Origin: Pseudomonadota bacterium | GTDB taxonomy: Bacteria; Pseudomonadota; Gammaproteobacteria; Burkholderiales; Burkholderiaceae_C | DNA: 64,000 nt | NCBI GenBank assembly: GCA_022566735.1 | Contig: JADFIG010000001.1 | Coordinates: 372,001-436,000 of the forward strand | Direction of reading: 5' to 3' | Part shown: positions 1-64,000 of the stretch, one piece after another | Layout: every line of letters starts with the position of its first letter | Position numbering within the stretch: position 1 is the first letter of the stretch | Program-made: the position numbers and the translations under genes | Notes under the pieces: generated by a model | The model's input: the letters and a program-made list of their open reading frames with translations, nothing else | Told to the model about the DNA's origin: nothing | Databases searched by the model: none

Positions 1-967
1 CCGTTTCGCCGACCGCGTGGCGGTGATGGAGCACGGTGTCATCGTCGAAACCGGGCCGGTGGCCGAGGTCTTTGCCAAGCCGCAGCACGCTTACACGCGC
101 AAGCTGCTGGACAGCCGCCCGCGCCGTGACCCGCAGCCCTTGCCCGAGACCCAGGCGCCGCCGGTGATCTCCGCGCGGGGCTTGCGCGTGCGCTACCCGG
201 TGCCGCGACCGGGCCTGGCGGGCTGGTTCCGCGCGGGGCGGTTCGATGCGGTCAAGGATGTGTCCTTCGACGTGCCTGCGGGCCGCACGCTCGGGGTGAT
301 CGGCGAATCCGGCTCGGGCAAATCGACCCTGGCGCTGGCCACCCTGGGGCTGCAGGCGTGCGAGGGCGAGCTGTCGGTGGCCGGCGGGCGTTGGCGCTTC
401 CAGGCCGCGGCCGACCGGCCTTTGCGCCGCGCCGTGCAGGTCGTCTTCCAGGACCCGTTCTCCTCGCTGTCACCGCGCATGACGGTCGAAGAAATCGTCG
501 CGGAGGGGCTGGAGATCCACCAGCCCGAGCTGACGTCGGCACAGCGCCAGGCGCGTGTGCGCGCCGTGCTCGACGAGGTGGGCCTGAGCGAGGCGCAGTT
601 TCCGGGGCTGCTGCAACGCTACCCGCACGCGTTCTCGGGCGGGCAGCGCCAGCGCCTGGCCCTGGCGCGCGCCCTGGTGCTGGAGCCGCAGGTGCTGGTG
701 CTCGACGAGCCGACCAGCGCGCTGGACGTGACCATCCAGAAGCAGATCCTGACTTTGTTGCAGCGCCTGCAGCGCGAGCGCGGCTTGAGTTTCCTGCTCA
801 TCACGCACGATGTGGAGGTCGTCGCGGCGATGGCGCACGAGGTCATCGTGATGAAGTCCGGCGAGATCGTCGAGCACGGGCCCGCAGCGCAGGTGCTGGG
901 CGCGCCGGCGCACGCCTACACGCAAGGCCTGATCGCCGCCAGCCTGGTGACCGAGCCCTGGGCCTGA
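1..967 (+). CDS. Peptide ABC transporter, tandem ATP-binding protein (YejF-like), 5' truncated
   Basis: The reading frame is open from base 2, so the gene begins before the window. The first visible residues (RFADRVAVMEHG, then a PxHAYT motif) are the end of a first ABC domain. A short linker follows, then a complete second ABC domain: Walker A GESGSGKS near nt 302-325, signature FSGGQRQR near 634-657, Walker B VLVLDEPTSALD near 694-729, and the switch histidine in LLITHD. A second PAHAYTQ motif closes the protein. Two ATPase halves in one chain with these oligopeptide-type C-terminal motifs match the YejF/DppDF-fused family that energises import of peptides or microcin C-like compounds. The permease and binding-protein genes would lie upstream, outside the window. 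The exact substrate cannot be told. An in-frame GTG at 17 is not the true start. Confidence 0.9.
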   Translation, partial: RFADRVAVMEHGVIVETGPVAEVFAKPQHAYTRKLLDSRPRRDPQPLPETQAPPVISARGLRVRYPVPRPGLAGWFRAGRFDAVKDVSFDVPAGRTLGVIGESGSGKSTLALATLGLQACEGELSVAGGRWRFQAAADRPLRRAVQVVFQDPFSSLSPRMTVEEIVAEGLEIHQPELTSAQRQARVRAVLDEVGLSEAQFPGLLQRYPHAFSGGQRQRLALARALVLEPQVLVLDEPTSALDVTIQKQILTLLQRLQRERGLSFLLITHDVEVVAAMAHEVIVMKSGEIVEHGPAAQVLGAPAHAYTQGLIAASLVTEPWA

Positions 968-972
968 GCGCG

Positions 973-1266
973 TCAGATGCCCATCTTGCCCAGGCGGTCC
1001 ATCAGCTCGCGCAAGGTGCCCACCAGGTAGGGGTGCTCGGTCTCCAGCCGCGCTTCCAGCGTCCGGGCCAACTCGTTGATGTCTGCTTGTTCGCCCGTGG
1101 CTGGGGCGGCGGTCGCCGTTGAGGCCTCGCTGCCTTCTGCCAGCAGCCGGTGGATGTCCTGATCAAGGGCCTGCAAGGCTTGCTTGAGCGAGGCATCCAC
1201 CTGGGGGGCGGCCGAGAGCTCGGCGTGCAGGCGCTCCAGCAGCGCGCTCAGTTCCTGACGGTTCAT
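973..1266 (-). CDS. DUF4404 family protein
   Basis: A 97-residue acidic, helical protein without signal peptide or membrane segment. The N-terminus (MNRQELSALLERLHAEL) and the C-terminal block (LEARLETEHPYLVGTLREL) resemble the DUF4404 family, small proteobacterial proteins of unknown function. The start is supported by AAGGAG about nine bases upstream of the ATG. It converges with the ABC transporter gene, separated by five bases. The middle (about residues 45-60) is Ala/Thr-rich and probably a flexible linker. No function is proposed. Confidence 0.75.
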   Translation of the reverse strand: MNRQELSALLERLHAELSAAPQVDASLKQALQALDQDIHRLLAEGSEASTATAAPATGEQADINELARTLEARLETEHPYLVGTLRELMDRLGKMGI

Positions 1267-1407
1267 GGAAACGGTTCTCCTTGTCGGACCATTCTGCCAA
1301 GTCCCCGTCGGGATGCAAGCCAGCGGGGCCGGTGTGTGTGGCGGATGTGACCCACCTCACGGCTGGGGCCCTGTCCACCGTGCCCACAGCGTGCGCCGAT
1401 GGTCGCC

Positions 1408-2193
1408 TCAAGCCCGGGCCTGCAGCACGCCGCCCTGCATGTCGCCGCGGTGCTGGTCGTAGAGCCGCCGCACCCAGGCCATGGCCGGGCGCTCGGCCCA
1501 GGCGGCCAGGGCGCCGCGCATGCCCTCCTGGTAGGCTGGATCGCCATAGACCGGGTGCTGGCGCGGGCAGGCCAGCGGGGCCAGCAGGGACGCGGCGGTG
1601 ATGTCGGCCACGGTGAGCGCCTCGCCCACCAGGTGGCGGCGGCCATCGGCGATTTCGCGGTCCAGCCACTCCACCGCCAGGCGGATGCGGTCCTCGGCCA
1701 GGGCCACGCGCGCCGGGTTGATCGCCAGCTTGCGGCGGAAGGCCCAGCGCAACACCGGGTAGCCCAGGCGGATGGCCGTGGCCTGCCAGGGCGGGGCATG
1801 GTCGGTCCACAGCTTGACGATGTGCGCGTCCGACACGCCGAAGCTGTGCGCGTACAGGTAACGGGCCACGTCCTTGCCGATGGCGTCGAAACGCTGTTCG
1901 ACCTCGCGCAAGGCGGCCTCGTGCTCGCAAGGCATCAGGGGCAGGGGGCCGCGCTCCTGCTGCAGCCAGCGCAGGATGCGGGGGCTGTCCTGGATGGCTT
2001 GCGTGTCCGAGCGCACGATGGGCAGCGTGGTCTGGCCGCGCCCGCTCATGCGCAGGGCCGGGGCGATGTGGAAAGCCGGGCTGAGGCAGACCTCGCGGTA
2101 GGGGATGCCGCTGGCGTCCAGCGTCCAGCGGATCTTCTCGCTGTAGTGCGACATGGCGAAGGTGTAGAGCGTCAGGGGCGTGGGGCGCTTCAT
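1408..2193 (-). CDS. Glutathione S-transferase family protein
   Basis: A 261-residue soluble protein. Residues 1-85 have a thioredoxin-like GST N-terminal fold: LTLYTFAMSHYSEKIRWTLD carries the usual active-site region with Ser/Tyr, the cis-proline motif is in TLPIV, and QDSPRILRWL is the glutathione-binding SNAIL/TRAIL-like turn. The C-terminal helical domain includes LTVADITAASLL, the N-capping box of GSTs (ADIT). It is longer than the usual 200-220 residues, mainly in the helical half. It is transcribed divergently from the GlxA-type regulator gene. The specific substrate is unknown. Confidence 0.85.
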   Translation of the reverse strand: MKRPTPLTLYTFAMSHYSEKIRWTLDASGIPYREVCLSPAFHIAPALRMSGRGQTTLPIVRSDTQAIQDSPRILRWLQQERGPLPLMPCEHEAALREVEQRFDAIGKDVARYLYAHSFGVSDAHIVKLWTDHAPPWQATAIRLGYPVLRWAFRRKLAINPARVALAEDRIRLAVEWLDREIADGRRHLVGEALTVADITAASLLAPLACPRQHPVYGDPAYQEGMRGALAAWAERPAMAWVRRLYDQHRGDMQGGVLQARA

Positions 2194-2342
2194 GGTGGGC
2201 AGCGGTGGACATCGGTGGGCCGGGGCAGGGCGCAGAACATGAACGCATGAACACGCCCGGGCTGGTGATTGTTCGCAAGCGAGCGCACCCGCGCCATTGT
2301 CGTCAATGACATCTTTGAGGCCGATGTGGTCAAATCGGTCGG

Positions 2343-3326
2343 ATGCATGCCCTCCCGTCCGCCGCCCCGTGGGTGCACCGCGTGGCCGTCATCCTCTGCC
2401 CCCAGCACAGCCTGGGCAGCCTGGGCCTGGTGCTGGACGTGTTCCGCATGGCCAACCAGTTGCCGGGCGGGCACCGCTTCGAGTTGCTGCGTCTCAGCGA
2501 GGACGGGCGGCCGCTGGCGCATCCCGACGGGGTGCTGGCGGTCGATGGCGGGCCCGAACGCCTGCAGGAGGCCGACCTGGTGGTGATCCCCTCGCTGTGG
2601 ACGGCCGGGCCTGCCGCGGTCGCCAGCCACCCGCGGGTCATCGAGGCTTTGCGGACCCTGCCTGCCGCCATCCGGGTGGCCACGCTGTGCTCCGGCGTGT
2701 ACCTGCTGGCGGCGACGGGGCGCCTGGACGGGCGGGCCGCCACCACCCACTGGGCGCTGGCCGAGGATCTGCAGCGGCGCCACCCCGAGGTGCAGGTGGA
2801 TGCCGAGCGCAACCTCGTCCAGAACGAGGCGCTGCTGTGTTCGGGGGGCTCCTTGGCCGGGGTGGATGCCTGCCTGCGCGCCGTGCAGTCCCTGACCGAC
2901 CGCGACACCGCGCGGGCCCTGGCCCGCCTGCTGGTCACGCCGCTGGAGCGGGGGCCGCAGACGCTGTACATGCCGCCGCCAGGCTGGCGCCGCCATGCCG
3001 ATGCGGACATCCGCCGCCTGCAGGACCGCCTGGAGGCCGACATCGCCGCCCCCCTGTCGCTGCAGGCCCTGGCCGAGGCCATCCACGTGAGCGCGCGCAC
3101 CTTGCAGCGCCGCTTCCTGGCCGCCACCGGGACCACGCCGCTGCGCTACCAGCAGGCCCTGCGCCTGGCCCGCGCCCAGGCCTTGCTGGAAGCGGCGCGC
3201 CTGCCGGTGGCCGAGGTGGCCGAGGCCGTGGGTTACGCCGACCGCGTGGCCTTTGGGCGGCTGTTCAAGCGGCACACCGGCCTGACGCCCGCGGCCTGGC
3301 GGCAGCGCCACCAGCCCCGTGCCTGA
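2343..3326 (+). CDS. GlxA family transcriptional regulator (DJ-1/PfpI plus AraC domains)
   Basis: A 327-residue protein with two domains. Residues about 15-190 form a DJ-1/PfpI-like amidotransferase fold, with the nucleophile-elbow-like segment ATLCSGVYLLA, TTHWALA and CSGGSLAGVD. Residues about 220-320 form an AraC-type double helix-turn-helix: LSLQALAEAIHVSARTLQR is the first HTH, and VAEVAEAVGYADRVAFGRLF with GLTPAAWR the second. This architecture is that of GlxA/FtrA/CdhR-type regulators, which often control amine or amino-acid catabolism. No adjacent catabolic operon identifies its target. The start at the ATG at 2343 is likely; the Shine-Dalgarno is weak. A terminator-like hairpin shared with fabI lies just downstream. 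Confidence 0.9.
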   Translation: MHALPSAAPWVHRVAVILCPQHSLGSLGLVLDVFRMANQLPGGHRFELLRLSEDGRPLAHPDGVLAVDGGPERLQEADLVVIPSLWTAGPAAVASHPRVIEALRTLPAAIRVATLCSGVYLLAATGRLDGRAATTHWALAEDLQRRHPEVQVDAERNLVQNEALLCSGGSLAGVDACLRAVQSLTDRDTARALARLLVTPLERGPQTLYMPPPGWRRHADADIRRLQDRLEADIAAPLSLQALAEAIHVSARTLQRRFLAATGTTPLRYQQALRLARAQALLEAARLPVAEVAEAVGYADRVAFGRLFKRHTGLTPAAWRQRHQPRA

Positions 3327-3362
3327 GTTGCGGGCGTACTGCGGGCCTGGCGTGCGGGCATG

Positions 3363-3383
3363 AAAAAAGGGCCCGGAGGCCCT
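3363..3383 (-). terminator. Rho-independent terminator for fabI
   Basis: Read on the minus strand, a perfect six-pair stem AGGGCC/GGCCCT with a TCCG loop is followed by a run of six T's (the A-run at 3363-3368 on the plus strand). It lies about 75 bases past the fabI stop. On the plus strand there is no T-run, so it would not terminate the GlxA-type gene. Confidence 0.75.
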
Positions 3384-3394
3384 GGGTGGTGGAG

Positions 3395-3451
3395 ACCGAT
3401 CGGGTCAGCCTCGGGGCGAGCCCCGTTGGCGCCGATGTCCGGTCGATCGGT
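3395..3451. repeat. Nested inverted repeat between the GlxA-type gene and fabI
   Basis: Outer arms ACCGATCG (3395-3402) and CGATCGGT (3444-3451) are perfect complements, and an inner stem CGGGG/CCCCG (3412-3416, 3421-3425) has a four-base CGAG loop. It lies in the 3' untranslated region of fabI, between the stop codon and the terminator. It could be an RNA-stabilising structure; its role is unknown. Confidence 0.55.
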
Positions 3452-3457
3452 CCGCCA

Positions 3458-4249
3458 TCACTCGGCGATGTCGCCCACGCCACCCATGACGTGGCTGAAG
3501 CCGCCGTCCACGTAGGTGATCTCGGAGGTCACGCCCGCGGCCAGGTCGGACAGCATGAAGGCGGCCACATTGCCGACGTCCTCGATGGTGACGTTGCGGC
3601 GCAGCGGCGCGTTCTGCTCGACCACGCTGAGGATCTTGCCGAAGCCCTTGATGCCCGAGGCGGCCAGCGTCTTGATCGGGCCGGCCGAGATGCCGTTGAC
3701 GCGGATGCCCTTGGGGCCCAGGCTGGCGGCGGTGTAGCGCACGCTGGCTTCCAGCGAGGCCTTGGCCAGGCCCATGGTGTTGTAGGCCGGCACGATGCGG
3801 TCGGCGCCCAGGTAGGACAGCGTCAGCAGCGCGGCCTGCGGGTTCAGGTAGGGCAGGGCCGCCTTGGCCATGGCCGGGAAGCTGTAGGCCGAGATGTCGT
3901 GGGCGATGCGGAAGCCCTCGCGCGACAGGCCTTCCAGGAAGTCCCCGGCGATGGCCTCGCGCGGGGCGAAACCGATGGAGTGCACGAAGCCGTCGAAGGT
4001 GGGCCAGGCCTTGGCCAGATCGGCGAACATGGCGGCGATCTGCTCGTCGCTGCTGACGTCGCAGTCAAAGATCAGTTCGGAATTGAATTCCTTGGCGAAC
4101 TCGGTGATCCGGTCCTTGAAGCGCTCGCCCACGTAGCTGAAGGCGAGTTCGGCACCTTCGCGCTGGCATGCTTTGGCGATGCCGTAGGCGATGGAACGGT
4201 TGGACAGCAGGCCCGTGATCAACAGGCGTTTGCCGGCGAGAAATCCCAT
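3458..4249 (-). CDS. fabI: Enoyl-[acyl-carrier-protein] reductase FabI
   Basis: A 263-residue short-chain dehydrogenase-type enzyme that reduces trans-2-enoyl-ACP with NADH in the last step of the fatty-acid elongation cycle. The N-terminal nucleotide-binding motif is [13 protein letters not shown]. The catalytic residues fall at the same numbers as in E. coli FabI: Tyr146, Tyr156 and Lys163 (YNTMGLAK). The C-terminus has [11 protein letters not shown]. The frame is open for 100 codons upstream, but the ATG at 4249 is chosen because GGAG precedes it by four bases and the protein then begins exactly at the family start (MGFLAGKR). It stands alone here, about 50 kb from the main fatty-acid synthesis cluster in the window. 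Confidence 0.95.
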
Positions 4250-4329
4250 GGGGTCTCCAGATGAGGTCATTAACCAGCGGCGGATTTTCGCACGGACACG
4301 GCCCCTGCACAGAATTTCGGGCACAAGCC

Positions 4330-4358
4330 TTGCTGCGGCGCGCGCATCGGGGTAAAAT
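4330..4358 (+). promoter_or_regulatory. Sigma-70 promoter of the rimP-nusA-infB operon
   Basis: TTGCTG at 4330-4335 and TAAAAT at 4353-4358 are separated by exactly 17 bases, a good sigma-70 match. Transcription would start near 4365, giving a leader of about 235 bases before rimP. It also diverges from fabI. Confidence 0.7.
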
Positions 4359-4364
4359 GTGAGA

Positions 4365-4599
4365 TTGGCTGCTTTTGGTGGTGCCTGTCGTGTCTGAGTT
4401 GGTTGAGCGTGGCTTTGAGAGCTTGCTTGGCCCCAGGTGCGTTGGGACGCCTCGGAGGCGGTTCGTCTCGTGTGTGTCACCTGTGCGTGGCGCCGGGCCG
4501 GGTTTGATCCGGCGTGCGGTGCGGCGTGCGGGCCGAATGGGCGGATCACTCCAGCCCTTTTTTTTTGCTTGACTCTCTTTTTGGACGCCTCTGGATCGG
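4365..4599 (+). promoter_or_regulatory. rimP operon 5' leader with candidate attenuator
   Basis: The stretch between fabI and rimP holds no convincing gene. It is transcribed from the promoter at 4330-4358 and is rich in G/U-rich potential stems. It ends in a strong intrinsic-terminator-like hairpin 34 bases before the rimP start. No tRNA cloverleaf was recognised, unlike E. coli, where a tRNA gene precedes rimP. Attenuator-like rimP leaders have been described bioinformatically in other proteobacteria, so a transcription-attenuation role is plausible, but I cannot align it to a known family here. Confidence 0.5.
4539..4566 (+). terminator. Terminator-like hairpin in the rimP leader
   Basis: GGGCGGA (4539-4545), a TCAC loop, then TCC-A-GCCC (4550-4557) forms a seven-pair stem with one bulged A, followed by nine consecutive T's (4558-4566). 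It lies inside the operon leader rather than at the end of a gene, so readthrough or antitermination is required for rimP expression from the upstream promoter. Confidence 0.75.
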
Positions 4600-5253
4600 A
4601 TGACCTGGCTGAATGTCGTTGAAACCACCGTGACCGGTCTGGGTTACGAGCTTGTGGACTGCGAGCGCAGTTCGCACGGGTTGCTGCGCGTCTACATCGA
4701 CCGCCTGCCCGATGGCGCCTACGACCTGCCCGGGGACCTGGTCACCGTGGACGATTGCGAAAAGGTCACCCGGCAGCTGCAATACGCCCTGGAGACGGTC
4801 GACGCCGACTACAGCCGCCTGGAAGTGTCCTCGCCCGGCGTGGACCGCCCGCTGAAGACGCCCGCGCATTTCGCGCGCTTCCTGGGTGAGCAGGTCGAGA
4901 TCTCGTTGAAGGCCCCGTTCAAGGGCCGCAAGAAATACAGCGGCGTGCTGTGCACGTCGCAAGACGGTGACGAAGCCGCCATGGCCGCAGGCCAGGCCTG
5001 GGGCCTGGTGCTCAAGCCGGCCGATGCCGACAAGCCGCTGTCCAAGACAGCCGCCAAGAAGCTGGCCAAAGATCAAGCCGCGGGCATCGCTGCACCGCAG
5101 GATGTGTATGAAGTTTTAGGTTTCACGCTCGATGAAATCCGCGAGGCCCGTCTGGTGCCGGAAGTGAGTTTCAAGGGTCGTGTGCGCCGGGCGGCAACCC
5201 CGGCAGACGTTGCCGTCGATGAGGCGCAAGAACTCGGAGGTCAGAACAAATGA
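4600..5253 (+). CDS. rimP: Ribosome maturation factor RimP
   Basis: A 217-residue cytoplasmic protein needed for 30S subunit maturation. The N-terminal alpha/beta domain contains [10 protein letters not shown], the [10 protein letters not shown] helix and the characteristic [12 protein letters not shown] motif near residues 74-85. A C-terminal Sm-like beta domain follows ([11 protein letters not shown]). It is longer than E. coli RimP (about 150 residues): an insertion around residues 120-165 and a charged C-terminal tail account for the difference. Its stop overlaps the nusA start (ATGA), indicating translational coupling. The ATG at 4600 follows the leader's T-run by 33 bases. Confidence 0.95.
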
Positions 5254-6725
5254 ATCGTGAACTGTTGATGCTGGTGGACGCCATCTCCCGAGAGAAGAGC
5301 GTGGACCGTGACGTGGTGTTCGGCGCCGTCGAATCCGCCCTGGCCTCTGCCACCAAGAAGCTCTACCAGGGCGAGGTCGACATCCGTGTGTCGATCGACC
5401 GTGACAGCGGCGTCTACGAGACCTTCCGCCGCTGGCTGGTCGTGCCCGACGAGGCCGGCCTGCAGAACCCGGAAGCCGAAGAAATCCTGTCCGACGCCAT
5501 CGACCGCATCGCCGACATCGAGGTGGGCGACTACATCGAAGAGTCCATCGAGTCCGTGCCCATCGGCCGCATCGGTGCGCAGGCCGCCAAGCAGGTCATC
5601 CTGCAGAAGATCCGCGACGCCGAGCGCGAGCAGCTGCTCAACGACTTCCTGTCGCGCGGCGAGAAGGTCTTCGTGGGCACCGTCAAGCGCCTGGACAAGG
5701 GCGACATCATCGTCGAGTCCGGCCGCGTCGAAGGCCGCCTCAAGCGCGGCGAGATGATCCCCAAGGAAAACCTGCGCTCGGGCGACCGCGTGCGCGCTTT
5801 CATCCTCGGCGTGGACCCGACCCAGCGCGGCCCCCAGATCATGCTGTCGCGCTCGTCGCCCGACTTCATGGTCGAGCTGTTCCGCCAGGAAGTGCCCGAG
5901 ATCGAGCAAGGCCTGCTGGAGATCAAGAGCTGCGCCCGTGACAGCGGCTCGCGCGCCAAGATCGCCGTGCTGTCGCACGACAAGCGCGTCGACCCCATCG
6001 GCACCTGCGTGGGTGTGCGCGGTTCGCGCGTCACCGCCGTGACCAACGAGCTCGCCGGCGAGCGCGTGGACATCGTGCTGTGGTCGGAAGACCCCGCCCA
6101 GTTCGTGATCGGCGCGCTGGCCCCGGCCAACGTGCAGTCCATCTTCGTGGACGAAGAAAAGCACGCCATGGACGTGGTGGTCGACGAGGAGAACCTCGCC
6201 ATCGCCATCGGCCGCGGCGGCCAGAACGTGCGCCTGGCCTCGGACCTGACCGGCTGGCGCATCAACATCATGACGGCCGAGGAATCGGCCCAGAAACAGG
6301 CGGTCGAGTCCGACTCCATCCGCAAGCTCTTCGTCGAGAAGCTCGACGTGGACGAGGAAGTCGCCGACATCCTGATCGCCGAAGGTTTCACCAGCCTGGA
6401 AGAAGTGGCCTATGTGCCGCTGCAGGAAATGCTGGAGATCGAATCCTTCGACGAAGACACGGTCAACGAACTGCGCACCCGTGCCAAGGACGCGTTGCTG
6501 ACCATGGAAATTGCCAAGGAAGAAGAGGTCGAAGCCCTGTCGGAAAGCCTCAAGGGGCTGGATGGCCTGACGCCGGAGCTGATCGCCAGCCTGGCCGATG
6601 CCGGCATCCACACCCGTGACGACCTGGCCGACCTCGCTGTGGACGAGCTGACCGAGATCACAGGTGTGACCGAGGATCAGGCGCGCGCGCTCATCATCAA
6701 GGCCCGCGAACACTGGTTTGCCTGA
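5250..6725 (+). CDS. nusA: Transcription termination/antitermination protein NusA
   Basis: A 491-residue RNA-polymerase-associated factor that modulates pausing, termination and antitermination. Domains in order: N-terminal RNAP-binding domain (1-130), S1 domain (about 135-200; [15 protein letters not shown]), KH1 (about 230-275; [16 protein letters not shown]), KH2 (about 300-345; [15 protein letters not shown]), and two acidic C-terminal repeats with helix-hairpin-helix-like motifs (about 365-490; [13 protein letters not shown] and [13 protein letters not shown]). The length matches the proteobacterial family with both C-terminal repeats. The start overlaps the rimP stop by four bases. Confidence 0.97.
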
Positions 6726-6795
6726 ACCCTGCCAGAACCCGCCCGACCACCGCATCGACACCATTCACGCAAGCTCAATCGCAAGGATCTACACA

Positions 6796-9840
<3,045 letters not shown>

Positions 9841-9863
9841 ACCACAGCGGCTGCCCCCGTCCC

Positions 9864-9916
9864 AGGGCCTGTGCCAGGCCCTGCCCGAACCCCCGCCTGA
9901 ACCCCAGGCGGGGTTT
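9864..9916 (+). terminator. Tandem hairpins between infB and rbfA
   Basis: A perfect eight-pair stem AGGGCCTG/CAGGCCCT (9864-9871, 9875-9882) has a three-base loop. It is followed by a perfect nine-pair stem CCCCGCCTG/CAGGCGGGG (9891-9899, 9905-9913) and TTTG. The T-tract is only three long, so this is either a partial terminator or an RNA-processing/stability element that lowers rbfA-truB expression relative to infB. Confidence 0.55.
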
Positions 9917-9951
9917 GTGCTTCGGGGCACCCTTCATGAGCTGACGACACC

Positions 9952-10347
9952 ATGCGCCACAAACGTTCCACTCCCAACCGCAGCAACCGCGTCGCCGACC
10001 AGATCCAGCGCGATGTGGCCGAGCTCATCCGCGAGCTCAAGGACCCGCGCATCGGCATGGTCACCATCCAGAGCGTCGAGGTCACGCCGGACTACGCCCA
10101 CGCCAAGGTGTTCTTCTCGCTGCTCATCGGTGACCCCGCCGAATGCGAGGCCGCCCTGAACGAGGCCGCGGGTTTCCTGCGCAACAGCCTGTTCAAGCGC
10201 CTGCAGATCCACACCGTGCCGACGCTGCATTTCCACTTCGACCGCACCACCGAGCGTGCGGCCGAGCTCAGCGCCCTGATCAACCGCGCCGTCGCGGACA
10301 AGGCCAAGGACGCGGACGAAGCCGGCCCGGAGGCAAGCAAGCCGTGA
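9952..10347 (+). CDS. rbfA: 30S ribosome-binding factor RbfA
   Basis: A 131-residue protein with a single KH-like domain that binds the 30S subunit and assists 16S rRNA 5'-end maturation. Family blocks are visible: [43 protein letters not shown] and the C-terminal [11 protein letters not shown] charged tail of about 20 residues follows. It lies 111 bases after infB behind two hairpins, and its stop overlaps the truB GTG (GTGA). Confidence 0.95.
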
Positions 10348-11435
10348 GCGCATCACCGGTTCAGCGCATGGACGAAGCACAGGCGGTCGACCGGGTCGAC
10401 GCGCCAGCGCCGTCGCGCGCTGGCCATGCCGGTGCGCGCGTGCCTGGGGCGCCGCGTCCGCCGCGTCTGCCTCGCCGCCACCTGCACGGCGTCATCCTGC
10501 TGGACAAGCCGCTGGGGCTTTCCAGCAACGACGCCTTGCAGAAGGTCAAGCGCCTGCTGCGCGCCGAAAAGGCCGGCCACACCGGCACACTGGATCCGCT
10601 GGCCACCGGCCTGCTGCCGCTGTGCTTTGGCGCGGCCACGAAGTTTTCCCAGGTGTCGCTGGACGCCGACAAGCGCTACACCGCGACCCTGAAGCTGGGC
10701 CAGACCACCGCCAGCGGCGATGCCGAGGGCGAGGTGCTGCGCACCCGCGAGGTCGTGCCCGAGATGCGGGCGCCTGAGCGCCTGCGCGCGGCCTGCGACG
10801 CTTTCACCGGCGAGATCGAGCAGGTGCCGCCCATGCACTCGGCGCTCAAGCACCAGGGCAGGGCGCTGTACGAGTACGCCCGCGAGGGCGTGGAGGTCGA
10901 GCGCGCGCCACGCCGCGTGACGATTCACGGCATTGACATCCTGAGCGTGCAAGGTGACGTGCTGGAGATCGACGTGCGTTGCAGCAAGGGCACCTACATC
11001 CGCACCCTGGCGCAGGACATCGGCGAGCACCTGGGCTGTGGCGCCCACCTGATCGGCCTGCGGCGCACCGGCAGCGGTGGCGTGGGCCTGCACGGCGCCG
11101 TGACGCTGGAGGCGCTGCAAGCCATGAGCGAGGCCGAACGCGATGCCCTCCTGCTGCCTGCCGACGTGCTGCTGTCCGACTGGCCGGACGTGGTGCTGAG
11201 CGAGGCCGATGCCGGCCGCTTCCTCAGTGGCATGCGCCGCCGCCTGACCCTGCCCGATGCCCCGCTGGTGCGGGTCTATGGCCCGCTGCCGTCGCCGACG
11301 GCCGCACCCGAACGCCGCGTGCTGCTGGGCAGCGCGCACATCCAGGCCGGTGAGCTCATCCCCACCCGCCTGCTCAGCCCCCTGGAAGTGCAGGGCATGC
11401 TGAGCCAGGCTGCCGTGCCTGACCAACCGATTTGA
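10344..11435 (+). CDS. truB: tRNA pseudouridine(55) synthase TruB
   Basis: A 363-residue enzyme that makes pseudouridine 55 in the T-loop of tRNAs. The catalytic aspartate is Asp84 in [12 protein letters not shown]. Other TruB motifs are [33 protein letters not shown] and [13 protein letters not shown], and a C-terminal PUA-like domain follows. The start is the GTG at 10344, overlapping the rbfA stop, with GGAGG about ten bases upstream. The first 45 residues before the conserved core are Ala/Pro/Arg-rich and not conserved. An ATG eight codons further is an alternative start. Confidence 0.93.
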
Positions 11436-11456
11436 TTTCAGACGAGTGAGATTCCC

Positions 11457-13298
11457 ATGAGCACCCCCATCCGCAACATCGCGATCATCGCCCACGTGGA
11501 CCATGGCAAGACGACCATGGTGGACCAACTGCTGCGCCAGTCCGGCACCTTCGCCGACCATGAAAAGGTCGTCGACACGGTGATGGACAACAACGCCATC
11601 GAGCGCGAGCGCGGCATCACCATCCTGGCCAAGAACTGCGCCGTGAGCTGGGAAGGCACGCACATCAACATCGTCGACACCCCGGGCCACGCGGACTTCG
11701 GCGGTGAAGTCGAGCGCGCCCTGTCCATGGTGGACGGCGTGGTGCTGCTGATCGACGCGCAGGAAGGCCCGATGCCGCAGACGCGCTTCGTGACCAAGAA
11801 GGCGCTGGCCCTGGGCCTCAAGCCCATCGTCGTGGTCAACAAGGTCGACAAGCCCGGTGCCAAGCCGGAAGCCGTCATCAACGCCGCCTTCGACCTGTTC
11901 GACAAGCTGGGCGCCACCGACGAGCAGCTGGACTTCCCCGTGGTCTATGCCTCGGGCATCAACGGCTGGACCTCGCTGGAAGAGGGCGAGCCCGGCGCGC
12001 AATGGGGCCCCGACATGTCGGCCCTGTTCAACACCATCCTCAAGCACGTGCCGCCGCAAAAGGGTGACCCGGCTGCGCCGCTGCAGCTGCAGATCTCCGC
12101 GCTGGACTACTCCACCTTCGTGGGCCGCATCGGCGTCGGCCGCATCAGCCAGGGCACCATCAAGCCGGGCATGGACGTGGTCGTGATGGAAGGCCCGTCC
12201 TCGGAAGGTGGCAAGACCGTCAAGGGCCGCATCAACCAGGTGCTGACCTTCCAGGGCCTGGACCGCGTGCAGGTCACCGATGCCGGCCCGGGCAACATCG
12301 TGCTGATCAACGGCATCGAGGACATCGGCATCGGCGTGACCGTGACCGACCCGGCCAACCCGCAGCCGCTGCCCATGCTGAAGGTCGACGAGCCGACGTT
12401 GACCATGAACTTCTGCGTGAACACCTCGCCGCTGGCCGGCCGTGAAGGCAAGTTCGTGACCAGCCGCCAGATCTGGGACCGCCTGCAAAAGGAGCTGCAG
12501 CACAACGTGGCCCTGCGCGTGAAGGAAACCGACGAGGACGGCATCTTCGAGGTGTGCGGCCGGGGCGAACTGCACCTGACCATCCTGTTGGAAAACATGC
12601 GCCGCGAGGGCTACGAGCTGGCCGTCTCCAAGCCGCGCGTGATGTTCAAGGACATCGACGGCGTGAAGTCCGAGCCGATGGAGCTGGTGACCGCCGACGT
12701 CGAGGAAATCCACCAGGGTGGCGTGATGCAGGCCCTGGGCCTGCGCAAGGGCGAGATGCTGAACATGGAGCCGGACGGCCATGGCCGCGTGCGCCTGGAA
12801 TACCGCATCCCCGCCCGCGGCCTGATCGGCTTCAGCAACGAGTTCCTGAATCTGACGCGTGGCTCGGGCCTGATCTCGTCGATCTTCGACGGCTACGAAG
12901 CGCACAAGGGCGAGATTGGCGGGCGCAAGAACGGCGTGCTGATCTCCATGGACGACGGTGAAATCTTCACCTACGCCCTGGGCAAGCTGGACGACCGCGG
13001 CCGCATGTTCGTCAAGGCCAACGACCCGGTGTACGAAGGCATGATCGTCGGCATCCACAGCCGCGAAAACGACCTGGTGGTCAACGCCACCCGCACCAAG
13101 CAGCTGACCAACTTCCGCGTCTCGGGCAAGGAAGATGCGATCAAGATCACGCCGCCGATCGACCTGACGCTGGAGTACGGCGTGGACTTCATCGACGACG
13201 ACGAGCTGGTCGAGATCACGCCCAAGAGCATCCGCCTGCGCAAGCGCCACCTGAAGGAGCACGACCGCAAGCGTGCCGAGCGCGAAGCCAAGGCCTGA
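11457..13298 (+). CDS. typA: Ribosome-associated GTPase TypA/BipA
   Basis: A 613-residue translational GTPase of the EF-G superfamily. G1 is AHVDHGKT (residues 12-19), and G3 [16 protein letters not shown] and G4 NKVDKPGA are present. Beta-barrel domain II, EF-G-like domains ([21 protein letters not shown]) and the BipA-specific C-terminal domain ([12 protein letters not shown] near residues 540-551, then [13 protein letters not shown]) follow. The length matches BipA. It starts 21 bases after truB and is probably cotranscribed. A strong terminator follows. Confidence 0.96.
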
Positions 13299-13349
13299 TC
13301 CCGGGCGCCGACCGGCGCAGACCGGTTTAGGATGTGGGGCTGCCTCCGC

Positions 13350-13371
13350 GAGGGGGTGGCCCTCTTTTTTT
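13350..13371 (+). terminator. Rho-independent terminator after typA
   Basis: GAGGG (13350-13354), loop GGTGG, CCCTC (13360-13364), then seven T's (13365-13371). It closes the rimP-typA transcription unit and lies directly before the hydratase-family gene, whose Shine-Dalgarno (AGGAG) follows the T-run by a few bases. Confidence 0.7.
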
Positions 13372-13389
13372 GCAGGAGCAGTTGCCGGT

Positions 13390-14505
13390 ATGCAAGGTCC
13401 GATTCTGACGGAGGTGGTCGGCGGTCTGGGTGTCGTCACCCTGAACCGCCCCCGTGCCCTGAACGCGCTCAACCTGGAGATGGTGCGCGAGCTGACCGCC
13501 GTGTTGCGCGGCTGGTCGCACGATCCGGCGGTGCACGCGGTGCTGCTGCGAGGGTCAGCCCGCGAGGCGGTCGAAGGCAAGCAGCCGGTCACGCACTTCT
13601 GCGCGGGCGGGGACATCCGCTTCATGCACGATGCCGCACTGGCGGGGGATGCCGCGGTCGAGGACTTCTTCACCGAAGAGTACGCGCTGGACCACCTCAT
13701 CCACGCCTACCCCAAGCCCACCATCGCCTGGCTGCAGGGCGTGACCATGGGCGGCGGCATGGGCCTGGCCCAGGGCTGCAAGCTGCGCGTGGCCACCGAG
13801 ACGCTGCGCATGGCCATGCCCGAGACACGCATCGGCCTGTTCCCGGACGTGGGCGGTGGCCACTTCCTGTCGCGCTGTGCCGGTGCCATCGGCGAGTACC
13901 TGGGCATCGTCGGGCCGCACCTGCACGTGAGCGATGCGCTGGCCGTGGGCCTGGCCGATGTGGCGGCCCGGGGCGATGCGCTGGCGCCTTTCCTGAGTGG
14001 CTTGCGCGAGCGTCCCGAGCACGGCGGCGAGGCCATCGTGGCGCGCCTGCGTGTCCACGTCGACCAGCACGCGCTGACGGAGTTGCCCGCCGCCACGGTG
14101 ACCGCGCACGTCGAGGCCATCCAGCGGCATTTCAGCCTGCACACGCTGCAGGACATCGTCGCCTCGCTGGCACACGACCACAGCGCCTGGGCGCGCGAGA
14201 CCTTGCAGCAGATGGCCGGGCATTCGCCGCTGATGATGGCCGTGACGCTGGAGCAGGTGCGCCGCGCGCGCAGCATGCCGCTGGCCGAGGTCTTCCGCAT
14301 GGAGCGCACGATGGTGCGGCACTGCTTCCAGCTGCGCCGCGGCGCAGACAGCGAGACCATCGAGGGGGTGCGCGCGCTGGTGGTGGACAAGGACCATGCG
14401 CCGAGGTGGCGGCCGGCCCGCGTCGAGGACGTGCGTCAGGACGAGGTGGAGGCCTTCTTCGGCCAGGTCTGGCCGTTGTGGGCGCACCCGCTGCGGGACC
14501 TGTGA
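13390..14505 (+). CDS. Enoyl-CoA hydratase/isomerase family protein (3-hydroxyisobutyryl-CoA hydrolase-like)
   Basis: A 371-residue crotonase-superfamily protein. It has the oxyanion-hole segments HFCAGGDIRFMHD (near residues 70-82) and QGVTMGGGMGLAQGCKLRVA, then ETRIGLFPDVGGGHFLSR, with a Glu and an Asp in the positions typical of the 3-hydroxyisobutyryl-CoA hydrolase branch. The C-terminal extension (MERTMVRHCF, EGVRALVVDKD, PRW) is also typical of that branch and makes it longer than ordinary enoyl-CoA hydratases (about 260). The likely role is valine-type branched-chain catabolism. The start at 13390 is supported by AGGAG 11 bases upstream. A small difference from the family (GGDIRFMHD) does not remove the active site. 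Confidence 0.85.
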   Translation: MQGPILTEVVGGLGVVTLNRPRALNALNLEMVRELTAVLRGWSHDPAVHAVLLRGSAREAVEGKQPVTHFCAGGDIRFMHDAALAGDAAVEDFFTEEYALDHLIHAYPKPTIAWLQGVTMGGGMGLAQGCKLRVATETLRMAMPETRIGLFPDVGGGHFLSRCAGAIGEYLGIVGPHLHVSDALAVGLADVAARGDALAPFLSGLRERPEHGGEAIVARLRVHVDQHALTELPAATVTAHVEAIQRHFSLHTLQDIVASLAHDHSAWARETLQQMAGHSPLMMAVTLEQVRRARSMPLAEVFRMERTMVRHCFQLRRGADSETIEGVRALVVDKDHAPRWRPARVEDVRQDEVEAFFGQVWPLWAHPLRDL

Positions 14506-14527
14506 GCCCTTGGGCGCACCTGCTGCC

Positions 14528-15241
14528 TCAGGGCGGCGTCCAGGCCAGGCAGGCGGAGTGAGGCTCAGGCAGCGGCAGAGACAGGTCGCACCAGTGGACC
14601 CCCTGTGCCGCGTCGATCTGGTGGCCGTGGCCGAGCTGCCAGCGCCCCTGTGCGGGCGCGTCAGCCAGACCGACACAGACCTGCTCTGGCGGGATGTCCA
14701 GGCCCACGCCGACGGCCTTGAGGCAGGCCTCCTTGCGGGTCCAGGCGGCATGCAGGGCCCGGGCCTGGTCCGCCACGGGCAAACGGGCCCAGGCGGTGCT
14801 TTCCTGCGGATGGAAGATGCTGCCGGCGAGGTCCGCCATGTCGTGCCAGGGGTGGTGGATTTCCAGATCCACGCCCAGCGCCCGTGCGGGGTGGACGGCC
14901 ACCAGCGCCCAGGCGTCGCTGTGCGACAGGTTGAACTGCAGCCTGTGCCCTGGCAGGTGCGGCTTGCCATGGGCATCGGTCTGCCAGGGCAGCACGTCGG
15001 GCGCACAGCCGAGCAGTTCGCCCAGCAGGGTGCGCAGCGCCGCGTGCGCGGCCATGTAGCGCCGGGCGTCGCGGGCCTGGGCAAAGCGCTGGGCCCGCTG
15101 CGATTCCTGCGGGCTCAGGCAGGCCAGGGTCTCGGGGCTGAGGGCCTGCTGGTCGTCAGGAAGGCGGATCAGCCAGACCTGCGCCTGGGCCAGAGGCTCC
15201 AGTCGGGGCCAGCTGGCCCGGGCGCGGTGGACGTCCCACAT
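14528..15241 (-). CDS. 4'-phosphopantetheinyl transferase, Sfp type
   Basis: A 237-residue enzyme that would attach the phosphopantetheine arm of CoA to carrier-protein serines. Visible family motifs: FNLSHSD (substrate loop), GVDLEIHHPWHD (Mg2+-binding Asp/Glu) and AWTRKEACLKAVGVGL, with a C-terminal beta segment. The size and motifs match the two-domain Sfp/EntD group that serves NRPS and PKS carriers rather than the short AcpS. Its ATG overlaps the upstream methyltransferase stop (TGATG), so the two are translationally coupled. In this locus its obvious clients are the five carrier domains of the megasynthase; whether it also serves AcpP is unknown. Confidence 0.9.
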   Translation of the reverse strand: MWDVHRARASWPRLEPLAQAQVWLIRLPDDQQALSPETLACLSPQESQRAQRFAQARDARRYMAAHAALRTLLGELLGCAPDVLPWQTDAHGKPHLPGHRLQFNLSHSDAWALVAVHPARALGVDLEIHHPWHDMADLAGSIFHPQESTAWARLPVADQARALHAAWTRKEACLKAVGVGLDIPPEQVCVGLADAPAQGRWQLGHGHQIDAAQGVHWCDLSLPLPEPHSACLAWTPP

Positions 15242-16038
15242 CAGGGCAGGGCACGGAAGTACAGGCCGCTGTAGGTGTCGAAGTTGTCCTCGTCGCAGCC
15301 CAGCGAGGAGAAGCTGCGCTCGGGGACATCCCAGGCGTCCACGAGCGCGTAGCCCTGGGCCTCGACGGCCCGGATGAAGGCCTGGCGGTTGAACACATGG
15401 TGCGGCACGTAGGCGCCGTGGCCGATGTTCTGGGTGGAGACAAAGGCGGGCGCCTCGCTCAAGGGCAGCTTGTTGAGCAGGATGTGGCGGGGCTTGCGTG
15501 CGCAGCGGGCCAGCAGCGCGGGGAGGTCCTGGGCCTCCATGAACTCCAGCACGCCGGCGGCCAGCCAGATGCCGCTGTCCAGCCACTCGGGCGGCCAGGC
15601 ATCGGAGAAGGACAAGGCCGTGGCCTGTCGCTGCTGTGCCAGCGCACGACCCTGGGCGATGAAGGCGCTGAGCTCCTGGACGCGCCATTGCAGCGCCTCG
15701 GGGTAGCGCAGGTAGCGCTGGTAGGCGTAGTACTGGTTGCCGATGGAGCCGCCGATGTCGAGGACGGTGTCGCTGCCTTGGGCAAAGGCTTCGCGCAGCC
15801 AGAACAGCACCGGGTAGTCGAAAGACCAGATCCGCTGGGAGCGTTCATGGACGTACTCGTCGGTGAACCGATCGTGGCTGAACTCGGGCGACGGGGGCAG
15901 CCAGGCGCGTGCCTGCGCGAAGCTGCTGAAATGGCCGCTGTGATGGCCACGGCCCCGTGGCGAGAGGTATTTGCGGATGGCGCGTTGGCGCAGCCAGCTT
16001 CGGATCAGGGGCAGTCGTTTGATGTGGGCCAGTGGCAT
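15241..16038 (-). CDS. TIGR04325-type putative SAM-dependent methyltransferase
   Basis: A 265-residue protein. Family landmarks of TIGR04325 (LIC12133-like putative methyltransferases) include SGHFSSFAQA (34-43), the FDYPVLFWLREA block (73-84) and the glycine-rich VLDIGGSIGNQYY (92-104). Then come WRVQELSAFIAQG and a Rossmann-like remainder (ILLNKLPL). The frame continues upstream for 57 codons, but the ATG at 16038 (MPLAHIKRLP) gives the family-like N-terminus; the extension is Ser/Cys/Pro-rich and overlaps the divergent gene's promoter region. It is coupled to the PPTase gene. Members are often found in polysaccharide or secondary-metabolite loci. The acceptor here is unknown. Confidence 0.8.
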   Translation of the reverse strand: MPLAHIKRLPLIRSWLRQRAIRKYLSPRGRGHHSGHFSSFAQARAWLPPSPEFSHDRFTDEYVHERSQRIWSFDYPVLFWLREAFAQGSDTVLDIGGSIGNQYYAYQRYLRYPEALQWRVQELSAFIAQGRALAQQRQATALSFSDAWPPEWLDSGIWLAAGVLEFMEAQDLPALLARCARKPRHILLNKLPLSEAPAFVSTQNIGHGAYVPHHVFNRQAFIRAVEAQGYALVDAWDVPERSFSSLGCDEDNFDTYSGLYFRALP

Positions 16039-16102
16039 GGTCGATCCGGCTGCTCGCGGGAGGTCATGGGCAGCAGATAAGATACACCGAACGCGTTGCA
16101 GA

Positions 16103-17248
16103 ATGGTCCGCACCGAGGACAGCAAGGACGCGCATGCGGGGGGGCAGGACGTCGTGAAATGGGTTTTCATCCTGGTGCCGGCACTGTTGCTGGGCGCCGT
16201 CCTGGCCATCCTGCTGAAGCCCGATGAGCGCGTGCGCCTGGCGTTGCAGCCGCCCGCCCACAGCCAGGCCCTGCGCTTTGCCGTGCTGGGGGATTCGGAC
16301 AGCCACGCCTACCACGACGAGCTGAATTTTGGCCGCTGGCCCGAGGCCCGCGGGGGGGCGCTGCGCCAGCGCAGCTGGCAATGGACAGAGGTGCTGGCCC
16401 ACCTGCGCGCAGAACAGCTGGACCCCGGCCCCTGGGGCGTCTGGGGCACGCGCTACCGGCGCCTGGCGTCCTTGCGCGACGCACTGGGGCTGGACGGACG
16501 TTTTCCGGCCAAGCAGGACCACCGCTTCAACCTGGCTTACTCCGGTGCCGTGTGCGCCGACCTCACCGAACGCCCCCAGAACCAGACGGCGCGCTTGCTG
16601 GCCATGATGCAGGAAGAGCCCGACCGCTGGCGGCAAGGCGTGGTGCTGGTGCGCATTGGCACGAACGATTTCGGCGGACAGGAGAGCCTGGAGGCCTTGT
16701 CGCGCGATGCCGCCGACCCCCAGGTGCTTGCGCGCATCGACGGGTGCGTGCAGCACATCGGGCGGTCGGTGCAATCGGTGCGCTCGGCCTGGCCGCAGGT
16801 GCGCATCGTGCTGGTGGGCATCTTCAACAACGCGGAGTGGGAGCGGTTCCACGCGCACTGGCAGTCCCCGCAGGCCCTGGCCCGCATCCAGCAGGGCCTG
16901 GCCCGCTTCGACGAAGGCTTGAAGGCCATCGCACGGCAGGACGCGAACATGGCCTTTTTCGACGACCAGGCCTGGTTTGCCGCGCGATGGGGATCGCGCC
17001 TGACCACGGGGCTTCCTGTCTACAGCACGGTGCGGTTCGGCCGGCACTTCGAGGTGAGCAACACCGGCGGTGACGAGCCCCGGCACGCCACGCTGAAAGA
17101 CGGCCACGCCGGCACCGTCTGGAACGCTTTGTGGGCCCAGGAACTGGTGGCCTTGCTCAACCAGCGCTTCGCTCTGGCCATCCCGCCCCTGGGCACCGAG
17201 GAGCTGGTGCGCTTCGTGGACCCGGACGGCCGCTTCGGCATGCAGTGA
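16103..17248 (+). CDS. Membrane-anchored SGNH/GDSL-type hydrolase
   Basis: About 381 residues. After a short polar N-terminus a single hydrophobic segment (VVKWVFILVPALLLGAVLAI, residues about 17-36) would anchor or export the protein. The rest looks periplasmic: LGDSDSHAYHD holds the GDS nucleophile block, GAVCADL the second block, RIGTNDFGG the Gly-x-Asn-Asp block, and LKDGHAGTVWNALWAQ the final Asp/His block. These are the four blocks of SGNH hydrolases, which are often esterases or deacetylases of glycans or lipids. The ATG at 16103 lacks a clear Shine-Dalgarno; a GTG at 16154 preceded by AGGA is an alternative. It is the only plus-strand gene inside the biosynthetic locus. Confidence 0.75.
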   Translation: MVRTEDSKDAHAGGQDVVKWVFILVPALLLGAVLAILLKPDERVRLALQPPAHSQALRFAVLGDSDSHAYHDELNFGRWPEARGGALRQRSWQWTEVLAHLRAEQLDPGPWGVWGTRYRRLASLRDALGLDGRFPAKQDHRFNLAYSGAVCADLTERPQNQTARLLAMMQEEPDRWRQGVVLVRIGTNDFGGQESLEALSRDAADPQVLARIDGCVQHIGRSVQSVRSAWPQVRIVLVGIFNNAEWERFHAHWQSPQALARIQQGLARFDEGLKAIARQDANMAFFDDQAWFAARWGSRLTTGLPVYSTVRFGRHFEVSNTGGDEPRHATLKDGHAGTVWNALWAQELVALLNQRFALAIPPLGTEELVRFVDPDGRFGMQ

Positions 17249-17274
17249 GCCGGGGCGCCTCGCTGGCCGACGCC

Positions 17275-18144
17275 TCAGTCGCCGAAGCCCCGCAGCCGCA
17301 GGTAGCCATGCCACAGGCGGGACTTGAGCGCATCCTGCCAGGCCGATGAGCCCACCTTGCCCGGCGCCATGCCCACGCGCCGCAGCTGTTTGCGCAGGAC
17401 GTGGTTGCAGGACAGCGCATCGCGCCAGCGGATGCTTTCGCGGGTGTTGAAGATGATGGACATGGAGATGGAGACATCGCCGGGGCCATTGCGCACGTGG
17501 TGTCCCGCCACAAAGGGGATGTGGAGCGCTTCGCCCGGGCTGAACTCGAACGCCGTCGACAGCCCGTCGATCTGCGGCGACCAGGGCAGCTTGGTGTTCT
17601 GGCGGACCACATAGGCTTCGCGGTCGGCCTGGGAGACCACGCGGTCGTCCCAGGGCAGGGCGACGGTGACGGTCTTGCTGCCGCGGAACTGCATCAGGAA
17701 GGTCGAGTAGCGGTCGATGTGGAAAGGGGTGACGCTGTTGGGCGAGGCGATGAAGAGGTAGAGCTGCGCGCCCACGGGCATGTCGCCCACGCCGCGCGCC
17801 TTCATGAGGGCCGAGACCTCGCCGCACAGCCCCTTGTAGAGGTCCTGGAAAGACGGGTCGACCTCGGGGGAGCGCACCATGATGTAGGCGTCGGTGGTGC
17901 GGATGGACTCGATGGTTTCTTCCAGCGAGCGGTCCCTGGGCTTCTTGCGGAAGGTGGACTCGAAGTCCGCCTCCACGTCCAGCAGGCCTTTCGAATACAT
18001 CACCTGCTGCTGCGGCAGGGTGGGCAGGACGCGCGCGAGGTTGTCCAGGGACAGGGCGGGATGCCCCAGCAGCTTGTGGTGGAACTTGAACGGCTGGCGG
18101 TCCAGCAGTTCGCTCTGGAGGTCGTCGGCAAAGCAGGAGGTCAT
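17275..18144 (-). CDS. JmjC/cupin-like protein, candidate Fe(II)/2-oxoglutarate oxygenase
   Basis: A 289-residue soluble protein. The core has the facial-triad pattern of iron oxygenases: His142-x-Asp144 in VTPFHIDRYSTFL and a distal His at 215/216 in FVAGHHVRNG, with beta-strand-rich surroundings (KTVTVALPWDD, VSISMSIIF). This fits cupin-like/JmjC-type dioxygenases, which hydroxylate amino acids or peptides, including carrier-bound ones. It lies 12 bases after the stop of the upstream hydrolase gene and is presumably cotranscribed with the megasynthase. A tailoring hydroxylation is an inference; other cupins with the same triad are not oxygenases. Confidence 0.7.
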   Translation of the reverse strand: MTSCFADDLQSELLDRQPFKFHHKLLGHPALSLDNLARVLPTLPQQQVMYSKGLLDVEADFESTFRKKPRDRSLEETIESIRTTDAYIMVRSPEVDPSFQDLYKGLCGEVSALMKARGVGDMPVGAQLYLFIASPNSVTPFHIDRYSTFLMQFRGSKTVTVALPWDDRVVSQADREAYVVRQNTKLPWSPQIDGLSTAFEFSPGEALHIPFVAGHHVRNGPGDVSISMSIIFNTRESIRWRDALSCNHVLRKQLRRVGMAPGKVGSSAWQDALKSRLWHGYLRLRGFGD

Positions 18145-18156
18145 GGTGGCGATGCG

Positions 18157-18993
18157 TCAGGCGAGGTTGGAGGCGAAGCGGGTGACCGAGTCGATCAGGC
18201 GGCGTTGTGCGTGCAGGGTGGATGCCGTGTGGTCCACGTCGGACAGCAGGTCGCAGGCCACCGTGGCAACGGCGCCGTGATCCTTGAAGGCATCCCGCCA
18301 CTGGCTGGCGTGGTTGTAGCGCCAGAACATGCCCCCCGAGTACACGAGCTGCAGGCGCACCTGCCTGTCGATCAGCGTCTGGATGCGCTGTGCGAACTCG
18401 GCCTTGGACGGCGTGGGATAGGCGTTGTCGGTGAGCAGGGCGGGCTCGTCCCTGCGTGCGCTCTGGCGCAGGCGGGATGTCAGCAGCGGCAGCAGCCGCC
18501 TGGCCCAGCGGCTCACGGTGCCGGCGAGGTCCAGCTGCAGCTGGCGGCGGGCGCGCACCCACAGCGTGCGGGGGGTGGGGTAGGCATGGGTGTCCATGAG
18601 CCACAGGGCCTTGAGGCGCTCATCGCCGATGGCCGCGGCGATGCCGTGGTGGGCGCCCGAGCAGATGCCCGCCAGCGCAAATTGCCGGGCGGCCGTGACC
18701 CGCTGCAGGTGGTCCATCGCGGCGCTCAGGTCGCAGACGGCCTGCTGCTCGAACGACAGCGGGGTTTCGCTGGCCTGGCTGTCGCCCTGGCCCGACAGGT
18801 CGATGCGCAGGACCAGGAAGCCCTGCTGGGCCAGTTCGCGGGCCAGTTTGACGTTGATGCGGTGCGGCCCCATGCGCTGGATCACGCCGGCATTGAGCAG
18901 CAGGATGGCCGTGGCGCGCGGCTGCCCGGCGGGCTGGCTGAGCGTGCCGACCAGGCGATTGCCGGGGCCGAAGGTCAGGATGTGCTCGTTCAT
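18157..18993 (-). CDS. Alpha/beta hydrolase with Cys nucleophile elbow (exosortase-associated hydrolase 1-like)
   Basis: A 278-residue alpha/beta-hydrolase-fold protein. The early strand-loop is ILLLNAGVIQRMGPHR; then FLVLRIDLSGQGDS is typical of the family. The nucleophile elbow reads Gly109-Ile-Cys111-Ser-Gly113, so the catalytic position holds cysteine, as in dienelactone hydrolase. The expected general base is His255 in SDVDHTAS. The order and motifs recall the hydrolase 1 family found beside exosortase systems (TIGR03100), though no exosortase gene is present here. Its start overlaps the stop of the next hydrolase (ATGA). In the absence of a thioesterase domain in the megasynthase it is a candidate for in trans release or editing. 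Confidence 0.78.
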   Translation of the reverse strand: MNEHILTFGPGNRLVGTLSQPAGQPRATAILLLNAGVIQRMGPHRINVKLARELAQQGFLVLRIDLSGQGDSQASETPLSFEQQAVCDLSAAMDHLQRVTAARQFALAGICSGAHHGIAAAIGDERLKALWLMDTHAYPTPRTLWVRARRQLQLDLAGTVSRWARRLLPLLTSRLRQSARRDEPALLTDNAYPTPSKAEFAQRIQTLIDRQVRLQLVYSGGMFWRYNHASQWRDAFKDHGAVATVACDLLSDVDHTASTLHAQRRLIDSVTRFASNLA

Positions 18994-19793
18994 GCCGTCT
19001 GTCCGAGTGCGGCGGAGGTCAGCAGGCGCAGCAACTCCGGTGGCGCGAGGGCCGCCCCCCCGGCTTCTTCCTGGTGCCAGGCGGTGCGGGTCTGGGTGGG
19101 CTGGTGCTGCCAGGCCACGCCGCGGGCCCGCAACCGGCTGGCCAGCTGCAGGGTGAGCTCATCTTGCTGCGTGCCGATGTGGATGCAGGTGTCGGCGCAG
19201 GCCGCAAGCACTTGCTCGACCGTGAGGGCCTGCAGTTGCCGCAGCCATTCCGCGCTGACGCCGAAACCCAGGACTTCGTCTTTCAGCTCGGTGGAGGGGC
19301 GCTGGCGCTGGATGAACGGGTCGAAGGTGTGCTGGGCGTGGGCTTCACCCAGCTCACGCAGGTGGGATGCCCCGTCGAGCACGGGCTCCCACAGGACGAT
19401 GCGCTGGGGCGCGGCGCGGCCTTGGGCAGAGGCCAGCATGGCCAGGGTGGCGCCGAGGCGGCAGCCCAGCCAGGTGGTTTCCTGCGCGCGCGTGCGGCGG
19501 CCGAGTTCTTCGTGGGCCATCAGGAGGTCATCGCGCCAGCGCGTCAGTGAGCCCTCGGTGTCGGTGCCTGCCGATTCGCCGCTGCCGAGGTAGTCGAAAC
19601 GCATCACATGGACGCCCTGGCGGGCAAGCTGCTCGGCCAGGAGCCGGTACAGCAGGTGGGTGCGGACGGCCTCCTGCCCGAAAGGCGGGCACAGGAGGAC
19701 CTGCCGTGGGCTGCGGAGCGCGGGGGCCGGCGGGTGGTACACCCCGTAGAGGCGCTGCTCTGCGGGACCGAAAAAGAAAGGTGTCATCTGCAA
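18990..19793 (-). CDS. Alpha/beta hydrolase-like protein lacking the usual Ser nucleophile (exosortase-associated hydrolase 2-like)
   Basis: A 267-residue protein with the alpha/beta-hydrolase layout: VLLCPPFGQEAVRTHLLYR, then VHVMRFDYLGSGESAG. The elbow reads Gly110-Cys-Arg112-Leu-Gly114, placing arginine where the nucleophile should be; similar Gly-x-Arg-Leu-Gly elbows are, from memory, a feature of the exosortase-associated hydrolase 2 group (TIGR03101). Catalysis of a standard hydrolase reaction is doubtful, so it may be a partner of the following hydrolase. It starts 31 bases beyond the megasynthase stop and overlaps the next gene by four bases, so the three form one transcription unit. 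Confidence 0.72.
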   Translation of the reverse strand: MQMTPFFFGPAEQRLYGVYHPPAPALRSPRQVLLCPPFGQEAVRTHLLYRLLAEQLARQGVHVMRFDYLGSGESAGTDTEGSLTRWRDDLLMAHEELGRRTRAQETTWLGCRLGATLAMLASAQGRAAPQRIVLWEPVLDGASHLRELGEAHAQHTFDPFIQRQRPSTELKDEVLGFGVSAEWLRQLQALTVEQVLAACADTCIHIGTQQDELTLQLASRLRARGVAWQHQPTQTRTAWHQEEAGGAALAPPELLRLLTSAALGQTA

Positions 19794-19823
19794 GCCACTG
19801 CGAAAAGGCGGTCTGTGCCCATG

Positions 19824-22800
19824 TCATCGGCCCAGCCATCGACCGAGCCAGCCGCCACGCGAGGGCGGCTGTGGCGTGCGTGTCGGCACATCGGGGGAGG
19901 GGGCTTCGGCCGCTTGCGCGGCTGGCGCGGCGGCCAGTTGCCCCAGGGTTTCGAAAATCAGGCGGCGGACGTGGAGCGTCAGGCCGGTGCGCCGCTTGAT
20001 CTCGGTGACCGCGCGCATCGCCAGCAGCGAATGGCCGCCCAGGTTGAAGAAGTTGTCGTCCAGGCCGACGTCCTGGGTGTCGAGCAACTCCTGCCAGACC
20101 TCGGCCATGGCTTTCTCCTCGGGTGTGACCGGGCTGCGCCGGGCGGCTTGGCTGGCCGGTGGGCTGCTGGCAGCGGCTTCCGATGGGCGGGGCAGCGCGC
20201 CGCGATCCACCTTGCCGTTGGGCAGGCGGGGCAAGGCGTCCAGCAGCACGATGTGCTGAGGCAGCATGTGGTCGGGCAGGTCCCGGGCCAGCTGCGACTT
20301 CAGCTCTTGCAGTGCAGGCGTGGCCTGTCGATCGCGAGGCACGCCATAGGCCACCAGGCGGACATCGCCCGGCTGGTCCTCGCGCGTCACCACCACGGCC
20401 TGGCCGATCGCCGGGATGGCCAGCAGCGCGGCCTCGATTTCACCGAGCTCGATGCGGTGGCCGCGGACCTTGACCTGGTGGTCCAGGCGTCCCAGGTGCT
20501 CCAGTTCGCCGTCTGGGCACCAGCGCGCCAGGTCGCCGGTGCGGTAGAGGCGAGCCTCGGGGCGCGACTGGAAGGTGTCGCGCACGAAGCGTTCGGCCGT
20601 GAGCTCGGGGCGGTACAGGTAGCCCGAGCTCACGCCCTCGCCGCCGATGCAGAGCTCACCGGGCGTGCCCACCGGGCAGGGGTGGCCGTGCTCGTCCAGG
20701 ATGTGGACCTGGGTGTTGGCGATGGGGCGGCCGATCCGCATGCCGCCATCGGTCTGAGCGACGCGCCAGCAGGTCGACCAGACCGTGGTTTCGGTCGGGC
20801 CGTACATGTTCCAGACGGCGTCGCAGCGGGCCATCAGATCGCTGGCCAGCCGGGCCGAGAGGGTCTCGCCGCCGACCAGGGCCGTGAAGCCGGGACGGCC
20901 TTGCCAGCCGGCATCGATCAGGGCGTGCCAGGTGCTGGGCGTGGCCTGCATGACGTCGATGCCGTCTTCGATGAGGGCCTTGAGCAGGAAGGGGTCGCGG
21001 GTGTCTTCGCTGCGGCACAGCACGATTTCCGCGCCGACCAGCAGCGGCAGGAACAACTCCAGCACGGAGATGTCGAAGCTCAGCGTGGTGACGGCGAGCA
21101 GGCGCTGATGCGCTTGCAGACCCGGCTGGCGGGCCATGCTGCGCAGGAAGTTCACCACGGCACCGTGCGGAACCACCACCCCCTTGGGCTTGCCCGTGGA
21201 GCCCGAGGTGTAGATCACGTAGGCCGGGTCGTTCAGGGAGGCATCGGCCTGCGGGGCGGGGGGCAGCGGCGTGGCGGGCTGCTGCTGCAGGAGGGCGTCG
21301 TCGAGGTCGGTCAGCAGGGTCTTGTCACGTGGCCAGCGCAGCGCCTGCATGGCGTCGGCGCGGCTGATCACCCAGGCCAGGCGGGCGTCTTCGGCCATGT
21401 AGGCCAGGCGCTCGCCCGGGTAGGCCGGGTCCAGCGGCACGTAGGCGGCGCCGGTCAGCAGCACGCCCAGCAGGCTGGTCAGCAGGTCCGGACAGCGGGG
21501 CATGCACACACCGACCAGGTCACCGCGGCCCAGGCCCTGTGCGCGCAGTTGGTGGGCGATCTGGTGGGCCCGTGCCCACACCTCGGCGTGCGACAGCGGG
21601 CGTTCGCCTGACTGGCTCAGGGCGATGTCGCTGCCCTGGCTGTGCGCGGCCTGCCGCAGCAGGTCCACGATGCTGGCACGCGTCGGCCAGGGACTGGCGG
21701 TGTCGTTCCATTGCTTCAGCGCCTGCACTTCGCGGGGGCACTGTACCGAGACGCTGAGCAGCCGGGTCTCCGACAGGCTGGCCAGGCGTTGCAGCAGGTC
21801 GGAGAGGCGCTCGGCGAAGAGCTGGACGGTGGGCTGGCCGAGGATGGCGGTGTCGTAGCTGAAGGTGAATTCGATGTCGTCTGGCGTTTCGACGCACCAC
21901 AGCGCCAGGTCCTGGGCCGCGCCGACCATGGGGAGGTCGTGCCGCAGATGCTGCACATTGCCCCAGGTCGACGAGCGCTCGCGGGCGTCCTGGTAGGAGA
22001 ACAGCGCCTGGTACAGGGTCGAGCGGCTGGTGTCGCGGGGCGGGCGCAGGGTCCGCACCAGGTGGTCCAGGGGCACGTCGGGATGCGACAGGGCCTCGAT
22101 CACATGGCGCTGGACATGCGCGAACCACTCGCCGACGGTGAGGTCGTCGCGGGGGCGCAGTCGCACGGGCAAGGTGTTGACGAAGAAGCCGATCAGCGAT
22201 TCGAGCTCGGGGTGGTCGCGGCCCCGCACGGGGGTGCCGATCACCAGGTCGTCCTGCCCGGTGAGCTTGTGCAGCAACAGACCGAAGGCGCCCAGCAGGG
22301 TGGTGAACAGGGTGCGGCCCTCGCTTTGTGCCGCAGCCCTCAGCATCCGGGTGGTCTGGGGGTCGAGGCGGAACACCAGCGAGGCCCCCTCGCCGGACAT
22401 CACGGCGGGCCTGGCGTGGTCGAGGGGCAGGGCCAGCGGCGCCGGCAGCGGGCTCAGCTGCCCTTGCCAGAAGGCGGTCTGCCGCTGGAGTGCCTCGCCG
22501 CTCATCCACTGGTTGTGCCAGGCGGCGAAGTCGCCGTGGCTGACAGGCAGGGGAGGCAGCGCAGCCGGTCGGCCGGCCAGGGCAGCGGCATACAGCTCGC
22601 TGAGCTCGTCGTTGAGGATCTGGAAGGACCAGCCGTCCCAGACCAGGTGGTGCACGAGCAGGAACAGCACGTGGTCCTGGTCCGCCAGCTTGAACAGGCG
22701 GATGGCGAAGAGGGGGCCGTGCTCCAGGTCGAAGGGCGTGTGCGAGAGCGCGTTGAGGCGCGTGCGCAGGGTGGCCTCGCGCGCGTCTGCGGGCAGTGCG

Positions 22801-25800
22801 CTGAGGTCTTCCAGCGGCAGGAGGGCGGTCTCCAGCCGGGGCAGGATGCGCTGGCGGTCACCGGAGGGCGTGCGCTCGATCACCGTCCGCAGGGCCGACT
22901 GCCGCGCCACCAGTTGCTGCCAGGCCTGGCTCAGGGCCTCGGCGTTCAGGGGGCCGACCAGGCGGTGGGCCGAAGGGATGTGGTGGGCCACGCTGTGCGG
23001 CGTGAGGTTCTCCAGGTACCAGACGCGTTGCTGCATCTGCGACAGCGGCGCGGTGTCCTGCTCGGCGCGGTGCGGGACGACCAGGGCCGTGCTGGCCGGC
23101 CGGGCGGGCGCCGTCTCGGCCTGGCCGCCGAGTGCCTGGGCCAGCTGTCGCGGCGTGGGGTTGTCGAAGATGGCGTGCACGCTCACCGATTTCCCGGTGC
23201 GCGTGCGGATCTGGGTCACCGCCCGCATCACCAGCAGGGAGTGGCCGCCGCGGTCGAAGAAGTTGTCGTCCAGCCCGAACTGGGGCAGCCCCAGCAGGCC
23301 TCGCCAGACCTCGGCGATCGTGTCTTCCAGGCTGGCGGATGCCGCCGCCGGTGCCGCTGCAGTTGGTGCGGAGGCTGATGCGGGGGGGGATGCCGAGGCC
23401 GGTGCCGCCGCGGCGGGGGCGGGCAGCGAGCCTGGCGAGAAGTCGTAGCCAGACAGCGGCCGATCGGGGTCGGTCACGAAGTCGCGCAGGAGCTGCTCCA
23501 GGCTCCGGGCGAAATGGGCCACCGAGCTGGTTTCCAGCACATCCGCGTTGAAGGTGAAGACGAACTCGATGTGGTTGCGCGTTTCGACGCACCACAGCGC
23601 CAGGTCCTGCGCGGCGCCGAGCATGGGCGTGGGCATGCGCTGGTGGTCGACGTTGCCCCAGCGGGTGGTGCGCTCGCGCACGTCCTGGTAGGAGAAGCTG
23701 ACCTGGTGGATGGGCGGGCGGCTGCGGTCGCGCGGCACCTGCATCTCATGGACCAGGTGGTCGAAAGGCACGTCCGGGTAGGAGAAGGCATCGACCACCA
23801 TGCGGTGCACCGCGCGGAGCCAGTCGTCCAGGGCCATGTCCGGGCGCGGCCGCATGCGCAGCGGCAGCATGTTGACGAAGAAGCCCATCAGGTGCTCCAG
23901 CGCGGGCTGCTCGCGGCCACGCACGGGCGTGCCGATGACGAAGTCGTCCTGGTGACTGACCCTGTGCAAGGCCAGGGCGTAGGCTGCCAGCAAGGTGATG
24001 TAGAGCGTGCGGCCGTGCTGCTGGGCCTGGGCACGCAGCGCGTCGGTGACGTCCTTGGCCAGGTTGAACTGGAAGGAGCCGCCTCGGCCGGACATCACGG
24101 CAGGGCGCGGGTGGTCGATCGGGAATGCCAGCGGCGGGGGCAGGGGCGTGAGCTGCTCGCGCCAGTAGCCGAGCTGGCGCTGCAACTCGGGACCGGTCAT
24201 CCACTCGTTGTGCCAGGCCGCGAAGTCGCCGTAGCTCACGGTCAGTGGCGGCAGCCTCGGCGGGCGGTTTTCCAGGCAGGCGCTGTAGAGCTCGGGCAGG
24301 TCGACGTACAGCAGGTCGAAGGACCACGCATCCCAGATCAGGTGGTGTGCCTGGAACAGCAGGCCATGTTCTTCCGCGGAGAGGCGGAACAGCCTGGCGG
24401 TGAAGAGCGGGCCTTGTTCGAGCTCATAGGGCGTTTCCACCAGCTCGGCAATGACCTTGTTCATCGCGGCCTTGCGGTCGTCGGGCGGCAGGTGGCTGAA
24501 GTCGTCGAAGGGGATCAGGCTGAAGGGCAGCTCGGGCAGGACGCGTTGCACGTCGCCCTGCGGGCCACGCTCGATCACCGTGCGCAGCACGCTCTGGCGC
24601 TGGATCAGCAATTGCCAGGCCCGGTTGAAGGCGTCGACATCCAGCGGGCCGAGCAGGCGGTGTCCGGTCGGAATGCTGTGGACCACGGTGCCCGGCGTGA
24701 GGTTCTCCAGGAACCAGACACGCTCCTGCATCTGCGACAGCGGCGCGGTGGACTGATCGGCCCGGATGGGGATCGTGTCGGCCGCGGAGGGGCTGGGCGC
24801 TGCGCTGCGGGCCTGCTGCGCGTTCATCTGCCACAAGGCCTGACCCAGCTGGCGCGGGGTGGGGTTGTCGAAGATCAGGCGCAGGCCGGGCCGCTGGCCC
24901 AGTGCCTTGGCCAGCAGCGCCGACAGCTTGGCGGCCATCAGCGAGTGGCCGCCTTGCTCGAAGAAATGCTCGGTCTCGCCCAGGCGCTCGCGCCCGAGCA
25001 ACTGGCCCATTTCGCGGGCCACCGTGTCGATGGCCTGTGCAGCGGGGCCGGACGCCGCGGTGGCAGCGGCCGCAGGGGGGGCCGCCTGCGCTGCCACGGC
25101 GACGGCTGGCGCCGCCACGCTGGCGGCGGGCAGCGGCAGGGCCTTGCGATCGACCTTGTTGTTGGGCAGCAGGGGCAGCGAGGGCAGTGCCAGCACGGTG
25201 CGGGGCACCATGTAGTCGGGCAAGGTCTGGCGCAAGGCCGTGCGCAGCGCCGCCGTGTCCAGGGCTGCACCCGCCGAAGGCACCACGTAGCCGATCAGGG
25301 CCATGTCTCCTGGCGTGATGTCGCAGGCCACGACCACGGCACGGGAGACGCCCGCCTGCTTTTCGAGCTGGGCCTCGATCTCGCCGAGTTCGATGCGGTA
25401 GCCGCGGATCTTGACCTGGAAGTCCATGCGGCCCAGGTGCTCGATCTGGCCGTCTTCCCGCCAGCGGCCCAGGTCGCCCGTCCGGTAGACGCGCTGGCCT
25501 GCGCGGGGGCCCCAGGGCAGCGTCACGAAGCGCTCGGCCGTGAGGTCCTCGCGCCCGTGGTAGCCCAGGGCGACGCCGTCGCCGCCGATGCAGATCTCGC
25601 CTTCTGCCCCGACGGGCAGGGCCTGCAGGGCCTCGTCCAGGATCCAGACCTGGGTGTTGTCGATCGGTCGGCCGATGCAGATCCTGGCGGCAGGGTCGGT
25701 CACGTGCGACAGCGTGGACCAGACGGTGGTTTCCGTCGGGCCGTACATGTTCCAGACATCGCAACCCTTGGCCAGCAGTGCGCCGGCCAGCGCGGCGGGC

Positions 25801-28800
25801 AGAGGCTCGCCTCCCACCAGGGCGCGGAAGCCTTTCGGTGCCTGCCAGCCAGCGTCCAGCAGGAGGTGCCAGGTGGTGGGGGTGGCCTGCATGACGGTGG
25901 CGCCTTGCTGGGCGGCCAGGGCCATCAGGGCTTCGCCATCCATGGCCTGGTCACGCGTGGCCAGCACCACGGTGCCGCCGGCGCACAGCGGCAGCAGCAA
26001 TTCCAGGACGGCGATGTCGAAGCTCAGCGTGGTGACGGCCAGCAGGCGATCGGAGGCTTGCAGTCCGGGCTCACGCAGCATCGATGCCAGGAAGTTGCAC
26101 ACCGCGCGGTGGGGCACGGCCACGCCCTTCGGCCGGCCGGTCGAGCCCGAGGTGTAGATCACGTAGGCCGGGGCTTGTGCGTCGCCGTGGAGCGGCAGCG
26201 GGGCATCGCTGAAGGCTTCGAGCCGGGCTGCATCGCGGTCCAGCTGCAACTGCATGGCCTGGGGCAGGCCGCTGGCGTCGGCGCAGGAGGAGTGGGTGAC
26301 GATGCGGGTCAGGCCGGCGTCTTCGGCCATCATCTTCAGGCGCTCGGTCGGGAAGCCCGGGTCCATCGGGACGTAGGCCGCGCCGGTCTTGAGCACGCCC
26401 AGCAGCGCCGGCAGGAGATGGCGGCCGCGGGGCAGGCTGATGCCGACCCGCTGGCCGGGGCCGACGCCTGAGTCCTGCAGCAGGCGCGCGATCCGGTTGG
26501 ACTGCGACTCCAGTTGCCGGTAGCTGAGGCTGCCTTCGTGGGTCACGACGGCCGTGGCGGCGGGCGACCGGTCCGCCTGTCGCGACAACCAGGCTTCCAC
26601 CCGGGCGGGGGTCTCCAGCGTCCGGTCGGTCTGGTTCCAGCTCAGCAGGCGAGCGTCCAGCGCGGCCTCTGCCGGCGGTGCCAGGTGCGCCATCAGGCGG
26701 TCCACCAGTTGCTGGGCCCGCTGGGTGCTGAGGTGCTCGGTGCTGTGGTGCAGGTCGAGCGTGAGTGCGTCGGCCTGTTCGTAGAAATTGAAGAACACCT
26801 CGCCGAGCAGCCCGCGCTTGCGGCCCTCGTGCATGGCCGCCTCCAGGGGCGCCCAGCCCGACAGGTCGACCTTGGGGTTGAGGTTGAAGTACACCGACGT
26901 GAGGGCCGGCCGGCTGCCCTCGGCCTGCAAACCGAGCGCACGTGCGGCTGTGCCCTGGGTCATCAGGGGGTGCTCCATCGCGTCCATGAGCGCGGACTTG
27001 ATGCGGCGCACCTGGTCCTCGGCAGCTTCGCCCTCGGTCAGCTGAAGGCGCAGCGGGAGATCGAGCACGCCATCGGCCAGCAAGGGGCCATGGCGTTCCA
27101 GGCTCTGGGCGGCATAGGGGATGCTGACGACGAAGTCACGCTGGCCGCTGTCGTGTGCGATCAGTTCGGCCACGCCATGCAGCAGCCATTGGAACAAGGT
27201 GGCTTCATGGGCCCTGGCCAGCTCTTTGAGGCGGGCCAGACGCGCGCCGTCGAGGCGACCCCGCACCGTGTCTGCCGCGAAGGTGCGTGGACCGCTCGGC
27301 ACCTTGTCGCCCAGCGCGACCGGCGCTGGCAGGTTCTGCAGGGTCTGCTTCCAGTACGCGAGGCTGTCTCGTCCTTCGGCGCTGTCGAAGCGCTTGTGCT
27401 CGGCCTCGGCGAACCGCAGCGGCGAGGCCGCGGCCGGCCATCGCGGGGCCTGGCCCTGGCTGCGGGCCTGGTAGGCCTGGGCCAGTTCGGCATTGAACAC
27501 GCTGGAGGCCCAGCCATCGAAGACCAGGTGGCTGGCCACGACGTGCACCACCACGCGGCCATCGGCCAGCGTGAGGATGCTGGCGCGCGCCAGCGGGGCC
27601 TGGTCCAGCGGGAAGTCGGTGGCGCTGGCCTGCCATGCGTGCTGCTCCAGGGCCTGGTCGCCATCGGGCCAGGTCCGCAGGTCGACCTCCGAGATGGGCA
27701 CCTGGACGTCCGGGTGGAGGATCTGTCGGGGCTGGTCCAGCTCGAAGCTCAGCTTGAACGCCTCGTGGCGTTGCAGCACGTCCTGCAGTGCCTGCTTGAG
27801 CGCAGCGACATCGACCCGGCCTTTCAGGGTCACGCAGAAGGACTCGTTGAGGGCCAGGCGCGCAGCCGGATCGTAGATCGCCGCCAGCCACCGTTCGGTC
27901 TGGCCCGGTGCCAGGGCCGAGGCAGCGTTTGCCCCGATCGCCGTGGGTGCGGGGGGCGCCAGGCCCTCCCGCGGGGCGATCAGCCCTTGCGCCATCAGCT
28001 CATCGAGCGCGCCGATGAAGGTGTCGGCGACGAGGGTGCAATCCGCATCCGTCATGGCCTCGGTCACGAAGTGGCCGAACTGCTCGTACAGGTGCAGGCC
28101 GCGCAAGCGCGCCAGGTAGTAGAACAGGCTGACGTGGCGGGTGTTGTCGTCCCACTGCAGGCGCCACAGCGAGGCGCAGTGCACGGCCTTGACCGGGGCG
28201 TGGCGGGCAGTGAACGCCGCGTTGATCCGGTCGACCATGCGCTGGGTGCGCGCATTGACGCTGTCGTACAGGGCGCGGCCGCCTTGCTTGAGGTGCCGCA
28301 GCGTGGCGCGGGCCGCGGCCAGGGCCAGCGGGTGGCGCACGAAGGTGCCTGCGAAGTAGGTGACACCCGCTTCCGGGTAAGAGTCGTCGCCATACTGCCA
28401 GTGACCGCCGTCCAGGGCGTCCAGCCACCGGCTGCCACCGGCGATGGCCGCGAAGGGCAGCCCGCCACCGATGATCTTGCCGTAGGTGGCGATGTCGGCG
28501 CGCACGCCGTAGAACTCCTGTGCGCCGCCTGGGGCCACGCGGAAGCCGGTGACCACCTCGTCGAAGATCAGCGCTGCGCCGCCTTGCGTGGCGATCTCGC
28601 GCAGCTGCTGGACGAAGGCCCTGGGCTGCAGCGTCGGGTACTTGTTCTGGATCGGCTCGATCATGATGGCCGCCAGCTCGTGGGCGCACTGGCGCAGCAC
28701 CTCCAGCGACTCGGGGCTGTCGTAGTCGAGCACGAGGATGTTCTCGACCGCGTTGGCCAGGATGCCCGGTGCAGCCGACAGCGAGCGCAGCTGCCTGGTG

Positions 28801-31800
28801 CCGCGCACGATGACCTCGTCGAAGATGCCGTGGTAGCTGTTGTTGAAGATGGCGATCTTCTTGCGGCCCGTGACCGTGCGGGCGATGCGCATGGCGCCCA
28901 TCACCGCTTCGGAGCCCGTGTTGCAGAAGGCCACGCGCTCCATGCCGGTGATGTCGGCGATGAGCTGGGCCACCTCGGCGGCCATCGGGTGCTGCGGGCC
29001 GACCTCGATGCCGCGCTGCAACTGCTCGGCGATGGCCTGCGTGACGTCGGCGGGCTTGTAGCCCAGGAAGTTGGCGCCGAAGCACGACAGCAGGTCGATG
29101 TACGCGTTGCCGTCGATGTCCCACACGCGTGCGCCTTCGGACCGGTCGACCACGATGGGGTAGACCAGGTCCTTCCACAGTGGGTTGAAGCCGGTGACCA
29201 CGCGCGGGTCGGCCATCACCTTGCGGTGCTGCTGGCTGAAGGCCTTGGACCGGCCAGTGCGCGCGTTGTAGCGGCGGATGAAATCATCGATCCACTGCTG
29301 CTGTGCGGGCGTGACGTCGTTGTGCGCGTTCAGCACGATGCGCGCGGACGCGCCAAAGGGCTTTTCCACCAGGGCGTTCTTGCCCGGTTGCTCGGCGCTG
29401 GCCGCGGCCGCGGCGGTGTCGGGCGCGGGGTGGATCACCGCCGAAGGGCAGGTCGCAGCCGGCAGGGCCTGGGCGGGCGTGTGTGTCTGCGGTTGAGCCT
29501 GCGCCTGCGCCTGCGTCGCTGGCAGCGACAGGTTCTGCCCGGAGAGCAAGGCCAGCTGCTGCGACATCAGCTGCATCTGCTGCCGGATCATCTGCTGCAA
29601 GATGCCGCCAGCGTCCATGCCTTGCGCGGCCTGAAGCGGCTGCAGGGCGAGCGTCGACGTGGCTGCCGATGCCGTCGGTGGTGTGGTCGGTGCTGCGGGC
29701 GCGAACTTGTCGGCGGGCAACTGGCTGTCGAAGAAGCTCGCCAGCTTGGCCAGGGTGTCGAGGTCTTCGAGCAGGCGGCGGAAGCGCAGCTTGATGCCGA
29801 AAGACTGCTCGAAGGCCAGCGTGGCCTGGGTGAGCGAGAGGGAGTCCAGGCCCTGGTCCACGAAAGTGGCGTCGCGCTGGACTGATTCGGCGGGCAGGCC
29901 GGCCACATCGCTGAGGATGCGGGCGATTTCTTGCTCGATGCGGGGCAGTCTGTTCATGGCAGGCGGCTGAGTTTGAGCGATGGTTGCGTGCGACAGGGGG
30001 TGGGTCGCGGACGAGGTCAACGGCATGAGGGTTGCCGGAACACTGCGGGTGAACCAGTGGACCTCGCGCAGGAAGGGGTAGGTCGGCAGCGCCAGACGCG
30101 GGCTGCGTGCCGGCACGGGCCAGGCGATGTCGGCGCCCAGTGACCACAGCTGGCCCAGGGCCTGCAGCGCGTGGCGGCTCGGGTCGGTGCTGCCTTGCGC
30201 GGCTTGCTGGGCCGACATCAGCAGCGGCACCACGGCCGGGGCCGGCGCACCCGTGGCGCGGTGCTGTCGCACCAGGGCGGTCAGCGCCTGGCCCGGCCCG
30301 ACTTCGATGAAGAGTGGCTGTCCGCCGCTGGACTCGCCCTGGGGGGCCTGCTCGGCCAGCACGGCACGGCTGAAGGCCACCGGCGCGCGCACCTGGCGTG
30401 CCCAGTAGGCCGGGGCGGTGGCTTCTTCGGCGCGCAGCGGTGCGCCGCTGATGCAGGAGTAGAGCCTGGGCTGGGACGCCTGCGGGCCCTGAGGCATCTG
30501 CAGCCGGGCCTGGGCCAGCGCGGCTTCGACACGCGGCAGGGCGCCGTCCATCGCAGCGCTGTGGAAGGCGTGGGAGACCTTCAGGCGGGTCACCCCGATG
30601 TCGCGGGCTTCCAGCAGGCCGGCCAGTTGCTCGATCTCGGCGTGCGGGCCCGCCACCACCGTGAGCTGGGGGGCGTTGAGCGCGGCGATGTCCACCCCCT
30701 GTGGCAGCAGGGGCTGGAGCGTGCCGACATCGGTGCGCACGGCCAGCATGGCACCGCCGGGCTGCTCGAACATGGCCTGGCCGCGGGCGATGACGGCGCG
30801 CATGGCGTCGCCCACCGACATCACGCCGGCATGGCAGGCCGCGGCGTACTCACCGATGCTGTGGCCGATCATGGCCTGCGGCCGCAGGCCCAGGCTGTCC
30901 AGCCAGGCCGCCAGCGCACAGGAGACGGCGAACAGCGCCGGTTGCGCGTGGCGGGTCTCGGCCAGGGTCGCGGCAGCCTGTGCGTCGTCGGCGCGGGCCT
31001 GCGTCAGCAACTGCCGCAGCGTCTGGGCCAATTCGGCCGGGGCCGCGTCCAGGCAGGCCTCGAAGGCCTCGCGGAAGGCGGGCAAGGCCTCGCACAGGCC
31101 GCGGGCCATGCCCGGGTGCTGCGAGCCCTGGCCGGGAAAGAGGAAGACCAGGCGCGGCGCGCGCAGGACGGTGGCGTTGCCCTGAGCCGGACGCAGGGAT
31201 TGCAGGGCCGCGATGGCCTCGGCATGGTTGGCGGCCACGACCGTGGCGCGCAGGGGCATGGCCAGGCGGCCGCGCATCAGCGTGGCGGCGACTGCGCTCA
31301 GCGGTTGTTCGGGGTGGCGCTGCAGGTGCAGGGCCAGGTCTTGCGCGCGCTGCTGCAGGGCCTGCGGGTGCCGCGCCGACAGGGGCAGGAGTTGCAGCAC
31401 CGCGGCGTCCTGGGACGCGGCAGGGACGGCGGCGGCCGGCGCTTCTTCCAGGATGACGTGGGCGTTGGTGCCCCCCACGCCGAAGGAGCTCACGGCCGCG
31501 CGGCGCGGTGCCTGGCCGCGCGGCCAGGGCTGTGCCTGTGCGCTGACGTGGAATGGCGTGCTGGCGAAATCGATCTGTGGGTTGGGCTGGCTGAAGTGCA
31601 GGGTGCCCGGCACACATTCGCGGTGCAGCGACAGGGTGGCCTTGATCAGGCCCAGCACGCCGGCGGCCGCCACCAGGTGCCCCACATGCCCCTTGATGGA
31701 GCCCAGCAGGCAGTAGCCGGTGTCGCGGGTGTCGCCCGACCAGGCGCGGCTGAGGGCCGCCACCTCGATGGGGTCGCCCAGGGCCGTGCCCGTGCCGTGG

Positions 31801-34706
31801 GCCTCGACGTAGCCGATGCTGCGTGCGTTGACCTGCGCGTGCGCCAGGGCCATGCGGATGGCCTGGGCCTGGCCGGCCACGCTGGGTGCGGTGAAGCTGG
31901 CCTTGTCGCCGCCGTCGTTGTTCAGGCCCACGCCGGAGATCACGCCGTAGATGGTGTCGCCGTCGGCCTGGGCCTGCGACAGGCGCTTGAGCACCACCAC
32001 GCCGCCGCCACTGCCGAACACCGTGCCCGAGGCCTGCGCATCGAAGGGCCGGCAGCGGCCATCGGCCGACTCCATGCCGCCTTCGACGTGCAGGTAGCCG
32101 CCGGCCTGGGGCACCTGCACGGTCACACCGCCGGCCAGCGCCACCTCGCACTGGCCCTGGGCGAGGGCGTGCCAGGCGTGGGCGATGGCCACCAGGGAGG
32201 TCGAGCACGCCGAGTGGATGGCCACGGCCGGGCCGTGGAAGTCCAGGCGGTGCGCGGCCCGCGTGGCCACGTAGTCCTTCTCGTTGGCCAGCATGGCCGT
32301 GAACTCGCCGGCCTGCGCGATCAGGGCGGGGTCTTCGGCGCGCATGGCCGGCAGGTAGGCGTTGTTGGCCGTGCCGGCATAGACGCCGATGCGCTCAGGC
32401 GTGCGGCTGGGGTCGATGCCGGCGTGCTCCAGCGCGGTCCAGCACAGCTCCAGGAACAGGCGCTGCTGCGGGTCCATCAAGCGGGCTTCCCGCGCGGAGA
32501 TGCCGAAGAAGCCGGCGTCGAAGCAGTCGGCGTTGTCCAGCACCCCGCGGGCCGCGACGAAGTTCGGCTGTCGCCACAGGGCTTCGGGAACGCTGGGGTC
32601 GAGCTCCTCGGGACGGAAGCGGCGGATGGCTTCCTTGCCGCGCAGCAGGTTGTCCCAGAAGGTGTCGATGTCGCTGGCATCGTCGACGCGCAGCGCCATG
32701 CCCACGATGGCCATGCCTTCGTGCGGGTGGCCGCCCGCGGGGACGGGCCGGGCCTGAGGGCCTGCGCTTGTGGCGGTGTGGGCCGCGTCAGCGTCGTCCG
32801 CACTCGCCAGGGCCGTCAGGCCCGCCACGCTCGGGCGGTCGTAGACATCGGCCACGCTCAACCGGATGCCGGCTTCCTTCATGCGGGCCACGAAGCGCAT
32901 GACCAGCAGGGAGCGCGCGCCCAGGTCGAACAAGCGGGCCTCATCGTCCAGCTGGGGCAGGCCCAGCAGCTCCTGCCAGGTGGCGCGGATGCGGGTGCGC
33001 ACGTCCGTGTGCCCGCTGGCAGCCGCCTGGGGCGACACCGCGGGCAGGCCGCGCCGGTCGATCTTGCCGCTGGGGGTGGTGGGCAGGCGCGCCAGCACCG
33101 CGAAGCGCACCGGGATCATGTACTCCGGCAGGCGCTCGCGCAGCCACTGACGCCACTCGGCCACGGGGGGCTGGACGGCACCGATGCCCGGTCGCAGCAC
33201 CACGTGGGCGGTCAGCACGCGGCTGCCATCGGGGTCCCGCGGCGCGGTCACGACGGCGTCCTGCAGGCTCGGGTGGGCCATCAGGGCCAGTTCGATGTCG
33301 CCGGGCTCGATGCGGAAACCGTCCACCTTGAGTTGCTGGTCGGCGCGGCCCAGGTAGCTGAGGACGCCGTCGGCGCCTTGCCGCACGAGGTCGCCCGTGA
33401 CGTACCAGCGACCAGCCTGGCCCGGGGCTTGGGCATTGGCATTGGCGTCGGCGTCGGTGAGGAAGCGCTCGGCGCTGAGGTCGGCGCGGCCCAGGTAGCC
33501 CTCGGCCAGGCAGTCGCCGCCGAGCAGCAACTCGCCGGACTGACCGCTCCCGGTGCGGGTGTTGCCCGCGTCGTTCGTGTCGTTCGCGTGTGGGGGCGGC
33601 GGCGCAACCTCCGACGCAACGTCCGACGCAACCGCCTCCCCGCCGTCCTCATCGCGCAGCGGGCGCAGCCGCACGGCCACATGGGGCAGGGGGCGCCCGA
33701 TGGGCGGGATCTGCGGCCAGGCTTGCGGCGGGCCCGACAGCTCGTGGGCGGTGACCACGTGGCTCTCGGTGGGGCCGTAGTGGTTGTGCAGCACGGCGCC
33801 GGTCTGGCGGGCGAACAGGGCGCGGATGTCCGGTGTGATCTGCAGCTGCTCTCCCGCGCTGACGACGTCGCCCAGCACCAGGGCCGGTCCGTGGCCAGCG
33901 TCCGCGTCCGCCTGGGCCAGCATCTGCAGGGCCACGTAAGGCAGGTAGAGCCGGGACACCTGCTGCTCGGCCAGGGCCTGGTGCAGGCGGGCCGGGTCGC
34001 GGCGCACCTCGTCTGCCACCAGCACCAGCGTGCCGCCGGTGGCCAGCGTCGAGACGATTTCCTGGAAATGCACGTCGAACGACAGTGGCGCGAACTGCAG
34101 GGTGCGCGCGGCCTGGCCCAGGCGGGGGTGCGCCACGTGCCAGCCGATCAGGTGGTCCAGCGGGGTGCAGCCCATGGCCACGCCCTTGGGGCGTCCCGTC
34201 GAGCCCGAGGTGAACAGCACGTAGGCCAGGTCGCCGTTGTCGGCGTGGGGGCGCGGGCCTGCGGGGGCAGGGCAGGCCAGCGTCGGCACATCGCCCACCA
34301 GGCCTTGCAAGGCCTGCAGCGCATCGGCCTCGCCCACGACGGCGCGGACCTGGGCGTCCCGCAGCATGGCCTGCAGCCGCTCGGCGGGGTAGCTCAGGTC
34401 CAGGGGCACATAGGCCAGGCCGTGCTCCAGCGCGGCGAGGATGGACACCACCGTGTCCGCGCTGCGGGTGGCGGCGATGCCCAGGCGCTGTCCTGGCAGC
34501 AAACCGGCGGCGGCCCAGGCCTGGCGGCGCTGTGCCACCCGCTGGGCCAGCACGCGGTAGGTCCAGCGCACGCCCAGCCCTTCGAGGGCGATGGCCTCGG
34601 GCAGGCGTTCGGCGGTGCGCGTCAGGGTCTGGCGGACGGGCCAGGCAGCCGCAGGGACGGGTGAAGAGGATGCGGGCATGCCTGGCAGAGGGTGAACTTG
34701 GACCAT
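19824..34706 (-). CDS. Hybrid NRPS-PKS megasynthase (A-PCP-KS-AT-ACP-AMT-C-A-PCP-C-PCP-C-A-PCP)
   Basis: 4960 residues, about 530 kDa. Domains with approximate residues: A1 15-555; PCP1 (Ser599); KS 660-1090 (Cys834, AHGTGT near 968, KGHVGH near 1004); AT 1185-1490 (GHSIGEY near 1282, HAFH near 1377, malonyl-type); ACP (Ser1622); Gln-rich linker 1700-1745; class III PLP aminotransferase 1800-2210 (Lys2077); C1 2260-2690 (SHLVFDG); A2 2690-3190; PCP2 (Ser3255); C2 3315-3755 (HHLIWDA); PCP3 (Ser3823); C3 3880-4320 (HHLVWDG); A3 4340-4835; PCP4 (Ser4893). There is no thioesterase or reductase. The A-KS-AT-ACP-aminotransferase front half resembles MycA/McyE-type beta-amino-acid assembly. Hand-read pockets suggest proline for A1 and glycine for A2 and A3. 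The C2-PCP3 module lacks an A domain. An ATG at 34679 is an alternative start. The product is unknown. Confidence 0.93.
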   Translation of the reverse strand: MVQVHPLPGMPASSSPVPAAAWPVRQTLTRTAERLPEAIALEGLGVRWTYRVLAQRVAQRRQAWAAAGLLPGQRLGIAATRSADTVVSILAALEHGLAYVPLDLSYPAERLQAMLRDAQVRAVVGEADALQALQGLVGDVPTLACPAPAGPRPHADNGDLAYVLFTSGSTGRPKGVAMGCTPLDHLIGWHVAHPRLGQAARTLQFAPLSFDVHFQEIVSTLATGGTLVLVADEVRRDPARLHQALAEQQVSRLYLPYVALQMLAQADADAGHGPALVLGDVVSAGEQLQITPDIRALFARQTGAVLHNHYGPTESHVVTAHELSGPPQAWPQIPPIGRPLPHVAVRLRPLRDEDGGEAVASDVASEVAPPPPHANDTNDAGNTRTGSGQSGELLLGGDCLAEGYLGRADLSAERFLTDADANANAQAPGQAGRWYVTGDLVRQGADGVLSYLGRADQQLKVDGFRIEPGDIELALMAHPSLQDAVVTAPRDPDGSRVLTAHVVLRPGIGAVQPPVAEWRQWLRERLPEYMIPVRFAVLARLPTTPSGKIDRRGLPAVSPQAAASGHTDVRTRIRATWQELLGLPQLDDEARLFDLGARSLLVMRFVARMKEAGIRLSVADVYDRPSVAGLTALASADDADAAHTATSAGPQARPVPAGGHPHEGMAIVGMALRVDDASDIDTFWDNLLRGKEAIRRFRPEELDPSVPEALWRQPNFVAARGVLDNADCFDAGFFGISAREARLMDPQQRLFLELCWTALEHAGIDPSRTPERIGVYAGTANNAYLPAMRAEDPALIAQAGEFTAMLANEKDYVATRAAHRLDFHGPAVAIHSACSTSLVAIAHAWHALAQGQCEVALAGGVTVQVPQAGGYLHVEGGMESADGRCRPFDAQASGTVFGSGGGVVVLKRLSQAQADGDTIYGVISGVGLNNDGGDKASFTAPSVAGQAQAIRMALAHAQVNARSIGYVEAHGTGTALGDPIEVAALSRAWSGDTRDTGYCLLGSIKGHVGHLVAAAGVLGLIKATLSLHRECVPGTLHFSQPNPQIDFASTPFHVSAQAQPWPRGQAPRRAAVSSFGVGGTNAHVILEEAPAAAVPAASQDAAVLQLLPLSARHPQALQQRAQDLALHLQRHPEQPLSAVAATLMRGRLAMPLRATVVAANHAEAIAALQSLRPAQGNATVLRAPRLVFLFPGQGSQHPGMARGLCEALPAFREAFEACLDAAPAELAQTLRQLLTQARADDAQAAATLAETRHAQPALFAVSCALAAWLDSLGLRPQAMIGHSIGEYAAACHAGVMSVGDAMRAVIARGQAMFEQPGGAMLAVRTDVGTLQPLLPQGVDIAALNAPQLTVVAGPHAEIEQLAGLLEARDIGVTRLKVSHAFHSAAMDGALPRVEAALAQARLQMPQGPQASQPRLYSCISGAPLRAEEATAPAYWARQVRAPVAFSRAVLAEQAPQGESSGGQPLFIEVGPGQALTALVRQHRATGAPAPAVVPLLMSAQQAAQGSTDPSRHALQALGQLWSLGADIAWPVPARSPRLALPTYPFLREVHWFTRSVPATLMPLTSSATHPLSHATIAQTQPPAMNRLPRIEQEIARILSDVAGLPAESVQRDATFVDQGLDSLSLTQATLAFEQSFGIKLRFRRLLEDLDTLAKLASFFDSQLPADKFAPAAPTTPPTASAATSTLALQPLQAAQGMDAGGILQQMIRQQMQLMSQQLALLSGQNLSLPATQAQAQAQPQTHTPAQALPAATCPSAVIHPAPDTAAAAASAEQPGKNALVEKPFGASARIVLNAHNDVTPAQQQWIDDFIRRYNARTGRSKAFSQQHRKVMADPRVVTGFNPLWKDLVYPIVVDRSEGARVWDIDGNAYIDLLSCFGANFLGYKPADVTQAIAEQLQRGIEVGPQHPMAAEVAQLIADITGMERVAFCNTGSEAVMGAMRIARTVTGRKKIAIFNNSYHGIFDEVIVRGTRQLRSLSAAPGILANAVENILVLDYDSPESLEVLRQCAHELAAIMIEPIQNKYPTLQPRAFVQQLREIATQGGAALIFDEVVTGFRVAPGGAQEFYGVRADIATYGKIIGGGLPFAAIAGGSRWLDALDGGHWQYGDDSYPEAGVTYFAGTFVRHPLALAAARATLRHLKQGGRALYDSVNARTQRMVDRINAAFTARHAPVKAVHCASLWRLQWDDNTRHVSLFYYLARLRGLHLYEQFGHFVTEAMTDADCTLVADTFIGALDELMAQGLIAPREGLAPPAPTAIGANAASALAPGQTERWLAAIYDPAARLALNESFCVTLKGRVDVAALKQALQDVLQRHEAFKLSFELDQPRQILHPDVQVPISEVDLRTWPDGDQALEQHAWQASATDFPLDQAPLARASILTLADGRVVVHVVASHLVFDGWASSVFNAELAQAYQARSQGQAPRWPAAASPLRFAEAEHKRFDSAEGRDSLAYWKQTLQNLPAPVALGDKVPSGPRTFAADTVRGRLDGARLARLKELARAHEATLFQWLLHGVAELIAHDSGQRDFVVSIPYAAQSLERHGPLLADGVLDLPLRLQLTEGEAAEDQVRRIKSALMDAMEHPLMTQGTAARALGLQAEGSRPALTSVYFNLNPKVDLSGWAPLEAAMHEGRKRGLLGEVFFNFYEQADALTLDLHHSTEHLSTQRAQQLVDRLMAHLAPPAEAALDARLLSWNQTDRTLETPARVEAWLSRQADRSPAATAVVTHEGSLSYRQLESQSNRIARLLQDSGVGPGQRVGISLPRGRHLLPALLGVLKTGAAYVPMDPGFPTERLKMMAEDAGLTRIVTHSSCADASGLPQAMQLQLDRDAARLEAFSDAPLPLHGDAQAPAYVIYTSGSTGRPKGVAVPHRAVCNFLASMLREPGLQASDRLLAVTTLSFDIAVLELLLPLCAGGTVVLATRDQAMDGEALMALAAQQGATVMQATPTTWHLLLDAGWQAPKGFRALVGGEPLPAALAGALLAKGCDVWNMYGPTETTVWSTLSHVTDPAARICIGRPIDNTQVWILDEALQALPVGAEGEICIGGDGVALGYHGREDLTAERFVTLPWGPRAGQRVYRTGDLGRWREDGQIEHLGRMDFQVKIRGYRIELGEIEAQLEKQAGVSRAVVVACDITPGDMALIGYVVPSAGAALDTAALRTALRQTLPDYMVPRTVLALPSLPLLPNNKVDRKALPLPAASVAAPAVAVAAQAAPPAAAATAASGPAAQAIDTVAREMGQLLGRERLGETEHFFEQGGHSLMAAKLSALLAKALGQRPGLRLIFDNPTPRQLGQALWQMNAQQARSAAPSPSAADTIPIRADQSTAPLSQMQERVWFLENLTPGTVVHSIPTGHRLLGPLDVDAFNRAWQLLIQRQSVLRTVIERGPQGDVQRVLPELPFSLIPFDDFSHLPPDDRKAAMNKVIAELVETPYELEQGPLFTARLFRLSAEEHGLLFQAHHLIWDAWSFDLLYVDLPELYSACLENRPPRLPPLTVSYGDFAAWHNEWMTGPELQRQLGYWREQLTPLPPPLAFPIDHPRPAVMSGRGGSFQFNLAKDVTDALRAQAQQHGRTLYITLLAAYALALHRVSHQDDFVIGTPVRGREQPALEHLMGFFVNMLPLRMRPRPDMALDDWLRAVHRMVVDAFSYPDVPFDHLVHEMQVPRDRSRPPIHQVSFSYQDVRERTTRWGNVDHQRMPTPMLGAAQDLALWCVETRNHIEFVFTFNADVLETSSVAHFARSLEQLLRDFVTDPDRPLSGYDFSPGSLPAPAAAAPASASPPASASAPTAAAPAAASASLEDTIAEVWRGLLGLPQFGLDDNFFDRGGHSLLVMRAVTQIRTRTGKSVSVHAIFDNPTPRQLAQALGGQAETAPARPASTALVVPHRAEQDTAPLSQMQQRVWYLENLTPHSVAHHIPSAHRLVGPLNAEALSQAWQQLVARQSALRTVIERTPSGDRQRILPRLETALLPLEDLSALPADAREATLRTRLNALSHTPFDLEHGPLFAIRLFKLADQDHVLFLLVHHLVWDGWSFQILNDELSELYAAALAGRPAALPPLPVSHGDFAAWHNQWMSGEALQRQTAFWQGQLSPLPAPLALPLDHARPAVMSGEGASLVFRLDPQTTRMLRAAAQSEGRTLFTTLLGAFGLLLHKLTGQDDLVIGTPVRGRDHPELESLIGFFVNTLPVRLRPRDDLTVGEWFAHVQRHVIEALSHPDVPLDHLVRTLRPPRDTSRSTLYQALFSYQDARERSSTWGNVQHLRHDLPMVGAAQDLALWCVETPDDIEFTFSYDTAILGQPTVQLFAERLSDLLQRLASLSETRLLSVSVQCPREVQALKQWNDTASPWPTRASIVDLLRQAAHSQGSDIALSQSGERPLSHAEVWARAHQIAHQLRAQGLGRGDLVGVCMPRCPDLLTSLLGVLLTGAAYVPLDPAYPGERLAYMAEDARLAWVISRADAMQALRWPRDKTLLTDLDDALLQQQPATPLPPAPQADASLNDPAYVIYTSGSTGKPKGVVVPHGAVVNFLRSMARQPGLQAHQRLLAVTTLSFDISVLELFLPLLVGAEIVLCRSEDTRDPFLLKALIEDGIDVMQATPSTWHALIDAGWQGRPGFTALVGGETLSARLASDLMARCDAVWNMYGPTETTVWSTCWRVAQTDGGMRIGRPIANTQVHILDEHGHPCPVGTPGELCIGGEGVSSGYLYRPELTAERFVRDTFQSRPEARLYRTGDLARWCPDGELEHLGRLDHQVKVRGHRIELGEIEAALLAIPAIGQAVVVTREDQPGDVRLVAYGVPRDRQATPALQELKSQLARDLPDHMLPQHIVLLDALPRLPNGKVDRGALPRPSEAAASSPPASQAARRSPVTPEEKAMAEVWQELLDTQDVGLDDNFFNLGGHSLLAMRAVTEIKRRTGLTLHVRRLIFETLGQLAAAPAAQAAEAPSPDVPTRTPQPPSRGGWLGRWLGR
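33432..33455. repeat. Hexanucleotide tandem repeat inside the A1 domain
   Basis: Four successive units GGCATT, GGCATT, GGCGTC, GGCGTC encode an Asp-Ala/Asn-Ala stretch on the minus strand, in a surface loop of the loading adenylation domain. It looks like slipped-strand expansion. Confidence 0.7.
33609..33632. repeat. 12-bp tandem repeat inside the A1 domain
   Basis: Two units, CTCCGACGCAAC and GTCCGACGCAAC, differ at one base. On the minus strand they encode repeated Val-Ala-Ser-Asp/Glu residues within an insertion of about 35 residues between core motifs A6 and A7 of the proline-type adenylation domain. Confidence 0.65.
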
Positions 34707-35062
34707 GTCAGCGCCCCCGCATCCCGAGCGCCAGGCTGGGTCGAGTGCAGGCCCACCGCGAAGGCAGGATGGGTGACAATTCCATGTTCATTTCGTCCTG
34801 TTTTTGCGAACCTTGATGGGTTCTGGCCGTTTTTGTCAAATCAGCGGGTCAGCGCTGCGGCCTCATGCATTCTGAGAATATGTGCGGATTGCACATTAAT
34901 CGGTCTGCATTCCCTCTTGGTTTTCTTTGGATGATTGTGGAGATGGTAACCGCCTGTTTCAGCCCCTGATTTGAAGGGTTGCGGTATTTTCCCGGTGCTT
35001 GTGGCGGCCCGTCTTCAGCTTGTCGTCCGCTCGATTTTCGATATTCCCTGTGTGTGGTGGCC
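34707..35062. other. AT-rich divergent intergenic region of the megasynthase and dusA
   Basis: No gene is seen. From about 34780 to 35050 the composition is clearly more A/T-rich than the flanks, as expected for a regulatory region. On the minus strand a perfect TTGACA (34839 to 34834) could be a -35 element for the megasynthase, but the -10 position (TCAAGG) is poor, so activation by a regulator may be needed. Two dyads lie at 34869-34896. No convincing dusA promoter was found. Confidence 0.6.
34869..34896. promoter_or_regulatory. Adjacent operator-like palindromes upstream of the megasynthase
   Basis: ATTCT-G-AGAAT (34869-34879) is a perfect odd-centred palindrome. It is followed at once by ATGTGC-GGATT-GCACAT (34880-34896), six-base perfect arms with a five-base spacer. 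Both sit about 165-190 bases upstream of the megasynthase start and about 30 bases upstream of its best -35 element, a usual place for an activator site. The binding protein is unknown and no regulator gene lies in the locus. Confidence 0.5.
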
Positions 35063-36145
35063 GTGTCTCCTGTTTTGAATCCCCAAGCCTTGTCTCCCTG
35101 GCGTGCCTGCGTTGCCCCGATGCTGGACTGGACCGACAGGCATTGCCGCTACTTCCACCGGTTGCTGAGCCCGCAGGCGCGGCTCTACACGGAGATGCTG
35201 ACCACCGGTGCCATCATCCACGGAGGCATGCACCGCTTCCTTGATTTTGATCCAGCCGAGCACCCGGTGGCACTGCAACTTGGGGGGAGCGAGCCGGCCG
35301 ACCTGGCCGAGTGCGCACGCCTGGCGCAACGCTGGGGGTATGACGAGGTCAACCTCAATTGCGGCTGCCCCAGCGAGCGTGTGCAGCGCGGCGCCTTCGG
35401 TGCCTGCCTGATGAACGAGGCCAGCCTGGTGGCCGACTGTGTCAAGGCCATGATCGATGCCGTCGGGGGGGACCCGACCCTGCCGATCACCGTCAAGCAC
35501 CGCATCGGCATCGATCAGAACGAATCCTACGATTTCGTGCGGGATTTTGTCGGCACGGTGGCCGACGTGGGCTGCCAGGTTTTCATCGTCCACGCGCGCA
35601 ATGCCTGGCTCAAGGGCCTGAGCCCCAAGGAGAACCGCGAGATCCCGCCCTTGCGCCACGAGGTGGTGCACCGCCTCAAGCGCGATTTCCCGCACCTGAC
35701 CATCGTGCTCAATGGCGGGCTGGCCGACAACGCCGCCTGCCTGGCGCAACTGCAGCCCTCGGCCGTGCTCGACGACGTCACGCTGGACGGCGTGATGGTC
35801 GGGCGCGCGGCCTACCACACGCCCTGGATGCTGTCCGACTGGGACGAGCTGTTCTTCGGCGCCGCCCCGCGCGCCCAGCCGCTGACCCGCGAGGCCGCGG
35901 AGGCCGCCATGGTCGCCTACGTCGAGCGCGAGATGGCCCGCACGGCCGGCTGGGCGCATGGCGAGGTGCGCTGGCCGCAGGTCATCCGCCACATCCTGGG
36001 GCTCTACAACGGCCTGCCGGGCGCGCGCCGCTGGCGCCAGGTGTGGTCGGACCACACCCTCAAGCACGAGCGCCCCAGCGAGGTCATGCGCCTGGCCCAC
36101 CAGCGGCCGCCGCGCCGCCCGCAAGAGGCGGTGCCGCCGGCGTGA
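35063..36145 (+). CDS. dusA: tRNA-dihydrouridine(20/20a) synthase DusA
   Basis: About 360 residues; a TIM-barrel FMN enzyme that reduces uridines 20 and 20a in the tRNA D-loop. The DusA-type signatures are VAPMLDWTDRHCRYFHRLL, YTEMLTTGAIIHG, the catalytic cysteine in NLNCGCPSERVQ, VKHRIGID and HARNAWLKGLSPKENRE. The frame is open from 34979, but there is no ATG near the conserved core; GTG codons at 35054, 35057 and 35063 are the likely starts, none with a good Shine-Dalgarno. The 35063 start is chosen because it gives a short family-like N-terminus. It diverges from the megasynthase and is a housekeeping gene, marking the edge of the accessory locus. Confidence 0.9.
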   Translation: MSPVLNPQALSPWRACVAPMLDWTDRHCRYFHRLLSPQARLYTEMLTTGAIIHGGMHRFLDFDPAEHPVALQLGGSEPADLAECARLAQRWGYDEVNLNCGCPSERVQRGAFGACLMNEASLVADCVKAMIDAVGGDPTLPITVKHRIGIDQNESYDFVRDFVGTVADVGCQVFIVHARNAWLKGLSPKENREIPPLRHEVVHRLKRDFPHLTIVLNGGLADNAACLAQLQPSAVLDDVTLDGVMVGRAAYHTPWMLSDWDELFFGAAPRAQPLTREAAEAAMVAYVEREMARTAGWAHGEVRWPQVIRHILGLYNGLPGARRWRQVWSDHTLKHERPSEVMRLAHQRPPRRPQEAVPPA

Positions 36146-37303
<1,158 letters not shown>

Positions 37304-37336
37304 GCCTCGGGCAGGGCCACGGCCCGCCCGACCGGG

Positions 37337-38203
37337 TCAGCGCAGCGGCACGTCGGCCAGCGCCTGCACGCCCGCGCCAAAGCCGTAGGCGTCCATGGCC
37401 AGGTGGCCGTGGGTGACGCTGCCGTGCAGGCGGACGGCCTGGGCCGGCCAGGGCTGCTCGGCCTCGCACGCGGCGCCGGCCGCGAAATAGAAGGGCAGCC
37501 AGTGCTCGTCCGTGGGGTGCATGGCCTCGGCGTGCGGCGCCAGGCGGCGGTAGTTCAGCAGCTCGGGCCAGTGCGCGCCTTCGCTTTGCTGGTGCACCCA
37601 GGTGCGGAACGCGGCGCAATCGGGCTCTTCGGGCGCATCCACCTCGGTGGGCCGGGTGAAAAAACGGCGCAGGTTGTGCGTCAGGCTGCCCGAGCCGATG
37701 ACCAGCACCCCCTGGGCGCGCAGGCTGCGCAGCGCCCGTCCTTGGGCAAACACCTGCGCCGGCGTGGCCTGCGGCGTCAGCGACAGCGGCACCACCGGCA
37801 CATCGCCCTGCGGGTAGATGTGCAGCAGCGGCGTCCAGATGCCGTGGTCCAGGCCGCCTTGCTCGGTCCATTGGGCGGCGATGCCGGCTTGCTGCAACAG
37901 GCCGACGACGTCGCGGGCCAGGGCCGGATCGCCCGCGGCGTCGTAGCGCAGTTCGTACAAGGCCGCCGGGAAGCCGCCGAAGTCGTGGATGGCCTGGTGG
38001 CGCTCGGCGCCCAGCGCGAAGGGCGCGCGCGTGGCGGTGTGCGGTGACATCGCCAGGATGGCGCGGGGCCGGCCGAACAACGCGTCGATGCGGGCCGCCA
38101 GTCCCTGCATGTACAGGCCGGCTTCGCGCGGATCGATGGCGATCATCGGCGAGCCATGCGACAGGAACAAGGTGGGCAGGAGGGTGGGGGCAGGGGACGT
38201 CAT
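37337..38203 (-). CDS. 4,5-DOPA dioxygenase extradiol-like protein (DODA/YgiD, LigB family)
   Basis: A 288-residue class III extradiol ring-cleavage-type protein. Metal and active-site histidines are visible in TLFLSHGSPM, MSPHTATRAP, AIHDFGGFP, LDHGIWTPLLH and SLTHNLRRF, in the order of the YgiD/DODA family. The length is close to the family's 260-280. The physiological substrate in bacteria is uncertain; E. coli YgiD cleaves L-DOPA. The ATG at 38203 is chosen because the conserved core starts ten codons later; the frame continues upstream without resemblance. It converges with the deaminase gene and diverges from the permease gene. Confidence 0.88.
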   Translation of the reverse strand: MTSPAPTLLPTLFLSHGSPMIAIDPREAGLYMQGLAARIDALFGRPRAILAMSPHTATRAPFALGAERHQAIHDFGGFPAALYELRYDAAGDPALARDVVGLLQQAGIAAQWTEQGGLDHGIWTPLLHIYPQGDVPVVPLSLTPQATPAQVFAQGRALRSLRAQGVLVIGSGSLTHNLRRFFTRPTEVDAPEEPDCAAFRTWVHQQSEGAHWPELLNYRRLAPHAEAMHPTDEHWLPFYFAAGAACEAEQPWPAQAVRLHGSVTHGHLAMDAYGFGAGVQALADVPLR

Positions 38204-38273
38204 CCGGTGAGTGTGCGCGAAAGCTGCGATCATGTGGGCCGTCTCTTGCTCCGGCCTTGCAGTCCCTGTGCCC

Positions 38274-40865
38274 ATGTCGGCTCCCTCCCGCTCCTCCGTG
38301 CCCTCCGTGTCCGCCTGGCGCTGGGCCTTGACCCAGACCCGGCGCGACCTGCGGGCCGGCAGCATGCGTTTCCTGCTGGTCGCGGTGGTGCTGGCCGTGG
38401 CGGCCCTGTGCTCCGTGGCCTTCTTCGCCGACCGCATCGAGCGTGGCCTCAGCCGGGATGCGGCCCAATTGCTCGGCGGCGACGCCGTCGTGGTGGCCGA
38501 CCTGCCGCTGCCGCCCGATTTCGCTTCCCGTGCGGCGGCGCAGGGCCTGCGCGTGGCCCAGACCATCGCCTTCGTCAGCATGGCGCGTGCGCCCGACGAG
38601 CTGGGCGGCGACGCCCGCCTGGCCGCGATCAAGGCGATCAGCCCCAACCACCCGCTGCGCGGCCGCATCACCCTGGGCCGCCTCGGGGCGGATGGCCGCG
38701 TCGAGCCCACCGGGCCGGGCGCCCTGGGCGGCCCGCCTGCAGGCCACGCCTGGGTGGACCCGGGCCTGCTGCTGTCGCTCAACCTGCGGGTGGGAGACCG
38801 CCTCTGGCTGGGCGATGCCGCCTTCGTCATCGACGCCGTCATCGCGACCGAGCCAGACCGTGGCGCGGGCTTCATGAACTTCTCGCCGCGGGTGATGATC
38901 CGGGAGGCCGACCTGGCCGCCACCCTGCTGATCCAGCCGGCCAGCCGCGCCACTTACCGCTTGCTCGTGGCCGGCTCGGACCCAGCCTCGGGCGATGTGG
39001 CCCGCGCGGACGCGCAGGCCCTGGCGCGGTTCGTCGCCGACAGCCAACGCCGCGTCAGGGAGTTGCGCGGCGTGCGCGTGGAGACGCTGGAGCAGGGCCG
39101 TCCTGAAATGCGTGCCACCCTGGACCGCGCGGGCCTGTTCCTGCGCCTGGTGGCCTTGCTGGCGGCCTTGCTCTCGGCGGTGGCCGTGGCCCTGGTGTCG
39201 CGCGACTTTGCCCAGCGCCGCCTCGACGACTGCGCCTTGCTGCGCGTGCTCGGCGTGTCCCAGCGCACCATGGCCTGGGCCTATGCCCTGCAATTCCTGC
39301 TCATCGGGCTGCTGGCCAGCGGCCTGGGCCTGGCCTTGGGCTGGGCCTTCCACCTGGTGTTCGTGCAACTGCTGTCGGGCCTGGTGGGCGTGGCGCTGCC
39401 GGCGGCCGGCCTGCAACCCATCGCGCTGGGCCTGGGCGTGGGCGCCTTGCTGACCCTGGGCTTCGGTCTGCCGCCGGTGTTGCAGCTGGCGCGGGTGCCG
39501 CCCTTGCGCGTGCTGCGCCGTGACCTCGGGGCGGTGCGTCCGCTGTCGGTGGGCATGGCGGTGCTGGGCTCGGCGGCGCTGCTGGGCCTGCTGATGGCGG
39601 TGGCACGGGACATCAAGCTCGGTGCCATCGCGCTGGGTGGCTTTGCCGCGGCCCTGCTGGCCTTCGCGCTGCTGGGCGGGCTGGCGGTGCAGGCCCTGCG
39701 TGGCCTGGGCCACCGCCTGGCCGGGCGCATGCCGACCTGGTGGACGCTGGGCGTGCGCCAGCTCACGGCCGAGCCAGGCCACACCATCGTGCAGGTGTGC
39801 GCGTTGGGCGTGGGGCTGCTGGCGCTGATGCTGCTGGTGCTCATCCGCACCGACCTGATCGCCAGCTGGCGCGCGGCCACGCCGCCCGACGCGCCGGACC
39901 GCTTCGTCATCAACATCCAGCCCGACCAGGTGGCGGATTTCCAGCGCACCCTGAAGCGGGCCGGCGTGCATGATTTCGACTGGTACCCCATGGCCCGCGC
40001 GCGCCTGGTGGCCATCAACGGACGCACGGTGCACCCGCAGGACTACACGGAAGAGCGCGCGCAGCGCCTGCTGGACCGCGAATTCAATCTCAGCCACGCG
40101 GCCCAGGCGCCAGGTCACAACGAGGTCGTGGCCGGTCGCTTCCAGCCGGAAGAGCCGGGCGCCTACAGCGTCGAGGAAGGCCTGGCCAAGACCCTGGGCC
40201 TGAAGCTGGGCGACCGCCTGCGCTTCGACATGGCCGGGCGCATGGAGGAGGGCCGCATCACCAGCTTGCGCAAGGTGGACTGGTCGTCCATGCACGTCAA
40301 TTTCTTCGTGATCGCGCCCTCGGGGAAGATGCCCGAGTGGCCCGTGACCTACATCACCGCCTTCCGCATGCCTGCGAGGGCCCGGCTGGAGCGGCAGCTG
40401 CTGCAGGAGTTCCCCAACGTGACGGTGGTGGACGTGTCGGCCACGCTGGCGCAACTGCAGTCGGTGCTGACGCAGGTGATCACGGCGGTGGAGTTCCTCT
40501 TCGTGTTCACCCTGGCCGCCGGCCTGATCGTGCTGATGGCCGGCTTGATGACCTCGCGGGAGCGGCGCGCGCGCGAGTGGGCGGTGCTGCGCTCCATGGG
40601 CGCCACCCAGCGCCTGCTGGCGCAGGTGCAGCGCTTCGAGCTGATCTGTCTTGGGGCTTTGGCCGGCACCCTGGCCGCGCTGGCGGCACTGGGGGTGGGT
40701 TGGGCGCTGTCGTCCAGGGTCTTCGATTTCCCCTGGCAGCCGCCGCTGTGGTGGCCCCTGCTGGGCGCCGTCGTGGGGGCCGTGCTGGCCTGGGCGGCCG
40801 GCTGGTGGAGCTTGCGTGGCGTGCTGGGGCGGCCCGTGGCGCTGACCTTGCGTCGCGCCGATTGA
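38274..40865 (+). CDS. ABC transporter permease, FtsX family (YbbP-like)
   Basis: 863 residues with two FtsX-type halves. An N-terminal membrane helix (FLLVAVVLAVAALCSVAF, about residues 35-52) is followed by a large periplasmic MacB-like region, a cluster of helices around residues 290-440, further helices near 490-530, a second periplasmic region and three C-terminal helices (about 720-850) with SRERRAREWAVLRSMGA before the penultimate segments. This layout matches YbbP-type permeases, which with an ATPase such as YbbA may extract lipids or lipoproteins. No ATPase gene is adjacent here. The start is the ATG at 38274; the frame is open further upstream and overlaps the divergent gene. Confidence 0.88.
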   Translation: MSAPSRSSVPSVSAWRWALTQTRRDLRAGSMRFLLVAVVLAVAALCSVAFFADRIERGLSRDAAQLLGGDAVVVADLPLPPDFASRAAAQGLRVAQTIAFVSMARAPDELGGDARLAAIKAISPNHPLRGRITLGRLGADGRVEPTGPGALGGPPAGHAWVDPGLLLSLNLRVGDRLWLGDAAFVIDAVIATEPDRGAGFMNFSPRVMIREADLAATLLIQPASRATYRLLVAGSDPASGDVARADAQALARFVADSQRRVRELRGVRVETLEQGRPEMRATLDRAGLFLRLVALLAALLSAVAVALVSRDFAQRRLDDCALLRVLGVSQRTMAWAYALQFLLIGLLASGLGLALGWAFHLVFVQLLSGLVGVALPAAGLQPIALGLGVGALLTLGFGLPPVLQLARVPPLRVLRRDLGAVRPLSVGMAVLGSAALLGLLMAVARDIKLGAIALGGFAAALLAFALLGGLAVQALRGLGHRLAGRMPTWWTLGVRQLTAEPGHTIVQVCALGVGLLALMLLVLIRTDLIASWRAATPPDAPDRFVINIQPDQVADFQRTLKRAGVHDFDWYPMARARLVAINGRTVHPQDYTEERAQRLLDREFNLSHAAQAPGHNEVVAGRFQPEEPGAYSVEEGLAKTLGLKLGDRLRFDMAGRMEEGRITSLRKVDWSSMHVNFFVIAPSGKMPEWPVTYITAFRMPARARLERQLLQEFPNVTVVDVSATLAQLQSVLTQVITAVEFLFVFTLAAGLIVLMAGLMTSRERRAREWAVLRSMGATQRLLAQVQRFELICLGALAGTLAALAALGVGWALSSRVFDFPWQPPLWWPLLGAVVGAVLAWAAGWWSLRGVLGRPVALTLRRAD

Positions 40866-40905
40866 GCCCGGGACGCCCCGGACGCCTCGGCTGGGCGGGG
40901 TGGCC

Positions 40906-41496
40906 TCAGGCCGCGGCCAGGCTGTTGATCAGGCCCATCTCGGCACTGCCCATCAGGGACTCGATGTCCATCAGGATCAGCAGGCGCTCGCTGACGTTGG
41001 CGATGCCGGTGATGTAGGTCGTGTCGACGACCGAGGAACTCATTTCCGGCGCAGGCTGGATCATCTGCTCGGACAGCTGCATCACGTCGCTGACCGAGTC
41101 CACCACGGCGCCCACCACGCGGCCCTTGACGTTGAGCACGATGACGACGGTGAAGCTGTCGATGTCGGACTGGCCGTCGGCCTTCACGCAGTTGAACTTC
41201 ACGCGCAGGTCGACGATGGGGACGATCACGCCGCGCAGGTTGACCACGCCCTTAAGGTAGGACGGCGCGTTGGCGATCTTGGTCGGCTGCTCGTAGGAGC
41301 GGATTTCCTGCACCTTCAGGATGTCGATGCCGTACTCTTCCGAACCCAGGCGGAACGTGAGGTATTCACGGCCTGCAGGCACGTGGCGGACCTGGCGGGT
41401 GCTGGTCTGGCGGATGCCCTGGCCAGGGATCGGTGCGGCAGCGTCGGCGCGCGCAGGCGTGGCGGTCTGGGGGGCGACGGCTTGCATGGTGTCCAT
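40906..41496 (-). CDS. cheW: Chemotaxis coupling protein CheW
   Basis: A 196-residue protein with one CheW domain from about residue 40 to 185. Motifs: EYLTFRLGSEEYGIDILKVQEI, YLKGVVNLRGVIVPIVDLR and GAVVDSVSDVM. It couples methyl-accepting chemotaxis proteins to the CheA kinase. The first 40 residues form an Ala/Thr/Pro-rich tail absent from short CheW proteins. The ATG at 41496 has AGAGGA six bases upstream. No other che or fli genes are in the window, so it is an isolated copy; a sigma-28-like promoter precedes it. Confidence 0.94.
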   Translation of the reverse strand: MDTMQAVAPQTATPARADAAAPIPGQGIRQTSTRQVRHVPAGREYLTFRLGSEEYGIDILKVQEIRSYEQPTKIANAPSYLKGVVNLRGVIVPIVDLRVKFNCVKADGQSDIDSFTVVIVLNVKGRVVGAVVDSVSDVMQLSEQMIQPAPEMSSSVVDTTYITGIANVSERLLILMDIESLMGSAEMGLINSLAAA

Positions 41497-41548
41497 GTCG
41501 GTCCTCTGTGGGGTGGGTGAGCGGGTCACAAGGTGTGTCTCACGTCCC

Positions 41549-41576
41549 ATATCGGCAGGCCGCCCGAAAAACTGAA
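41549..41576 (-). promoter_or_regulatory. Candidate sigma-28 (FliA) promoter of cheW
   Basis: On the minus strand GCCGATAT (7 of 8 bases of the FliA -10 consensus GCCGATAA) is preceded, 12 bases away, by TTCAGTTT, which resembles the -35 TAAAGTTT. Transcription would start about 45 bases before the cheW ATG. Control of a chemotaxis gene by the flagellar sigma factor fits known biology. Confidence 0.55.
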
Positions 41577-41649
41577 GGGCCACCCGCTGTGCTGCGGTGT
41601 GGCCCCGGAAGTGGTCTGAGCACCGGCGCGCAGCCGGCCCCGGACAGGG

Positions 41650-42744
41650 TCAGACGTTGAACAGGAAGTTCAGCACGTCGCCGTCCTTGACGATGTATTC
41701 CTTGCCTTCGGCGCGCATCTTGCCGGCATCCTTGGCACCGGCTTCGCCCTTGTACTGGATGAAATCGTCGAAGGCGATGGTCTGGGCGCGGATGAAGCCA
41801 CGCTCGAAGTCGGTGTGGATCACGCCCGCGGCCTGCGGGGCGGTGGCGCCGATCGGCACCGTCCAGGCGCGCACTTCCTTGACGCCCGCGGTGAAGTAGG
41901 TCTGCAGGCCCAGCAGCTTGAAGCCTGCGCGGATCAGGCGGTTCAGGCCGGGTTCGTCCTGGCCCATCTCGGCCAGGAACATGGTGCGGTCATCGTCGTC
42001 CATCTCGGCCAGTTCGGCTTCGGTCTTGGCGCAGATGGCCACGACTTCGCCCTTCTGGGCGGCGGCGTATTCCTTCAGGCGGTCCAGGAAGGGGTTGTTC
42101 TCGAAGCCGGTTTCCGACACGTTGCCCACGAACATGGCCGGCTTGGCCGTGATCAGGCACAGGGGCTTGAGGATGGCCAGCTCTTCCTTGCTGAAGTCGA
42201 TGGAGCGCACCGGCTTGGCCTGGTCGAGGGCGGCCTGGCACTTCTCCAGCACCTTCACCAGGGCGGCAGCTTCCTTGTCGTTGCCCGAGCGCGCCGCCTT
42301 GTTGTAGCGGTGCAGGGCCTTTTCCACCGTGCCCAGGTCGGCCAGGCACAGCTCGGTCTGGATGACTTCGATGTCGGCGATGGGGTCGACCTTGCCGGCC
42401 ACGTGGATCACGTTGTCGTCCTCGAAGCAGCGCACCACGTTGACGATGGCGTCGGTTTCGCGGATGTGGCTGAGGAACTGGTTGCCCAGGCCTTCGCCTT
42501 GCGATGCACCGGCCACCAGGCCGGCGATGTCGACGAACTCGACGATGGCCGGCACCACGCGTTCCGGCTGGACGATCTCGGAGAGCTGCTTGAGGCGCGG
42601 GTCCGGCACTTCGACCACGCCCACATTGGGCTCGATGGTGCAGAAGGGGTAGTTTTCAGCCGCGATGCCGGCCTTGGTCAGGGCGTTGAAGAGGGTGGAC
42701 TTGCCGACGTTGGGCAGGCCCACGATGCCGCATTGGAGGCTCAT
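41650..42744 (-). CDS. ychF: Redox-regulated ATPase YchF (Obg family)
   Basis: 364 residues. The P-loop is GLPNVGKST (9-17); [15 protein letters not shown] and the DIAGLV G3 motif follow. The G4 position carries NVSETGF-type residues rather than NKxD, as expected for YchF, which prefers ATP. The coiled-coil insertion (about 125-200) and C-terminal TGS-like domain ([10 protein letters not shown]-like block, [12 protein letters not shown]) are present. The ATG at 42744 has AAGGA upstream. It binds ribosomes and affects stress responses in other bacteria. A TACAAT -10-like hexamer lies at 42839-42834 on the minus strand, without a convincing -35. Confidence 0.95.
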
Positions 42745-42849
42745 GGAAATTCCTTGTGATTCGCTGCCCCGCGTTCCTGCCGTGCATGTCGTCAAGGACT
42801 TCATGGGAACACTGGCCGGGGTGTCAGCCCCCGATTGTAATGAGCGTCT

Positions 42850-46818
<3,969 letters not shown>

Positions 46819-46831
46819 CACGGCAGCTCCG

Positions 46832-47992
46832 TCAGTGCATGCATTCAGGCTGCGATGCAGCCTGATCGGCAAAGCGCTCGGCCACGGCGGCGAAGGCCTC
46901 GCGCTGGCGCAGGTAGGCATCCACGACCGCGGGGTCGAAATGGCTGCCGCGGCCTTGCAGGAGGATGGCCTCGGCATCGGCCAGGGGCATCGGCACCTTG
47001 TAGCTGCGCGCGCTGATGAGGGCGTCGAACACATCGGCCAGCGCCATCATCCGTGCGGGCAGCGGGATGGCCTCGCCCTGCAGGCCGCTGGGGTAGCCGC
47101 TGCCATCCCAGCGCTCGTGGTGGTGGCGGGCGATGTCGATGGCCGTGCGCAGGAAGGCCACGGCCTCGGGGTCGCGGTCCTGGCCGATGGCCCGGGCGAT
47201 GGCCTCGGCGCCGATCTGCGAGTGGGTCTTCATGACCTCCCACTCCCGCGGCGTCAGCTTGCCGGGCTTGCGCAGGATGTGGTCCGGGATGCCCACCTTG
47301 CCGATGTCGTGCAGGGGCGCGGCCTTGGCATAGGCCTCGATGGCGGCCGGCGGCAGTTGCTCCGCGTAGCCGGGCTGGCGGGCCAGGTCTTCGGCCAGCA
47401 GGCGCACATAGGCCTGGGTGCGCAGGATGTGGTTGCCCGTGTCGTTGTCGCGCGCTTCGGCCAGGCTGGCCAGGGCGCGCAGGGCCACGTCCTGCACCTG
47501 GCGGTACTGCGCCACGCGGTGCGAGACCTCGCTCTCCAGCACCTTGTTGTGGTCGCGCAGCAGGTCGCGGGCGGCCTTGCTCTGCAGGTGCGCGCGCACC
47601 CGCGCCTTGACGATGGCGGGGCGCACCGGCTTGGTGATGTAGTCCTCGGCACCCAGGCTCAGGCCCAGGGTCTCGTCTTCCGTGTCGCTCAGGGCGGACA
47701 CGAAGATCACCGGGATGTCGCGCGTGTTGACGTCGGCCTTCAGGCGGCGCAGCACCGTGTAGCCGTCCATGTCCGGCATCATGATGTCGAGCAGGATCAG
47801 GTCGGGGCGGGGTTCGAGGTGGGCCAGCTCCAGCGCCCGCTGGCCGCCATTGGCCACCCGGACCTGGTGCTCGGCCATCAGGCATTCGCCGATCACGGCG
47901 AGGTTCTCCGGGGTGTCGTCCACCACCAGGATGACGCGTCGGTCCTGCGTGCGCCCCAGCGGGGCTTGCGCGTCGTTCGGGAACTGATCCAT
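46832..47992 (-). CDS. Response regulator with HD-GYP cyclic-di-GMP phosphodiesterase domain
   Basis: 386 residues. The N-terminal receiver (about 20-140) has the acidic pair in VVDDTPEN, phospho-acceptor Asp69 in [13 protein letters not shown] and Lys in ITKPV. The HD-GYP output domain (about 165-370) has His228-Asp229 in [26 protein letters not shown] near 290-304 with the GYP motif intact, and [10 protein letters not shown]. An intact motif predicts hydrolysis of cyclic-di-GMP, lowering its level and favouring motility over biofilm. The start is the ATG at 47992. It is cotranscribed with the hybrid kinase downstream, so the pair forms a phosphorelay. Confidence 0.93.
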
Positions 47993-48039
47993 GTCTGCTG
48001 CGGGATGTCGCAAATCTGAAAATGCTGATCAATCTGAAT

Positions 48040-48057
48040 GTAACAGTCGCGTTACAG
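48040..48057 (-). promoter_or_regulatory. PhoB/OmpR-family-like direct repeat upstream of the HD-GYP operon
   Basis: On the minus strand CTGTAAC-GCGA-CTGTTAC repeats a seven-base half-site with an 11-base period, the geometry of boxes bound by PhoB/OmpR-type response regulators; the second and fourth half-site positions differ from the PhoB consensus. The same bases also form a perfect palindrome TGTAAC-N6-GTTACA (48039-48056 region). It lies about 50 bases before the HD-GYP start. Confidence 0.5.
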
Positions 48058-48237
48058 ATTGAGGCGGGGGCTGGGCATGAATCGCGCGATATCGCCACTA
48101 ATGCGCACCCCGCGCGACAGCATGGCGGGTGCAAAACCTGGAGTCTGACGTGTTTTGTTCAGTGCTTGCAAACCATTGCATGACAGCCGCCGAACGTGCG
48201 CCGGGATGGCTTGCGTCAAGCACATCGCCATCGCCTC

Positions 48238-48265
48238 TTGCCCCGACACGAAAGCCGGTTAGATT
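48238..48265 (+). promoter_or_regulatory. Possible sigma-70 promoter of the ubiH-like gene
   Basis: TTGCCC (48238-48243) and TAGATT (48260-48265) are 16 bases apart, giving a start about 30 bases before the ATG at 48301. The match is moderate. Confidence 0.4.
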
Positions 48266-48300
48266 AGCGGGCTGATCCCCATGGCCCCTGTGGCTGAACG

Positions 48301-49488
48301 ATGAGCAATCCCCTGCATCCTTCCCGCCCGGCAACTGGCCGCGCGGATGTCTGCGTCAGCGGCTCTGGCGCGGTGGCCATGAGCCTGGCCCTGGCCCTGT
48401 CGGCCGAAGGTTTTTCCGTGGCCTGGGCGCGGGCCGAGGCCTTCTCCGCCCCCCGCTCGACCGATGTGCGCACCTACGCGCTCAACGCCCGCGCCATCGA
48501 CCTGCTGACCCGCCTGCGCGTGTGGCCGGCCCTGCGCGAGTGGTCGGCGCCCGTGTTCGACATGCAGATCCGTGGCGACGACGGCGGCGCCATGCACTTT
48601 TCCGCGTGGCAGCAGCACCTCACCGAGCTGGCCTGGATCGTCGATGCCGGCGCCCTGGAGCGCCTGCTCAGCGAGGCCCTGCGCTTTGCCCCCCGTGTGG
48701 AGGTGGTGCCCGCGCTGCAGGCCGGACAGCCGGGCGTGCCTGCCGATTTGCTGGCCATCTGCGAAGGCAAGCATTCCGACACCCGCCGCGCGCTGGGCGT
48801 GTCCTTCGACCGCCAGGAATACGGCCACTGGGGCGTGGCCGCCCGCCTGCGTGCCAGCCGGCCCCACCAGGGCGTGGCGCGGCAGTGGTTCCGCTCGCCG
48901 GACGTGCTGGCCCTGCTGCCCTTCAACCAGCCGGAGCCGGACGCCTCCTACGGCCTCGTGTGGTCGGTGCCCCAGCCCCGCGCCCAGGAGCTGCTGGCGA
49001 TGTCGTCGGCCGATGTCGAGGCGGCCCTGAGCGAAGCCATCGCGCAATCGCAACCCGAGGCGCTGGCGCAGCTGGGCGAGTTGCACCTGGCCTCCGAGGT
49101 GGCTTCCTGGCCGCTGGCCCTGGCCCAGGCCGACCGCTGGAGCGGCCCGGGCTGGGTGCTGCTGGGCGACGCGGCCCACCAGATGCACCCACTGGCCGGG
49201 CAGGGCCTCAACCTGGGCCTGGCCGATGTCGACACCCTGGTGGCGGTGCTGCGCGAAGCCCGTGCGCAGGAGCCCTGGCGCACCGCCGGCGACGAGCGCG
49301 TGCTGCGCCGCTACGCCCGCCGCCGCGAATGGCCCACCCGCAGCATGGCCCAGCTCACCGATGGCATGCTGCAGTTGTTTGCCGACCCGCGCGGGCCTTT
49401 GAAGTCCCTGCGCAACGGCGGCATGAGCCTGGTCGAGCGCCTCGGCCCGATCAAAACCTGGCTGGTGGGGCGGGCCCTGGACGCCTGA
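48301..49488 (+). CDS. UbiH/UbiF/COQ6-family FAD-dependent monooxygenase
   Basis: 395 residues. The FAD-binding N-terminus is CVSGSGAVAMSLALAL (a GxGxxx motif with Val-Ala-Met instead of the usual Pro-Ala-Gly), followed by AYALNARAIDLL, a GKHSDTRRALG version of the DG motif, and the strongly conserved LLGDAAHQMHPLAGQGLNLGL. This is the ubiquinone-ring hydroxylase family. The substrate position (C5, C6 or another ring carbon) cannot be assigned. It is followed 38 bases later by dsbC on the same strand. Confidence 0.9.
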   Translation: MSNPLHPSRPATGRADVCVSGSGAVAMSLALALSAEGFSVAWARAEAFSAPRSTDVRTYALNARAIDLLTRLRVWPALREWSAPVFDMQIRGDDGGAMHFSAWQQHLTELAWIVDAGALERLLSEALRFAPRVEVVPALQAGQPGVPADLLAICEGKHSDTRRALGVSFDRQEYGHWGVAARLRASRPHQGVARQWFRSPDVLALLPFNQPEPDASYGLVWSVPQPRAQELLAMSSADVEAALSEAIAQSQPEALAQLGELHLASEVASWPLALAQADRWSGPGWVLLGDAAHQMHPLAGQGLNLGLADVDTLVAVLREARAQEPWRTAGDERVLRRYARRREWPTRSMAQLTDGMLQLFADPRGPLKSLRNGGMSLVERLGPIKTWLVGRALDA

Positions 49489-49526
49489 GCCCCGGCCACG
49501 ATCACTTCACACATCCTGGAACCCGC

Positions 49527-50282
49527 ATGAAACCCATTGTCAAAGGCTTGCTGACCGCAGGGCTCTGTCTGAGCCTGCTGGGCATGGCCGATGCCCAGTC
49601 GGGCGAGCTGCCTGCCGCACAGCTGGCCGCCATCAAGCAAAAGCTGGCGCAGCGTGTGCCGGACCTGCCGCCCATCGAGTCCGCCCGCACCACCCCGGTC
49701 AGCGGCCTCGTCGAGCTCAGGGCGGGCAGCCATGTTTTCTACGCCGATGCCACCGGTGACCACCTCATCGAAGGCCACATGATCGAGACGCGCACCCAGC
49801 GCAACCTCACCGAGGAGCGCCTCGACGAGATCAACCGCGTCGATGTGGCGGCTTTGCCCACCAAGGACGCCATCGTCTGGAAGGCCGGCACGGGCAAGCG
49901 CCGCCTGGTGGTCTTCTCCGACCCCAACTGCGGCTATTGCAAGCAACTGGAGCGCGAGATCCAGAAGCTCAAGGACGTGACGGTGCACACCTACCTGATC
50001 GGCATCCTGGGCGAGGACTCCCGCGTCAAGGTCGACAACATCTGGTGCGCCCGCGACCGCACCCAGACCTGGCTGGACTGGATGCTGCAAGGCAACACCC
50101 CGCCCAAGGCCATGGGGCTGTGCGGCTCGCCCGGACAGCGCAACCTGGCGCTGGCGCAGAAGCTGCGTGTCAATGGCACGCCGGCCATCTTCTTCGACGA
50201 TGGCAGCCGCCTGCCGGGCGCGGCCAATGCGGCCACCCTGGAGCAGCGCCTGGCCAAGGCCAGCAGCAAGGCCGGCAGCTGA
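49527..50282 (+). CDS. dsbC: Thiol:disulfide interchange protein DsbC
   Basis: 251 residues. The first about 23 residues are a Sec signal peptide (basic MKPIVK, hydrophobic LLTAGLCLSLLGM, AxA-like ADA site). The N-terminal dimerisation domain leads to the thioredoxin-fold domain with the redox motif Cys135-Gly-Tyr-Cys138 in FSDPNCGYCKQLE and cis-Pro in NGTPAIFFDDG. A second cysteine pair (NIWCARD and GLCGSPG) matches the structural disulfide of DsbC. It isomerises wrong disulfides in the periplasm. It converges with the DUF3108 gene with a three-base gap. Confidence 0.95.
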   Translation: MKPIVKGLLTAGLCLSLLGMADAQSGELPAAQLAAIKQKLAQRVPDLPPIESARTTPVSGLVELRAGSHVFYADATGDHLIEGHMIETRTQRNLTEERLDEINRVDVAALPTKDAIVWKAGTGKRRLVVFSDPNCGYCKQLEREIQKLKDVTVHTYLIGILGEDSRVKVDNIWCARDRTQTWLDWMLQGNTPPKAMGLCGSPGQRNLALAQKLRVNGTPAIFFDDGSRLPGAANAATLEQRLAKASSKAGS

Positions 50283-50285
50283 GCG

Positions 50286-51488
50286 TCACTTGCCCGCGGG
50301 GGCGGTGCCTGCTGGCTGGGCACTGTCGCCGGGGGCTTGCTGCGGGGCGCGGTCCATCTGCATGTCCATGAAGACCTCGTCGTTCATCTTGATGTAGATG
50401 CGCACGGGCAGGTACTGCAGGCCCGGCGCGAACCACACATCGGCGGGCAGGGCGCCGCCGTCCGTGACCGCCTTGCGTGGGCGCACGTGCACCACCGGCA
50501 CATTGCCGATGGGGGTGCGCACCATGTCGTTGCCCACCACCTCGAAGGTCAGTTGCTCCAGCTTGCGCTGGGTCACCACGTTCATGTCGAAGCTGTTGCC
50601 GGGCTTGAGCAGCTCGGGGTTGAGCGTGAAACGGTAAGCCAGCTGGATCATGAAACTGGCCGGGTCCTGCACGTCGGCCGGGCGCGGGTAGCGCTTGCCG
50701 TCGGGGTGCGTGACCTCGTCCTCGTCCATCTTGACCAGCCGCGGCGCCGAGGTCTTGACCAGCAGGCGGTTGATGTTCTCGTACAGGCTGGGGTGCAGCC
50801 CCTGGGGCTGGATTTCGCCTTCGCTGGTCAGGCGCCACGAACCCAGCGGGGCGAAGCTGGGGCCCACGCTGGCGTCGATGTGGACCTGGTAGCGGCTGTC
50901 CTTGCGCACCCATTCCACCGAGGCCTGGCCCGAGATCGGGCCGCGGAAATAGCCCTCCATCTTGAAGCTGACCTTGGTGGCCACCGGCCAGACGAAGGCG
51001 CGGCCGCTGTTGGGACCGCTGGCGCCCATGCTGGGGATGCTGGCCGCGGCCAGGGCCGGCTTGGCCGCGTCGGCGCCCGATGCGGCGGCGGCCGACGTAG
51101 CGGCTGACGTTGCGGCCTGGGTCGGCTGAGCCGCGTCCGCCGCGCTGGCCGCATCGGCCACGACCTCGGGCTGGGACGCCGCTTCGTCGGGCTGCGAGGC
51201 GGCCTGCGCCACCTTGGGCGGCTTGGGCTTGCGGCGCGGTGCGGTGGCGGCCTGGGTGGCTGCCATGGCTTGCACCACGGCCGGGGCTGGCGGCGCTGTG
51301 GGCGGCTCGCTGAGGCGGATCTCGCTGACGTAAGTGGCCTCCATGCGCTTGATGCTGGCATCGGACGGCTTGAGGCCCTGCATCTCGTGCAGCACGGCCC
51401 CGGTCAGCAGGACGTGGGCGAGCACGACCAGCACCACCAGTGCGGCGACCATGCCGGCGCGAGGCGAATGCACGGCAGGCTCCGTCAT
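50286..51488 (-). CDS. DUF3108 domain-containing protein
   Basis: 400 residues. An N-terminal anchor or signal segment (MVAALVVLVVLAHVLLTGAVL) is followed by a long Ala/Pro/Gln-rich linker (about 60-150), then a beta-rich DUF3108 domain (about 160-385; FKMEGYFRGPISGQASVEWVR, YLPVRIYIKMNDEVFMDMQ). The family is periplasmic, of unknown function, and typically sits beside other envelope genes. Its ATG overlaps the stop of the M61 peptidase gene (ATGA), so the two are translationally coupled. Confidence 0.85.
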   Translation of the reverse strand: MTEPAVHSPRAGMVAALVVLVVLAHVLLTGAVLHEMQGLKPSDASIKRMEATYVSEIRLSEPPTAPPAPAVVQAMAATQAATAPRRKPKPPKVAQAASQPDEAASQPEVVADAASAADAAQPTQAATSAATSAAAASGADAAKPALAAASIPSMGASGPNSGRAFVWPVATKVSFKMEGYFRGPISGQASVEWVRKDSRYQVHIDASVGPSFAPLGSWRLTSEGEIQPQGLHPSLYENINRLLVKTSAPRLVKMDEDEVTHPDGKRYPRPADVQDPASFMIQLAYRFTLNPELLKPGNSFDMNVVTQRKLEQLTFEVVGNDMVRTPIGNVPVVHVRPRKAVTDGGALPADVWFAPGLQYLPVRIYIKMNDEVFMDMQMDRAPQQAPGDSAQPAGTAPAGK

Positions 51489-53302
51489 CGCATGCCCAGC
51501 CAGGCTGTGCTGCGCGCGCCCATGGCCGGCTCGGAGATCGGGTCCAGCTTCGCCAGCGCGACCACATCGCCCGCGCAGCCCTGGCTGCCGTTGTCAGGGG
51601 CGGCGGGGGGCTTCAGCGTCAGCGTCAGCAGGCGCTGGTCGCGGCAGACCAGCAGCGGCTGGGCGCGTTGGGCGTCGTGCCATTGCGCGAGCTCGTCGAT
51701 GCGGTGCAGGCGCCAGCCGTCCAGGGCCAGGCACTCGTCGCCGGCGCTCAGTCCTGCGGCCTCGGCCGCACCGCCGCGCATCACGGCCTGCACCTTCAGC
51801 ACGCCCTGGGCCTCGGACAGGCGCACGCCCAGGCGTTGCGGCAGGGGCGCGGCCTTGCTCATCCATTGCACCCCGTGGGCGGCCAGCAGGGCTTGCAGAG
51901 GCAGCTCCTCGCAGCCTTCGGTCCAGCGGTGCAGCAAGCTGGCCCAATCCGGGGCTTTGACGCCCACCTCGCGCAGCGCCGCGCAGTCGGGCCCTGCGCC
52001 CGCGACCTGGCCCAGGGCCTGCGCCACATCGGCCTCGGTGATGGGGCGGCGCAAGGCCCACAGCGCTTTCATGACGCCGTCCAGGCTGGGCTGGCCGGCC
52101 TCGGTGGAGGGCATCAGGCGCAGGCTCAGGTCCAGCGCCAGGCCCACCAGCGCGCCCTTGGTGTAGTAGCTCACCGTGGCGTTGGCGGTGTTCTCGTCCG
52201 GGCGGTAGTAGCGCGTCCAGGCGTCGAAGCTGGCCTGGCCCACGCTGTAGCTCAGGCGGCCGGGCGTGGTGCGCACCTGGTTGATGGCCTTGCCCAGCAG
52301 CTTCAGGTAGGTGGCCGTGTCGATCAGGCCGGTGCGCAGCAGGAACTGGTCGTCGTAGTAGGACGTGAAACCCTCGAAGAACCACAGCATGCGGGTGTGG
52401 TTCTCCCGGCTCAGGTCATAGGGCGCAAAGGCCACGGGCTTGAGCCGCTTGACGTTCCAGGTGTGGAAATACTCGTGGCTGATGAGGCCCAGCAGCGTCT
52501 GGTAGGCCTCGGTCGGCAGCGGGCGACCGGTGCGAGGCAGGTCCTTGCGGCTGCAGATCAGGGCCGTGCTCTGGCGGTGCTCCAGCCCGCCGTAGCCGTC
52601 TTCCACGGCGTTGAGCATGAAGACGTAGTGGTCGAAGTCGGGCTTGCGGCGGCCATGCCAGAACTGGATCTGCGCTTCGCAGATGCGGCGGGTGTCGGCC
52701 AGCAGGCGCTCGCCGTCGAGGTCCGCGGTGGCGCCCGAGACGACGAACTCGTGGCGCACCCCGCGCACGGTGAACTCGCCACGCCAGAACGTGCCCATTG
52801 CCACGGGGTGGTCGATCAGCGCGTCGTGGTCGGGGGCCTCGTACACGCCCACGCCTTGTGCGTTGACCTTGACCGCGGGCAGGGCCGTGGCGACCTGCCA
52901 GCCGCGGGGCAGACCGGCCAGCGTCACACGCTGCGGCTGGTCCTCGAAGCCCTCGGCTTGCAGGAAGAGGCTGGTGCCGTTGAAGAAGCCGCGCTGCGCG
53001 TCCAGGAAGGCCGCACGCACCGAGGTGTCGAAGGCGTAGACCTCGTAGCGCACCGTCAGGGCGCCGCGGCCTTCGGTCTCGACCTCCCAGCTGGCCTTGT
53101 CCAGCGGGGTGACGCGGCATGCCCGGTCGCCCTGGTGGGCGCTCAGCGGGGACAGGTGCCGCGCGAATTCGCGCACCAGGTAGCTGCCGGGGATCCACAC
53201 CGGCAGGTGCAGGCGCTGGCGTGCGGCAGGCCGGGCCACGCGCATCGTGACCTGGAAACGGTGGCTGTGAACGTCGGCCACCTCAATGCGGAATTCGATC
53301 AT
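51485..53302 (-). CDS. M61 family metallopeptidase with PDZ domain
   Basis: 605 residues. The N-terminal beta domain (VWIPGSYLVREFARHL) is characteristic of M61 glycyl-aminopeptidase-like enzymes. The zinc motif is His276-Glu-x-x-His280 in SHEYFHTWNVKRLKP, and the third ligand is expected in WFFEGFTSYYDD. A C-terminal PDZ domain (about 500-590; LGVRLSEAQG, AAGLSAGDECLALDG) completes the usual arrangement. No signal peptide is evident, so it is probably cytoplasmic. It is the upstream gene of a coupled pair with DUF3108. Confidence 0.92.
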   Translation of the reverse strand: MIEFRIEVADVHSHRFQVTMRVARPAARQRLHLPVWIPGSYLVREFARHLSPLSAHQGDRACRVTPLDKASWEVETEGRGALTVRYEVYAFDTSVRAAFLDAQRGFFNGTSLFLQAEGFEDQPQRVTLAGLPRGWQVATALPAVKVNAQGVGVYEAPDHDALIDHPVAMGTFWRGEFTVRGVRHEFVVSGATADLDGERLLADTRRICEAQIQFWHGRRKPDFDHYVFMLNAVEDGYGGLEHRQSTALICSRKDLPRTGRPLPTEAYQTLLGLISHEYFHTWNVKRLKPVAFAPYDLSRENHTRMLWFFEGFTSYYDDQFLLRTGLIDTATYLKLLGKAINQVRTTPGRLSYSVGQASFDAWTRYYRPDENTANATVSYYTKGALVGLALDLSLRLMPSTEAGQPSLDGVMKALWALRRPITEADVAQALGQVAGAGPDCAALREVGVKAPDWASLLHRWTEGCEELPLQALLAAHGVQWMSKAAPLPQRLGVRLSEAQGVLKVQAVMRGGAAEAAGLSAGDECLALDGWRLHRIDELAQWHDAQRAQPLLVCRDQRLLTLTLKPPAAPDNGSQGCAGDVVALAKLDPISEPAMGARSTAWLGMR

Positions 53303-53348
53303 GCAGGCAGTCTCGGGGAAACGGGGGCGGCGGGAGGTCGGCAGGCCA

Positions 53349-53843
53349 TCAGATCTGGGCAGCCGCCAGGAAGCAACTCAGGCTGGCCACGACCGTGAGG
53401 CGAAAGCGCAGGGTCAGCCACCCGGACACGCCCAGCTCCAGGTAGTGCTTGCGGTCCAGCAGGTAGCAGGCGATCAGCAGCGCCCCCATCACCACCAGGC
53501 CGGCGTGCGGCGGCATCATCAGCGCGACCCAGGCGGCCGAGGCAAAAGCCAGGCCCGTCCACAAGGCGCGGCGCTGATAGCCCGGCGACAGCGGGCCGGC
53601 TTCGGAGCTGCCCATGATGAGGCCCCAGCGCATGCCGCCCAGGAAGGCCACGATCAGGGCGCCGTAGCTGGTCAGGGCGCGGACCACGAAGGCGAAAGGT
53701 TCATCGTCGATGCGGCCCACCAGCAGCCACACGAACAGCGTGCCGGCCACGAAGGGCAGCAGCCCCGCATAGCCCAGGCGCAGGGCCAGTTCGCTGGGTT
53801 CGGGGTGTCGTGCGGCGGAAGGTACGGCGTGGTGGGCGGTCAT
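53349..53843 (-). CDS. DUF3429 domain-containing membrane protein
   Basis: 164 residues with about four to five membrane segments: LGYAGLLPFVAGTLFVWLLV, ALTSYGALIVAFLGGMRWG, LAFASAAWVALMMPPHAGLVV and a C-terminal helix (LTVVASLSCFLAAA). The FLGGMRWG block is the DUF3429 hallmark. The function is unknown. The ATG at 53843 is preferred over an upstream TTG in the same frame because it lies just before the conserved region. Confidence 0.85.
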   Translation of the reverse strand: MTAHHAVPSAARHPEPSELALRLGYAGLLPFVAGTLFVWLLVGRIDDEPFAFVVRALTSYGALIVAFLGGMRWGLIMGSSEAGPLSPGYQRRALWTGLAFASAAWVALMMPPHAGLVVMGALLIACYLLDRKHYLELGVSGWLTLRFRLTVVASLSCFLAAAQI

Positions 53844-53906
53844 GGAGGCGTTGGTGTGGGCGGGTGCACGGTCGTCGCGCAGCCGTGATTGTGTCAAGAA
53901 CTGATG

Positions 53907-54719
53907 TCAGCTCGCGAGGAAGGAGAAAACCGCCGGCACATCGGTGGGCAAGGCCAGCGTCCGATCGCGCCAGCGCGCCACCGTGTCGCTGTGGCTGAAA
54001 CCCTGCGCCAGCGTCAGCCCGCAACTCACGCTCAGCCAGGTCTGCGGCTGCAGGTGGGCCACCAGCGCCTGCCACAGCGCGGGGTTGCGGTAGGGCGTCT
54101 CGATCACGAGCTGGGTCTGCTGCGCCTTGCGCGATTGCTGCTCCAGTTCGCGCAGGCGTTGTGCCCGCTGGCTGCCATCCACCGGCAGGTAGCCCACGAA
54201 GGCAAAGCTCTGGCCCTGCAGGCCGCTGGCGGCCAGTGCCAGCACCAGCGAGCTCGGCCCCGACAGCGGCAGCACCTGCAGGCCCAGCTGGTGGGCGGCA
54301 CGCACCACGGCGGCACCCGGGTCGGCCACGCCGGGCAAGCCGGCCTCGGACATCAGCCCGACGTCATGGCCCTGCACGGCCGGCGCCAGCAACGTGGCCA
54401 GTTCGCGGGCCGCGGTGGTCGCATCCGGCTTGCCGCCACCCTTTGGAGGGCGAGGCAGTTCGGCGATGTGCTGGGCTTGCAGCGGCGCGGCCAGCGGCTC
54501 GATCTCACCGACCCGCTTGAGGAAGGCCCGGGTGGTCTTGGCGTTCTCGGCCACCCAGTGTGTCAGTCCGGCGGCCGCGCGGATCGCCCCCAGCGGCAGC
54601 ACCTCGCGCAGGTCGGGCGCGGGCGCCTCGCCGCTCACGCAACCCAGGTCCAGGGTGTTGGGGATGAGCAGCAGCCGGCCGGGGCGCGGGGCTGCGGGAG
54701 CGTTGCTGGGGTCGGGCAT
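53907..54719 (-). CDS. SAM-dependent methyltransferase of the tetrapyrrole-methylase/RsmI-like family
   Basis: 270 residues. The fold resembles RsmI (16S rRNA 2'-O-methyltransferase): LLLIPNTLDL, HWVAENAKTTRAFLKRVG, the SAM-binding VGLMSEAGLPGVADPGAAVVRAA and VLPLSGPSSLVLAL, then IETPYRNPALWQAL. The family proline/glycine pattern around the SAM site is intact. Distinct from the main RsmI by its longer N-terminal strand, it is a paralogous group often found beside maf in Burkholderiales. The substrate is not known. Confidence 0.88.
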   Translation of the reverse strand: MPDPSNAPAAPRPGRLLLIPNTLDLGCVSGEAPAPDLREVLPLGAIRAAAGLTHWVAENAKTTRAFLKRVGEIEPLAAPLQAQHIAELPRPPKGGGKPDATTAARELATLLAPAVQGHDVGLMSEAGLPGVADPGAAVVRAAHQLGLQVLPLSGPSSLVLALAASGLQGQSFAFVGYLPVDGSQRAQRLRELEQQSRKAQQTQLVIETPYRNPALWQALVAHLQPQTWLSVSCGLTLAQGFSHSDTVARWRDRTLALPTDVPAVFSFLAS

Positions 54720-54785
54720 GGGGCGAGTCCGGGGCGGTCGGGAAGAGGTGGGAACAGGTGGAAAAGGGAGGGATGCGTGCTGCCC

Positions 54786-55478
54786 TCAGGCCTCGGCGAT
54801 CTGGCGGTGCGCGGCCAGCACGTCCAGTCCGGCCTGGCGCAGCAGTTGCGTCGTCAGGATCAGGGGCAGCCCGATCAGCGAGCTCGGATCGTCCGAGCCG
54901 ATGCGCGCCAGCAGGCTGATGCCCAGACCTTCGCACTTGGCGCTGCCGGCGCAGTCATAGGGCTGCTCCAGTCGCAGGTAGGTGTCGATGTCCTCGTCGC
55001 TCAGGTCGCGGAAGGTCACCGCCACGCTGTCGATGCCGCACTCGGCAAAGCCCGTGAGAGGGCGTTGCACGCACACGGCGGTGTGGAACTGCACGGTGCG
55101 GCCGCGCATGGCACGCAACTGGGCCACCGCGCGCTCGTGGGAGCCGGGCTTGCCCAGGGGCTGCCCATCGAGGTCGGCGACCTGGTCGGAGCCGATCACG
55201 ACGATGTCGCCGGGGCCGTCAGCCTGCGCGCCTTGGCTCAGGGCCGCCTCGCTCGACAGGGATGCGGCCACCGCCTGCGCCTTGGCCTGGGCCAGCCGCC
55301 AGGCGAGGTCGCGAGGCGGCTCCGCAGGCCGCGGGGACTCGTCCACCTGCGGCGCCGCACAGCTGAAAGGCAGGCCCAGGCGGGACAGCAACTCGCGGCG
55401 GTAGGTCGATGTCGACGCCAGCACCAGGCGGGGCAGGGCAGGGCGGTGGGGGGCGGTCGGTGGGAGGCTGGCGCGCAT
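54786..55478 (-). CDS. Maf family nucleoside-triphosphate pyrophosphatase (YceF-like)
   Basis: 230 residues. The Maf hallmarks are LVLASTSTYRRELLSRLG at the N-terminus, the catalytic-region block VIGSDQVADLDGQPLGKPG, TVQFHTAVCV, and YDCAGSAKCEGLGISLL, with ITSLIGLPL-like SSLIGLPLILTTQLL near the end. The QVADLDG form points to the YceF (m7GTP-pyrophosphatase) subgroup rather than YhdE. The start is the ATG at 55478. It is divergent from yceD, the usual arrangement in betaproteobacteria. Confidence 0.93.
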   Translation of the reverse strand: MRASLPPTAPHRPALPRLVLASTSTYRRELLSRLGLPFSCAAPQVDESPRPAEPPRDLAWRLAQAKAQAVAASLSSEAALSQGAQADGPGDIVVIGSDQVADLDGQPLGKPGSHERAVAQLRAMRGRTVQFHTAVCVQRPLTGFAECGIDSVAVTFRDLSDEDIDTYLRLEQPYDCAGSAKCEGLGISLLARIGSDDPSSLIGLPLILTTQLLRQAGLDVLAAHRQIAEA

Positions 55479-55590
55479 CCCCGCATTGTCTCCGGCTTCA
55501 GGGCTTCTCTGCCCCCGGGCGGCACCATCTCGGCATCCGCAACGGCGGCGCCGATCCCACCCGCAACCCCCGGCCACAGGGCGGGGCCAC

Positions 55591-55596
55591 TACACT
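55591..55596 (+). promoter_or_regulatory. Possible -10 element giving a leaderless yceD transcript
   Basis: TACACT ends exactly seven bases before the yceD ATG at 55603, so transcription would begin at the A of the start codon. There is no good -35 and no Shine-Dalgarno. Confidence 0.4.
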
Positions 55597-55602
55597 GGCG
55601 GC

Positions 55603-56217
55603 ATGAAACCGCGCAGTTTTGCCCCCGAAAAGCTCGACATCCAGGCCTTCATCGACGCTGGCGCCCACCTTGAAGGCGAGGTGCCCGTGTCGGCGCTGGC
55701 ACGCGTGGCCGCCGGCCTGATGCCGGGGCTGGACGCCAGCAGCCTGCCACCGGTGCGCTGGTCGGCCCAGGGTCGGCTGGTGCCGCAGCGCGTGGGTGGG
55801 CCGCAGTTGTGGCTGGACCTGCAGGCGCAGGCCGAGCTGGAGTGGGAGTGCCAGCGCTGCCTGCACGGCGTGCGCGAGCCCCTGGCCTTCGACCGCCAGA
55901 TCCGTTTTGCCCGCGACGAGGCCGAGGCCGCCCGCCTGGACGCCGAGTCCGACGACGACGTGCTGGCCCTGGCCCGCCACCTCAACCTGCTGGCGTTGAT
56001 CGAAGACGAGCTCATCATGGCCCAGCCCCTGGTGCCGCGCCACGATGTCTGTCCCACCGACGTGGTCGCGATCATGTCTGATGAGCGCGAAACCCCCGTG
56101 CCCGGCGCGTCCGAGCCGGCTGCGGCCGCTGCAGATCCCGCATCGCCTGCGCCGGCCGGCGAGAAACCCCATCCTTTCGCCGCCCTGGCCGCGCTGAAGA
56201 AGCCGGCCAAGGAGTGA
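55603..56217 (+). CDS. yceD: YceD family protein (DUF177, 23S rRNA accumulation)
   Basis: 204 residues. The DUF177 core includes LDLQAQAELEWECQRCLHGV with the CxxC pair, the acidic stretch ESDDDVLALARHLNLLALIEDELIMAQPLVPRHDVC, and a C-terminal block PFAALAALKK that is conserved in YceD. A linker of about 30 Ala/Pro-rich residues separates them. In E. coli it affects 23S rRNA synthesis or accumulation. It precedes rpmF, the conserved order yceD-rpmF-plsX-fabH. The start is the ATG at 55603. Confidence 0.92.
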   Translation: MKPRSFAPEKLDIQAFIDAGAHLEGEVPVSALARVAAGLMPGLDASSLPPVRWSAQGRLVPQRVGGPQLWLDLQAQAELEWECQRCLHGVREPLAFDRQIRFARDEAEAARLDAESDDDVLALARHLNLLALIEDELIMAQPLVPRHDVCPTDVVAIMSDERETPVPGASEPAAAAADPASPAPAGEKPHPFAALAALKKPAKE

Positions 56218-56236
56218 GCAGCGGGAAACTGTCCGA

Positions 56237-56266
56237 TTGAGTTTCTCTTGATTTTGGTGCTAGAAT
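56237..56266 (+). promoter_or_regulatory. Promoter of rpmF and the fatty-acid synthesis cluster
   Basis: TTGAGT (56237-56242) and TAGAAT (56261-56266) are separated by 18 bases, and the -10 is extended (TGCTAGAAT). It is one of the best sigma-70 matches in the window and leaves a leader of about 180 bases before rpmF. Confidence 0.65.
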
Positions 56267-56454
56267 CGCGAGTTTTCCGGATGTGTGACAGCTGAGCGTG
56301 CGGTTTTTGCAGGCTGCCGAGGTCGAGTCCGGTTCCATTTCTCGCAACCCTGATTGACGCTCACCGCAGCCAGTGGCTGGCGATGCGCGCCGCAGGACCG
56401 CAGCTTGGGCTGCGTGACCTGCACCTCACTGGCAAGATTGCCCCGGAGTCCAAC

Positions 56455-56640
56455 ATGGCCGTTCAGCAAAACAAGAAGTCGCCTTCCAAGCGTGGCATGC
56501 ACCGCTCGCACAACGCCCTGGTCACCCCCGGCACCGCCGTGGAATCCACCACCGGCGAAGTGCACCTGCGTCACCACATCAGCCCCACCGGCTTCTACCG
56601 TGGCCGCAAGGTCGTGAAGACCAAGGCTGACGCCTCCTGA
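56455..56640 (+). CDS. rpmF: 50S ribosomal protein L32
   Basis: 61 residues beginning [20 protein letters not shown], the universal L32 N-terminus, and ending with the [14 protein letters not shown] block. It lacks the four zinc cysteines, so it is the zinc-free form. GGAG lies a few bases before the ATG at 56455. It is the first gene of the rpmF-plsX-fab operon. Confidence 0.97.
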
Positions 56641-56794
56641 TCCAAGACTGACACTGGCCGAGGGCTGGGTCCGTGCAAACGGGCCGCCTCCCGGCCAGCC
56701 GATGTGCCACTGGGGCTGGACAACCCGTTCACATGGGTTTGCCGGCCCTTGTCTTTTGCCGATGCCCGCATCGGTCCACCGCAGTTCCTTGCCC

Positions 56795-57958
56795 ATGACA
56801 CTTGCCGCTCCCAGCCAGACCCATCCCTCCCAGGACGCGCCTTCGGCCGCAGGTGCCGATCGCCAGGCGGAGCGCGACGTCCTGTCGCCGGTCCGCATCG
56901 CTGTGGACTGCATGGGTGGTGACCACGGCCCGTCGGTGACCCTGCCGGCCTGCCGCGCCTTCCTGGAGGCGCATCCCGAGGCCGAGCTGCTGCTGGTGGG
57001 TCAACCCGAGGTGCTGGCGCCCGCGCGCGAGTGGCCGCGCTGCCGCATCGTCGAGGCCAGCGAGGTCGTCACCATGGACGACCCGGTCGAAGTCGCCCTG
57101 CGCAAGAAGAAGGATTCTTCCATGCGCGTGGCCATCAGCCAGGTCAAGGCCTCGGCCGATGTCCCGGCTGCTGCGCACGCCTGCGTCTCGGCCGGCAACA
57201 CCGGCGCCCTGATGGCGCTGGCTCGCTACCTGCTCAAGACCGTCGAGGGCATCGATCGCCCGGCGCTGGCCACCGTCATGCCCAACCAGAACGACGGTTT
57301 CACCACCGTCCTCGACCTGGGTGCCAACGTGGACTGCACCGCAGAGCACCTGCTGCAATTCGCCGTCATGGGCTCGGCCCTGGTGTCGGCGGTGGATGGC
57401 AAGGCCTCGCCCAGCGTGGGCCTGCTGAACATCGGCGAAGAGGTCATCAAGGGCAGCGGAGTCATCAAACAGGCCGGCGAATTGCTGCGCCAGGCCCATG
57501 AGCGGGGCCTGATCCGCTTCCATGGCAACGTCGAAGGCAACGACATTTTCAAGGGCACCTCCGACATCGTGGTCTGTGACGGCTTCGTCGGCAACGTCGC
57601 ACTGAAGACCGCCGAGGGCCTTGCGGGCATGTTCGCGTCCTTCATCAAGCAAGAGTTCACGCGCAACATCTTCACCAAACTGGCGGCTTTGGTCGCCATG
57701 CCGGTGCTAAGTCGCTTCAAAAGGCGTGTGGACCACCGCCGCTACAGTGGTGCGGCCCTGCTCGGATTGAGGGGCCTGGTGTTCAAAAGTCATGGATCTT
57801 CGGACAGCCTGGCTTTTGAAGTCGCCCTGAATCGCGCTTATGATGCGGCCCGTCATCGACTGCTGGACCGGGTTCACGACCAGATCGCAGCCACCCTCGT
57901 CAGCTTGCCCACCGCGGCAGAGTCGGCGGCGGTGGCGGATGTGGGACAAGCGGCCTGA
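56795..57958 (+). CDS. plsX: Phosphate acyltransferase PlsX
   Basis: 387 residues. It converts acyl-ACP to acyl-phosphate for phospholipid synthesis. The core starts with [14 protein letters not shown] at about residue 32 and includes [38 protein letters not shown] and [14 protein letters not shown]. The ATG at 56795 adds a non-conserved Ser/Ala-rich stretch of about 30 residues, and no start nearer the core is available. It lies 154 bases after rpmF and 11 before fabH. Confidence 0.94.
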
Positions 57959-57969
57959 TCCCCTTTTCA

Positions 57970-59046
57970 ATGTCAGACAGACAGACGGACCCACACTCCA
58001 CCCCCAGCGCAGGCACCACGCCCCACCCGGCATCCGCCTCGCACCAAGCGCCTCACAAAGGCACGACGCAAGTCAGGTTTTCGCGCATCGCCGGCACCGG
58101 CAGCTTCCTGCCCCCTCGACGGGTGAGCAACGGGGAGCTGGTGGAGCGGCTGGCACGTGACGGCATCGAAACGTCCGACGAATGGATCGTCGAACGCACC
58201 GGCATCCGTGCGCGGCACTTCGCTGACCCCGATGTGACCTCCAGCCAGCTCGGGCTCGAGGCCTGCAAGCGGGCGCTCGACGCGGCCGGGCTGCAGCCCA
58301 GCGACATCGACCTCATCGTCTGCGCGACGTCGACGCCGGACATGGTCTTCCCGTCGACGGCCTGCATGATCCAGCGCGACCTGGGCATCCATGGCTGCCC
58401 GGCCTTCGACGTCCAGGCGGTCTGTTCCGGCTTCATCTACGCCCTCACGGTGGCCGATGCCTTGATCCGCACGGGCACGGCCCGCCGCGCCCTGGTCGTC
58501 GGTGCCGAGGTGTTCTCCCGCCTGCTCGACTTCAAGGACCGCACCACCTGCGTGCTGTTCGGCGATGGCGCCGGTGCCGTGGTGCTGGAAGCGTCCGACA
58601 AGCCCGGCATCGTGGCCTCCTGCATGCATGCCGACGGCCGCCACGTGGGCCTGCTCAATGTGCCGGGCCACGTCTCGGGTGGTCAGGTGCTGGGCGACGC
58701 CACCATCAAGATGGATGGACAATCCGTGTTCAAGCTCGCCGTGGGCGTGCTGGACAAGGCCGCTCACGAGGTGCTGGATGCCGCAGGCCGCCAGCCCGGC
58801 TGCATCGACTGGCTGATCCCGCACCAGGCCAACCTGCGCATCATGCAGGGCACGGCCAAGAAGCTGAAGCTGCCGCTGGACAAGATCGTGGTCACGGTCG
58901 ACCAGCATGGCAACACCTCGGCGGCCTCCATCCCCCTGGCCCTGGACCATGGCGTCCGTTCGGGCCAGGTCCGGCGCGGCCAGACCCTGATGCTCGAAGG
59001 CGTCGGCGGTGGCTTCACCTGGGGTGCGGTGCTGGTGGACTATTGA
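57970..59046 (+). CDS. fabH: Beta-ketoacyl-ACP synthase III FabH
   Basis: 358 residues. It condenses acetyl-CoA with malonyl-ACP to start fatty-acid chains. The catalytic triad is intact: Cys152 in AVCSGFIY, His285 in IPHQANLRI and Asn315 in HGNTSAAS. The first 35 residues are a His/Thr/Pro-rich extension before [15 protein letters not shown]; normal FabH is about 320 residues. The ATG at 57970 follows plsX by 11 bases. It lies upstream of fabD in the standard order. Confidence 0.96.
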
Positions 59047-59078
59047 GTTTTGAACACCACAACAAAGGACGACACACC

Positions 59079-60029
59079 ATGAGCGCCTCCTTGAACAACC
59101 TGGCTTTCGTGTTCCCCGGCCAGGGCTCCCAGGCCGTGGGCATGCTCGACGCCTGGGGCGACCACGCCGCCGTGCGCGACACCCTGGCCGAGGCCTCCGA
59201 TGCCCTGGGTGAAGACATCGCCAGGCTGATCGCCCAGGGCCCCAAGGAGGCCCTGGACCTGACCACCAACACCCAGCCCGTCATGCTGACCGCCGGTGTG
59301 GCCTGCTGGCGCGCCTGGCTGGCCGAAACCGGGCTGCGTCCCGCGGCCGTGGCCGGCCACTCGCTGGGCGAATACTCTGCCCTGGTGGCCGCGGGTGCGC
59401 TGTCGCTGAAGGACGCGCTGCCCCTGGTGCGCTTCCGCGCCCAGGCCATGCAGGAGGCCGTGCCCGTCGGCGCGGGCGGCATGGCCGCCATCCTGGGCCT
59501 CGACGCCGAGGCCGTGAAGGCCGGTTGCGCCCAGGCGGCCGCCGAGTCCGGCCAGGCAGTGGAAGCCGTCAACTTCAACGACCCCAAGCAGACCGTGATC
59601 GCCGGCACCAAGGCCGGTGTCGAGAAGGCCTGCGAGGTGCTCAAGGCCGCCGGTGCCAAGCGCGCGTTGTCGCTGCCGGTGTCCGCGCCTTTCCACAGCA
59701 GCCTGATGAAGCCTGCGGCAGAGCGCCTGCGTGAGAAACTGGCCGCCACCGCCTTCGCCGCGCCGCAGATCGCCGTGGTCAACAACATCGATGTGGCCGT
59801 CACGGCGGATGCCGATGCCATCCGCGACGCCCTCTACCGCCAGGCCTTCGGTCCGGTGCGCTGGGTGGAAACCATCCAGGCCCTCAAGGCCCGCGGCCAC
59901 AGCCACATCATCGAGTGCGGCCCAGGCAAGGTGCTGTCGGGCATGGTCAAGCGCATCGACGCCGAACTGGTCAGCGCCACCGTTTTCGATCCGGCCTCGC
60001 TGGCCGAAGCCAAGGCCCTGCTGGTCTGA
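59079..60029 (+). CDS. fabD: Malonyl-CoA:ACP transacylase FabD
   Basis: 316 residues. It loads malonyl groups on AcpP. The motifs are FVFPGQGSQAVGM, Ser95 in GHSLGEYSALVAAG and His206 in SAPFHSSLM. The ATG at 59079 is chosen because the family sequence begins there; the open frame upstream is short and lacks similarity. Its product also provides malonyl-ACP used by FabH and FabF, encoded in the same operon. Confidence 0.97.
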   Translation: MSASLNNLAFVFPGQGSQAVGMLDAWGDHAAVRDTLAEASDALGEDIARLIAQGPKEALDLTTNTQPVMLTAGVACWRAWLAETGLRPAAVAGHSLGEYSALVAAGALSLKDALPLVRFRAQAMQEAVPVGAGGMAAILGLDAEAVKAGCAQAAAESGQAVEAVNFNDPKQTVIAGTKAGVEKACEVLKAAGAKRALSLPVSAPFHSSLMKPAAERLREKLAATAFAAPQIAVVNNIDVAVTADADAIRDALYRQAFGPVRWVETIQALKARGHSHIIECGPGKVLSGMVKRIDAELVSATVFDPASLAEAKALLV

Positions 60030-60057
60030 GCGCCAACGCACTTCACGGACACACACC

Positions 60058-60804
60058 ATGAGCATTGAATTCCAAGGACAAGTCGCGCTGGTCACCGGCG
60101 CCAGCCGCGGCATCGGCCGTGCCATCGCCGTGGCCCTGGCCCAGCGTGGCCTGAAGGTCATCGGCACGGCCACCAGCGAGTCCGGCGCGCAGGCCATCTC
60201 CGAAGGCCTGTCGGCCTATCCCGGCTGCAAGGGCATCGTGCTGAACGTGACCGACGCCGCCGCATCGGACGCCGCCATCGACGCCATCGTCAAGGAGCAT
60301 GGCGCCCTGCACGTGCTGGTCAACAACGCGGGCATCACCCGCGACAACCTGGCCATGCGCATGAAGGACGAAGACTGGGATGCCGTCATCGACACCAACC
60401 TCAAGTCCGTCTTCCGCCTCAGCCGCGCCGTCATGCGCCCCATGATGAAGCAACGCCACGGCCGCATCGTCAACATCACCTCGGTGGTGGGCGCCAGCGG
60501 CAACCCGGGCCAGGCCAACTACGCCGCCGCCAAGGCCGGTGTGGCCGGCATGACCCGCGCGCTGGCCCGCGAGCTGGGCAGCCGCAACGTCACCGTCAAC
60601 TGCGTGGCCCCCGGCTTCATCGACACCGACATGACCAAGGCGCTGTCCGAGGAACAGCAGGGCGCGCTCAAGAGCCAGATCCCGCTGGGTCGCCTGGGTC
60701 AACCCGAAGACATTGCCGAGGCCGTGGCCTTTCTGGCCTCGCCCCAAGCCGCTTACATCACTGGCGTGGAATTGCACGTCAACGGCGGCATGTTCATGAA
60801 CTGA
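60058..60804 (+). CDS. fabG: 3-oxoacyl-ACP reductase FabG
   Basis: 248 residues, an NADPH-dependent short-chain reductase. The cofactor motif is TGASRGIGRAIA, the NNAGIT motif is present, and the catalytic set is Ser142, Tyr155 and Lys159 (YAAAK). The C-terminal ITGVELHVNGGMFMN is typical. It starts 28 bases after fabD. A weak hairpin with little T-tract follows it. Confidence 0.97.
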   Translation: MSIEFQGQVALVTGASRGIGRAIAVALAQRGLKVIGTATSESGAQAISEGLSAYPGCKGIVLNVTDAAASDAAIDAIVKEHGALHVLVNNAGITRDNLAMRMKDEDWDAVIDTNLKSVFRLSRAVMRPMMKQRHGRIVNITSVVGASGNPGQANYAAAKAGVAGMTRALARELGSRNVTVNCVAPGFIDTDMTKALSEEQQGALKSQIPLGRLGQPEDIAEAVAFLASPQAAYITGVELHVNGGMFMN

Positions 60805-60806
60805 GT

Positions 60807-60834
60807 TTGAGATCTTGCAGGGGAATCTCAATTT
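60807..60834 (+). terminator. Weak hairpin after fabG
   Basis: TTGAGAT (60807-60813) pairs perfectly with ATCTCAA (60825-60831) around an 11-base loop, followed by TTTC. The stem is A/T-rich and the T-run short, so it is at most a partial terminator or processing site before the highly expressed acpP. Confidence 0.4.
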
Positions 60835-60869
60835 CGTTTGGCCGTCAGCATAATGACACGCTGAACCAG

Positions 60870-60875
60870 TAAAAT
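60870..60875 (+). promoter_or_regulatory. Possible -10 element of an acpP-specific promoter
   Basis: TAAAAT lies 35 bases before the acpP start in an A/T-rich gap. No convincing -35 was found at 16-18 bases, so the call rests on the hexamer and on the known separate expression of acpP. Confidence 0.35.
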
Positions 60876-60909
60876 CCCCGGTTTGTTTGCAACCCCTCCT
60901 GGAGGAGTC

Positions 60910-61149
60910 ATGAGCGATATCGAAGCACGCGTCAAGAAGATCATTGCAGAGCAACTCGGCGTGGCCGAGTCTGAAGTCAGCGCCGAAAAGGCTTTTGTGG
61001 CCGACCTGGGTGCCGACTCCCTCGACACCGTCGAGCTGGTGATGGCCCTCGAAGACGAGTTCGGCATCGAAATCCCCGACGAAGAGGCAGAGAAGATCAC
61101 CACCGTGCAGCTGGCGATCGACTACGCCAAGGCCCACGTCAAGGCCTGA
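60910..61149 (+). CDS. acpP: Acyl carrier protein AcpP
   Basis: 79 residues, acidic. The phosphopantetheine site is Ser37 in [19 protein letters not shown], the universal ACP motif. GGAGGAG lies three bases before the ATG at 60910, one of the strongest ribosome-binding sites in the window, in keeping with high expression. A short hairpin with a UUCG loop follows the stop. Confidence 0.98.
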
Positions 61150-61169
61150 TCGAGACTGCGCAAAGTCCC

Positions 61170-61190
61170 AAGGCCCTTCGGGGCCTTGTT
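61170..61190 (+). terminator. Hairpin terminator after acpP
   Basis: AAGGCCC (61170-61176) and GGGCCTT (61181-61187) pair perfectly across a TTCG tetraloop, followed by GTTTG. The T-run is short, so termination is probably partial, allowing readthrough to fabF. Confidence 0.6.
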
Positions 61191-61222
61191 TGCGTGGCGT
61201 TCAATTTTTTGCATAGGCAAGC

Positions 61223-62467
61223 ATGACCCGTCGTCGCGTCGTCATCACAGGCCTGGGGCTGGTCACGCCTCTGGGCACCCAAGTGCAGGACTCCTGGGAC
61301 AACCTCGTCGCAGGCCGCTCCGGCATCCAGACCATCACGAAATTTGACGCTTCGGCGTTCGCCTGCCAGTTCGCTGGCGAAGTCAAGGGCTTCAACATCG
61401 AGGATTACATCCCCGCCAAGGAAGCCCGGCACATGGACACCTTCATCCATTACGGGCTGGCCGCGAGCATGCAGGCCATCCGTGATGCGGGCCTGCCCAC
61501 GGGCGATGCCCTGACCCCCGAGCTGGCCGAGCGCATCGGCGTGATGGTCGGCTCCGGCATCGGCGGTCTGCCCATGATCGAGCAGACCCACAAGGACTAC
61601 ACAGAGCGCGGCCCGCGTCGCATCTCGCCGTTCTTCGTGCCGGCCTCGATCATCAACATGATCTCGGGCCACGTCTCGATCTACAACGGCTTCAGCGGCC
61701 CCAACCTGTCGGTCGTGACGGCCTGCACCACCGGCCTGCACGCCATCGGCCTGGCCGCGCGCCTGATCGAATCCGGCGATGCCGACGTCATGGTCGCCGG
61801 CGGTTCCGAGGCCACCGTGTCGCCCCTGGGCGTCGGTGGTTTTGCCGCCTCGCGCGCCCTGTCGACCCGCAACGACGATCCGGCCACGGCCTCGCGCCCC
61901 TTCGACAAGGACCGCGACGGCTTCGTGCTGGGCGAGGGTGCCGGCGTCATGGTGCTGGAGTCGCTGGAAAGCGCCCAGGCCCGTGGCGCGAAGATCTACG
62001 CCGAGCTGGCCGGCTTCGGCATGAGCGGCGACGCTTACCACATGACCGCGCCCAGCGTGGACGGCCCCAAGCGCTCGATGCTCAATGCCCTGCGCAACGC
62101 AGGCCTGAACACGGACCAGGTGCAGTACCTCAACGCGCATGGCACCTCCACGCCGCTGGGCGACGCCAACGAGACCAACGCCATCAAGCTGGCTTTCGGC
62201 GACGACGCCCGCAAGCTGGTGGTCAACTCGACCAAGTCCATGACCGGCCACCTGCTGGGCGGCGCGGGCGGCATCGAGTCGGTCTTCACGGTGCTGGCCA
62301 TCCACCATCAGATCTCGCCGCCCACGATCAACATCTTCAACCAGGACCCCGACTGCGACCTGGACTACTGCGCCAACACGGCGCGCGAGATGAAGATCGA
62401 CGCCGCGCTGAAGAACAACTTCGGCTTCGGCGGCACCAACGGCTCGCTGGTCTTCAAGCGCTTCTGA
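61223..62467 (+). CDS. fabF: 3-oxoacyl-ACP synthase II FabF
   Basis: 414 residues. It elongates acyl-ACPs. The catalytic set is Cys168 in TACTTGLHA, His in LNAHGTSTPLGD and His in KSMTGHLLGGAGG, and the C-terminus has NNFGFGGTNGSLVF. It begins 73 bases after acpP, beyond a hairpin. It closes the standard fab cluster. Confidence 0.97.
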   Translation: MTRRRVVITGLGLVTPLGTQVQDSWDNLVAGRSGIQTITKFDASAFACQFAGEVKGFNIEDYIPAKEARHMDTFIHYGLAASMQAIRDAGLPTGDALTPELAERIGVMVGSGIGGLPMIEQTHKDYTERGPRRISPFFVPASIINMISGHVSIYNGFSGPNLSVVTACTTGLHAIGLAARLIESGDADVMVAGGSEATVSPLGVGGFAASRALSTRNDDPATASRPFDKDRDGFVLGEGAGVMVLESLESAQARGAKIYAELAGFGMSGDAYHMTAPSVDGPKRSMLNALRNAGLNTDQVQYLNAHGTSTPLGDANETNAIKLAFGDDARKLVVNSTKSMTGHLLGGAGGIESVFTVLAIHHQISPPTINIFNQDPDCDLDYCANTAREMKIDAALKNNFGFGGTNGSLVFKRF

Positions 62468-62489
62468 GCGCGGCGGGCCACAGTTTCCC

Positions 62490-62984
62490 GTGGCCCGCAC
62501 ATCTTCCCCGCCCCCGTCCCGCCGGCTCCAGCTGGCCCCGCTCTTGCGCCCGGCGCAATGGCCGCTGCAGACCTCGCTGGCCGCGCACGCGGGGCTGCGA
62601 GGCCTGGGCCATCTGGCGGTGCTGGCCAGTGCGCTGGTCGCCTGGCTGTGGGCCTTGGCCGCCTGGCGTGCCGTCTGGCCTTTGGCCCTGGCGGTGGCCT
62701 GGAGCTGGCACCTCGTGCAGGTCTGGCGCCGCTGGCACCGTCCCACCCAGGCGCTGCTGCTGCAATGGCGAACGTCACCCGCCTTGGGGTGGCACGTCCC
62801 GCTGTGGGGAGACACCCCCGTCACGGTCCGCTGCGTGTGGGACGGGCAAGGCGTCCTGTTGCTGCGGCTGTCCCGGCCGGACGCCGGTGGCCAGGCCTGG
62901 GCCTGGGCCTGGACGCTGGACAACGGTGACCGCGAGGCGCACCAGCTGCGCACGCTGCTCTACCTCCCTGTGGTCGAGGGGTGA
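62490..62984 (+). CDS. Hypothetical small membrane protein
   Basis: 164 residues from a GTG at 62490, 22 bases after fabF. A hydrophobic region of about 45 residues (around 40-85) probably makes two membrane segments, with a Trp-rich C-terminal half (TSPALGWHVPLWGDTPV, GGQAWAWAWTLDNG) that looks beta-rich. It loosely resembles the YgfX/CptA type of small inner-membrane proteins, but I cannot confirm this. The position between fabF and rpoE is conserved in betaproteobacteria. No Shine-Dalgarno is evident, and the start could be further downstream. Confidence 0.6.
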   Translation: MARTSSPPPSRRLQLAPLLRPAQWPLQTSLAAHAGLRGLGHLAVLASALVAWLWALAAWRAVWPLALAVAWSWHLVQVWRRWHRPTQALLLQWRTSPALGWHVPLWGDTPVTVRCVWDGQGVLLLRLSRPDAGGQAWAWAWTLDNGDREAHQLRTLLYLPVVEG

Positions 62985-63114
62985 GCCCGCCCGTGGCGCG
63001 CCGGCTGGCGTGATCTGCGAAGCGCCCGTGGCATGATCCCGGCGTGAACCACCCAACATCGCACGGGGCCCGCCCGACGGCCTCTTTCCACCGCTGCCCG
63101 TTGGAGCTGCCGTG

Positions 63115-63819
63115 ATGCAGAAAGACCAGGACGACGCTTCTGGTGTGCAGCGACCCGAGCTGACGCCGGCGCCGGGCATCGGTGTGCCTTTGGGCGAGCC
63201 GACCACCGCGGGCGTGGACGACGTGGATGCCGAACTCGTGGCGCGTGTCCAGCGGGGGGATCAGCGGGCCTTCGAGATGCTGGTCGTGATGTACCAGCGC
63301 CGCATCGAGCGCCTGATCGCGCGCATGGTCCGCGATGTGGACCTGGTCGAGGACATCGCCCAGGAAACCTTCATCCGTGCCTACCGGGCCCTGCCAGGCT
63401 TCCGCGGCGAGAGCGCCTTCTACACCTGGCTCTACCGCATCGCCGTGAACACCGCCAAGAAGGCGATGATCGGGCTGCGCCGTGATCCGCTGCTGACCGA
63501 GGCGGCACTGGGAGGTGCGTCCGACGACGAGGACGACGCCCTGGCCGTGGACCGCGACCTCAGCGATGGCGAAACCCCGGAGTCCGTGCTGGCCAGCCGC
63601 CAGGTGGCCGAGGCCGTCAATGCCGCGGTGGCCGCGCTGTCGGAGGACCTGCGCCAGGCCATCACCCTGCGCGAGATCGAGGGCATGAGCTACGAGGAAA
63701 TCGCCGAACTGATGCACTGCCCGATCGGCACGGTGCGTTCCCGCATTTTCCGCGCCCGCGAAGCGATTGCGGCGCGTTTGCGCCCCTTGCTGGACACCCG
63801 CGAGGGGGAGCGGTGGTGA
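63115..63819 (+). CDS. rpoE: RNA polymerase sigma-E factor (ECF family)
   Basis: 234 residues. Region 2 has RAFEMLVVMYQRRIERLIARMV, DVEDIAQETFIRAYRAL-type residues and FYTWLYRIAVNTAKK; region 4 has SYEEIAELMHCPIGTVRSRIFRARE, a helix-turn-helix for the -35. An acidic spacer of about 40 residues (DDEDDALAVDRDLSDGE) separates them. The first 35 residues are a polar extension. GGAG lies eight bases before the ATG at 63115 (a GTG three bases earlier is in frame). It responds to envelope stress and is controlled by RseA, encoded next. Confidence 0.95.
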   Translation: MQKDQDDASGVQRPELTPAPGIGVPLGEPTTAGVDDVDAELVARVQRGDQRAFEMLVVMYQRRIERLIARMVRDVDLVEDIAQETFIRAYRALPGFRGESAFYTWLYRIAVNTAKKAMIGLRRDPLLTEAALGGASDDEDDALAVDRDLSDGETPESVLASRQVAEAVNAAVAALSEDLRQAITLREIEGMSYEEIAELMHCPIGTVRSRIFRAREAIAARLRPLLDTREGERW

Positions 63820-63825
63820 GGCGCT

Positions 63826-63858
63826 CCCAGGGTGCGCTCCCTGGGCGTGGCCCTTTTT
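63826..63858 (+). terminator. Overlapping hairpins between rpoE and rseA
   Basis: CCCAGGG (63826-63832) pairs with CCCTGGG (63839-63845). The right arm also begins a second stem GGGC-GTG-GCCC (63843-63853) followed by five T's (63854-63858). The two stems share bases and cannot form together, giving a terminator-like and an alternative structure. Confidence 0.5.
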
Positions 63859-63968
63859 GTGTGTGCCATGTGCGCCAAGGGTGGGAACTTTTGCTTCTCA
63901 GGCCGATCCATCCAGGGCGGTGCCGCGGATGCGGCTGCGCGCAACTTCAGTGACAGGAGTGTCGACAC

Positions 63969-64000
63969 ATGTCTGAGATCCTTTCGGCCCTGAGCGACGG
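63969..64000 (+). CDS. rseA: RseA anti-sigma-E factor, first codons only
   Basis: The ATG at 63969 begins MSEILSALSDG and runs off the window. The position directly after rpoE and the residue pattern (Met-Ser-Glu-x-Leu-Ser-Ala-Leu-x-Asp-Gly) fit the RseA N-terminus that binds sigma-E. It is 149 bases from rpoE, with the overlapping hairpins between. Confidence 0.7.
   Translation, partial: MSEILSALSD

Follow-up and report, generated by a model that had tools for sequence, protein, structure and literature searches.

A predicted MycA-type hybrid synthetase with an amino-acid start and an adjacent cysteine hydrolase pair in Aquabacterium

The locus described here raises the question of what a hybrid of nonribosomal peptide synthetase (NRPS) and polyketide synthase (PKS) makes when it combines an amino-acid start with a beta-aminating module, and how its product is released when its gene contains no release domain. 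The window, that is the whole stretch of 64,000 nucleotides that was analysed, comes from a freshwater bacterium whose genus is Aquabacterium as judged by its named relatives. It contains a single open frame of 4960 aa (34706..19824, minus strand) with an ATG start and no internal stop. Based on Pfam, a domain scan, motifs and specificity codes the frame encodes a hybrid NRPS–PKS of the order A(Pro-like)-PCP-KS-AT-ACP-AMT-C-A(Gly-like)-PCP-C-PCP-C-A(Gly-like)-PCP. Pfam, whose output gives the best stretch per family only, finds three Condensation, three AMP-binding and five PP-binding domains, the N- and C-terminal ketoacyl-synt domains, Acyl_transf_1 and Aminotran_3; together with the domain scan the synthetase has 14 domains. 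A preliminary description of this DNA had read a single 4960-codon NRPS–PKS gene with the same domain order. The open frame, the order and the core motifs could be confirmed, whereas the count of thirteen domains given there has to be corrected to 14.

The domain boundaries come from a scan seeded with pieces of the same protein and are not independent evidence: A1 (21–560 aa), PCP1 (566–636), KS (663–1095), AT (1181–1490), ACP (1576–1650), AMT, the aminotransferase (1801–2215), C1 (2256–2690), A2 (2691–3195), PCP2 (3216–3295), C2 (3311–3745), PCP3 (3794–3862), C3 (3879–4330), A3 (4336–4845), and PCP4 (4859–4930). The KS carries the motifs ACSTS, EAHGTGT, and KGHVGH, the AT carries GHSIGE and HAFH, and the carrier motif GxxSL is found in all five carriers. 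With these motifs and the Pfam families ketoacyl-synt, Acyl_transf_1, and Aminotran_3 the earlier KS, AT, and aminotransferase calls hold. The condensation domains read SHLVFDG in C1, HHLIWDA in C2 and HHLVWDG in C3. As SHxxxDG in place of HHxxxDG is found in all 23 rows having C1, the missing first histidine is a trait of the clade and not damage.

The aminotransferase is of class III and is placed after KS-AT-ACP and before the condensation domain, as in the beta-aminating PKS–NRPS enzymes of the MycA type. Its best match in the PDB is MycA of mycosubtilin synthesis with 353 bits, the second-best molecule, glutamate-1-semialdehyde aminomutase, reaching 183 bits, so that the MycA-type assignment made previously is borne out. 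The TYGK motif aligns with TYGK of MycA, and its lysine is presumably the one that binds PLP. Judged from its sequence, the window synthetase is a real and conserved member of the MycA type, predicted to be beta-aminating, with an amino-acid start.

The adenylation domains indicate which substrates might be used. A1 has the code DVQYVAHVVK, and DVQ[YF][VI]AHVVK is read in all 22 proteins having A1, the window included; we take this to be a proline code by its likeness to known Pro codes, the ten positions having been located by motif. A1 is thus an amino-acid-type domain with a Pro-like code and not a fatty-acyl ligase as at the start of iturin and mycosubtilin synthesis. A2 and A3 share the code DILQLGMVWK, presumably for glycine, and A2 is the same in most relatives; three of them (L037, L041, L043) read DVWHLSLVDK in A2, which we assume to be Ser-like, and two (L034, L060) read DMPQMGLVYK. 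In L061, a locus of genome G030, the tail appears to carry a Ser-like and then a Gly-like A domain. The proline starter, the malonate extension, and the Gly-like units predicted in the preliminary description agree with these codes and with the HAFH motif of the AT, if the codes are taken to mean Pro and Gly and the motif malonyl. Since an amino-acid A-PCP start is followed by beta-amination, a vicinal diamine head is predicted, unlike in MycA, and we know of no named product with such a head. The product we propose is a 3-amino-3-(pyrrolidin-2-yl)propanoyl-oligoglycine that would leave the synthetase by off-loading in trans and might end up on a glycan. It is possible that the locus makes a new compound.

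Close homologues of the synthetase are present in 19 of the 42 genomes of the genus and in addition in Hydrogenophaga and Caldimonas; named relatives having it are Aquabacterium commune DSM 11901, A. parvum B6, Hydrogenophaga borbori, H. intermedia S1, and Caldimonas mangrovi. The architecture is not due to chance, because 18 further genomes of the genus match the aminotransferase region at 77–91% identity. The protein counts (n = 22, all with A1) comprise the window, 17 full-length homologue loci and L060, L062, L063, and L064. The sequence of L060 breaks off close to its last PCP, where the contig ends; L061, which has no head, enters a count only when it is mentioned by name. Of 27 homologue loci, the eight distant ones (L048–L055) were excluded from the ortholog counts, as were L042 and L046, which are incomplete or dissimilar. 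Among the loci outside the window's clade, L120 (G699, contig C130) holds two aminotransferase synthetase genes on one contig of 29 kb, with 64% and 50% identity to the window aminotransferase. Genes for copper oxidase or copper ATPase lie in the fetched stretches of L134 (Spirosoma linguale pSLIN02) and of L113 and L136 (Variovorax RA8 and WDL1), which might point to a metal-binding product or be chance.

A comparison of the relatives shows, as a new feature, that the head of the synthetase is constant and its tail variable. The tail of the window, C-A-PCP-C-PCP-C-A-PCP with one C-PCP lacking an A domain, is found in 5 of the 22 proteins, and Aquabacterium commune DSM 11901 (L030) has this long form; three have C-A-PCP-C-A-PCP, and 14 end in C-A-PCP-C-(remnant or cut A)-PCP, with the last A domain reduced or truncated. 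About 290 residues of the last A domain remain in L062 and L063, and in the other 12 proteins of this form the matches reach at most 45 bits or are missing; Pfam on three of the remnants gave no match for two and a fragment under the cut-off for one. In the window, C2 and C3 are 56% identical, as are PCP3 and PCP4, which fits a module that was duplicated and then lost one A domain. Carriers without a working A domain of their own are, from these tail forms, common in the family and presumably receive their substrate from an A domain next to them.

The means by which the chain leaves this enzyme may lie outside the gene. Past the last PCP Pfam finds no further families, and neither an in-line thioesterase nor a reductase is present at the C-terminus. 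The earlier statement that there is no release domain is correct for the gene, but the gene is followed by a pair of alpha/beta-hydrolases in all relatives with downstream sequence. In the window hyd2 (18990..19787, minus strand; start set by eye at a Met) has an alpha/beta-hydrolase fold resembling TIGR03101 with the motif LGCRLGA, that is, Arg at the place of the nucleophile. The next gene, hyd1 (18157..18993, minus strand; profile and alignment), whose start overlaps the stop of hyd2, is a TIGR03100-like alpha/beta-hydrolase with Cys111 at the elbow (GICSG) and D254-H255. The pair lies downstream of the synthetase in all 21 relatives having downstream sequence (17/17 full-length loci and 4/4 of L061–L064). 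In row sets which contain some second copies and omit some first copies, the hyd1 elbow G-x-C-S-G/A has Cys in 19/19 rows and in 18/18 rows of a second alignment, D254-H255 is kept in 18/18 rows, and hyd2 has Arg or Gly at the nucleophile place in 18/18 rows.

Both proteins appear to be related to the exosortase-A hydrolases 1 and 2 (TIGR03100 and TIGR03101), with which they share the arrangement of two adjacent alpha/beta-hydrolases and the Cys elbow in hydrolase 1. Nevertheless, the window pair is far under both cut-offs: hyd1 scores 76.5 bits (cut-off 168.45) and hyd2 88.9 bits (cut-off 202.75). Members of TIGR03100 over the cut-off were found in 17 of 100 relatives searched and have the Cys elbow in 6/6 loci examined. 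In the genus they occur in 7 of the 42 genomes (G008, G018, G020, G024, G029, G035, G041), two of which, G008 and G041, also carry a window-type synthetase. The genome of the window gave no TIGR03100 match over the cut-off in the profile search, and Pfam gave no exosortase family for those genes of the window on which it was run. At L092 a fused hyd2-hyd1 over the cut-off adjoins an acyl carrier protein; the exosortase-A families TIGR03098 (ligase) and TIGR03099 are also present there over their cut-offs.

The pair is also found apart from the window's clade. Of 399 genomes of the order, 7 carry hyd1-like genes (E up to 1e-20), at 11 places that all have hyd2 adjoining; 11 genomes have an aminotransferase-bearing (AMT) synthetase (E up to 1e-60), and six have both. 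Fisher's test gives p ∼6e-10 per genome and 2e-5 with the genus g28 counted once, values which allow for descent only partly; as four of the six genomes belong to one genus, the co-occurrence is not independent. In G277, the seventh genome with hyd1, the pair adjoins KS-AT-PCP and C-A-PCP genes, and no AMT match was obtained. Of 17 AMT synthetase loci outside the window's clade, five (L057, L058, L082, L112, L122) have the pair beside them within the fetched stretches and the other 12 do not (L056, L127–L129, L059, L113, L114, L120, L121, L134–L136), although the genomes of L056 and L127–L129 do have hyd pairs at other places; L105–L110 and L115–L118, with flanks too short, were left out of this count. 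Thus, the pair is no general need of this synthetase type, because outside the window's clade it is often missing. It recurs with other assembly lines: at L036, L044, and L047 (Hydrogenophaga) a second, oppositely oriented hyd2-hyd1 pair, at about 24–32 kb of the locus, adjoins another NRPS module, which in L036 has a TubC_N docking domain, and in L044 the second pair also adjoins a KR-bearing PKS gene.

The cluster reaches past the synthetase gene, with neighbours at 14528–19787. Next to hyd1 lies a gene for a Cupin_8/JmjC-like protein by Pfam, a putative Fe(II)/2-oxoglutarate oxygenase (17275..18144, minus strand), in which H142, D144, and H215 are invariant in 13 rows and which matches FIH in the PDB weakly (E 0.06). 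The convergent gene that follows (about 16103..17248, plus strand; start by eye) encodes an SGNH/GDSL hydrolase-like protein that carries a hydrophobic stretch at its N-terminus, and homologues of this protein adjoin related synthetases. A methyltransferase of the TIGR04325 (LIC12133) family (15241..16038, minus strand; start by eye from ortholog length) scores 175.6 bits where the cut-off is 80, and a 4′-phosphopantetheinyl transferase (PPTase) of the ACPS superfamily (14528..15241, minus strand; start by eye) was found by profile under the HetI cut-off. Between 14528 and 34706 there are no transporter genes. The flanks of the cluster are housekeeping-like, with nusA, infB, truB, and bipA on one side and dus and adenosine deaminase on the other. 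Four loci, L034, L035, L040, and L043, share a gene family near hyd1 whose L034 member is a membrane acyltransferase (Acyl_transf_3) according to Pfam; the other three members are assigned by homology only.

A possible acceptor of the chain is suggested by some relatives. In Variovorax paradoxus VAI-C the order is TIGR04325 methyltransferase (opposite strand), synthetase, NRPS, PPTase, hyd2, hyd1, with the hyd pair assigned by NCBIfam matches under cut-off. Directly after hyd1 come a polysaccharide export protein, a tyrosine autokinase, a sugar transferase, GDP-L-fucose synthase, glycosyltransferases, and a polysaccharide biosynthesis protein. Genome G057 shows the same gene order by homology, and in both the downstream genes appear to be a wza–wzc exopolysaccharide operon. 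The surroundings of an AMT synthetase in Rhizobium CCGE532 include a flippase, a sugar transferase, GT4, a pyruvyl transferase, and a TIGR04325 methyltransferase. All eight hyd2-hyd1 pairs in the four genomes of genus g28 adjoin polysaccharide genes (confirmed by Pfam for two of eight), namely sugar transferase and UDP-sugar dehydrogenase or Wzy, WecG, and epimerase, with two pairs per genome; each of these four genomes carries an AMT synthetase elsewhere. Poly_export (PF02563) was tried as a marker of exopolysaccharide dependence and rejected, as it is present in 42/42 genomes of the genus and does not discriminate. A link to a sheath peptide is a speculative lead; Aquabacterium is placed in the Sphaerotilaceae.

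We consider it probable that the following scheme, in which we infer the substrates and every chemical step, describes the system as a whole. A1-PCP1 would load proline as the starter, KS-AT-ACP would add one malonyl extension, and the MycA-type aminotransferase would convert the beta-ketone to an amine. The resulting 3-amino-3-(pyrrolidin-2-yl)propanoyl unit would be condensed with two or three glycines, PCP3, without an A domain of its own, being served by A2 or A3, whose codes are identical. In place of an in-line thioesterase, the neighbouring hyd2-hyd1 would release the product: the cysteine of hyd1 may take the chain as an acyl-enzyme and hand it on to water or another acceptor, and hyd2 would be its partner lacking a nucleophile. 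The cupin protein, the TIGR04325 methyltransferase, the SGNH protein, and the PPTase are presumed to be accessory.

If the acceptor were water, hyd1 would act as a stand-alone thioesterase yielding a free acid, an ordinary diffusible small cationic peptide serving as antimicrobial, metallophore, or signal. NRPS products are usually released as diffusible compounds, the window locus is devoid of polysaccharide genes, and genes for efflux of the AcrB and HlyD types lie upstream of the L037 orthologue; on the other hand, the window cluster has no transporter and relatives of the pair sit in polysaccharide and exosortase-A loci, so that we give this possibility somewhat less than an even chance. 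Less likely is a bolder form of the scheme, in which hyd1 places the peptide on a sugar nucleotide or on a repeat unit linked to lipid; an exopolysaccharide or a glycan of the envelope would thereby become decorated with peptide, and the SGNH protein and the methyltransferase would finish it. The gene runs of VAI-C and G057, the Rhizobium CCGE532 locus and the eight g28 pairs argue for it. However, in the window's own clade no joined polysaccharide operon is found: matches to search seeds, which were drawn partly from the same loci, lie near 4 of 18 loci and none in the window (a sugar transferase ∼7 kb upstream in L036, L039, and L044; epimerase and UDP-sugar dehydrogenase upstream in L038). 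Further upstream in the Hydrogenophaga locus L138 no operon was seen in seven genes scanned by Pfam, which gave a nucleotidyltransferase, an FAD oxidoreductase, a trypsin-like protease, dihydroorotate dehydrogenase, phosphomannomutase, and two without match. In addition, the exopolysaccharide-linked synthetases form a separate sister clade in the tree (L112 with L057, 99/99), and the starter codes of their wider group (DALWIGGTFK, DALWMGGTFK, DMPQWGLVWK) are unlike Pro. Within the fetched stretches the hyd pair is missing from the Rhizobium loci, and both the operon and the pair are missing from Variovorax RA8, Variovorax WDL1, and Spirosoma. The glycan reading is a lead drawn from relatives.

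Two further explanations touch the synthetase itself. The proline nitrogen might attack the aminated thioester to give 1-aminopyrrolizidin-3-one, a small bicyclic product to which the glycine modules would be minor; the geometry, by which a five-membered lactam is possible, and the decayed last A domain in 14/22 proteins speak for this, but the motifs of C1, A2, and PCP2 are kept in the window and the altered C1 motif is uniform in its 23 rows, and we regard this as very improbable. Slightly less credit still is due to the view that the cluster is decaying and without product in part of the clade. The remnant or cut third A domains and the C-PCP without A in 5/22 would fit decay, and yet the aminotransferase is conserved across the genus at the identities given above, the frames are free of stops and the window motifs are kept.

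If the hyd2-hyd1 pair is, as the preferred assembly-line scheme has it, a device for off-loading or transfer in trans, this would explain how synthetases without thioesterase finish their products. It would also give a first testable role to TIGR03100 and TIGR03101, which NCBIfam holds only as hypothetical equivalogs. Should the acceptor be a glycan, nonribosomal peptide synthesis would be tied to the chemistry of the bacterial matrix. The widest form of this idea, in which vicinal-diamine, Gly-rich peptides are moved by the Cys hydrolase pair from the carrier onto exopolysaccharide building blocks and the exosortase-A hydrolases 1 and 2 carry out an analogous aminoacyl transfer in ligase–ACP loci, is speculative and seems unlikely to hold in full.

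Among known systems, microcystin synthetase McyE also has an aminotransferase between PKS and NRPS module, but the Adda start and the in-line release are both missing in the window synthetase. The puwainaphycin enzyme PuwE has its aminotransferase in the same place and differs by a fatty-acyl start and in-line release, neither of which the window synthetase has. Among the literature matches listed, which represent the literature in part, we recognised by title or start of abstract no published product for the window system, and no description of the hydrolase pair (the exosortase type included) with an NRPS or of an NRPS with exopolysaccharide. An antiSMASH analysis of Hydrogenophaga sp. SL48 lists a T1PKS/NRPS region and has mycosubtilin among the similar known clusters (PMC12993520); this region is at most a candidate member of the family. 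The closest precedent is MycA of the mycosubtilin/iturin type from Bacillus, whose class III aminotransferase between the PKS and NRPS parts aminates a beta-ketothioester (PMC4219810, PMC3870968). The window synthetase has the same aminotransferase type at the same place, yet, where MycA activates a fatty acid, it starts with an amino-acid A-PCP. The preliminary view that such a combination had not been described does not stand for the front end, as A-CP-KS-AT-CP-aminotransferase (PLP1) proteins from genomes were tabulated by Milano et al. (2013, Table 2; PMC3870968), for example, C6XWU5 from Pedobacter heparinus and G2E5C9 from Thiorhodococcus drewsii. Both share the front-end order of the window, followed by C-CP in G2E5C9; they are predictions, and the passages of that paper that describe them contain no Pro starter, hydrolase pair, or glycan link (PMC3870968). 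What is new on this known MycA-type plan is the adjacent Cys-hydrolase pair, together with the glycan link in relatives.
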